DNA from: Candidatus Woesearchaeota archaeon
Lineage (GTDB): Archaea; Nanobdellota; Nanobdellia; Woesearchaeales; DSVV01
Length of the DNA stretch: 36,412 bases
Direction: 5' to 3'
NCBI GenBank assembly: GCA_016214075.1
Contig: JACRPI010000008.1
Coordinates: forward strand, 1-36,412
Shown in pieces: positions 1 through 36,412 of this stretch; positions within the stretch are counted from its first letter, which is position 1, and every line of letters starts with the position of its first letter. Position numbers and translations under genes: made by a program. The notes under the pieces were generated by a model. That model worked only from the letters and a program-made list of their open reading frames with translations, was not told the DNA's origin and did no database searches.

Positions 1-47
1 AGTTCATCCGGAATTCTCCAACCATCATCTCTAACAACTAATCCCAT
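1..47 (-). CDS. IS5-family-like transposase, N-terminal fragment (cut by window edge)
   Basis: Only 15 codons are present, encoding MGLVVRDDGWRIPDE. The DDGWRIPDxLW signature is typical of the N-terminus of many IS5-family DDE transposases (established family knowledge, recalled rather than searched). The start is placed at the ATG preceded by an AGAGGTGA ribosome binding site. An in-frame upstream ATG at position 80 would add 11 residues. The catalytic DDE residues lie outside the window, so activity cannot be judged. An identical fragment sits at the other end of the window. Confidence 0.7.
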   Translation of the reverse strand, partial: MGLVVRDDGWRIPDE

Positions 48-136
48 CGGGTCACCTCTTCTCATTCTCACGTGACCCATTCCCTAATATCTATTCAATG
101 AGAAAGCTACTATTTATTCCTTTCGGGATAGGCTCT
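1..136 (-). mobile_element. End of an IS5-family-like insertion sequence, left copy
   Basis: Positions 2-136 are a perfect reverse complement of 36278-36412 (135 bp). The sequence carries the beginning of a transposase reading frame that runs off the window edge, so this is the 5' end of an insertion sequence. The IS terminus reads GAGCCTATCCCGAAAGG. The flanking bases give TTA here and TAA at the other copy, which fits the 3-bp TNA target of the IS1031/IS427-like part of the IS5 family. That family link is from memory of the ends and transposase start. The terminal A is shared between the target and the 135-bp identity. The insertion interrupts the membrane protein at 110-511. Confidence 0.8.
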
Positions 137-511
137 AAGAAGTTTTAGAAAAGGGTATAGTAAAAGAGATCCAGCAAAAAAATATCCATGGCTTATATCA
201 AATTCAACTATCAGAAAAGACAATAAAAAAGTAAGTGGTGCAAAGAGATTAAGAAGAACAGCAATGCGAAGAATATAAGGGTATCTTTTAATGACCATAA
301 ACAGAGACAAAAATATATTATAAAGTACTATAATTCCAAGAAGTATGCCCTCAAAAATTATTGTCCATGAAGGAGGGCTAATCACTAAAGAATCTGTTAA
401 AACCATTCTAAAGAGAAAAATAATCTGAAAAGAAATTCCTAAGACAAAGAAAAGGAGGAGACTAAACGTTCGCGTGGAATCTTTTATTTGATGTTGCCAT
501 TGTGCTTTCAT
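110..511 (-). pseudogene. Four-helix membrane protein truncated at its C-terminus by the IS
   Basis: The 133-residue protein has about four hydrophobic helices (roughly residues 15-35, 47-70, 78-100 and 105-125). No family was recognised. Its last residues (AYPERNK) and its TAG stop come from the insertion sequence, because the host reading frame ends near position 137. The native protein was therefore longer. A TATA-like stretch at 530-540 is centred about 26 nt before the ATG at 511, so the mRNA is probably leaderless. It diverges from the helicase at 622. The truncated product may still be made, since most of the membrane part is intact. Confidence 0.55.
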
Positions 512-621
512 AACCTTGTATTCTCTTAAGAATATAAAAAAGTATTCTTATCAAAAGCTGTAGTGTTCATAACCTACTCCCAACAACAACACATTTAAAC
601 GAACCGTTCTTGTCCAGAATA

Positions 622-2499
622 ATGACAGAAATTCCAGAAATTCTTTTTCCGCATGAAGAAGTCCGTCCCATCCAGAAAGACGTCATTGCGGACATAAAAG
701 CGGCAGTGGAAAATAAAGAGCACATTTTGCTCCACGCCCCAACAGGACTTGGAAAATCCGCGGCAGCGCTCTCAGCAACACTTCCCCATGCGCTAAAAAA
801 TAATCTCACAGTTTTCTTTCTCACCAGCAGACACACCCAACATGAAATCGCGATCCGAACGCTGCAGGAAATAAAAGAAAAATACAACATCAAACTAATA
901 GTCGCAGATATAATCGGAAAAAAATGGATGTGCCTTTTCCCTGGCATTGAAGAACTCACTTCTGGAGAGTTCACCGAGTTTTGCAAAGCAACAGTTGAAG
1001 GAGGCAAGTGCGAGTTTTACACGAATGTCAGAACCAATTTCAAGCTTTCTGTGCAGGGACAAAAGACAGTCGCGGAAGTAAAGCAAAATATTCATCCAAC
1101 AGAAGAAATCATAAACATCTGCAGGCAGGATAGTGTCTGTCCCTACGAAATCACTATGGAAATGGTTAAAGAAGCGGATGTGATTGTGGGAGATTATTCC
1201 TACATTTTCAATCCAATGATCTCCGAAGTTCTTTTCAGAAAAACAGGAAAAACAATGGATAAAGCAATAGTGATTGTCGATGAAGGACATAACCTTCCGT
1301 CACGAGTGAGAAGCAGCGCGTCAATAAAGCTTACCAGCATCATGCTAAAAAATGCAATCAAGGAAGCAAGAAAATATCAGTATACAGAAACCTTAGAGTC
1401 GTTGGTGAATATCCAGAATATCCTCATCAACAGTGCGCATTCATTAGCTGTTGGTCAGCAAAAGTTAATGGCGCGGGAAGATTTTATGCAACAAGTTCAG
1501 ATGTTCAAAGAGTACAAAAAACTCATGGAAGATCTCACATTCATAGCAGAAGCAGTCAGACAATTACAGAAGAAAAGCGCGATAGGTGGAATTGTAAACT
1601 TTTTGAAATGGTGGGAAGGGCAATCAGAAGGGTTTGCAAGAATCCTTGAAATAAATCGTTCACAACAGGAAATCATCATCTCCTTGCATTATAAATGCTT
1701 GGATCCTTCTGTCGTCACAAAACAAATCATCGAGCAGACATACAGCACGATAATCATGTCAGGAACACTCACGCCGACAAACATGTATAGAGACATATTA
1801 GGTTTTGACAAAGAAAATACAACAGAGCATGTCTACGACAGTCCGTTTCCAGAAAAAAATAGAATGTGTCTCGTTGTTCCAAAAACAACAACAAAATTCA
1901 CAGAGCGAAGTGAGCAGCAGTTTAATGCAATAGCGCAGGAGTGCGCGGTCATGACAAACGCGGTGAAAGGTAATTCTATCATCTTCTTTCCAAGCTATGC
2001 GATGCGTGACGCGGTGTACAAATATTTCAGTACAGAATCAAAACGTACACTTTTTTCAGAAGTGCCAAATATGAGCAAAGAAGAGAAAGGAGAGCTTCTG
2101 GAGAAATTCAAGTCTTACAAAGAGATCGGCGCAGTGCTTCTCGGAGCAGTTTCTGGCTCCTATGGAGAAGGAGTGGATTTGCCAGGAGATTTGCTCAAGT
2201 GCGTTATCATTGTGGGTCTTCCGCTCACCACCCCTGATTTAGAAACAAAACAGCTCATTGAATATTTCGAGAATAAGTTCAAGCGCGGTTGGGATTACGG
2301 CTATGTGTTTCCCGCGTTTAATAAAATTCTGCAGAATGCGGGACGCTGTATTCGAAGCGAAACAGATAGGGGAGTTATTGTCTTTATGGACGAGCGCTAT
2401 GGCTGGCCGATGTACAGCAGATGTTTCCCAGAAGATTTGCATGTCGAAATGAGCACAGAACCAGAAGTCGATATTCAGTTATTTTTTGGGAAGAAATAA
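622..2499 (+). CDS. XPD/Rad3-family Fe-S DNA helicase
   Basis: A superfamily 2 5'-3' DNA helicase of the XPD/Rad3/DinG group, acting in DNA repair or unwinding. The 625-residue protein has Walker A APTGLGKS (about residues 39-46) and a cysteine-rich insert (C104, C121, C130, C167, C173) matching the 4Fe-4S domain. The last of these, C173, lies in the VCPYE motif typical of XPD. Motif II reads DEGH (220-223) where XPD usually has DEAH. The C-terminal helicase motifs GSYGEGVDLPG and QNAGRCIRSETDRG are present. The ATG at 622 is preferred to a TTG at 610 because a TTTAAAC box at 594-600 is centred 26 nt upstream, giving a leaderless transcript. Length is normal for archaeal XPD, and the gene stands alone. 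Confidence 0.93.
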   Translation: MTEIPEILFPHEEVRPIQKDVIADIKAAVENKEHILLHAPTGLGKSAAALSATLPHALKNNLTVFFLTSRHTQHEIAIRTLQEIKEKYNIKLIVADIIGKKWMCLFPGIEELTSGEFTEFCKATVEGGKCEFYTNVRTNFKLSVQGQKTVAEVKQNIHPTEEIINICRQDSVCPYEITMEMVKEADVIVGDYSYIFNPMISEVLFRKTGKTMDKAIVIVDEGHNLPSRVRSSASIKLTSIMLKNAIKEARKYQYTETLESLVNIQNILINSAHSLAVGQQKLMAREDFMQQVQMFKEYKKLMEDLTFIAEAVRQLQKKSAIGGIVNFLKWWEGQSEGFARILEINRSQQEIIISLHYKCLDPSVVTKQIIEQTYSTIIMSGTLTPTNMYRDILGFDKENTTEHVYDSPFPEKNRMCLVVPKTTTKFTERSEQQFNAIAQECAVMTNAVKGNSIIFFPSYAMRDAVYKYFSTESKRTLFSEVPNMSKEEKGELLEKFKSYKEIGAVLLGAVSGSYGEGVDLPGDLLKCVIIVGLPLTTPDLETKQLIEYFENKFKRGWDYGYVFPAFNKILQNAGRCIRSETDRGVIVFMDERYGWPMYSRCFPEDLHVEMSTEPEVDIQLFFGKK

Positions 2500-2955
2500 T
2501 TAAAGCGCTAAATACACAACAATCGCAGAAGCAATTCCAATTAATGTGCCAACAAAAACTTCTATAGGCTGATGTCCTAATGATTGATGCATCTTACGAG
2601 AAATAGCAATGTGAAATTTTGTTTTCAAAACAGTGATCACGTTAGTAAGCACTTTACTTTCTTCACCAACAGTTCGGCGAACTCCAACTGCGTCGCGAAT
2701 AACAATAGCGGCGAAAACAAATGAAACAAAGAATAATGGGCTAAACCCTTCAGTGAGAAGCAATATCACAACAAGGGATACAACAATTGCTGCGTGTGCG
2801 CTAGGCATACTGCCGGTCACAAACAAATCTTCCCAAATAAATTTCTGCCTTTGTTTGAAAACGAGCAATACTATTTTGACACCTTGCGCTGCGATAACTG
2901 CAACGATAATTGCCCAGAAAACAGGGCTTGCGAAAAGATCGTAGAAATTTATCAT
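2500..2955 (-). CDS. Divergent PAP2-family (DUF212/YuiD-like) membrane protein
   Basis: The 151-residue integral membrane protein matches the DUF212 pattern: GSMPSAHAA near residue 48, RDAVGVRR near 88 and GHQPIEVFVGTLIG near 127. These correspond to the phosphatase-like signature blocks of the acid phosphatase/haloperoxidase-related family, whose exact substrate is unknown (possibly a lipid phosphate). Four to five hydrophobic helices are visible. Its start follows the stop of the upstream surface-protein gene by 1 nt, so the two are cotranscribed. It converges on the helicase gene with no gap: the two stop codons are adjacent. Confidence 0.85.
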   Translation of the reverse strand: MINFYDLFASPVFWAIIVAVIAAQGVKIVLLVFKQRQKFIWEDLFVTGSMPSAHAAIVVSLVVILLLTEGFSPLFFVSFVFAAIVIRDAVGVRRTVGEESKVLTNVITVLKTKFHIAISRKMHQSLGHQPIEVFVGTLIGIASAIVVYLAL

Positions 2956-2956
2956 T

Positions 2957-4162
2957 TTATCCGAGCATCACCAATGCAGTGATGACCCCTTCTCCTCCGC
3001 TGTTTTCTTCCATTGCTTTGCCGATGATTGCGCCTGCGCATTTATTATAATCTGCGCACGCCATAGCGTAGCCAGGAGTTGATGATGTGGTGAGTAAATC
3101 TCCTAAGTGAACAGTTCCAATGACTTTTGTTGGAACAACGCCGGATAACGCAACAGGAACACCTTCTGAAAGACCCATGGTAATGGTAGGGTCGGTGGAA
3201 ATAATTCCAGCTGCAAGTTTATCGTAAGGGGTCGTTGTTTTTCTCACATGATTTGCTGAAGTTGGATCGAGGACAACAACATCTCCCGGTTCAAGATTAT
3301 CTCCAATAAAATGTTCCGCGATGTCGCAGCCAGAACAGCTGCCGACACGTAATGTGCCATCTACTTTTGCATCATCTGGTGTATAAATTCCATAATTATA
3401 ACAACCAATGTATCCTGTATTGCCAGATCCAAAATTATATCCTTTAACACCGCATTCAAGCGAACTTGTGCTTCTGCTGTAACCATAAACGCCTGTTGCA
3501 TCGCTAGTTCCTTCAACGCCGTACGTCTCACCATCACCCCTTACTCCAATAACATCACTATTTCCATAAACTCCATAATAATCTCCGTCACCATAAACAC
3601 CGCCGACATCACCTACAAATTTAGCGCCGTAATGATCAGATGCTGCAACATAAACACCATATGTATCAGCAGATGGAATATACAATCCATAATCTGCACC
3701 GCTTGTATAAAAACCATAATTGGTAGAATATGCTTTTACTCCTATGCCACTTCCTGAAGAGTCATATCCATAGACTGCGGGTGCGCCACCAGTTGCATAG
3801 CCATACACTGCAGCATAACTGGATGAAGTTGCATCACTTTTTCCATAGATTCCTCTCCCTTCTTCAGAATATCCAAAAAGAGCAGTTCCAATGCCTGTGT
3901 TTTTAGAATATAATGAATAGCTGTTTCCTGTCGTAATGTAGACTGGAATATCATTCGAGCCTTCAGTGATATAAAGAGAAGCAGGCGAAGAGAGTCCCGG
4001 GTCACTATCGGTTCCAATAACAACGTTAGCCTCGTTAGAGAAATAATACTCTCCGTCAGCGAAAACCCCCGGGCTGACATCAGCAGCGGTTTGTGTGTAT
4101 GACGCAGCGGTTATGGAAGGAAGAAATAATAATAATGCAAAAATAATTAGTAACTTTTTCAT
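2957..4162 (-). CDS. Secreted GVYG-repeat surface protein with peptidase-G2-like C-terminal domain
   Basis: The 401-residue protein has a clear Sec signal peptide (hydrophobic stretch at 4-19, cleavage near TAA). Residues about 95-265 form a degenerate Gly/Tyr repeat built on YGVYG-type units, which predicts a beta-rich fibrous stalk. The C-terminal 120 residues contain LEPGDVVVLDP, YDKLAAGIISTDPTITMG and GDLLTTSSTPGYAM. This block is widespread in bacterial and archaeal surface or tail-like proteins and is related to the intramolecular-chaperone/peptidase G2-type domain (recalled, moderately sure). An AAAAGAGGTG ribosome binding site precedes the ATG, and a TATA-like box lies at 4198-4209. 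First gene of a two-gene operon with the PAP2-like protein. Confidence 0.7.
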   Translation of the reverse strand: MKKLLIIFALLLFLPSITAASYTQTAADVSPGVFADGEYYFSNEANVVIGTDSDPGLSSPASLYITEGSNDIPVYITTGNSYSLYSKNTGIGTALFGYSEEGRGIYGKSDATSSSYAAVYGYATGGAPAVYGYDSSGSGIGVKAYSTNYGFYTSGADYGLYIPSADTYGVYVAASDHYGAKFVGDVGGVYGDGDYYGVYGNSDVIGVRGDGETYGVEGTSDATGVYGYSRSTSSLECGVKGYNFGSGNTGYIGCYNYGIYTPDDAKVDGTLRVGSCSGCDIAEHFIGDNLEPGDVVVLDPTSANHVRKTTTPYDKLAAGIISTDPTITMGLSEGVPVALSGVVPTKVIGTVHLGDLLTTSSTPGYAMACADYNKCAGAIIGKAMEENSGGEGVITALVMLG

Positions 4163-4243
4163 AAAAACACCTCTTTTTTGTTTTTCTTAGTTTTCCTGTA
4201 TTTATACATTTCGAATATGGTTTTTTCAGCAGAAACTTTATAT

Positions 4244-4306
4244 ACTAAAGGTGAATGCTTATTCACTAAAGATGAATGTTTATTTCCAAAAGGTGAATAT
4301 ATGCTT
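4244..4306 (+). repeat. Three tandem 21-bp repeats spanning the start of the wHTH-nucleotidyltransferase gene
   Basis: Three head-to-tail units of 21 bp (4244-4264, 4265-4285, 4286-4306) share the core AAAGGTGAATG (AAAGATGAATG in unit 2). The first two differ at only a few positions and the third is more diverged. The period equals two helical turns. They begin immediately after a TTTATATA box (4237-4244) and end across the ATG at 4301, so they cover the expected transcription start and the leader. Unit 3 supplies the actual ribosome binding site (AAGGTGA), and unit 1 carries a near-identical decoy (AAGGTGAATG). A likely use is as an autoregulatory operator for the encoded winged-helix protein. 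Confidence 0.7.
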
Positions 4307-4888
4307 TTTACAGAAAATGAGAGAAAAGTGCTCAAAATCATTGGGACAAGTGGCGGAAATTTATCTATAAATGGTCTGAGCAATGAAGTTAATATCTCTG
4401 CAGGAAGCGCGTATAAAGTTCTTACTAAATTTGAAAAAGAGGAAATTATTACTCCTCATCCTTTTTCAAACATTGTAACCTATCAATTTAATTTTGAAAA
4501 TGAGAAAACAAAGCCCCTTCTTCAACTTGTTTATACTCCTGATAAACTAGAGGGGAAAATAAAAAGACGAGCGGAAGAATTTCTTGCTCTCAAAAAGCTC
4601 ACATCCCTCTGTATTTTTTTTGGATCTTATATTACTTCAAAAGCAAAACCATCTGATTTGGATGTTCTTTTTGTTATTGAAAAAGAGAACTATAACACAT
4701 TCAAACAAGCGCTTGCAAAGGCTCAGGATATAACTCCTGTGAAAATACATGATATTGTACAAACACAAAGTGACCTTATTCAGAATTTGAAAAAACATGA
4801 CCCTATTGTTGTTAGTGCGATCCAGACGGGCATTGTTCTTTGGGGCTATGAAACGCTTGTTCAGGTGATTAAGGATGCAAATCAATGA
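4301..4888 (+). CDS. Winged-helix protein fused to a minimal nucleotidyltransferase (MNT) domain
   Basis: The 195-residue protein begins with a winged helix-turn-helix (about 5-55). A Pol-beta-like minimal nucleotidyltransferase follows, with the signature GSYITSKAKPSDLD (G107-S109, D119, D121) expected to bind Mg-NTP. It overlaps the downstream HEPN gene by 14 bp, the standard MNT/HEPN pairing. In known pairs the MNT protein neutralises the HEPN protein, in some cases by nucleotidylating it. The fused DNA-binding domain suggests that this antitoxin-like protein also represses its own promoter through the 21-bp repeats. The ATG at 4301 is chosen over an upstream ATG at 4178 because of its AAGGTGA site and because the upstream reading is only the translated repeats. 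Confidence 0.78.
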   Translation: MLFTENERKVLKIIGTSGGNLSINGLSNEVNISAGSAYKVLTKFEKEEIITPHPFSNIVTYQFNFENEKTKPLLQLVYTPDKLEGKIKRRAEEFLALKKLTSLCIFFGSYITSKAKPSDLDVLFVIEKENYNTFKQALAKAQDITPVKIHDIVQTQSDLIQNLKKHDPIVVSAIQTGIVLWGYETLVQVIKDANQ

Positions 4889-5390
4889 TAAACTTAAGAA
4901 ATGTTTAGATGAAGGGAAGCGAAAAGGAGAAAGACATAAAGGATTGCAGAAAGTCCTCCCCAATGAAAAGCGTATGCAGGAGCATTTGTCAAAAGCAAAT
5001 CATATTTTTGGAGGAATAACTGCGTTTAGAGAATTAGGGTATGGTGACTTTTCCGCAAGCGCTGCGTTTTATACTCTTTATCATGGCTTGCTTGCTCTTC
5101 TTGCGCAAAGAGGCTATGAATCTAGAAATCAATCATGTACATTTGCGCTTGTCGAAGAATGGATAAAAAATAACGAAATTACTTTCCTAACAGGCAATGA
5201 TATCAAAGAAATTTTTGATAGGGAAGTGACAGAAAATCTTGAGCAAAGCAGTAAAATTGTGGATGTTCGTGAACGAATGCAATATGGAACAAAAACAGAT
5301 TTGAGTGATATGGAATTTGAACTTCTTAAAAAAAGAACAAAAGAGTTATTTGACAAGATCAAACAAGAAGTAGAGAAGAATATTAAATGA
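4875..5390 (+). CDS. HEPN-domain protein, partner of the MNT protein
   Basis: The 171-residue, largely helical protein resembles the HEPN fold: a four-helix core with the ASAAFYTLYHGLLALL helix near residue 61 and an ERMQYGTKTDLSD segment near 133. The last matches the Yg-t-d-s pattern of MNT-associated HEPN proteins. The catalytic R-x(4-6)-H motif of RNase-active HEPN toxins is not visible where expected; the sequence is RERMQYG, without a histidine. It may therefore be a non-nuclease HEPN or use another site. Translation is coupled to the upstream gene (14-bp overlap), with AGGTGA 6 nt before the ATG. No gene follows on this strand for about 85 bp. Confidence 0.7.
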   Translation: MQINDKLKKCLDEGKRKGERHKGLQKVLPNEKRMQEHLSKANHIFGGITAFRELGYGDFSASAAFYTLYHGLLALLAQRGYESRNQSCTFALVEEWIKNNEITFLTGNDIKEIFDREVTENLEQSSKIVDVRERMQYGTKTDLSDMEFELLKKRTKELFDKIKQEVEKNIK

Positions 5391-5474
5391 AACGATCACT
5401 TTCCTGAGTTGGAAAGGCGGTTTCTCTGGAATTCTTTCCAAAACTTTAAATAGCTCTTTCTCTGAGAAAAAGGC

Positions 5475-6932
5475 ATGCGCAAAGGAATAGCGAAGCAGCA
5501 TAAGGAGATAGTGGACTATATTGTTCGCCAGCGAAAGGCAGGGCATCTTGATGGAAAGATTCGAACAAAGATGGAAATTCACGGGCATACACCTGAAAAT
5601 CTGAATCTGTATTTTCAGCTTGCTGACGAGCATCTGCAATCAAGCAAAGTGATGCAGTCTGTCTTTTCTGTTCTTCTTGTTGCTCTTGTTCTTGGCGCGC
5701 TCCTAGTGACTGCGCAGAGCACAGGCATGACTGCAGCTGTTGCAACAACATTGACAGGTGCGCCAACGTGGAGTTGGAGCTGGAGCGGGTTTGGCGGTTC
5801 ATACGATTGTGGTGACGATTATCCCGCGGACGCTGATGATGTAATGGATTTGTCTGATTGCGTTGCTGATGAAGATGAGACATCAGATTATCTTTTTTGT
5901 TATGTGAATAATTCAGTAACGTCTGATGAAATATCTCCAGATGGTTCAAATGATGATTGGTATTCAACGAATGTGGATGAGGATATTTCTTCTGTTTCAA
6001 GTATTGATACTGTTGCGTTGTTAGAGAGCGCGTATATTTTTCCTTGGTCTGCTGCGACAGAGAGTTATGACAATGTGGATTGCTTTAGTTGGGAGCATGG
6101 CATGACGAGAACAGAAGATTGGCATTCATGTAACGCGACGGCGTCTGCGGATATTGAGCCACCAAATCTCGTGTTTTATTACACAGACGCGGCAGATGAA
6201 GAGAATGTTTCTTATGGTGGAGTTTCAACAGAATTATCGTTGAATAGTTCGTATTATTTGTGTCTTGATGAGTTGGAGTGTACGACAGAAACATCTGCAT
6301 GTTCAGATGGTTCATATTGTGTTGGACGATTGGATGATGAGGATGGCAGTAGTTGGTATCCTTGCGATACAACTCTTGATGCGGATTATTATAGGTGTTG
6401 TACTGGTGGCTGTGACGCGAAGGAGATGGTTTGTGGGGAGTATGTTGGTTCCGATACACGTTCAGCAGTAGAGTTTGATGAATGTTCTTCAGATGGAACT
6501 TCAGGGTGTTGTTCTGAAGCAACAGATTGCGTGTATGATGGGGAGTGCTATAGTGAAGAGGAGACAATTGAGTATCTTTCAGGATCATTTGGAGTGTGTG
6601 TGGGGAGCGGTCCTTGTATCGAAGGCACTGCTGAGATCTTGACTTTTGTTTGTTCTGATGAACATTGGTGTCCAGAAGGGTTTGAGTATTCTTCAAGAAC
6701 TCAAACTTGTACACCAACACAAGCAGCATGTTATGATGCAAGTAATGCTGATTATTGCAATTACATTTTTGGAACTGATGATGCAGATGATTGGGAAGCG
6801 GATACAGATGGAGTACAAGCAGGATGTATTCAACCAGATGGAGACGCTGTCGTCTACAATGAATCATGTATTTATTCAGGAACATACGGTGGAGTAGATT
6901 ACTACTTCTACCAAGACATTACATGGTACTAA
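5475..6932 (+). CDS. Membrane-anchored, acidic cysteine-rich surface protein
   Basis: The 485-residue protein has a charged cytoplasmic N-terminal region (1-58, rich in Arg, Lys and His), one transmembrane helix (61-80) and a long acidic ectodomain with about 30 cysteines, many as CC or CxxxC. Disulphide-stabilised repeats outside the cell are therefore likely. No family was recognised. The N-terminal region resembles a small helical domain and may recruit a cytoplasmic partner. A TTTAAATA box (5445-5452) is centred 26 nt before the ATG, so the message is probably leaderless. The protein at 15517-16995 has a similar composition, suggesting a shared surface role. Confidence 0.7.
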   Translation: MRKGIAKQHKEIVDYIVRQRKAGHLDGKIRTKMEIHGHTPENLNLYFQLADEHLQSSKVMQSVFSVLLVALVLGALLVTAQSTGMTAAVATTLTGAPTWSWSWSGFGGSYDCGDDYPADADDVMDLSDCVADEDETSDYLFCYVNNSVTSDEISPDGSNDDWYSTNVDEDISSVSSIDTVALLESAYIFPWSAATESYDNVDCFSWEHGMTRTEDWHSCNATASADIEPPNLVFYYTDAADEENVSYGGVSTELSLNSSYYLCLDELECTTETSACSDGSYCVGRLDDEDGSSWYPCDTTLDADYYRCCTGGCDAKEMVCGEYVGSDTRSAVEFDECSSDGTSGCCSEATDCVYDGECYSEEETIEYLSGSFGVCVGSGPCIEGTAEILTFVCSDEHWCPEGFEYSSRTQTCTPTQAACYDASNADYCNYIFGTDDADDWEADTDGVQAGCIQPDGDAVVYNESCIYSGTYGGVDYYFYQDITWY

Positions 6933-6950
6933 AAGAGGTGTTATTCGATA

Positions 6951-7289
6951 ATGAAATTCTTCTGGACAATAGAAAAAATAGAACTATTCGTAAAAATCTA
7001 TAAAGAACTGGCAAAACAAGATCCGAAGCGGAGAAAAGAATTTGAAGAAAAGGCAAAAGCACTTGTCGTCTTGATTGCAATTTTAAAACAAATTCCAGAA
7101 AACAGAAGATCTATGGGAATGTTAGCAGGGTTTCTATCTCAAGTGAATGAAGAAGTAAACCCACCTAAGAAATGGTTTTCTTTCTCTAACAATAAAAGTC
7201 CGATTCCTCTTTCAGTTTTTACAGATAAAATAACGTTATTCCAACAATTTAAAGAACAATTAGAAATCCAAGGAATAGCTGCAAAATAA
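6951..7289 (+). CDS. Small hypothetical helical protein
   Basis: The 112-residue protein is rich in Lys, Glu, Phe and Ile and predicted mostly helical, with no signal peptide or membrane helix. No family was recognised. It follows the cysteine-rich surface protein by 18 bp, with an AGAGGTG ribosome binding site in the gap, so the two are likely cotranscribed. It is convergent with the secreted protein at 7290-8501, and the two stop codons abut. Confidence 0.65.
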   Translation: MKFFWTIEKIELFVKIYKELAKQDPKRRKEFEEKAKALVVLIAILKQIPENRRSMGMLAGFLSQVNEEVNPPKKWFSFSNNKSPIPLSVFTDKITLFQQFKEQLEIQGIAAK

Positions 7290-8501
7290 TTAGTTTGCCT
7301 TATCTAACTGCTTTGCAGTTACACTACTGTTCTCTACAACATAATCCAACGCAACTTTTCTTGTTGGTGCTTGGTACGCGTCAAAATACAATTGAACATA
7401 CGCTTCAAGCGCTCTTTCTCCGGAAAGTGTTTGTGTGTTTTGAAGTGCGATAACATCCCACAATCCGCCGCCTTGATTCGTAAGATCATAAACTTCTTGT
7501 GGAATTGCTTGAAGAACACCACGAATAACTTCTTTGTCAGAAATACTCTCTTTAGGATCTCCTTTGATATTGTTGCTTGCAACTTCGTCTCGCGCGACAT
7601 CCTCTCTCATAAACGCAAACTCTAGTGGAGGAGAAGCTAAAAGGACAGCACCTTTATTTGTTGTTAATGTGAAGCGAACACCTGCTGTCGCGGTTTTTCT
7701 GCTCACTTCTTCAGTATAAGTAAAAGGTGCGGTCATTGTGTCTGAGGTAAACATAGAAGTTGCTTGCAGTTCTTCTTGCGCTGCTTGGCAATCATGACTT
7801 GCCGCGTCCGCGGCGCTTACTCTTGAAGAAGCGTCAACTGTTTTTGCAAGACCAAACGCGATACCAAGAAGATCAGTGCCTCCACTTGAGCTTGCCGCGT
7901 TGATTGCTCCTGCAAATCCATTAAATCCTTGAACACCTGCGCCTCGCGCAGCGTCTCTTCGCGCAAAATAATCTGCGCATTCAATGTCAACGGTCTGTTG
8001 CAGTGCTGCGTATTCTCCATTGAATGTTTTCATTGTTCCTGTTGGCACAAGAATAGTATATCTCTGTGATTTTGTTTTTTCATCAACTTCTATTGTTCGT
8101 ACATCAACGGTGAGCGTATATGCGCCACCAGAAGGAACTACTTCTATTCCAAGTTTATATCCTTTATCGAGAAGTGCGTACTGAAGATATTCTCCTCTTC
8201 CACTTTGAGTTTGATCAGTGACACGAATGTTAATTTGATACGTATCTACGTAATCTCGAAGTGCAGTAGTTGTTGCAGTTAGTCGTGGTTTAAGTTCATC
8301 ACGAAAAGCTGTTCCTGCAATTTCCTGTGCTTCTAAAAGTTGGAGAAGTGCATTTCCGGGAAGATTTCGAGAAGAGTACGAATCTGCTGTTTTGATCTTT
8401 TCTTTTACTGCTAACATTTCTTGAACAGAAAGTGTTGGTTCGGCAGCATACGCTGCTGTTGCAATTGTTGCCCCAATAAGTAACGAATATGCCGATCTCA
8501 T
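7290..8501 (-). CDS. Secreted or periplasm-like protein of unknown function
   Basis: The 403-residue protein has a signal peptide (hydrophobic 5-18, cleavage near AYAAEP) and no later membrane segments. The mature part alternates helices and strands and contains two adjacent Ala/Gly-rich segments (near 190-230). No family was recognised. It is divergent from the lipoprotein-like gene at 8561. The 59-bp gap holds overlapping TATA boxes for both, with CTATATAAA on the minus strand centred about 26 nt upstream of this ATG. The two genes probably share regulation and perhaps a surface complex. Confidence 0.65.
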   Translation of the reverse strand: MRSAYSLLIGATIATAAYAAEPTLSVQEMLAVKEKIKTADSYSSRNLPGNALLQLLEAQEIAGTAFRDELKPRLTATTTALRDYVDTYQINIRVTDQTQSGRGEYLQYALLDKGYKLGIEVVPSGGAYTLTVDVRTIEVDEKTKSQRYTILVPTGTMKTFNGEYAALQQTVDIECADYFARRDAARGAGVQGFNGFAGAINAASSSGGTDLLGIAFGLAKTVDASSRVSAADAASHDCQAAQEELQATSMFTSDTMTAPFTYTEEVSRKTATAGVRFTLTTNKGAVLLASPPLEFAFMREDVARDEVASNNIKGDPKESISDKEVIRGVLQAIPQEVYDLTNQGGGLWDVIALQNTQTLSGERALEAYVQLYFDAYQAPTRKVALDYVVENSSVTAKQLDKAN

Positions 8502-8514
8502 AAAAACAAAGAAA

Positions 8515-8535
8515 CCTTTATAAGTTTATATAGTT
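8515..8535. promoter_or_regulatory. Shared divergent promoter with overlapping TATA boxes
   Basis: The stretch CTTTATAAGTTTATATAG reads as a TATA box in both directions. It sits about 26 nt from the minus-strand start at 8501 and about 30 nt from the plus-strand start at 8561. One TBP-binding region therefore probably serves both secreted-protein genes, with very short or no leaders. Confidence 0.55.
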
Positions 8536-8560
8536 TTCTCCCTAAATAGTAATAACTGTG

Positions 8561-9517
8561 ATGATTATGTTAGAAACTAAAATATCAAAAGTAACAGCAA
8601 CCATTGTTGCAGCAACTATGCTTAATGGATGTATTGCGCCGCAAACCTATTCTTGGAAGATGGAATCTGTAGTGAGTACCGCGTATAAAGAAGTAGGAGA
8701 AGAAACCGCGGCGGAAACTCGATATAAAGTAAGTCATTCTATTTCTGAGAGTGGTACTCTTTCTATAAATGTGAAGAAGCAAGATTATGAAGTAGAATAT
8801 GATGTTTTGCAACCCATACAAACACAACAACAAAGACAGTATGCGTATGGAAAGAGTAAAGTTGCTGCGGTAACAACAGATGTTGGTTTAGTAGTTGCTG
8901 CAATTGGTTATGGGATAATGCTAGGCGTTAAAGAAGAACATTGTAGCCCATATAATCCTGATTTTTGTTTAGAGAAGTCTCCAGGTTATAGTTATATCAT
9001 TGCTGCACCTGGCACATTCCTTGCTGCAGGAGGTATCGCAAGTTATATTCTTACTCCAAAAAAAAATCGCCCTACGAGAAATTATCAAACAGTGGAAGTA
9101 GAGCTTGATAAAAGAGAAATAAAACAAACAGGGGAACAGATACTCTATATCATCCCTGCAATTAGTGCTCCATTGGAAATAGCTTCATCATACTTTACGA
9201 TTGATGAAACAGGACATACTTTCACCACTAAAACAAATGTCATGGGAAATGTAACAATCCAACTCTCTCCCTCTTCTCCTAATTTTACCTTTACGCTTGA
9301 TCAGGTTGCAGAGATTGATGCTGCGCAACAACTAAACGAAGCGGGTTATAGGCAGGAAAAATATCTTCCTCTTCTTGAGCAGGCAGCAGTTCCTGTGACC
9401 TACAATGTTACGATACAAACAAAAGCGACAGATGGGAAAAATGCAGAAGTTACAATTCCTGTCAAAGGATATGAACTTTCTCAGAAAGCATTGGAACAAG
9501 TTGTTATGAGTCTCTGA
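8561..9517 (+). CDS. Lipoprotein-like exported protein
   Basis: The 318-residue protein has a hydrophobic N-terminus ending in MLNGC (Cys near residue 24), resembling a lipobox. Two further hydrophobic segments lie near 98-118 and 140-160, so it may be membrane-embedded as well. The C-terminal half looks beta-rich. No family was recognised. The ATG at 8561 is used because the TATA box at 8525-8532 places transcription start at about 8555; GTG 8558 and ATG 8567 are alternatives. It is divergent from the secreted protein at 7290-8501. Confidence 0.6.
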   Translation: MIMLETKISKVTATIVAATMLNGCIAPQTYSWKMESVVSTAYKEVGEETAAETRYKVSHSISESGTLSINVKKQDYEVEYDVLQPIQTQQQRQYAYGKSKVAAVTTDVGLVVAAIGYGIMLGVKEEHCSPYNPDFCLEKSPGYSYIIAAPGTFLAAGGIASYILTPKKNRPTRNYQTVEVELDKREIKQTGEQILYIIPAISAPLEIASSYFTIDETGHTFTTKTNVMGNVTIQLSPSSPNFTFTLDQVAEIDAAQQLNEAGYRQEKYLPLLEQAAVPVTYNVTIQTKATDGKNAEVTIPVKGYELSQKALEQVVMSL

Positions 9518-9521
9518 TTTC

Positions 9522-9947
9522 CTAGCATAAAAATCTCTCACGCATAATATCATTCTTGACTTGCCAAAATAATATTTTCTTTGGCTTTATTCTCTCTTCA
9601 AATTCATTAAGAAAGCGATCAAGTTGTACACCATTTTTAAAGAATGCTTCTGCTAAAAAGACATGAGGAAGATCTAACTGAAGAAGGGTGTTCAAATTAT
9701 CTTTACACAAAAATTTTACATCTCTTTCATCATAAAAATCAAAATAAAAAATAATGTGCAGAGGATATCCAAGCTTTGCAAAGTCAAGAAGCACAGTGTT
9801 TTTGCGAATTGTGCCACTGTTTCGTAATCTCTGAAGATTTGTATAAAGGGTTATTGCGGGTATATTTGTTTCTTTATGCAAATGATTGACAGAGACACGA
9901 CAATTCTGTCGCAATGCTTGGAGTATTTTCCTCTGTGTTTCTTTCAT
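9522..9947 (-). CDS. Lrp/AsnC-type winged-helix transcription regulator
   Basis: The 141-residue protein has an N-terminal HTH (about 4-55: KILQALRQNCRVSVNHLHKE, then IPAITLYTNLQRL). A segment beginning VLLDFAKLGYP follows and leads to a ligand- or dimerisation-like domain. It is a clear paralogue of the protein at 17078-17542, which has the same RQN-R-S and YTVLLDFAKLGYN phrasing. The ATG at 9947 is chosen for its AAAGGTAG ribosome site; an upstream start at 10010 would overlap the preceding gene. Second gene of an operon with the membrane protein at 9952-10242 (4-nt gap). It probably autoregulates through inverted repeats at 10260-10295. Confidence 0.75.
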   Translation of the reverse strand: MKETQRKILQALRQNCRVSVNHLHKETNIPAITLYTNLQRLRNSGTIRKNTVLLDFAKLGYPLHIIFYFDFYDERDVKFLCKDNLNTLLQLDLPHVFLAEAFFKNGVQLDRFLNEFEERIKPKKILFWQVKNDIMRERFLC

Positions 9948-9951
9948 GGTT

Positions 9952-10242
9952 CTACCTTTGTGCGTATTGTTCGACAAGTGCAGGAATTTCCTTATAGTGG
10001 TCAAAAGCATATTCCGTTGCTTTCATTCCAACATAGCCTCCTGCGCCCATAAGTAACCCAACAAGTGTTAAGCCAACAACTTGTTTGGCAAAATCAGCAT
10101 GCCAGCTTTTGTAAGGCACTCTTGATGGTACTTCTCCTTTAGTTACCACATATGCCAATCCTTCAATTTTATAGAGATGCGGTGTTATTTGCTTTGGTGC
10201 GTTCTCCAAAATCAACTCCATGTTTTTGTCTTCTACTATCAT
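9952..10242 (-). CDS. Small membrane protein upstream of the Lrp-type regulator
   Basis: The 96-residue protein has one hydrophobic glycine-rich helix (about 54-74, VVGLTLVGLLMGAGGYVGM) flanked by a 50-residue soluble N-terminal part. No family was recognised. It lies 4 nt upstream of the regulator, in the same operon. The promoter has a TATATAAG-type box on the minus strand at 10296-10303, giving a leader of about 30 nt that contains two inverted repeats. It may be a membrane-bound partner or target of the regulator (inference from context only). Confidence 0.6.
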   Translation of the reverse strand: MIVEDKNMELILENAPKQITPHLYKIEGLAYVVTKGEVPSRVPYKSWHADFAKQVVGLTLVGLLMGAGGYVGMKATEYAFDHYKEIPALVEQYAQR

Positions 10243-10259
10243 TTTCTTTTCCCCCGTTG

Positions 10260-10326
10260 CTGTTACGCAACAGTAGTTACTGTAAAGTAGTAACTATATA
10301 AGCTTAATTCTAATATTATTCGAATA
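10260..10326 (-). promoter_or_regulatory. Promoter and operator of the small membrane protein/Lrp-type operon
   Basis: Two inverted repeats lie between the TATA box (10296-10303) and the start codon: CTGTT-ACGC-AACAG (10260-10273) and AGTTACT-GTAAAGT-AGTAACT (10275-10295). A protein bound there would cover the transcription start, as a repressor does. Further upstream is a perfect 10-bp palindrome TATTCGAATA (10317-10326). Its ATTCGAAT core recurs upstream of the paralogous regulator at 17542. Autoregulation is likely but inferred. Confidence 0.6.
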
Positions 10327-10424
10327 TTTTGGTATATTGGCTTAAAAAGGAGAAGTTTGTTTATAAATCGGGCAAAAATGAGGTAACTACTTTATCTGAG
10401 CTAAGTTGAAAGAAATAGTATGTT

Positions 10425-12068
10425 TTATTCAAGATATCCGTTATATAAGTCAATATCTGCGCCAGTAGGGCTTTCTGCACCAATGTTATTGTAAACGCGC
10501 GCAAGAACAAGTTCAAGTTCGTGTGGTTGATCTGCTGAAGGAGCGGAATCCATGATAAAACTATCATCAACACTATCAGAGGTATCTTGGTCTTCTATAT
10601 TTGTATGTTCTAAAAGAGAATGCCCACTTTCATGCATTATGTAAGTCACAACCCCCTCATAACTACCTGCACCACCATAACTAATCTCTACATCATCTAT
10701 AACACCAGTAGAACCAACATAATTAACATCAGTTTGCCAATTTCCAGATAACGTAAAATAAATATCTCCTCCGGATCCAGAAGGAACGATATCGATACAA
10801 GGTGCTAATGAACCATCCCATGCTGCAACAGCATCAGCCAGTGCACTATCATAATCAATTCCTGAGTATGTATATCCATTAAAATCTTCGATTTCTAAGC
10901 AGACACTTCCATCTTTAATATTACTATTCCAACCACGAGTATATGGCGTTCGTGAGCTTACTCCTGCTTCATATTTGAGTAACTTCGTCACACTATCAAC
11001 ATCACCAGATGTATGACCAGAAATATCTCCCATATCAATCTGCGACCCAACAACATCAACAACGTCGTCTTGATAACTTTCAGGTATCAACGTCACCCAA
11101 CCTGAATTTGTTCCAGCGGAAACATCAATCCATTCATCCAAACTAACGCCACCATAACAATTCGAACCAGTATTCGTTGAGGGAACAGAAATATTATACA
11201 AACCTTCTTCATCTAAACTAAACGCCGCGACACCAGACGCGTCCATAGTAACTGTGGAAGAATAACCAGAAGTACTATTAGTAAGAGTTACATCAATGGA
11301 ACAAGAACTATCAGCAGCAGCTCCATCATCGCCATCAATAACATACATATCAACTGAAGCAACAGAAGCAACTAACAACGAATAGGAAGCACTATCAGAC
11401 AATCCACCAGCGTCAGTAACCTTCACTTCAACAGTCTCTGTACCAGAAGTGGAAGGTGTTCCAGATAGTCGTCCAGAACTATTAATAGACAACCACGAAG
11501 GACCATCAACAATGCTGTACGTCAACGCATCTCCTTCAGCGTCAGTAGCGGAAATGGAAGCGCTATACGCCGTATTAACAGTAGCGGAACTTAATGAAGT
11601 TGTCTCAATAACAGGAGCAGTATTTGTCGAACTATCAGCAATCGTCAATTCAAGCGATGCGTCATCTTCGCCAAAACTATCTTCCACTTCGACATCAATA
11701 TTGTAATTCTCTCCAACCATAAATTCGTCAGTCACAGTAAAGGACATCGTACAGCCATTATTGCTATATGAAACATCAAATGGTAATTCGTCAATACGGC
11801 ATGTCAATGTTCCTGCGTTATCAGATTGTGTCGCGGTTACAGTATAAGTAAAAGGAGTATTCAAGTACGCGGTCGCAGTTGAAGCAGAAGTAATGACAGG
11901 CGCGCTTCCATACGTCGAAGTATCACTATCTCCAGTCTCTCCAGAATCGTAAGAACTATCTCTGCCAGTATCATCAGGTTGTCCACTATCTCTATTTCCA
12001 GTACAGCCAAGTGCCGCGACAAGTCCAAGTGGCATCCCTTTCCGCAATAACCTCTCTAACCCTGCCAT
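10425..12068 (-). CDS. Lipoprotein-like surface protein with Ig-like domain and zincin metalloprotease motif
   Basis: The 547-residue protein starts with a short signal sequence ending in LVAALGC (C22), a lipobox-like site. A Ser/Asp/Gly-rich linker follows, then a region resembling cadherin/He_PIG-type Ig folds (about 140-225: APVIETTSLSSATVNTAYS, then TYSIVDGPSWLSINSSGRLS). The C-terminal part contains HESGHSLLEHT (from residue 479). This HExxH site is followed by a third His five residues later, a zincin-like protease motif, though not the standard metzincin spacing. The start at 12068 is preferred to 12089 because the TTTATAAA box at 12091-12098 is centred exactly 26 nt upstream. It is divergent from the VapBC-type pair. 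Confidence 0.7.
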   Translation of the reverse strand: MAGLERLLRKGMPLGLVAALGCTGNRDSGQPDDTGRDSSYDSGETGDSDTSTYGSAPVITSASTATAYLNTPFTYTVTATQSDNAGTLTCRIDELPFDVSYSNNGCTMSFTVTDEFMVGENYNIDVEVEDSFGEDDASLELTIADSSTNTAPVIETTSLSSATVNTAYSASISATDAEGDALTYSIVDGPSWLSINSSGRLSGTPSTSGTETVEVKVTDAGGLSDSASYSLLVASVASVDMYVIDGDDGAAADSSCSIDVTLTNSTSGYSSTVTMDASGVAAFSLDEEGLYNISVPSTNTGSNCYGGVSLDEWIDVSAGTNSGWVTLIPESYQDDVVDVVGSQIDMGDISGHTSGDVDSVTKLLKYEAGVSSRTPYTRGWNSNIKDGSVCLEIEDFNGYTYSGIDYDSALADAVAAWDGSLAPCIDIVPSGSGGDIYFTLSGNWQTDVNYVGSTGVIDDVEISYGGAGSYEGVVTYIMHESGHSLLEHTNIEDQDTSDSVDDSFIMDSAPSADQPHELELVLARVYNNIGAESPTGADIDLYNGYLE

Positions 12069-12090
12069 ACGTACTTCTATGACGCCCATA

Positions 12091-12098
12091 TTTATAAA
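12091..12098 (-). promoter_or_regulatory. TATA box of the zincin lipoprotein gene
   Basis: A consensus TTTATAAA is centred 26 nt before the ATG at 12068, predicting a leaderless mRNA. The upstream in-frame ATG at 12089 lies beside the TATA box, ahead of any plausible transcription start, and so cannot be the start. Confidence 0.6.
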
Positions 12099-12111
12099 GT
12101 TTTTGGTTAAT

Positions 12112-12166
12112 TACTAGCTAGTAGTGAAAATCATCGCATCGTTAACACAATCTTTAAATACTAGTA
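12112..12166 (+). promoter_or_regulatory. Palindromic operators and TATA box of the VapBC-type pair
   Basis: A perfect 12-bp palindrome TACTAGCTAGTA (12112-12123) lies about 30 bp upstream of a second palindrome TACTAGTA (12159-12166). The second overlaps a TTTAAATA box (12153-12160) and is followed by a CCTAGTA half-site. The TATA box is centred 30 nt before the antitoxin ATG. AbrB-type antitoxins commonly repress their own operons through such repeats, so these CTAGTA-based sites are probable autoregulatory operators. Confidence 0.6.
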
Positions 12167-12185
12167 TGTCCTAGTAATATTTACT

Positions 12186-12425
12186 ATGGGGATCTCAGTA
12201 ATAACAAGGAACTATCAGCTCACATTACCAAAAGATGTAAGGTCAATGAAAAACTTTCGTATAGGGGATAAAGTGTTGTTCGTTGTTGATGACGATCGCA
12301 TAGAGTTAGTAAAAGCAGATAAGAAAATCCTGGAAAATGCAGCGGGATTATGGTTAGATCTCAAGGAAACAGGAGAAATATATCAGAAAAGAGTGCGAGC
12401 GCAATGGAAAAAAAGATCTATGTGA
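12186..12425 (+). CDS. AbrB/SpoVT-type antitoxin (VapB-like)
   Basis: The 79-residue protein has the swapped-hairpin AbrB fold signature at its N-terminus (ISVITRNYQLTLPKDVR, then IGDKVLFVVDDDRIELVK, about 3-45). A helical tail follows that would wrap the toxin. It overlaps the PIN-domain gene by 22 bp, the usual antitoxin-first arrangement. The transcript is nearly leaderless (TATA at 12153-12160), and the palindromic operators upstream fit autorepression by the toxin-antitoxin complex. Confidence 0.8.
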   Translation: MGISVITRNYQLTLPKDVRSMKNFRIGDKVLFVVDDDRIELVKADKKILENAAGLWLDLKETGEIYQKRVRAQWKKRSM

Positions 12426-12790
12426 TTGATACATGCATTTTTATTGATCATTTGAGAAATTATCTCCCTGCTCTTTCCTTCTTTGAGCTTATACTTGGAA
12501 GGGAAGATATTCTTTTTTCAGCTATTACTGAGGTTGAACTATTGCAGGGAAATGCAAATACTGTGCAGGAGAAGAGAGAAATGCTCTTAAAATACCTGGC
12601 GCTATGGAAAAAAATACCAGTAGATAATCCATTGACCGTTCTTGCGGGGGATATAAGTAGAAAATACAATGTTGCGGTTCCTGATGCAATTATTGCGGCA
12701 ACTGCCATTATTAATAATGCGGTGCTTATTACAAAGAATGTAAAAGATTTTAACAAAATTACTAACCTAAATATAAAAGAGCCATATTAA
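12404..12790 (+). CDS. vapC: PIN-domain ribonuclease toxin (VapC-like)
   Basis: The 128-residue PIN protein has the acidic metal-binding set: D in VIDTCIFIDH (residue 8), E in ITEVELLQG (near 43) and D in VPDAIIAATA (near 95). A further acidic residue lies near KNVKDF. VapC toxins are Mg-dependent RNases that cut tRNA or rRNA; the target here is unknown. Start ATG 12404 is chosen because MEKKIYVIDTCIF fits PIN N-termini. The longer reading from 12350 is antitoxin sequence in another frame. No strong ribosome site is visible, so translation is probably coupled to the antitoxin. Confidence 0.85.
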   Translation: MEKKIYVIDTCIFIDHLRNYLPALSFFELILGREDILFSAITEVELLQGNANTVQEKREMLLKYLALWKKIPVDNPLTVLAGDISRKYNVAVPDAIIAATAIINNAVLITKNVKDFNKITNLNIKEPY

Positions 12791-12796
12791 TGTATT

Positions 12797-13666
12797 CTAA
12801 GCAGTTATCAATTCTCTCAATTTTCCCTTATAATTCTCTCTTGTGTATTCTTGCATCCATGGTTCATCGAGAACTGCAAAGGAATGATGCGACATATGTT
12901 CCCACGTAAGAATACCAACACATCCAGGATTTATTCTTCTCGCATTTCTAAAATTGACTTCATTTAAGAGATACGATTGTGTTTTTCCCTGCACGGAAAG
13001 TTGTTGTCCAGGATCATGATAGTGCCCACAGAAATGATAAGCTGGTTGAACTGTCTCAATAAGCTCTTTCACTTTTGGAGAACCTCGTTCCGTAGTTCCA
13101 TCAAATGGTGGATGATGCGTCAGAAGAATATCAACACCTTCTTTTGCCATAAGTGCTCTATATGCAACACTGCTAAAATGCCATGATTCTCTTTGTCCAG
13201 TTCTATATTCTAATCCACCAAGTCCAGCAATAACTATTGGACCATTTCTTTTTGTTTCAATAGCTGTTTCTGCGCCATCTCTCAAATAATGAAATTTACC
13301 AAATGCATCAACTGCACATACCCCTTCTGGTCCTTCATGCTGTGCAAGAAAATCAAAGTCTTCATGATTCCCACCAATAAAAAGTATGTTTTTGTCAAAA
13401 AGAGGTCTTTCTCCACCAAAAAGAAGTTCTGCATCACCTGTTCCTTCATAAAATTGTTGAAAGCTGATTTCATCTGGATCTTTTTCTGCGAATCGTTTTG
13501 TCGCTTCATCAATTCTTGCAAATGGACATGGAAAAATACCCATATCTCCAACTTGAAGAACAGCGTCGAGAGTCTTTCCTGTTTCTCTCTCCCAACGTTT
13601 TAAAAGCGTTGCGGCGAGAACGTAATGACCATGAAGATCACCGAGAATAGCGATAGAAGCAGTCAT
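12797..13666 (-). CDS. Calcineurin-like metallophosphoesterase
   Basis: The 289-residue protein has all blocks of the dimetal phosphoesterase fold: GDLHGH near residue 8, GDMG near 40, GNHED near 98, LTHHPP near 184 and GHYHD near 215. Substrates in this superfamily include nucleotides, phosphoproteins and phosphodiesters; the specificity here is unknown. The ATG at 13666 is preferred to 13699 because a GTGAGGT ribosome site precedes it and the longer form would overlap the upstream gene. It is the second gene of an operon with the protein at 13677-14051. Confidence 0.85.
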   Translation of the reverse strand: MTASIAILGDLHGHYVLAATLLKRWERETGKTLDAVLQVGDMGIFPCPFARIDEATKRFAEKDPDEISFQQFYEGTGDAELLFGGERPLFDKNILFIGGNHEDFDFLAQHEGPEGVCAVDAFGKFHYLRDGAETAIETKRNGPIVIAGLGGLEYRTGQRESWHFSSVAYRALMAKEGVDILLTHHPPFDGTTERGSPKVKELIETVQPAYHFCGHYHDPGQQLSVQGKTQSYLLNEVNFRNARRINPGCVGILTWEHMSHHSFAVLDEPWMQEYTRENYKGKLRELITA

Positions 13667-13676
13667 GTAAATAACC

Positions 13677-14051
13677 TCACTGAACAACAGGTTTTCCATT
13701 CATAATTGCGTATTGGAATAAACCTTCTGTTTGGTGCGTTAGATTATCTTCTGCGTCATACATCTCACTTTCATGACGGTCAGGAGGAGTAAACTTTCCA
13801 ACAACTTTACCTGTATAGTTCCCTTGTGCATCATAACATTTTGTTGTAGTAATTTCTGTATCTCCGTCTAAAGTATAAGTAAATTCTGCTCGGTCTTGAA
13901 GAACAAGTCCTTCTTGATATCTTTCTTCTACTAAATATTGATCATTATCATCAAGTGTGATCCTATAATGAAAGATGTTTCTCGCATCAGCATCACTGAG
14001 ATGATCATCAAGAGTAGCTAAATCCCGCACACGAAATGGTCCTTTTGGCAT
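13677..14051 (-). CDS. Small beta-rich hypothetical protein
   Basis: The 124-residue soluble acidic protein has repeated strand-turn units (for example KCYDAQGNYTGKVVG and EMYDAEDNLTHQTEG) that resemble MORN/WG-like antiparallel sheets. No family was recognised with confidence. It precedes the phosphoesterase gene by 10 bp in one operon and may modulate or partner with it. An ATTTATAAAT box (14073-14082) is centred 26 nt before the ATG, so the mRNA is probably leaderless. Confidence 0.6.
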   Translation of the reverse strand: MPKGPFRVRDLATLDDHLSDADARNIFHYRITLDDNDQYLVEERYQEGLVLQDRAEFTYTLDGDTEITTTKCYDAQGNYTGKVVGKFTPPDRHESEMYDAEDNLTHQTEGLFQYAIMNGKPVVQ

Positions 14052-14101
14052 AAAATGAAGGAATTGAAGAGCATTTATAAATGTTACTTTATTTACTACC
14101 T

Positions 14102-15106
14102 TTAAGTAACTATGCTCATGACAGGGATGTGGGGTTCATCCCGTAAATTAAGAGAAAGGAACCATTTGTCCATAATAAAAACAATATGGACTGGTCGCTT
14201 TGGTTTTCCCGCAAAATTAATGTCTCCTAAAAAAGAAAAAATTTTTTCAAAAGGACCAGTTGATGCAGGGCCAGGGTTCGTGTCCAAACCAACAGGGTTT
14301 GTTCGTTGTGTATTATGAAGGGTTACTATCTGTCGTCTGTCCATGCCTTGAGTGACCGTCTTCCAAAGAGTGGGACTTACGACCAGTAAAATATCAACAT
14401 CACTGAGTCTACCCATATCAGAAGGAAGGCCAAACGTGGATTTTCGTGGGTTATTGCAATAACCATTCACAAGACTCCCAAAGATATAAATTTTTATTTT
14501 TTCTTTATGTGGAATCGCATTGGAGTACGGTGATTGAAGAAATTCTTTGATTTTTTGACGGAGATAAACAAGATCTTTATCTTTGTATGTGGGTCCAGGG
14601 GAATATGAAGGACCTCGTTTTTGTACTCTTTCCTGAAGCTTTTTCTCAATTTTCTTGTATAATTTGGGACTCACTCTTCCTTTTACCTTCACAAGAAACG
14701 CAGTTTTCTCTTCTTCAGAGAGCACAGGTTTTTCGAGCAGCACCAAAAGTTGCCTTTCTGCTTCATCTCCAAATTTTTCAAAATTAATAAGTTTGGTCAG
14801 ATCATAGTTCTCTAAAAGAAGTATCTTTTTTATAAGTTCTCGTGCTGTACTACTTTGTTTGTGACCTTCAATGCTCTGTATTGCTTCCCGTGCAGCTTGA
14901 AGAACTGAGCGTGCATGGACAAGTAATTCTTCATCTTCAACATCTTCTTGAAGCCGACGTACTTCATCAACATCAAACGCGAGAAGTTGTTCAAGTTCTT
15001 TCTTACCTCCTTCAAATTGCCCAGCATCAATCTTTTCAAGAATTTTTTGACAGAGCTCTTTTATTTTAAGGATGTCTTGGGCAATTCTATTTACAGCAAT
15101 AACCAT
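14102..15106 (-). CDS. Coiled-coil protein with a nucleotidyltransferase-like domain
   Basis: The 334-residue protein has an N-terminal helical, coiled-coil-prone half (1-170, rich in Leu, Glu and Lys). The second half contains IFGSLVNG (about 209-216) and SDVDILLVV (about 236), the GS...DxD pattern of Pol-beta-like nucleotidyltransferases. The spacing between GS and DxD is longer than in minimal MNT proteins because of an insert. It may modify a protein or nucleic acid partner (inference). A TATATAAAA stretch (15128-15137) places transcription start at the ATG, so it is leaderless. It appears monocistronic. Confidence 0.65.
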   Translation of the reverse strand: MVIAVNRIAQDILKIKELCQKILEKIDAGQFEGGKKELEQLLAFDVDEVRRLQEDVEDEELLVHARSVLQAAREAIQSIEGHKQSSTARELIKKILLLENYDLTKLINFEKFGDEAERQLLVLLEKPVLSEEEKTAFLVKVKGRVSPKLYKKIEKKLQERVQKRGPSYSPGPTYKDKDLVYLRQKIKEFLQSPYSNAIPHKEKIKIYIFGSLVNGYCNNPRKSTFGLPSDMGRLSDVDILLVVSPTLWKTVTQGMDRRQIVTLHNTQRTNPVGLDTNPGPASTGPFEKIFSFLGDINFAGKPKRPVHIVFIMDKWFLSLNLRDEPHIPVMSIVT

Positions 15107-15145
15107 AAATAAAGCTGTGCTCTAAGAATATATAAAACTATTCTC

Positions 15146-15523
15146 CTAACTACCGCTCCCGCAAATCACGTCATTAATTTCAATGCCTGGACAACCAGAA
15201 GCAACCATGTCATCCAGCTCCACTAAATTCCCATTTTTGTCAGTGGCATAAATACAAATATTCTTATTAGTGTTAAAGAATTCCTTCATCGCAGTACAAT
15301 TCATCGCGGCAAGCGCTTCGACTTCATCGCTATCCAATTCTCCATCTCTAAAGTATGTATTTCCACTCAATCCTTCAACAAGCGCGTTCGCTGCGTCTTC
15401 TTCTTCTGTCTTCGTTACATCAACACTAAATAGATAATAGAACAAGACAATCGTGCTCAAAAAGATAGTGATCCCAATAATGAGATCAAGGGTAATTGTT
15501 TGCGCTCCTTTGTTATTTAACAA
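15146..15523 (-). CDS. Pilin-like protein with class III signal peptide
   Basis: The 125-residue protein begins MLNNKGAQTITLDLIIGITIF: a short basic leader, then KG-AQTITLD and a hydrophobic helix (about 12-32). This is the archaeal type IV pilin/class III signal pattern processed by an EppA/PibD-like peptidase. The position usually occupied by Glu at +5 is Asp. The ectodomain is small and acidic with four cysteines. It overlaps the upstream cysteine-rich surface protein gene by 7 bp, so they are coexpressed and may form one surface structure. Confidence 0.7.
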   Translation of the reverse strand: MLNNKGAQTITLDLIIGITIFLSTIVLFYYLFSVDVTKTEEEDAANALVEGLSGNTYFRDGELDSDEVEALAAMNCTAMKEFFNTNKNICIYATDKNGNLVELDDMVASGCPGIEINDVICGSGS

Positions 15524-16995
15524 AATGCCTCACCATATACGTCACATCGAAAGTCTTCATACTCCGAGCAATCTTCTTTTTCAGGTTGTGGATCACTAAA
15601 AATCACAAAATGAAGATCCACCCATTCTCCATTCAGTAACACAGTCTTTTCTCGCGCGATAATGTTTTCAACACAATTTGTTTCCACATCTTCTGCGCTG
15701 AAATATTCTCGAGTATACGATTGCGGTTCTTCGCTGCAACAATACACTTCATAGCCATAAACACTGTTACTCGCGGAATCCGTTTCTTCACTTAAAACAT
15801 AACGATACCCTTCGCGGCGTCCATCGCAATAATTCGCGATGCTTTCCTCTTCATAAGAGGAATAGCTACAACCATTAACGCCATCGCAGGACGCGTAACA
15901 CGTTCGATCGTTCATCGTGCAATCCGATTGACATTCTGCGCTCAAATACATTTCGAAATAATCAAGGGTTTCATCGCCAGTCATAGAACTGAGGTCAATC
16001 GTTTTTGTGACTGTATTGTATCCATCTTTTTCCGCGACAAGGTAATAGGTGTCAGGTTCAAGAGTCACGACATATTCTCCAACAGTATTGTCAGCATTAT
16101 CACAATCAGAAATAATCGTGCTCCATGTTGCCGATTCAGTGGTGTCAGTATCATACACGATCGAAGTATCACTCATGTCTTTGATGCTCACGGTCACTCC
16201 TTCAAGTGCTTCGCAAGAAGTACTTCCTCTATACGTCTCAGCGACAATTGCTCCTGTAACAAAATAGCCGTCGTCACCGTCGCAATAGCCGTTGGTCAAA
16301 TCACCATCGTAATCATCGTTGAATGTATCTGAAGTAGAAGTTCCTGTTGTCCATGTTCCTTGTGCGGCGTCGCAATATGTTTCACTTTCATCAGCGTCAT
16401 GCCAGTTCCCTTCATCGCAAATTTCTTCATCGCCAGTATCATCGGTGTCATGACAGCTCACATCGCTCGAGCAAAGATCAGAAGTGTATGTATATGGTCG
16501 GTAAAGCGTGCCATCATCTGCGCAATTATCCAAATAATCAATACCAAGAGCGGTTCCATCTTCATAACTATCAACGCATGCAGGGTTATTATCGTCATCA
16601 ATAACTTCTTCTGTCGTACAACTGCTTCCAGAGCAATCTTCTTCTCCGCCACTGTCGACAGAATCTCCTTCGCTGTCTGTTTCATCTTTGGTGTATTCAT
16701 AAGTAGAATCGCCGCACACTTCGCCGGAATCTGTGCATCCCCAACCGCAGGAATTCGCGACACAGCAATCTGGATCATCAGCAATAGCGCTAGTGTCTCC
16801 AGTGGTGTCAACAGTGCAAGCTTCGCAAGCAACATAATCAGAAGGGCATATATCATCACTTGCGCCGCAGGTAAAGTTCGTGTCTCCTATGGTAATGCCA
16901 TAGATCGCGGCAGAAGATGATTGAATAGTAAAGAGAAGCAAAAGAGTAAGAACTGGAAAAGAAAGAACAAGAAACAAAAAATCTCGAGTATTCAT
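15517..16995 (-). CDS. Secreted acidic cysteine-rich protein with a carboxypeptidase-regulatory-like fold
   Basis: The 492-residue protein has an N-terminal signal/anchor helix (7-28). The ectodomain is Asp/Glu-rich with about 40 cysteines, grouped in small knots. A segment near 250-350 (GVTVSIKDMSD, YLVAEKDGYNTVTKTIDL) matches the beta-sandwich seen in carboxypeptidase-regulatory-like and transthyretin-like domains. Overall composition is like that of the protein at 5475-6932. A TATATATA box (17018-17025) is centred 26 nt before the ATG, so it is leaderless. It is followed with overlap by a pilin-like gene. Confidence 0.68.
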   Translation of the reverse strand: MNTRDFLFLVLSFPVLTLLLLFTIQSSSAAIYGITIGDTNFTCGASDDICPSDYVACEACTVDTTGDTSAIADDPDCCVANSCGWGCTDSGEVCGDSTYEYTKDETDSEGDSVDSGGEEDCSGSSCTTEEVIDDDNNPACVDSYEDGTALGIDYLDNCADDGTLYRPYTYTSDLCSSDVSCHDTDDTGDEEICDEGNWHDADESETYCDAAQGTWTTGTSTSDTFNDDYDGDLTNGYCDGDDGYFVTGAIVAETYRGSTSCEALEGVTVSIKDMSDTSIVYDTDTTESATWSTIISDCDNADNTVGEYVVTLEPDTYYLVAEKDGYNTVTKTIDLSSMTGDETLDYFEMYLSAECQSDCTMNDRTCYASCDGVNGCSYSSYEEESIANYCDGRREGYRYVLSEETDSASNSVYGYEVYCCSEEPQSYTREYFSAEDVETNCVENIIAREKTVLLNGEWVDLHFVIFSDPQPEKEDCSEYEDFRCDVYGEAFC

Positions 16996-17050
16996 AGCTC
17001 ATCTCTGAGAATGCAGCTATATATAGTTTTCTACAGACTAGCAGGAAGAT

Positions 17051-17076
17051 AAAAAAATAAAATAAAAAATAAAAAT
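17051..17076 (-). terminator. Oligo-T terminator after the second Lrp-type gene
   Basis: Just downstream of the stop codon at 17078 the minus strand is a run of T interrupted only by single As. Archaeal RNA polymerase terminates at such T-rich stretches without a hairpin. The position fits the end of the regulator transcript. Confidence 0.6.
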
Positions 17077-17077
17077 A

Positions 17078-17542
17078 TTAACAAGCAACAGCGTCTAAAA
17101 GGAAGCCCTCCCGCTTGAAATCCTGTAAAACATAAAAGCTATCAACTTTTGGCACACGGTGCTTTTCTTCAAGTTCTCGTGCAAAAAGTTCCGCGTGCGC
17201 GATGTCGCGGAAAAGCGCTTCGCAGGCAAAATCATAGCCGTTGTTGATAATGTACGCGCTGTTGATGTTTGGATGGTTCAAAAGATATTGAAAAAGGTCT
17301 TCTCGTTTGTTCTTGTGCGCTTTGATGAAAAACTGAACGCGAACGTTGTAGCCCAATTTTGCAAAATCGAGCAAAACAGTGTAGCGCGTAATAATGTCAT
17401 CACACGCTTCTTTCAGCTTGTCGTAGATAGTGGTGACAGGAATCTGCGTTTTCTTGCTGATTTCCGTCAAGCTTAATCGGCTATTTTGTCGTAATGTAAT
17501 TAACAATTCTTTTTCCTTTTGTTGTGCTATTTGTTTTGGCAT
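17078..17542 (-). CDS. Lrp/AsnC-type winged-helix transcription regulator (paralogue)
   Basis: The 154-residue protein has an N-terminal HTH (about 10-60: LLITLRQNSRLSLTEISKKT, then IPVTTIYDKLKE). The linker TRYTVLLDFAKLGYN, shared with the protein at 9522-9947, leads to an alpha-beta domain like the Lrp sensor or dimerisation fold. An AGGGGAAACT ribosome site precedes the ATG. The upstream region is dense with inverted repeats (17591-17657), including the ATTCGAAT core also found before the paralogous operon. It is probably autoregulated; effector and other targets are unknown. Confidence 0.75.
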   Translation of the reverse strand: MPKQIAQQKEKELLITLRQNSRLSLTEISKKTQIPVTTIYDKLKEACDDIITRYTVLLDFAKLGYNVRVQFFIKAHKNKREDLFQYLLNHPNINSAYIINNGYDFACEALFRDIAHAELFARELEEKHRVPKVDSFYVLQDFKREGFLLDAVAC

Positions 17543-17590
17543 AGTTTCCCCTCTTTTTGAGTCGTTCTTTTGACCGTATCGATCTTGACC

Positions 17591-17657
17591 CCTTAATATC
17601 TCTTAAGGAGAAATTTCTATTAAGAGTTGTTGCTAATATAATTCGAATATATTCGAA
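17591..17657 (-). promoter_or_regulatory. Operator region of the second Lrp-type regulator
   Basis: There are three nested repeats: CCTTAA (17591-17596) facing TTAAGG (17603-17608), CTCTTAA (17600-17606) facing TTAAGAG (17620-17626), and a perfect 18-bp palindrome ATTCGAATATATTCGAAT (17640-17657) made of two ATTCGAAT units. All lie 50-115 bp upstream of the regulator start. Multiple phased sites are typical of Lrp-family binding, so this is a probable autoregulatory region. Confidence 0.6.
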
Positions 17658-17694
17658 TAAGTAGTCCATTAACTCTTTCAAATCTTTTATTCGC

Positions 17695-17898
17695 AAAAAA
17701 TAACAACAACACTGGCACAGACGGTCATGCTCACTCTGTTCGCATGCCCTACTTCGCGAACGAGAACCACTCACCTTGTAAGTGAACCTCGTTCGCTCCG
17801 TCTGGCCATGTTGTTATTTTTTGTGCTTGAAAAAGCACACAGACTCGAACGTTCCTGTGAGGGTCTGTGTGCTAGGACGCGAGCGTTAGTCGAGCGTC
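17695..17898. other. Strongly structured intergenic element (possible ncRNA or mobile repeat)
   Basis: No credible gene lies in 17543-17999. Much of it folds. A long helix pairs 17695-17708 with 17809-17822 (14 bp perfect), 17713-17716 with 17805-17808, and 17718-17724 with 17798-17804. It encloses two hairpins, 17726-17730/17742-17746 and 17756-17764/17788-17796 (9 bp), giving a three-way junction. A second unit pairs 17834-17844 with 17863-17873 (11 bp), and GACGC at 17876-17880 can pair with GCGTC at 17894-17898. It is more GC-rich than its flanks. No RNase P, SRP or known riboswitch core was recognised. It could be an ncRNA on either strand or a non-autonomous repeat. Confidence 0.55.
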
Positions 17899-17999
17899 TC
17901 ATTATTTTATAATTCACTCTTTAAAGATGCAAAGAAAATGATTTAGAGATAAAATAAAAAAGCAGAAACATTAAATAGAAACAAGACAAGTGCATTATA

Positions 18000-18533
18000 A
18001 TGAAAAATCGCAAAGCGCAAGTCTCATTCGAATTCATGGTCTCCATTGCGATAGGAATGCTGGTCGTTCTAGGTCTTATCGTCCTGTTTGCAAACAAGAT
18101 GAATGAGGTGATTCAAGATAGTAAAGAGCAACAGGTGAATGCAATTCTGGACATCATCGATGAAGAAGTGACGTTTGCGAAAGGAGCGTTGATAGGGTAC
18201 AGCAGACAATTCACGCTTCCAACTACAGTGGATGGAGAAAATTATTCTTTAAATCTCACTGATGGAACAATCGCGATAAGTTATCAAGGAAAAGATTATG
18301 TGCGTGGATTTTCACATAGAATTAATGGATCTCTTTGTCTTGCTGCGTTGAATGAATCAACACGAACATTTGATGTGCGAAAAGGCACAAACACAGTCAC
18401 GATGAGTTCCTGCCCAGATTGTGTTCCGAGTTTCGATAGTTGCTATTGGTATGATGAACAAGGAACGTGTGATACTGAGCTAGGAGAAGATGAAGCAAAT
18501 CAATGTGAAGAACGATATTGTTTGTGCGGATAA
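18000..18533 (+). CDS. Pilin-like protein with class III signal peptide
   Basis: The 177-residue protein begins MKNRKAQVSFEFMVSIAIGM. A basic leader ending KA, then QVSFEF and a hydrophobic helix (about 8-30), is the canonical archaeal class III (EppA-type) prepilin signal. The C-terminal ectodomain contains a cysteine cluster (eight Cys in the last 45 residues). Such proteins assemble into pili or are surface-anchored. A TTAAATAG box (17971-17978) is centred 26 nt before the ATG, so it is leaderless. It is convergent with another pilin-like gene 29 bp downstream. Confidence 0.75.
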   Translation: MKNRKAQVSFEFMVSIAIGMLVVLGLIVLFANKMNEVIQDSKEQQVNAILDIIDEEVTFAKGALIGYSRQFTLPTTVDGENYSLNLTDGTIAISYQGKDYVRGFSHRINGSLCLAALNESTRTFDVRKGTNTVTMSSCPDCVPSFDSCYWYDEQGTCDTELGEDEANQCEERYCLCG

Positions 18534-18562
18534 AAGCTTCTTATTCTTCGGCTACTCTGTTA

Positions 18563-19027
18563 TTATTCACAGCCAAACTCTTCTGTGCAAATCAAAACAT
18601 AATCATCTCTGTTATAGACAATAAAATGCGCGATCTGTTCTGTATATTGTTTTGATTCAGGAAGGTATCCTTCAATAGGGACATCAGAATAATAAGTCAA
18701 ATCATACGTTGCTCCTTGAGAGGTCACATTGAAGACGAGTGAATCCTCCTCTTCATAAACAATAATGTTGTTGACGATCGCGGGCATGGTGTATCGCAGT
18801 GTTTTTTTGGAAAGGTCTCCCGAGTAATACACATTTTTCGCATTCGAAAGAAGATCTCGTGCGATAATATCAACAGTCGCAAGTTGTTGTTCTTCGCTGG
18901 TTTCTTGTGATTGGATAAAAAAGACGTAGACAGTGATGAGCACAGCGGTCATTGCGAATGCGATGACGAACATGTATTCTAAAGAAAATTGTGCTTTTGA
19001 AAAAACTCTACCATTCGCTTTGCTCAT
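18563..19027 (-). CDS. Pilin-like protein with class III signal peptide
   Basis: The 154-residue protein starts MSKANGRVFSKAQFSLEYMF: leader ending SKA, then QFSLEY and a hydrophobic helix (about 12-36), again the archaeal prepilin pattern. The ectodomain is beta-rich and ends in two cysteines. The ATG at 19027 is chosen because the TATATATA box at 19051-19058 is centred 26-27 nt upstream. A longer open frame from 19132 runs through the tRNA remnant and is spurious. This is the last chromosomal-looking gene before the integration scar. Confidence 0.75.
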   Translation of the reverse strand: MSKANGRVFSKAQFSLEYMFVIAFAMTAVLITVYVFFIQSQETSEEQQLATVDIIARDLLSNAKNVYYSGDLSKKTLRYTMPAIVNNIIVYEEEDSLVFNVTSQGATYDLTYYSDVPIEGYLPESKQYTEQIAHFIVYNRDDYVLICTEEFGCE

Positions 19028-19107
19028 GAAGAGTTTTTGATGTGTCGATGTATATATAGTTTGGGGAAATTCTGGGAAAAAGTTTATATTCTTGTTTGAG
19101 ATAATAA

Positions 19108-19147
19108 CGCCGAGAGTGGGATTTGAACCCACAATAGTCCTTGGCAG
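19108..19147 (-). other. tRNA 3' half, probable integrase attachment site
   Basis: Read on the minus strand, the sequence has a T-arm with a perfect stem (GTGGG-TTCAAAT-CCCAC), the 3' acceptor strand TCTCGGC and discriminator G (19108). A matching 5' acceptor (GCCGAGA) is absent within 200 nt upstream, and no D-arm can be folded, so this is not a complete tRNA. Just before the T-arm is CTGCCAAGGACT. It looks like an anticodon loop plus 3' stem (a GCC, glycine-type reading), but it could instead be part of a long variable arm (Ser-type, consistent with discriminator G). Tyrosine integrases leave exactly such 3' halves. A trans-spliced split-tRNA half is the alternative. Confidence 0.6.
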
Positions 19148-19154
19148 AACTAAA

Positions 19155-19200
19155 GAGGATCTCTGAAACCTTTAGTTACCTAGAGGTTTCATCAGTCCTC
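19155..19200. repeat. Inverted repeat beside the attachment site
   Basis: TGAAACCT (19164-19171) faces AGGTTTCA (19184-19191), flanked by GAGGA (19155-19159) and TCCTC (19196-19200). Together these make a hairpin with an internal loop, immediately element-side of the tRNA remnant. The position suggests an integrase or excisionase binding site. It could equally be a leader structure if the tRNA half is transcribed. Confidence 0.45.
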
Positions 19201-19255
19201 CGCAATACCTGCTAATACGAATAAATGCGTCAGAAAAACATTCTTTCTTTGTGAG

Positions 19256-19275
19256 ATATATGTCAGGTATATATC
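19256..19275 (+). promoter_or_regulatory. Element promoter motif, copy 1 (integrase operon)
   Basis: This 20-bp motif, with core TCAGGTATATATC, matches 20875-20894 at 19 of 20 positions. TATATATC serves as a TATA box, placing transcription start near 19297, about 37 nt before the first gene. The outer bases form an inverted repeat (GATATAT facing ATATATC, 19255-19275), so a regulator could bind over the TATA box. Sharing it with the transfer operon suggests joint control. Confidence 0.6.
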
Positions 19276-19333
19276 GGTACTATGCACTGTAGCAACTTGG
19301 TATTTTAATGCGGAATGCGTATAGGTGCATACA

Positions 19334-19711
19334 ATGAATGTCTTTGAAAAAATAAGCAATACGAGACAACTTCTTCAACAACATGGCTTTCGCTATACAG
19401 ATGATGAGTTGTTTGCAGTGATGAGAAAATTAGGCAATGAATGGCATTACAAAAAACAGAATTCGCTCACTCAACAAGAAGCAGCAATATATGAGCTTCT
19501 TATGACAAACAGCATTAACCCAAATACAGCGTATAAATGGCTGCTTCTCATACAGGCGCCGCAGGATGTTCAAAAGCTGCTTGAAACAAAACGAGTGAGT
19601 CAAAGAAACGCTTTTGCTCAGAAACGTGAACACTATCTTATGAAATCAACGACAGATGATACCTTTCTCAACATGATTCTCGATTCTACAAGGAGGTATT
19701 TGATACGATGA
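19334..19711 (+). CDS. ParB-like HTH protein preceding the integrase
   Basis: The 125-residue basic helical protein has a segment (about 62-90: NPNTAYKWLLLIQAPQDVQ, then KLLETKRVSQRNAF) that resembles the HTH of ParB/KorB proteins (s-tvsrwLrLl-lPe-vqelle-gkis-r-A). It probably binds DNA. It overlaps the integrase start by 4 bp (ATGA), so the two are translationally coupled. It may supply the DNA-contacting function missing from the short integrase, or act as an excisionase/regulator (inference). ATG 19334 with an ATAGGTG ribosome site is chosen over GTG 19325. Confidence 0.6.
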   Translation: MNVFEKISNTRQLLQQHGFRYTDDELFAVMRKLGNEWHYKKQNSLTQQEAAIYELLMTNSINPNTAYKWLLLIQAPQDVQKLLETKRVSQRNAFAQKREHYLMKSTTDDTFLNMILDSTRRYLIR

Positions 19712-20520
19712 AACCAAGACAACAAACAGAACGAGAGGGAACGTGCAATAAGAAAAAACTGCCGTATGTCCTTTCAAAACAACAGCTCCTACAACTACTG
19801 CTCGTTATCAAAGATAAGCGTTATGCTATGCTTGTGTTTATGGGATGTTTTCAGGGACTGCGCATTGGGGAGATGCTTCGTTTAAAATGGGCAGATGTGG
19901 ATTTGGAACATGGAGAACTCAAAGTTATAGATGGAAAGAACACCAAACGGTATAAAAGTAATTATGGAAAAGATCGAATTGTTCCTATTAATGATATGTT
20001 TCTTCATGTCTGGAAACAATGGAGAGCAATGAACGAAGATGAAACCTTTGTCATTCCTGTCAAAACTGCGAACAAGAGAGAAAGTCCTGGAGAAATACGT
20101 TCTCTCTCACGACCTTTCCAACGAAGATTTACAGAATATCTGGAAGAAGCAAGACTTTTGGAAATAGACTATTATCAGGAAAATGGAGAACCGCGATATA
20201 AATATCACCTTCATACATTGCGTCATGTCTGTGGTACAAATCTTCGTCGTGCTGGTTTGGGAATTGACTATGTTCAAGACTTTTTAGGACATGAAGATAT
20301 TGAATCAACAAAATTGTACCTTCAGCTCGCAAAAGATGATCTTCGAGAAGTAAGTCATCTCGCGTATGCGTATCCAAAATCTCGCATAGGCTCTCCGCAA
20401 GCGCTTATTCAACCGATCGAAATTGCCTTAGACAAAGAAACACTGCGACTTCAGAAAGAGATATTAGAGAAAAAGCTGCAACTTGCGCAGTTACAGCAGG
20501 TTGTTGAGGTGCACTCATGA
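19708..20520 (+). CDS. Tyrosine recombinase (integrase), catalytic domain only
   Basis: Site-specific integrase of 270 residues. The catalytic set is visible: R52 in GLRIGEM, K88 in YGKDR, H169-x-x-R172 in HTLRH, H195 in LGHEDI and Y204 in STKLYLQL. Only about 20 residues precede the catalytic domain, so the usual 80-100-residue core-binding (SAM-like) domain is absent. Residues about 235-268 form a Leu/Gln/Glu-rich heptad-like tail, possibly for oligomerisation. AGGAGGT lies upstream. It overlaps the HTH gene before it and the Hjc gene after it by 4 bp each. It presumably recombines the tRNA att site at 19108. Confidence 0.88.
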   Translation: MKPRQQTEREGTCNKKKLPYVLSKQQLLQLLLVIKDKRYAMLVFMGCFQGLRIGEMLRLKWADVDLEHGELKVIDGKNTKRYKSNYGKDRIVPINDMFLHVWKQWRAMNEDETFVIPVKTANKRESPGEIRSLSRPFQRRFTEYLEEARLLEIDYYQENGEPRYKYHLHTLRHVCGTNLRRAGLGIDYVQDFLGHEDIESTKLYLQLAKDDLREVSHLAYAYPKSRIGSPQALIQPIEIALDKETLRLQKEILEKKLQLAQLQQVVEVHS

Positions 20521-20864
20521 ATCCTCTTTGGAATAAAGAGTATGAAAGAAAATTTGTTCAGCTCATGCTAAAGAAAGGGTATCATTGTGAGCACGTTGCA
20601 GGAAGTGGAAAAGGAGAAGCATCTGTTTGCGATTGCGTTCTCTTTGCGCATAGCAATGTGTATATGGTTGAAGTAAAAGCAACAGTCGACAAACGTTTTT
20701 ATCTTCGAGACTCTGTAAGAATTCAATTACAAAGACTTGTTGAGACTGCGACAAAACACAACGCGATTCCATTAGTTGCCATACGATTCAAGCGAAAAGG
20801 ATGGAATACTCTTGATCCAAAATTTGTTGAGCATGCAGAATATGAAGAAGGAAAAATGATCTAG
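20517..20864 (+). CDS. hjc: Archaeal Holliday junction resolvase (Hjc-like)
   Basis: The 115-residue protein carries the Hjc pattern: E10 in EYERKF, HVAGSGKGE near 26-34, D39, then VEVKAT with E52 and K54, and later IQLQRLVE. These are the metal-binding residues of the PD-(D/E)XK resolvase fold, which cuts four-way DNA junctions symmetrically. The usual pDv motif reads CDC here. Length is normal. It is coupled to the integrase by ATGA overlap, so it likely resolves recombination or replication intermediates of the element rather than serving as the housekeeping copy. Confidence 0.8.
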   Translation: MNPLWNKEYERKFVQLMLKKGYHCEHVAGSGKGEASVCDCVLFAHSNVYMVEVKATVDKRFYLRDSVRIQLQRLVETATKHNAIPLVAIRFKRKGWNTLDPKFVEHAEYEEGKMI

Positions 20865-20874
20865 TTCTTTTCTC

Positions 20875-20894
20875 ATATATATCAGGTATATATC
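20875..20894 (+). promoter_or_regulatory. Element promoter motif, copy 2 (transfer operon)
   Basis: This 20-bp motif is identical to 19256-19275 except for one base. It lies 10 nt after the Hjc stop and 76 nt before the zinc-ribbon start. A second TATA-like box, TATAAAAG (20920-20927), lies closer to the gene and would give a leader of about 20 nt. The repeated motif could therefore be a promoter, or an upstream regulator site for the closer TATA box. Confidence 0.55.
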
Positions 20895-20969
20895 TTTCAC
20901 ATTCACTTTGTCAACTTCGTATAAAAGGATAGAACGCCTACTACTCCATTATCTCTGAGGTGTTTCGGA

Positions 20970-21119
20970 ATGGAGAGAAAATGGAAGTATACAAAGAATG
21001 CAGGAAAAGATCGCTGTCAAAAATGTGGCATAAAGCTTCTCAAAGATGAAATTGTTTTCTGTGAAATCTGTTTGAGAGTATATGATATAAGCTCAAAAAA
21101 GAGGTGGCAACGAAAATGA
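20970..21119 (+). CDS. Small zinc-ribbon protein
   Basis: The 49-residue protein has two CxxC knuckles (C16-C19 and C31-C34), Lys/Arg-rich ends and no other domain: a minimal zinc ribbon likely to bind DNA or RNA. A GAGGTG ribosome site lies 9 nt upstream. Its stop overlaps the methyltransferase start by 4 bp (ATGA). As first gene of the transfer operon it may be a regulator or a methyltransferase accessory (inference). Confidence 0.7.
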   Translation: MERKWKYTKNAGKDRCQKCGIKLLKDEIVFCEICLRVYDISSKKRWQRK

Positions 21120-22039
21120 AACCAAGAATTCTCGATTTATTTGCTGGCTGTGGTGGTTTCAGTCAGGGCTTTATGCAAGCAGGCTGCGAAGTAATTGCCT
21201 TTGTCGAGCAGTGGCAGCCAGCAGTTGCCACCTTTCAGCAGAACCATCCTTCTGCACAACTGATTGGCACTGACATTACAAAAATAAAAAATGATGATCT
21301 CTTGAAATACTACAAGAAAATTGACATTATCATAGGAGGACCACCATGTCAAGGATTCAGTTTATGTGGAAACCGTGACCCAAAAGATAAGCGCAATCAA
21401 CTCTACAAACATTTTCTGCGATTTGTAGAAGTGATAGAACCAATCTATGTTGTTTTAGAAAATGTGCATGGTCTCTTGACCATGCGAGATACAGATGGCG
21501 AAAAAATTATTCACAAAATTGTGGAAAGGTTCATTGAAAATGACTATTCTGTGACCTATAAAATATTGGACGCTGCAAATTATGGAGTTCCGCAGCATAG
21601 AAAACGCTTGTTTATTATTGCTCGAAAAATGAAGTGGTTTTCTTCAGAGCACTTGTCTAAGAAAACTGTTGCAGATGCGCTTGATGATTTGACAAACCAA
21701 GAGAATGTTTTGAACGGTCATGAATTCTTTACACCGACACAAGAAACAATTCAAAAGATACGAAATCTCAAGCAAGGAGAGCGGATGTCTCTCAAATTTA
21801 ACACCTCAAGACAGAGACTTTTTGCGGATAAGCCATCTCGAACAATTTTGACCAAGCCAATCTACATTCATCCATTTTATAATCGCTTTTTGACCGCACG
21901 AGAACTCGCGAGATTGCAGAGTTTTCCTGACAACTTTCTCTTTTGCGGGTCAAAAATAGACAAAGTCAAGCAGATAGGGAATGCAGTCCCTCCGTTGCTT
22001 GCGAAAAAAATAGCAGAATCACTGAGGTGCACACCATGA
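21116..22039 (+). CDS. DNA (cytosine-5) methyltransferase, Dcm-type
   Basis: The 307-residue protein has every main C5-methyltransferase motif: I DLFAGCGGFSQGF (7-19), IV GGPPCQGFS with catalytic C78, VI VVLENV, VIII GVPQHRKRLFIIA, and IX/X ending in QIGNAVPPLLAKKIAESL. The variable region that reads the target sequence is short. No restriction enzyme gene is adjacent. Within a transfer operon its role is probably to mark element DNA so that it survives in new hosts (inference). ATG 21116 with AGAGGTG is chosen over GTG 21104. It overlaps both neighbours by 4 bp. Confidence 0.93.
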   Translation: MKPRILDLFAGCGGFSQGFMQAGCEVIAFVEQWQPAVATFQQNHPSAQLIGTDITKIKNDDLLKYYKKIDIIIGGPPCQGFSLCGNRDPKDKRNQLYKHFLRFVEVIEPIYVVLENVHGLLTMRDTDGEKIIHKIVERFIENDYSVTYKILDAANYGVPQHRKRLFIIARKMKWFSSEHLSKKTVADALDDLTNQENVLNGHEFFTPTQETIQKIRNLKQGERMSLKFNTSRQRLFADKPSRTILTKPIYIHPFYNRFLTARELARLQSFPDNFLFCGSKIDKVKQIGNAVPPLLAKKIAESLRCTP

Positions 22040-22341
22040 AACGACTTGATAGAATGTTAACTGTATTCAGCATTTTTCTTGTGAAACTTGCTGTCATTTA
22101 TGGCATTCTTTTTGTGTTTGCCAGAGATTCAGTTCTTGTTTTGTATGTTTCTGTTGTGGGAATGATTCTCCTTGTTTTCTATCTGTTTGGAGAAATTGTT
22201 GCTGTTGAAATCAAAGAACTACAAGCAATGAAAGAAATCCAACGGATTCTCAGAAAACAGAAGCAGGAGAAAAAGCAAGAACAACAAAATGGATTTTCAG
22301 CATTTAGAAAAATATTTGGAGGTGAGGACTATGTGGAATAA
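22036..22341 (+). CDS. Small two-helix membrane protein of the transfer operon
   Basis: The 101-residue protein has two transmembrane helices (about 8-27 and 32-53) followed by a charged Lys/Glu/Gln-rich coiled coil (57-85). No family was recognised. It overlaps the methyltransferase by 4 bp and the pilin-like gene by 11 bp, with a GAGGTG ribosome site. Topology and position suggest an accessory component of the secretion channel. Confidence 0.65.
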   Translation: MKRLDRMLTVFSIFLVKLAVIYGILFVFARDSVLVLYVSVVGMILLVFYLFGEIVAVEIKELQAMKEIQRILRKQKQEKKQEQQNGFSAFRKIFGGEDYVE

Positions 22342-22663
22342 ACTTTTTTTTATAGCTCTCTTAGTGAGCATTGTCTTTGTGCAGGCAGCGTATGCAGAGT
22401 TAGACTTTGACACAGAACTAAGCTCTGATGAAGAAGCGACCATTGACGAAATTCTTGAGCCAGTGATGAAAGTGTACCGCTTCATCAAATACACTGCAAC
22501 AGTTATTGGCGTTTTGATGCTCGTGTTTGCAGGGATTAGCTTTGCGACATCAGGCGGAGACAATGCGCAAAAAGAACGGGCAAAGAATACAGCAGCAGGT
22601 GTAGTTGTGGGCTTGATCTTGATCTGGGTTGCGCCGCTGATTGTGGAGTACATCTTCACATGA
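22331..22663 (+). CDS. VirB2/TrbC-like type IV secretion pilin
   Basis: The 110-residue protein has a signal peptide (5-20, cleavage after AAYA), an acidic linker and two membrane helices (about 54-72 and 88-108) around FATSGGDNAQKERAKN. The GGD-(N/P)-x-K/R-x-A-(K/R) loop between two helices is characteristic of VirB2-type pilins of type IV secretion. ATG 22331 is chosen because GGAGGTGAGG lies just upstream. It overlaps the VirB6-like gene by 4 bp. It probably forms the mating channel or filament. Confidence 0.75.
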   Translation: MWNKLFFIALLVSIVFVQAAYAELDFDTELSSDEEATIDEILEPVMKVYRFIKYTATVIGVLMLVFAGISFATSGGDNAQKERAKNTAAGVVVGLILIWVAPLIVEYIFT

Positions 22664-24675
22664 AAATACTTTATTTTTTTCTTTTTTTGGCTTTATTGCC
22701 AACTGTTGCTGCGTTTGATTGCAGTAGTGTGAGCAATCCAGCAGCGTGTGAAGAAATTCTCTCTTTAGAATTAAATGAAACACAAGAGGAATATTTGCTT
22801 GCTGATCTTGTATACCCTTATAATTATCCAAATTATGACTTTATTGCTGACTATAATCGAGCAATACAAGTCACCACTCCTCCTGAGAATACAACCATTT
22901 ACTCATCCACGTCCTTCAAAAATGCGTGGATGAGTTTTCTTACTCTTTTTCCTGCTATCTATGAGGAAGATGTTCTTTATGTTCCTTCGCAAACAAATAC
23001 ATTGAGTGCATATCATTATGATCTTGAGATTCCAAAAACAACTGCTGTGGTAGATTGTCAGACAAAATATAGTGTTCTTCAAAATCAGAGCACTGTTTCT
23101 ATTCTTGTCAATGGCAAAAAACAAGCAGAAGGAACAGATGCAAATGTCTCTATCACAGAAGATAGTATAATTACCACGCAGCTTGACATTCTTTTTTCTT
23201 TGGGAGTTGAGCATTGGAAGCAGAAAAAATATTGCTGCTCTTACAAAAAAGGAAAATGCAAAACATGGTGCACTTCCTGCCAATATGATTCAACTGAAAA
23301 GAAACAAGATTCTTTGACAATCAGCGAAAGCAAAGAAGTTGCTTACTACGATGATATTCCTTTCGCTGACCTTCTCATAGTGAATCAATATTATAACACC
23401 ACAAAAGGCAATCTTACAGCAGTAAATTATACGTTTCTGAATCTTTCTTTTGAAAACGCCTATTTTACTGAGCAAAACAAAATGTATTCTGTTGTTTTTG
23501 AGAAGAAGCCTTATTATTTCATAACACTGAAGTCAGAGAACATAACAGATAGAAAATCATTTAACATAAACAGAGATAATAATACATTTTTTGTTCAGAA
23601 TCCCAATAACTGCACACTTTTTGCTTCCAATTATTTTTACAATTATAGCTCTCTTTGTGACCTTACGGTGCAACAAGAAATAGTGCCTGAATTTGAGATA
23701 ATAGAAAGAAACAGTAACCTCATCCTGCTTGTTCAAATCATACTCTTGCTGATTGTTTTCTATGTTCTTATGAAAGAAATTAAGAAGCGATTGTTCATTT
23801 TCTTTCTTGTTCTTGTCATTATAATCCCTTTCGTTGCTGCTGAGGAAGAAGAATGTGGAATAACAAATCTTTCCAGCTGTTTGCCAGAGGCAATGTATGA
23901 CTATTTCCTTGAAATAATCAATGCTCCATTACAACCATTACTTCTTTCTATCAAAAGTTTACTCACCGCAGATGTTGAGACAGACATTTTTTATGAGCCA
24001 TGGCTTGCAGTAACGTATGTCTTGAGCTTTTTCTATGTCTTTTTGTTTTTGTATGCAGGTTTTACATTTCTTACATCAGGGGGTAATCCTATCAGGAGAG
24101 CGCACGCAAAAGAATCGTTGCAAAACACAGTTTTAATGATTATTCTGATTGCAGCATCGTATTATCTGTATGATCTTCTTCTTACTGTCAACAGCTCCAT
24201 CAGCAATGGTATTTTGGACATGATTGATGAAGAGTTCTTTCTTTTGACGTTTGACAATTTTGTCAATATCGCGTTAGAAGGCATTTTTGTCACGTTTTAC
24301 TTGTTTGCCCTATTGTTCGCATTACTCTTTCTTGTTTTGCGTTATATTGTCGTCAGTTTTGGGGTTATTTTGTTTCCTATTGGCATCTTTTGCTACTTTA
24401 TTCCTCCATTACGCAGTTATGGGCGATTTATCCTTAATGTCTTGGCAATATTCATCTTTATCTCCATTATTGATCTTCTACTTATCTTGGTCTGTTCATT
24501 AATCGTTGAAAACGCGATATTTGAAAACATTACGATTGTCGTCATGATTGCGTGCTTCTCTCTGATAAATTACTCCTTATTTTGGGCAATCAAATTTGCG
24601 ATGACAAAGAGCAGTATGGATGGACTAAAGGATGATGTTCAGCAGGCGGTCAAATACATCGCAGCGGTGGTTTGA
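22660..24675 (+). CDS. Large VirB6/TrbL-like polytopic membrane protein with cysteine-containing ectodomain
   Basis: The 671-residue protein has a signal peptide (1-18), a 325-residue extracellular region rich in Asn/Tyr with N-x-S/T sites and a cysteine cluster (CCSYKKGKCKTWCTSC, about 191-206). From about residue 350 there are eight or nine membrane helices. The TFLTSGGNPIRRAHAKESL loop resembles the VirB2-like loop of the preceding gene, suggesting an internal duplicated pilin-like module. Size and position before VirB4 fit the VirB6 channel component. It overlaps its neighbours by 4 bp and 1 bp. The ectodomain could mediate contact with recipient cells (inference). Confidence 0.7.
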   Translation: MKILYFFLFLALLPTVAAFDCSSVSNPAACEEILSLELNETQEEYLLADLVYPYNYPNYDFIADYNRAIQVTTPPENTTIYSSTSFKNAWMSFLTLFPAIYEEDVLYVPSQTNTLSAYHYDLEIPKTTAVVDCQTKYSVLQNQSTVSILVNGKKQAEGTDANVSITEDSIITTQLDILFSLGVEHWKQKKYCCSYKKGKCKTWCTSCQYDSTEKKQDSLTISESKEVAYYDDIPFADLLIVNQYYNTTKGNLTAVNYTFLNLSFENAYFTEQNKMYSVVFEKKPYYFITLKSENITDRKSFNINRDNNTFFVQNPNNCTLFASNYFYNYSSLCDLTVQQEIVPEFEIIERNSNLILLVQIILLLIVFYVLMKEIKKRLFIFFLVLVIIIPFVAAEEEECGITNLSSCLPEAMYDYFLEIINAPLQPLLLSIKSLLTADVETDIFYEPWLAVTYVLSFFYVFLFLYAGFTFLTSGGNPIRRAHAKESLQNTVLMIILIAASYYLYDLLLTVNSSISNGILDMIDEEFFLLTFDNFVNIALEGIFVTFYLFALLFALLFLVLRYIVVSFGVILFPIGIFCYFIPPLRSYGRFILNVLAIFIFISIIDLLLILVCSLIVENAIFENITIVVMIACFSLINYSLFWAIKFAMTKSSMDGLKDDVQQAVKYIAAVV

Positions 24676-27600
24676 TGGCGTATGACATTCCTCCTCCATT
24701 GCAGCATAAAGAAAAGATTCTGTTTGGTTTGACATTTCAGCAGTTGGGCTATGCTGCTCCTGCTTTTCTTTTGCTTGTCATTATTATTCTCAAAATAAAG
24801 ATGAGCATCTATGTTTCAGGCACTATTGGTGTTTTGATTTCATTAGTTGCGGTGTTCTTTATGTTCTTTGATGGAAAAGAGCGATTGCTTCATTTGATGA
24901 CGTTTTTGCGAAATAAAGAAGTGCAGGTCAACAGCGATAAACTCAAAGACATTATCAACATAGAAAAAGTAGAAAACAGCATTGTTGCGACAAAAAAAGG
25001 AAAGCTGAGCATTCTTGAAGTTATTCCGATGAACCTTATGATTCGTCCTGATGAGGAAAAAGAGAGCATTATTGCTGGCTTTCAGAAATTTTTGAACAGT
25101 TTGGATTTTCCTATCCAGTTTCATGTCAGCAGCCATCCGATTAGTGTTCGTATGCACCTCAAGGACTTAGAAAACAAAATGAAGGACAAGAAAGAATTGT
25201 TTGCTTCTTATTGTGCATTTCTCAAAGGGACAATAGAACATAACAATATCAAAAACAGGCGCTTCTATGTCATTATTCATGAGAAATATGATCTTGCTAT
25301 TCAAACACAGGTTTGCAAAGAAAAACTGGAAAGTCTTGGGTTAAAAGTTCGCACGCTTGCAGGAGATAATTTACTTAAAATGTTTTATGAGTACATTGCG
25401 GATAACCAGCAAAAGAAGCTGCAAGACGATCAAGAAATAGAAGAGTACATGCACTTTCTGTTGTCTCCGCAAAAAGTCGTATTTTATCCTGATTATTTTG
25501 AGATTGACAAAAAATACTGCAAGGTTATTACAGTGACAGGGTATCCGCATACTGTTGAGATTGGCTTTTTGGACAAAATTATTTCTTCAGGAGAGAATTA
25601 TGACGTCAGTATTCACATTGAACCGTTTCCTATCAATGATACGATGATTCAATTGAACAGAGAGTTACAGAAACAGCAGGCTGATCTGTATAGCGATTCA
25701 AAAAAAGGTATTCTGAATCCATCATTGGATATTAAATTTGCATCCACTCGCAAAGTTTTGGAGGATTTGCAGAAAGGAAAGCAAAAGCTGTTTCATGTGT
25801 CATTGTATATTATGTGCAAAGGAAGCAATAAAGAGGACGTTGATGTCCTCGCGAAGAAGGTGAAAGCTGATTTAGATGGACTCATGATACAAAACAGTCA
25901 GCCAACATTCCAGATGATGGACGCGTATGCTTCGATGCTTCCCTTAGCAAAGAATCCTCTTTCTATTAAACAAAATATCCATACACAGGGCTTGAGCGCA
26001 TTCTTCCCTTTTTCTTCTCCTTTCCTTGACATTGAACATGACGGAATCCTCTTGGGTTTGAATAAAAATAAAATTCCGTACATCAAAAATCTCTTTGGAT
26101 TGACAAACGCAAATGGGATTGTCTTAGCGACCTCTGGCGCTGGAAAGAGCTATTTTACAAAATTGCTGATGTCTCGGATGTTCATGAATGACTGCGATGT
26201 CATTATTATTGATCCACAAGGAGAATATCTTGGGATTACCGAGCATTACAAAGGAGAAACCATTACAATTTCTAAGGACAGCAACACTATGATTAATCCA
26301 CTCGACTTAATGGGGCATGAGTATTTGGAGAAACGCTTGTCTTTAATGGATATTTTTCAGATCATGTTTGGTGATTTGACAGAAGTACAGAAATCCATTT
26401 TGGACAAAGCGATTGATCTTACCTATGGTCGCAAAGGCATTAATGGGAAGAAGATAAAACCAAACTCCGCTCCTCCAAAAATGCAGGATTTGTATCAGGA
26501 AATGAAAAATCTGGAGCGAAAATGCGCGTCTCAGGAACGAGTGACGTATCGGGCATTGCTCAATAGATTGCGCATGTACACAGAAGGCGGCGTGTTCAGT
26601 TTTTTGAATAAAGAAACAAACATTAATTTTTCCAATAATTTTGTCTGCTTTAATATTGGCAATATGCCCAAACAAGTAAAGCCAGTTGTCATGTATTTAG
26701 TTTTGGATTTTGTGTATATGCGTATGAAACAGTCATTGAAGCGAAAGATGCTTGTGATTGATGAAGCATGGGCAATGTTGCAGACTGCTGAGGAATCATC
26801 GTATATTTTTGAGATTGTCAAAACATGCCGAAAGTATAATCTTGGTTTATTGATGATTACGCAAGATGTCGCTGATTTAGTTGGTAGTCGTGCAGGGCAT
26901 GCTGTTTTGGCTAATACCTCTTATACGTTCTTATTACGTCAGAAACCGGCAGTTATAGATAATGTGAAAAGAACGTTTAATCTTTCTGCTGCTGAGCGAG
27001 AGTATCTCATGTGCGCTGAGAAAGGAAATGGAATATTGATTTTAGAAAATGAACATCAGGAGCTTCACGTCATTGCTTCAGAAGAAGAACATAATTTAGT
27101 CACTACAAATCCAGATGAGATGCGAAAGAAAACAGAGAAGAAGGAAGGTGTTGTTGTGGAGAAAGAGAAGGTTGATATTGGTTTGGACGTTGAGCAGGAT
27201 GTGCATGTTGCTTTGAATAAAACTCTTGAAGAAAAAAACTTTTTGAATAATAATGGGTATATAGCTGGAAGTTTTCATAATTTAACTAAAGGAAAACATA
27301 GAGAATATTTTGTTAAAAAGAGAGCACCTGAAGGAGCACAGCACACGTTTTACGTTGATCTCATTTATCAGGAGCTTAAGAAATACACTGAGAATGTTTC
27401 AAAGTACAGAACAGAGCGACCAGATATTGTTTTTGTTAATGCTGCTGGTGAAGAAATTGCTATTGAAGTTGAAACGGGTGTTAAAGCGAAATATGAGAGC
27501 CATAAAGACTATTTCAATGACAAATTTGCAAAAAGAGTACAGGAATATGGAGACAGATGTTACATCTTCTTGACTGCAATGAAGTATAGAAATAGCTATG

Positions 27601-27713
27601 CTCGACACAAGATGCTTTTATTATTTCGCTTACAAATCAAAGAGTTTGCATCCTTACAGTTCAGCGGTAAACAGAATACAACTATCGGAACACATTTTAA
27701 GGATGCAGAATAA
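24675..27713 (+). CDS. VirB3-VirB4-type fusion ATPase with PD-(D/E)XK-like C-terminal domain
   Basis: The 1012-residue protein has three parts. Residues about 8-65 contain two membrane helices preceded by LFGLTFQQLGYAAP, like VirB3/PrgI. Residues about 100-850 are a VirB4/TraC ATPase: Walker A ATSGAGKS (485-492), DPQGEY near 515, Walker B LVIDEAW (D696, E697), and ITQD near 730. A linker (860-890) leads to a C-terminal domain with RPD (915-917) and IAIEVETG (E931, E933), the spacing of a PD-(D/E)XK nuclease fold but with E in place of the usual K. It powers pilus or DNA export. ATG 24675 is preferred to TTG 24672. Last gene of the operon. Confidence 0.88.
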   Translation: MAYDIPPPLQHKEKILFGLTFQQLGYAAPAFLLLVIIILKIKMSIYVSGTIGVLISLVAVFFMFFDGKERLLHLMTFLRNKEVQVNSDKLKDIINIEKVENSIVATKKGKLSILEVIPMNLMIRPDEEKESIIAGFQKFLNSLDFPIQFHVSSHPISVRMHLKDLENKMKDKKELFASYCAFLKGTIEHNNIKNRRFYVIIHEKYDLAIQTQVCKEKLESLGLKVRTLAGDNLLKMFYEYIADNQQKKLQDDQEIEEYMHFLLSPQKVVFYPDYFEIDKKYCKVITVTGYPHTVEIGFLDKIISSGENYDVSIHIEPFPINDTMIQLNRELQKQQADLYSDSKKGILNPSLDIKFASTRKVLEDLQKGKQKLFHVSLYIMCKGSNKEDVDVLAKKVKADLDGLMIQNSQPTFQMMDAYASMLPLAKNPLSIKQNIHTQGLSAFFPFSSPFLDIEHDGILLGLNKNKIPYIKNLFGLTNANGIVLATSGAGKSYFTKLLMSRMFMNDCDVIIIDPQGEYLGITEHYKGETITISKDSNTMINPLDLMGHEYLEKRLSLMDIFQIMFGDLTEVQKSILDKAIDLTYGRKGINGKKIKPNSAPPKMQDLYQEMKNLERKCASQERVTYRALLNRLRMYTEGGVFSFLNKETNINFSNNFVCFNIGNMPKQVKPVVMYLVLDFVYMRMKQSLKRKMLVIDEAWAMLQTAEESSYIFEIVKTCRKYNLGLLMITQDVADLVGSRAGHAVLANTSYTFLLRQKPAVIDNVKRTFNLSAAEREYLMCAEKGNGILILENEHQELHVIASEEEHNLVTTNPDEMRKKTEKKEGVVVEKEKVDIGLDVEQDVHVALNKTLEEKNFLNNNGYIAGSFHNLTKGKHREYFVKKRAPEGAQHTFYVDLIYQELKKYTENVSKYRTERPDIVFVNAAGEEIAIEVETGVKAKYESHKDYFNDKFAKRVQEYGDRCYIFLTAMKYRNSYARHKMLLLFRLQIKEFASLQFSGKQNTTIGTHFKDAE

Positions 27714-27752
27714 TGTTTATTGTCGGAAATTTGTTGTTTATTAAGGATGCAG
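27697..27752 (+). repeat. Duplicated 12-bp motif at the end of the transfer operon
   Basis: TTAAGGATGCAG occurs at 27697-27708, overlapping the VirB4 C-terminus, and again at 27741-27752. Each copy is preceded at variable distance by TCGGAA, so a segment of roughly 40 bp looks imperfectly duplicated. It marks the junction between transfer genes and AT-rich cargo and may be a scar of insertion. The rest of 27753-27930 shows no gene or clear structure. Confidence 0.45.
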
Positions 27753-27929
27753 GTAAGGTTACAGGGTGGTAGCAAAGAAAACTAATAAGGTTAAAGAGGA
27801 CAAAAAATAGTCTACTTAAATATATTTTTAGTTTAATCCACTGGTTGGTATCGTTGCCTCTTATCTTTGAAATTATTTTGCTTCTCATTTTCTTAGGGAA
27901 TATATTAATCACAACATCCTAATAAAACG

Positions 27930-27999
27930 GAACCTTTATAAATTATTTCCCCCTGTTTGTATACGGATCGTTTATATCTGCACGATCTGCTAAAGGGTG
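27930..27999 (+). promoter_or_regulatory. Promoter and ribosome site of the second methyltransferase
   Basis: A consensus TTTATAAA box near 27932 predicts transcription start near 27962, and AAAGGGTG (27992-27999) is the ribosome site for ATG 28005. A second TATA-like TTTATATC at 27971 would give a nearly leaderless alternative. The gene therefore has its own promoter, separate from the transfer operon. Confidence 0.5.
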
Positions 28000-28004
28000 C
28001 ATTG

Positions 28005-29726
28005 ATGAAAGAGATGTATACAGTTGCAGACTTTTTTTGTGGCGCAGGAGGATTTTCTGAGGGGTTCAGACATGCTGGCTTCAAAGTGATATTTGCTTTA
28101 GACAATTGGGAGATTGCTAGGCAGACACATAAACTTAATCATCCTGAATCAAAACATCCTGGTCTTGACTGCTATTATGAAACTAAGGGGGATATACTTC
28201 TTATCCCTCCCGAAAGAGTTAATGAAATAGTAGAAGATGTAGATGTTATTATTGGGTCGCCTCCTTGTGTTTCTTTTTCTTCTTCCAATAGAGCAGGAAA
28301 AGCGGATAAGTCCATTGGAATAAAATTGATTGAAAAGTATTTTCAGATCATTGCTATAAAAAAACATAAGATAAATTCTAGGTTGAAATATTGGATTATG
28401 GAGAATGTTCCTAATTCAAGAAGTTTTCTAAAAAAATATTACACTTTCAAAGATTTAGAGTTGGATGAAAAAAAGTTACGGAAGTTAGGGATTAAAAAAA
28501 AAGAGATAGACATTGCACTAGAAATTGATACCTCTGCTAGAGGGATATATAATTCTGTACATTTTGGCGTACCACAAAAGAGAGAGAGATTCATCTGTGG
28601 TGATTTTGTGGTTCCAGAAAAGAAGACTCCTGAAGAAAAAGATTGGATGATTCTCGGATTAATCCTTAACTCTTTGCGCCCAAACGGCAGCATCATAACG
28701 GATCCGATTTATAACATAAATATTCCAGATGAAGAACTAACTGATCATAGATATGATACCACGATGCCTGAAGCTGGGTGGAGACAAGCTAGATTAAAGA
28801 AACAACAAGCTAGGTACTATGGAAGAATGTCATTTCCTGAAGACGAAAATGCTCCCAGTAGAACCATTATGGCTACAAAATCCAACATGACAAGAGAAGC
28901 TATGATTTTTTCTAATGGTAAACCAAATGTCTATCGTATTCCTACCATAAGGGAGATTGCTTCGATTATGTCATTCCCTATAACTTATCTTTTTCAAGGT
29001 AATAACCAAGCGGATAAATATAGGTTAGTTGGAAATGCTGTCTGTCCTAAGCTTGCCTTTGCCTTTGCAGAAGCCATATTAAAAGCAGAAAGAAAAAGAA
29101 GAAGAATCGTACCACCCACAGTAAGTGATAAGAGAGGTCTTTTTCTCAATCTTAGAGAAACTCCACCACCCCCTATTAGAATTATCAACAAGCATCCTCT
29201 GGCAAATTTTGCAGAAATTGTTCCTAATCTAAAAACTTGTGGATTCAGAGTAGAGCTTGATAATAATTTTCCAAGAACAGGATCAAAAAGTTTTAAGTGG
29301 AAAGCAAGCATCCATCATGCAACAGGAAAAGACTCTATGAAAGTATGCTTTCCGAAAAGAGAATCGATTATATCATTGTTAGAAAATTTTAAGGAGAAAG
29401 ACAGAATTCATAGATTTATATCTTTTGTAGAAAAAAAATTTAAAACTAAGATTCCCCCTACAAAAGAATTCCAAAGACAGCACTGCATGATGGAAAAAGA
29501 CAATGGTCTACTTACTCCTGTTGGAAGTTTACAAGAGGCAAGTGAAATAGTGGAAAAGTTTTTCCCTATACAGAGATATGGGGTGGCAAAAATTCTTAAT
29601 AAAAAAGGTAAGAAGAGTATAATCCATTTTGACAAAGGAAATCCTCCAAAAAATTCTATCCCTTTGAGAATAGCCGCCGCATTGTTCATTTGCAACCACA
29701 TAGTACAACTTACAAAGAAGAAATAA
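28005..29726 (+). CDS. DNA (cytosine-5) methyltransferase with long C-terminal extension
   Basis: The 573-residue protein has C5 motifs I DFFCGAGGFSEGF (9-21), IV GSPPCVSFSS with catalytic C88, VI MENVP, VIII HFGVPQKRERFICG and X YRLVGNAVCPKLA. It differs from the operon methyltransferase in sequence and length. After motif X (about 345) there are over 200 extra residues, Lys/Arg-rich, including a KxxKWKASIHHATGKDSMKV block, of unrecognised function. The ATG at 28005 follows AAAGGGTG; a longer TTG start at 27957 is unlikely. It converges on the minus-strand operon with 1 bp between stops, so it probably supplies the protective mark for that system. Confidence 0.9.
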   Translation: MKEMYTVADFFCGAGGFSEGFRHAGFKVIFALDNWEIARQTHKLNHPESKHPGLDCYYETKGDILLIPPERVNEIVEDVDVIIGSPPCVSFSSSNRAGKADKSIGIKLIEKYFQIIAIKKHKINSRLKYWIMENVPNSRSFLKKYYTFKDLELDEKKLRKLGIKKKEIDIALEIDTSARGIYNSVHFGVPQKRERFICGDFVVPEKKTPEEKDWMILGLILNSLRPNGSIITDPIYNINIPDEELTDHRYDTTMPEAGWRQARLKKQQARYYGRMSFPEDENAPSRTIMATKSNMTREAMIFSNGKPNVYRIPTIREIASIMSFPITYLFQGNNQADKYRLVGNAVCPKLAFAFAEAILKAERKRRRIVPPTVSDKRGLFLNLRETPPPPIRIINKHPLANFAEIVPNLKTCGFRVELDNNFPRTGSKSFKWKASIHHATGKDSMKVCFPKRESIISLLENFKEKDRIHRFISFVEKKFKTKIPPTKEFQRQHCMMEKDNGLLTPVGSLQEASEIVEKFFPIQRYGVAKILNKKGKKSIIHFDKGNPPKNSIPLRIAAALFICNHIVQLTKKK

Positions 29727-29727
29727 T

Positions 29728-30126
29728 CTATTTTACTAAATCAAGCAATTCTTTCTCTATTCTTTTTACAGGGTTCTCCTCAGCTTGTTCAAGAAATCTT
29801 TTTTTGAGAATTTGGAATCCAGCATGCGCAAATTCTTCTGCGATATTCCGCATTTTTGCAGTATCTTTTAAAATTTTCACTCCTTCTTCTTTAACTGCTA
29901 TAGAAGCTATCAGCCATGTTTCTTTCCTAGAAACTGAAGCATTGATTAGAGGATATTTCTTAGGAACTTTTTGTCGCATTCCATATTTAAATCCCAAAGC
30001 CATAGAAAATATGAAGATGTCTTTCAAATCCTTCCCTTTAAAAAAATCAGTCTTTTGAATCTTCTTATAATCATCTTGATTCTCTTTATCTAAATTGAAA
30101 TTTCTTCCATAATTTAATTCAGTCAT
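29728..30126 (-). CDS. Small protein resembling Dnd-associated protein 4
   Basis: The 132-residue soluble protein contains FFKGKDLKDIFIFSMALGFK, then a basic turn, WLIASIAVKEEGV and FAHAGFQILKKRF. This order (F-KD-fAAa-Gf, then iAl, then a-gGl-il) resembles the small proteins annotated as Dnd system-associated protein 4, recalled from memory and not searched. Its start overlaps the ATPase stop by 4 bp (ATGA), so they are coupled and probably act in one complex. Last gene of the operon. Confidence 0.5.
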   Translation of the reverse strand: MTELNYGRNFNLDKENQDDYKKIQKTDFFKGKDLKDIFIFSMALGFKYGMRQKVPKKYPLINASVSRKETWLIASIAVKEEGVKILKDTAKMRNIAEEFAHAGFQILKKRFLEQAEENPVKRIEKELLDLVK

Positions 30127-32087
30127 ATAGTCACCTTAGTTTCGCAAGAAGCATCATTATAAAGCAATTTGAATTCTTTTCCTATTCTCTTACTAATTTT
30201 GCTTTTTACTGAGTGAGTGTATTCTTGATCGGTTACAAGAAGTGTGACCTGTGTATTTTTTAAATAATTAGGTAGACACTCTGCGATATTGTCTTTTGGT
30301 TCTCCAGAAATCCTTCCTAAAGGGGTATCAATTATAACGGGGGCATCAAATCCTGACACTTCATTTAATGCTGCCATGAATGAAAGTGCAAGAACCTGTC
30401 TCTCACCTGCTGATAGTGTATCCAAAGAATCTTTTCCAAATCTATTTAAAACAGAAACATTATAATTTTCGTCTATTTTAACTTCTTTATATGTCTCCTT
30501 CTTCCATATAAGGCTCAAGAAGTAATCTTGCGTCTTTTTTTGTATGGTCATCCTTACATCTTCAATCATATCTTCCAATATCTCCTTGAGTAAAGTTATG
30601 GAGCCATTTAGAATATTAACCTTGTCAAGCAAATCCTTATTTTCACTCTCTTTACCTAACAATGCTCCAAGATCCTTAGTCCATTCTTTTATCTGTGTAT
30701 TAAGATCAGAAATATTGTTTTTACAAACCGCAAGACTTCCATTTTCTGACTGCAAAGCTTTCATTAGACTCTCTCTTTGGCTTTCTTTGCTGCTAATTGA
30801 CTCCAGGTCTATGTCCTTAAGTGCAATACTTATTTCAGATATCCTTTTCAAAGCTTCGTGCTTTCGTTTTTCAAGCAAAATGAGTCTTTCACTTAATTTT
30901 CTTAATTTCCCCTCAAATGAACTCAAGCCATCTATCCCGAATCTAAGCTCAGACCTTCCTTCCATCAAAAGTTTGGAATATTCTCCATATTCCTCATGCT
31001 GTGCAATCTTATTCAGGAGTTCAAATTCATTGGTACCTCTCTTAATCTCTCTACCACAGAGACATTCTTGTTCAGAAATTAGCTTTCTTACAAATGAAGG
31101 ATCGATATTAGGAGGGATTACATTCTTCTCTTCTAATTCATCAATCTGTTTCATTAATTCGCAAACTGCACCATGTATAAGAATAGTTGAACCATGCTCA
31201 AGCATAAGTTCATTCTTCTCATCAAGGCATACTTTCATCTCCTCGGACAGACTCTTGATATCCTGGTCTAATTCATCTCTCCTGCTCTGCAACTCTTTTA
31301 CATTGACATCTGAATAACTTGACAAGAACTTATTTATCTTCTCTATATCTTCATTTGCTTCAAGAATCCTTTTCCCATAGTCGTCTTCATCAGTTTGAAG
31401 CTCTCTTAACCTATCTTCAGCACTCTCTAAATCTTCTTGAAGTGATTTAATTTTTGGGCTTAGATTTTCTTGACCTTTGACCAGCTTGTAATTTACAGAT
31501 TCTAGATGCTTTATTGTACGTTGTAGTAATTCTATCTGAGACACATCAAAAACTGCTTTTTTCACTTTTGTTCCTCTACCTGGTTTGAAAAACTCATCAA
31601 GCTTTTCTCCATCGAAGAAGAAATACCCTTTGATTTCATTAGGTAATATTGCTTTTACTCTCGTTGTAGGATTTATTGCAGGTTTGAACCCTTGTTCAGT
31701 TGCTTCCATAATTACAAATTTCTCATCTATTTTCTCCAAGAAACCATTGTCCCTTTTTCTATAAGTTGAAGTCCGTTCTATAATATATTCTGGATTCTCA
31801 TTTCCCATATTTATTCTCACTCTTACAACTGTCCTTTCTCCTGGTGCTAATTCTCTTAGAAGTTGCTCGTTCACAATTCCTACTTTATTTTCTTCGTCAT
31901 AATTGCTCAATACATCATCTTCCTTTCCATATAAGCACCACATCACTGACCGCAGGAGGTTTGACTTACCAGTTCCATTCGCTCCTTCAAATATAGTAAA
32001 ATTTTTATGGGGGTCTGTAGAAAATTTAATCTCTTGTTTATTTCTATATTGCCTGAAGTTTTCTATTTCTAGTGAGTATATTCTCAT
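30123..32087 (-). CDS. DndD-like SMC/Rad50-type ATPase
   Basis: The 654-residue ABC-type ATPase has Walker A GANGTGKS (35-42), the motif YFFFDGEKLDEF (155-166) characteristic of DndD-type proteins, and two coiled-coil arms (about 190-330 and 390-520). A hook region with C342-x-C344 (CLCGRE) lies between the arms. The signature is LSAGERQ (558-564) and Walker B VIIDTP has D587. DndD ATPases belong to DNA phosphorothioation systems, but no dndB, dndC or DndA-like gene is visible here. It probably scans or clamps DNA and controls the helicase/nuclease partners. It overlaps genes on both sides by 4 bp. Confidence 0.85.
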   Translation of the reverse strand: MRIYSLEIENFRQYRNKQEIKFSTDPHKNFTIFEGANGTGKSNLLRSVMWCLYGKEDDVLSNYDEENKVGIVNEQLLRELAPGERTVVRVRINMGNENPEYIIERTSTYRKRDNGFLEKIDEKFVIMEATEQGFKPAINPTTRVKAILPNEIKGYFFFDGEKLDEFFKPGRGTKVKKAVFDVSQIELLQRTIKHLESVNYKLVKGQENLSPKIKSLQEDLESAEDRLRELQTDEDDYGKRILEANEDIEKINKFLSSYSDVNVKELQSRRDELDQDIKSLSEEMKVCLDEKNELMLEHGSTILIHGAVCELMKQIDELEEKNVIPPNIDPSFVRKLISEQECLCGREIKRGTNEFELLNKIAQHEEYGEYSKLLMEGRSELRFGIDGLSSFEGKLRKLSERLILLEKRKHEALKRISEISIALKDIDLESISSKESQRESLMKALQSENGSLAVCKNNISDLNTQIKEWTKDLGALLGKESENKDLLDKVNILNGSITLLKEILEDMIEDVRMTIQKKTQDYFLSLIWKKETYKEVKIDENYNVSVLNRFGKDSLDTLSAGERQVLALSFMAALNEVSGFDAPVIIDTPLGRISGEPKDNIAECLPNYLKNTQVTLLVTDQEYTHSVKSKISKRIGKEFKLLYNDASCETKVTI

Positions 32088-32290
32088 TTATCTTCTCCTC
32101 TGATTCCTTTGGAATGTTTCTCTAAGTATTTGATGTATTGAGAAGAATAATACCGTTCCATTTCTTCATTGAAAAATTCCCTTTCAAAGTTTAGTATGGA
32201 TATTAAAAAGTCTTTTACAGATTGATTACTATTAGATTGACTTATTTTATCAATAATCAACTTATTAATTTCTTGTTTTTTTGTTACCAT
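32084..32290 (-). CDS. Small helical hypothetical protein between helicase and ATPase genes
   Basis: The 68-residue, highly charged helical protein has no recognised family. It overlaps the ATPase start by 4 bp and follows the helicase stop by 10 bp, so it belongs to the operon and is likely translated. A role as a bridging subunit for the ATPase is plausible but inferred only from position. Confidence 0.6.
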   Translation of the reverse strand: MVTKKQEINKLIIDKISQSNSNQSVKDFLISILNFEREFFNEEMERYYSSQYIKYLEKHSKGIRGEDK

Positions 32291-32300
32291 GCATAGTCTC

Positions 32301-34328
32301 TTAGAGGTTGTATCTGACCCTAATCTTGTTAATTATCCTTATTGATTGCAGAGGATTGAGTGATGCATCTGCGAATTCCTCATATCTTTTTAATTCTTTC
32401 GCTAAAATCTTCTTTTCAACCTCATAATATTCACAATTAGCATTTTCATCAATATCAGGTACAACAATAAAGTCATGGATAATTGCCTTTGTCTTACCAG
32501 GAAATTTTCTCAATACACGCCCCCTGCGTTGTATGTACTCTTTTGGGTTGGATGAGCTTGCTAGGATTATTGCAGTCTTAATTGATGGAATATCTACCCC
32601 TTCATCCAAGCACCTTATTGCTACAAGTACATCATATAGACCTTTCTCAAAATTTTCCTTAATAGATTTCCTCTCCTTCAACTTCTCTCTGTTTGTGAAT
32701 TGGTGAAACCTTATTCCTTTAGACATCAACAAATCTTTTACTTCCTTTATTTGTTTTTCCGAGCAGAAGATTAGGCAGCTTTCAATTTTCTCTATGGATT
32801 CTAGAATCATTACCAACATATCAATCTTTTCTATTGCATTGGTTACAATTTTTGCTCTCTTTATTAGTAGCAATTCGAGAGTTTCTTTACTTTTCTGGTT
32901 CTTTTTCCCTAAAAGAATTGCGATTCTTTGTCCTATATGCCTATACTCCCTCAGCTCTTCTTCTTTTAGATTTACTAAGTGGGGAAAATAGTTATAAGGA
33001 GTAAGAAAGCGACCAATAGCATTTTTCAATGGAAACTCGAAAACAGTCTTATTAAAATAAGAGTAAATAACTTCTGTACCTTCGTCATCTAACCATCTTC
33101 TTGGAGTAGCAGTAAGAGCAAGCCTATACCTATACTTATCTAATAACCCTTTAGACCTTCTTGTTGATCCTGCAACATGAGCTTCATCACACACTATCAG
33201 TATTGGGATGTCAGATTCTTGCATAATTTTTATGAATTTTTCTGATGAGAAAGTGTCATATGTGGTAACTATTATCAATTTGTTTATGTGACCCATCTCT
33301 ATATCTAAAATCTTATCTTTTATCTTCTTCTTCCAAATGGCAGAGGATCCAAATGCAGGGTCACTTTCAAAACCTGATGATGACATCTCTTCTATCCATT
33401 GTGTCGCCAAATGTTGATATGGTACGACAATTATAGTTATCAATTTCCTTTCCCTTTCATATATTTCTTTAATTCCTGCAATCGCAGTAAATGTTTTTCC
33501 TGTACCGGTTGCCATTTCGAGAAGACCTATATAACTATTATTTCTCCATCCATAAATAGCATCTTTTTGGTAATCTCTTAACTCTCTTTTTTTCTTAAAG
33601 CTGAGTCTCTTTCGAGAGATTTCTTTAAATGCCTCTTTAAGCGAGTCTTCTGTTTCTGGGCAGAGAGAAATGAATTTCTCTCTTACTGCAGAGGGTATAT
33701 CTATGACTTTTGTCCGTACACCTTCATTTTTCCAGAATTTTTCAAATCTCTTGATGTCGGAATTCAAATATGGTAATTCCGATTCCTTCCAACTACGGAA
33801 TACCTTAAATTCTTCTATGTTGAATACCCAACCATTAGCGGATTCATTATCAGAACCACTAAATGAAACAAAATTCCCTTCGGAGTCGTAGAAAACACCC
33901 GTCTTTTGATGAAATATCCCTTTATTTGTAGTCTCCTTTTCAATTATTGCTACTTTTATCTCAATCATTTCGTGAGCAATCATCCATGAAAACACCTTAA
34001 CATGATTTTTTACTAACTCATTTTCAAAAGTATCTAAATCCTTGATGATTATCTCACTTATTACTTTTCCCGAATCTGAGAGTCCTTTATCTATTGCTTC
34101 GTAATCACTCTTAGATACACCTACATTTATAATTAGTCTCATTTTCCCTTTGTTCCATACAAACTTTGCTATTCCGCTAGCTGCAAGAGCAAGAGATGTT
34201 GATGAGAAATAACCTGCGATTCGATCATATCTTATTGATTCTGATAGGACAGGGATATAGAACTGATTAAGTATATCATCTTCATCAGAATCATAAGAAT
34301 GCTTAAGGTCTAATTTTTTCAATGACAT
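32301..34328 (-). CDS. PLD-family nuclease fused to SF2 DEAH helicase
   Basis: The 675-residue protein has an N-terminal phospholipase-D-like nuclease domain: H140-x-K142 in FHQKTGVFYD and FSGSDNES (156-163), the HKD-type active site seen in PLD-helicase fusions. A superfamily 2 motor follows: LRDYQKDAI (250-258), Walker A ATGTGKT (273-279), DEAH (381-384), LTATP (405-409), DEGVDIPS and QRRGRVLRK. The architecture is common in restriction-type defence, where the motor moves on DNA and the PLD domain cuts. It overlaps the upstream gene by 10 bp. It is likely the effector of this system. Confidence 0.9.
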   Translation of the reverse strand: MSLKKLDLKHSYDSDEDDILNQFYIPVLSESIRYDRIAGYFSSTSLALAASGIAKFVWNKGKMRLIINVGVSKSDYEAIDKGLSDSGKVISEIIIKDLDTFENELVKNHVKVFSWMIAHEMIEIKVAIIEKETTNKGIFHQKTGVFYDSEGNFVSFSGSDNESANGWVFNIEEFKVFRSWKESELPYLNSDIKRFEKFWKNEGVRTKVIDIPSAVREKFISLCPETEDSLKEAFKEISRKRLSFKKKRELRDYQKDAIYGWRNNSYIGLLEMATGTGKTFTAIAGIKEIYERERKLITIIVVPYQHLATQWIEEMSSSGFESDPAFGSSAIWKKKIKDKILDIEMGHINKLIIVTTYDTFSSEKFIKIMQESDIPILIVCDEAHVAGSTRRSKGLLDKYRYRLALTATPRRWLDDEGTEVIYSYFNKTVFEFPLKNAIGRFLTPYNYFPHLVNLKEEELREYRHIGQRIAILLGKKNQKSKETLELLLIKRAKIVTNAIEKIDMLVMILESIEKIESCLIFCSEKQIKEVKDLLMSKGIRFHQFTNREKLKERKSIKENFEKGLYDVLVAIRCLDEGVDIPSIKTAIILASSSNPKEYIQRRGRVLRKFPGKTKAIIHDFIVVPDIDENANCEYYEVEKKILAKELKRYEEFADASLNPLQSIRIINKIRVRYNL

Positions 34329-35263
34329 GTTTTATCTTTTAATAAACCCCTAACTTTATTCTCCCTAATACGATCTTCAAAACTTTTTTCCGGTTGTTTT
34401 ATTTTGTTGAATCCTCTCTCCCCCTTCGCTATGGATATTATTCTTTGAATCTCTCCATAATCCTCATGTTGTTCTATAAATTGTTTCAGCTGCTCTGCTT
34501 GCCTTAATCTGGGTTGTCCATATATTTTAGATACTAAGAAAGAGAGTAAACCTAATAGTTCTCTTTTTTCATCAGCCAGACGAGCAATTCTCCTTGGATA
34601 ATCTGATTGCCTCTCATCTAAATCAAGTGAACTATACTTCCTCAATCCAACCAATCGTAAAATTTTAAGATAATGCTCGCTAATCAGAATTTTACTCTTG
34701 GAATAAATATCATCAATCAGCTCCACTATGTCTTCATTACCTTCCCAATTTTTTGTTATTAATCCTTCATCTATATTATCTTTTATCTCTTTTAAGACAT
34801 AACTGCATAAAAAAAGATCATCTATATAACCTTCAGCTCCATACTTGTGCTCGGGAATTACATCTTCAGGCAACACAAAATAAGCAAGAGCACAATTTAT
34901 GAGGATTTTAGTATTCCAGTCCGAATTATCGTCAATTAATATGTTACAGAGTAACTTAAAAAATTCTGGGCAATATATTAAAATATTGTGGTGTTCTCCT
35001 CCATTGATACTTACCGCCTCCTTTAAATCCTCGTAAAATCCACGAAAATCTTTTTTATTTCTAATTTTTAAGCTTCCTGCGTCATCCTCTGTTGAAAAGT
35101 CAGCTATGACTACTCCATCCATTACTTTCTTCTCTTTTATGGAAGTTTTTTGCTGTCTTTCATCGACTTTAGCACAGCAACTCATACATAAATTCTTTTC
35201 GCCTAAACTAAAGAGTTCTTTCTCTCTTCCACATAAGCCACAAGTTCTTTCTGTAATCATCAT
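34319..35263 (-). CDS. Zinc-ribbon protein with DUF1232 domain
   Basis: The 314-residue protein starts with a zinc ribbon (C8-x-x-C11 and C26-x-x-C29). Residues about 115-155 (NCALAYFVLPEDVIPEHKYG, then AEGYIDDLFL) match the DUF1232/YkvA pattern of P-D-iPd-...-G-iDDl, a short domain often found beside defence and membrane genes. The C-terminal third is helical and charged. Its biochemical role is unknown; the ribbon suggests nucleic-acid binding. An AGAGGTAAA ribosome site precedes the start. It follows the nuclease stop by 1 nt and overlaps the helicase start by 10 bp. Confidence 0.7.
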   Translation of the reverse strand: MMITERTCGLCGREKELFSLGEKNLCMSCCAKVDERQQKTSIKEKKVMDGVVIADFSTEDDAGSLKIRNKKDFRGFYEDLKEAVSINGGEHHNILIYCPEFFKLLCNILIDDNSDWNTKILINCALAYFVLPEDVIPEHKYGAEGYIDDLFLCSYVLKEIKDNIDEGLITKNWEGNEDIVELIDDIYSKSKILISEHYLKILRLVGLRKYSSLDLDERQSDYPRRIARLADEKRELLGLLSFLVSKIYGQPRLRQAEQLKQFIEQHEDYGEIQRIISIAKGERGFNKIKQPEKSFEDRIRENKVRGLLKDKTCH

Positions 35264-35264
35264 T

Positions 35265-36269
35265 TTACCTCTTACTCAATCGAACCATCCATCCTTGTTC
35301 TGTCTTGATATGCTCTAAAATGTCAATATCTATCTGTCTTTTTAAGACCTTTGATTGCAACTTAGAATAATTCAAGGAAACAAGGTCATCATAAACTCCT
35401 TTCTCTTTCAATAATGCAACAAACTCTTCTGTTTTTGGATATTCAATTTTATCATAGGGTTTAACAGAAGCTTTCTTATCAGTTCCCCAGACAACATTCA
35501 CGCCAGTCTGCTGCGCAAATTGAATGAGCTTCTTCTTAATTTCTTCAATCTTTCCTTCTGCTTCTTCCTGCTGCTTTTCAAGTTCTGTTAATTCATCAAC
35601 AAGCTGAACTCCATCATCTTCTTTGAATTCTTCTGGTGTCTTTTCTTCCAAAGCAAGTTCATGTTTCCATGCAGGACATATTGATTTATATTTGCACCAA
35701 TCACACAAAGAGCTGACTTCTGTTGGAAAGGTGATGCATGTTTCTATTTCTTTGATGAGTTCTTCTGTTTCTTTCTTTAGCTTTGTAAGCTGTTCATCGC
35801 TTCTTTCAGAAACAAGCTCTTTGTCAAAAGCAAGAAAGTACCAAACAAGCTTGACATTTTTGCAATCTTTGAAATTTTTCTTGACCCAAAGCGAATACAT
35901 TGCAAGTTGTCTGTCTTCATCTAACTCTCCTTGCACTTTGAGTTTGTTGTTTGTTTTGTAATCACAAACGTAATAATTTCCTTCTTTGTCACATGCTAAA
36001 CGATCAATTCGAATATGATACTGATTTCCGTCAGCAAGAGCGAGTCTATCTTCTGTCTCTAAGCCAAGTGTTTTGAGATGGTTAAATGGTTTGTAATGGT
36101 CATAATAATCAACAATAAATTTCTTTCCCATCTCTTTATAGTTGTCTTGTGTATATTCTTGTTTCACAATGACTATCGAATCGCTCCATTTTTCTTTCCA
36201 TATTCTTTCGAACATCACTAATAATTCTTCTTTAGAATTCATTTTTTGAAATTGGAGGTCTTTGTACAA
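35265..36269 (-). pseudogene. RecB/Cas4-like Fe-S PD-(D/E)XK nuclease, N-terminus removed by IS
   Basis: The remaining 334 residues contain ID89R, D103-Y-K105 (VCDYKTNN) and a QLAMYSLW helix: motifs II, III and QxxxY of the RecB/AddB/Cas4 nuclease fold. Three cysteines of an Fe-S cluster (C189, C192, C198) follow, with a C-terminal coiled coil and tail beyond. The fourth, N-terminal cysteine and the G-x-x-H helix expected in this family are missing. The frame stays open across the IS junction at 36278 (LLEKLYKDL), so about 50 residues were cut off. Only a TTG (36269) or ATG (36242) remains to start it. Probably inactive, or at best unstable. It was first in the defence operon. Confidence 0.75.
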
Positions 36270-36277
36270 TTTTTCTA

Positions 36278-36412
36278 AGAGCCTATCCCGAAAGGAATAA
36301 ATAGTAGCTTTCTCATTGAATAGATATTAGGGAATGGGTCACGTGAGAATGAGAAGAGGTGACCCGATGGGATTAGTTGTTAGAGATGATGGTTGGAGAA
36401 TTCCGGATGAAC
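36278..36412 (+). mobile_element. End of an IS5-family-like insertion sequence, right copy
   Basis: Exact inverted copy of 2-136. The IS terminus abuts TAA at 36276-36278, and the interrupted gene is the Fe-S nuclease. The two copies have different flanking sequences, so they are separate insertions and not the two ends of one element. The IS stands upstream of the defence operon and has removed its promoter. An outward promoter in the IS end is possible (TATTTATT-like sequence near 36295-36303 on the minus strand) but weak. Confidence 0.8.
36367..36412 (+). CDS. IS5-family-like transposase, N-terminal fragment (cut by window edge)
   Basis: The first 15 codons are identical to the left copy, starting after AGAGGTGA, with DDGWRIPDE visible. 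It continues beyond the window. An alternative in-frame ATG lies at 36334. Completeness and activity of this copy cannot be judged. Confidence 0.7.
   Translation, partial: MGLVVRDDGWRIPDE

Follow-up and report, generated by a model that had tools for sequence, protein, structure and literature searches.

According to papers and reviews, the conjugative elements of archaea lack any recognised relaxase (PMC12857230, PMC9905601, PMC6563490). The locus analysed here bears on the question with which proteins an integrated archaeal element could process and export its DNA. The window, i.e. the whole stretch of DNA analysed (36,412 bp), is one entire contig (C8) of a Woesearchaeales draft genome, G000 (1.62 Mb, 98% complete, 46 contigs), and carries at both termini the same ~140-bp end of an IS that is present in ~20 copies in this genome. 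A preliminary description had proposed an integrative, T4SS-bearing element of a DPANN-like archaeon. The gene content, the left att half and the host all agree with this proposal. It is likely that we are dealing with an ICE-like element whose VirB4 holds its own MOB_C-like nickase and which carries methylase and Pbe/CxC genes as cargo.

T4SS genes and cargo

The integration and T4SS genes of the window are the following.

19331-19711, plus strand: conserved integrase-partner ORF of 126-128 aa, all helical, found upstream of the integrase in seven contigs
19708-20520, plus strand: tyrosine integrase, catalytic domain (PF00589, 8.7e-25)
20517-20864, plus strand: Hjc-type Holliday junction resolvase (PF01870, 3.6e-15), with relatives adjoining the integrase in G033 and G165
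21104-22039, plus strand: C5-cytosine DNA methyltransferase (PF00145, 1e-72), with relatives near VirB2 in G004, G008 and G048
22036-22341, plus strand: small two-helix membrane protein with a charged tail (seen in the sequence), with a similar-sized gene between methyltransferase and VirB2 in G004, G008, G048 and G007
22331-22663, plus strand: VirB2/T4SS pilin (T4SS_pilin 1.9e-11, TrbC 3.2e-7; 10-member alignment)
22660-24675, plus strand: VirB6/CedA-like polytopic channel protein with an N-terminal ectodomain of ~370 aa (alignment; VirB2-profile match)
24672-27713, plus strand: VirB3-VirB4 fusion ATPase with an extra C-terminal domain (P-loop_TraG 2.1e-30; VirB4_plasma 3.2e-99; PDB 4ag5 2.3e-47)

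Every gene named earlier was found on the strand given for it, with strong family matches and an indirect one for VirB6. Likewise, the overlaps of 1-11 bp described within the operons were measured as 4, 4, 4, 11, 4 and 1-4 bp; the true start of VirB4 is probably the ATG at 24675. The N-terminal part of VirB4 is PrgI/VirB3-like (1.5e-5). The VirB6-like protein has no Pfam match and no match in a PDB profile search, and an AlphaFold model made without an alignment was set aside (pLDDT 40). Between its membrane half and the VirB2 pilin, hhalign detects homology (E 2.8e-10), the relation that Beltran et al. described for CedA and CedA1 (PMC9905601). In most relatives the VirB6 gene adjoins VirB2 and/or VirB4. 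For the integrase-partner ORF the predicted model (pLDDT 64) had no fold match in the PDB.

The element thus combines an integrase and flanking attachment sites with VirB4-based mating-pair formation genes, as expected for an ICE. A coupling protein was not found, and therefore we file it as ICE-like and not as a canonical ICE. PF02534 has no match in G000, and no credible VirD4/T4CP was detected among the element genes. Moreover, PF03432 relaxases are missing from all 11 element-bearing genomes searched, G000 included, and Pfam scans of the larger G000 element genes, which were also the sole test of other relaxase families, revealed no relaxase. Since neither VirD4 nor a PF03432 relaxase was found in G000, the element is only presumed to be competent for transfer. 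The preliminary description had noticed that relaxase and coupling ATPase are missing and had considered that they might lie outside the window, but a separate relaxase and VirD4 are absent from the whole element.

Downstream of the T4SS genes we found a set of cargo genes.

28002-29726, plus strand: second C5-cytosine methyltransferase (PF00145, 6.3e-37)
29728-30126, minus strand: 132-aa protein in the DndE position beside PbeC (assigned by position, no family match)
30123-32087, minus strand: PbeC / CxC-type DndD-like ABC ATPase with an ECLCGR zinc-hook (PADLOC PbeC 1.4e-147)
32084-32290, minus strand: small protein of 68 aa belonging to the Pbe-like module (assigned by position)
32301-34328, minus strand: PbeA, PLD-like/SF2 helicase (PADLOC PbeA 5e-237)
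34319-35263, minus strand: DUF1232 protein (PF06803, 1.9e-9)

Both PbeA and a PbeC with the CxC hook are present, as is characteristic of Pbe/CxC-DndE defence modules, and no match to DndC of PT-modification (TIGR03183) was obtained in the G000 genome. Together with the C5 methylase, the module matches the cytosine-methylase variant of CxC-DndE systems (PMC10853773). PbeABCD and CxC ABC-ATPase-DndE systems with a cytosine methylase (PMC6459918, PMC10853773) likewise comprise PbeA, a CxC-hook PbeC and a small protein, have the C5 methylase next door and lack PT genes. Unlike them, the G000 module is cargo of a transfer element, and its DndE is placed by position only. The methylases and the Pbe/CxC-type restriction module may pay for the upkeep of the element.

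Element ends and the split tRNA-like gene

The boundaries of the element are marked by four features of the window.

19108-19209, minus strand: 3' part of a class-II, intron-containing tRNA-like gene, from the D-loop to the discriminator base (from the sequence; weak tRNA match at 19108-19185)
19206-19260, no strand: right element end, attachment side, with the core GGTA (reverse complement) and the inverted-repeat arm CGCATTTATTCG (reverse complement), in common with contig C106 of G001
35265-36276, minus strand: C-terminal part of a PD-(D/E)XK (RecB/Cas4-like) nuclease (PF12705, 3.8e-17), whose first ~48 codons are on contig C30
36275-36412, no strand: end of the ~20-copy IS with the 5-bp target duplication CTAAG/CTTAG, at the contig break

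The 3' piece of the tRNA-like gene has no 5' acceptor strand and is displaced from its 5' part. We identified the matching 5' half, GCCGAGATCGCATAATTTGGTA, on a second G000 contig (C30:41914-41935), after which comes ACGGCGAACAAATGCG, the inverted counterpart of the CGCATTTATTCG arm on C8; short inverted repeats are thus found at both element ends. The acceptor strands of the two halves are complementary (GCCGAGA / TCTCGGC), and when joined they fold into a full cloverleaf (-53 kcal/mol) that has an acceptor stem of 7 bp, a long variable arm and, in the anticodon loop, an intron. Since the 5' half on C30 pairs with the 3' half on C8, one element splits one tRNA-like gene. From the tRNA half, C30 carries the element for a further 7.0 kb up to the other end of the IS. 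Besides a NikA-like RHH protein, this other end of the element encodes an aldolase, a glyoxalase, a NACHT ATPase, a CARF-HTH regulator and a phosphatase-like protein. The IS splits a single nuclease gene, with the first ~48 codons at the end of C30 and the rest at the right end of C8. Removal of the IS and one CTTAG copy restored the nuclease frame (...KLVHEVLEKLYKDLQFQ...), in register with the homologue in G033.

Without the IS the element has a length of 24,063 bp and interrupts one tRNA-like gene in the D-loop. The extent of 19108-27713 (8.6 kb) described earlier therefore has to be revised to ~24 kb over two contigs: the element has its start at the D-loop crossover (19206-19209), and beyond 27713 it extends up to 36274 and then onto the other contig.

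The flanks were compared with G001 and G002, two relatives of the same genus. GatD, MNT and a regulator flank the element on C30, and a pilin gene with a class-III signal flanks it on C8. In G002 GatD directly adjoins the pilin gene, and in G001 the flank genes are nearly neighbours; therefore the T4SS region is not part of a core synteny. The preliminary description had regarded conserved core-gene synteny in relatives as evidence against an element. Instead, neither of the two same-genus genomes has the T4SS region at its syntenic locus. Of the att site and the intact tRNA which it had expected, the search yielded the left att half and an empty context formed by the neighbour pair, but only paralogues took the place of the intact partner.

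Considering that G000 is a draft of 46 contigs in which C30 and C8 are physically separate, the split tRNA could be an artefact of joining unrelated contigs. We regard this as very improbable, as the acceptor halves are complementary, the nuclease frame is restored exactly with a 5-bp duplication, two genomes show synteny of the flanks and G001 has the same end sequence. In the latter genome (C106), the element-side end sequence of G000 adjoins the 3' piece of another tRNA-like gene.

Two further models of the split gene were rejected. The usual tRNA-island model, in which the element rebuilds an intact tRNA, did not fit, as a search of G000 for the intact partner gave paralogues only, and later the 5' half on C30. 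Nor do we propose that the two halves are trans-spliced: the end repeats can pair at 12/13 positions (by eye), yet no bulge-helix-bulge was seen where the gene is split in the D-loop.

Archaeal integrases described so far target the anticodon, the T-loop or the 3' end, and the gene is usually rebuilt; pTN3-like integrases use the 5' half of the tRNA gene (PMC8371274). In G000, the tyrosine integrase would have inserted the element into the D-loop/D-arm and split the gene without rebuilding it, which is supported by both junctions. The gene belongs to a family with about 11-12 other tRNA-like members in G000, characterized by G73, a long variable arm and introns with a bulge-helix-bulge, which coexists with the ordinary tRNA set. 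High-scoring members were found in G000 and G001, none in G002. The splitting of one copy may be tolerated because the family is redundant. An element that splits an archaeal tRNA-like gene in the D-loop bears on the origin of fragmented tRNA genes (model of PMC3293823). Excision from the tRNA-like gene would be expected to yield a circular junction CGCATTTATTCGTATTAGCAGGTAACGGCGAACAAATGCG and an empty site GCATAATTTGGTATTGCGGAGG. Subsequent integration into a tRNA-like gene of a recipient is suggested by the junction in G001 and by the relatives.

Alternatively, the element might be a decayed, immobile remnant that integrated once and then lost excision and transfer. An IS lies inside the nuclease cargo gene, and VirB4 remnants on C30 (3231-3359) and on contig C25 of G001 demonstrate that decay happens. 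Nevertheless, a remnant is unlikely: both end repeats have been retained, and the genes for integrase, Hjc, VirB2, VirB6 and VirB4 are all intact.

Relatives and comparison with known systems

VirB4 relatives were detected in 36 of the 371 genomes of the phylum (E below 1e-60). In many of the 32 contigs studied, integrases are located near the T4SS and adjoin tRNA-Asp, -Arg, -Thr, -Glu or -Leu. R-M or methylase genes lie within 18 kb of the T4SS in 21 of the 32 (a raw count with no background rate), and TFIIB paralogues occur in six contigs of the VirB2-B6-B4 family. The VirB4 tree splits genomes of one host family, with three changes needed for family f1 and two for f96. Between G008 and G004, which belong to different genera, the T4SS core shares 90-91% DNA identity, with almost no match elsewhere in the compared contigs. 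No relatives were found among IMG/VR viral contigs with VirB4 or VirB6 profiles, and a contig scan with a single protein gave one match, JABIAG010000001.1 of Candidatus Woesearchaeota archaeon SI048_bin101 (G048), from the same order. Mobility of the element is well supported, and its gene content points to conjugation, i.e. self-transfer between cells.

Similar elements were described by Krupovic et al. (2019, PMC6563490). Thaumarchaeal ICEs likewise possess an integrase, tRNA sites, VirB4, VirB6 and VirB3, with R-M genes in the element pool, a TFIIB homologue and no recognised relaxase. However, most of them carry VirD4, which does not occur nearby in the VirB2-B6-B4 family studied here, whereas the latter has a VirB2-like pilin and an extra C-terminal domain in VirB4. 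MPF_FATA-type VirB4s of monoderm ICEs (CD1110 and Mbov_0397 families) and the T4SS of Patescibacteria (PMC12102498), where the relaxase is mostly missing too, share the VirB4 core and the PrgI/VirB3-like part, at about 25% identity to the VirB4 of our element. We found no description of ICEs from Woesearchaeota or other DPANN archaea in the open-access literature searched. The present family documents transfer elements in DPANN archaea and their carriage of restriction systems.

The Ced and Ted importers consist of a VirB2-like pilin, a VirB6-like channel and a VirB4-like ATPase (Beltran et al. 2023, PMC9905601). The same reduced trio in G000, the absence of VirD4 and a classical relaxase, and the 21 contigs with nearby methylase or R-M genes would also fit a mobile defence island with a domesticated Ced/Ted-like T4SS that serves DNA import, repair or protein delivery instead of self-transfer. 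Ced and Ted are domesticated chromosomal systems, but the G000 trio lies in an integrase-bearing element and not in a conserved chromosomal locus off mobile elements. The patchy distribution, a VirB4 tree that conflicts with the host families, the integrases and tRNA sites and the near-identical T4SS block in one genus pair are further arguments against domestication, and a MOB_C-like domain is hard to account for in a pure importer. A domesticated system is therefore improbable.

A MOB_C-like domain at the C-terminus of VirB4

The preliminary description had considered another DNA-processing route without naming one. A candidate, beyond the sight of that description, was found at the end of VirB4.

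27192-27647, plus strand: C-terminal MOB_C-relaxase-like domain of VirB4, with conserved E887, H891, D918, E932, E934 and K951

The domain covers ~150 residues (aa 841-992 of the window protein) and is present in all 31 complete VirB4s examined. In these copies D, F, ExE, G and K are invariant, and H is conserved in 30 of the 30 that cover it. No Pfam family exists for the domain, and hmmscan gave no PF13814 call. Among the 5000 best plasmid VirB4s, no match reaches 80% query coverage and therefore none extends through the domain; searches with the domain alone against plasmids and with a stand-alone copy against phages found nothing. A PDB profile search returned only chance ubiquitin-type matches. 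Stand-alone copies without VirB4 occur in other genomes of the order (L021-L023), one of them between two integrases.

A faint NCBIfam match to 'MobC family replication-relaxation protein' lies exactly at the motif (E 0.008), and therefore we gathered five diverse MOB_C relaxases for a profile comparison; the CloDF13 record is broken in mobC and was replaced by an intact relative. Against this profile of only five sequences, hhalign aligned the domain over 86 columns (E 3.6e-5, score 37.7, own probability 72%), with H on H, PD on PD and AxExE on AxExE. None of 200 column shuffles came near this score (mean 12.9, maximum 19.9), a reversed profile scored 9.7, and 15 other element families, including three nucleases, reached at most 19.3. 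The domain is thus similar to MOB_C by profile. With regard to PF13814, a MobC control reached 78.7 bits, and another annotated MobC misses this family too. Hjc-like and RecB/Cas4-like assignments of the domain were negative in hhalign.

MOB_C relaxases (CloDF13 MobC, pAD1 TraX; PF13814) share the H...PD...A-x-E-x-E core with the VirB4 domain. They are bacterial, free-standing proteins with an N-terminal winged helix, whereas the domain of our element is fused to the end of VirB4. Moreover, a lysine follows close after ExE in MobC, but the conserved lysine of the VirB4 domain lies ~17 residues on. MOB_C relaxases are members of the PD-(D/E)XK superfamily and have not been observed to form a covalent DNA intermediate (PMC12857230). 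This kinship and the stand-alone copies leave room for a restriction-like or DNA-binding PD-(D/E)XK module with a role unrelated to relaxases. We consider such a module possible, albeit rather doubtful, since three other PD-(D/E)XK families of these elements failed to match (scores 14-18) while MOB_C did, all complete copies have the domain fused to the transfer motor, and one stand-alone copy lies beside integrases.

Its similarity to MOB_C suggests a relaxase or nickase function of the VirB4 domain. The VirB4 motor with this domain would then replace a separate relaxase and the VirD4 coupling protein. By homology, the transfer strand would probably be nicked and held by the MOB_C-like domain, perhaps with the NikA-like RHH protein as helper; in relaxosomes this helper role typically falls to RHH proteins (PMC12857230). 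As in its family, VirB4 would drive export through VirB6 and a VirB2 pilus. We tentatively propose, as a conjecture that may well fail, that in at least one large group of conjugation-like systems in archaea the long-missing relaxase is a MOB_C-type nickase in the VirB4 C-terminus. If true, a single protein would do the work of three components (VirB4, coupling protein and relaxase) throughout the elements of Nanoarchaeota. The VirB4-fused MOB_C-like domain, found in every complete relative examined, provides a named domain and six testable residues.

Restriction cargo, IS copies and a repeated motif

The element carries a Pbe/CxC-DndE-like restriction module which is accompanied by a C5 methylase and lacks PT genes. 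The insertion sequence (IS) is present in about 20 copies with 5-bp target duplications of the CTnAG type, and it breaks up the assembly. Moreover, near-identical copies of the motif ATATATrTCAGGTATATATC flank the operon of the integrase and the Holliday junction resolvase Hjc on either side, possibly as an operator or arm site.

Features in the window
1-141, IS end
19250-19285, motif copy
20870-20895, motif copy
27957-36276, restriction module
36272-36412, IS end

Further VirB4-related sequences

Fragments of a degraded second VirB4 were found near the left end of host contig C30 (3231-3359; L069), which suggests an older element. In the relative genome G022, the VirB4 C-terminal domain stands on its own without VirB4 (L023, 838-3312), flanked by two integrase genes.

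Class-II tRNA-like genes of the host

These genes form an expanded family in the host genome (L069, L103-L107, L140-L148) and coexist with a normal tRNA set. They show a Ser-like D-arm, G73 and introns in the anticodon loops, with GAU, GAG, CAA or GAA as predicted mature anticodons. High-scoring members are limited to two same-genus genomes.

tRNA-like genes in the host genome
C5: 143246
C10: 8709
C13: 42117, 70206
C21: 11750
C30: 11204
C35: 1844, 18947, 20321, 29090
C40: 6896
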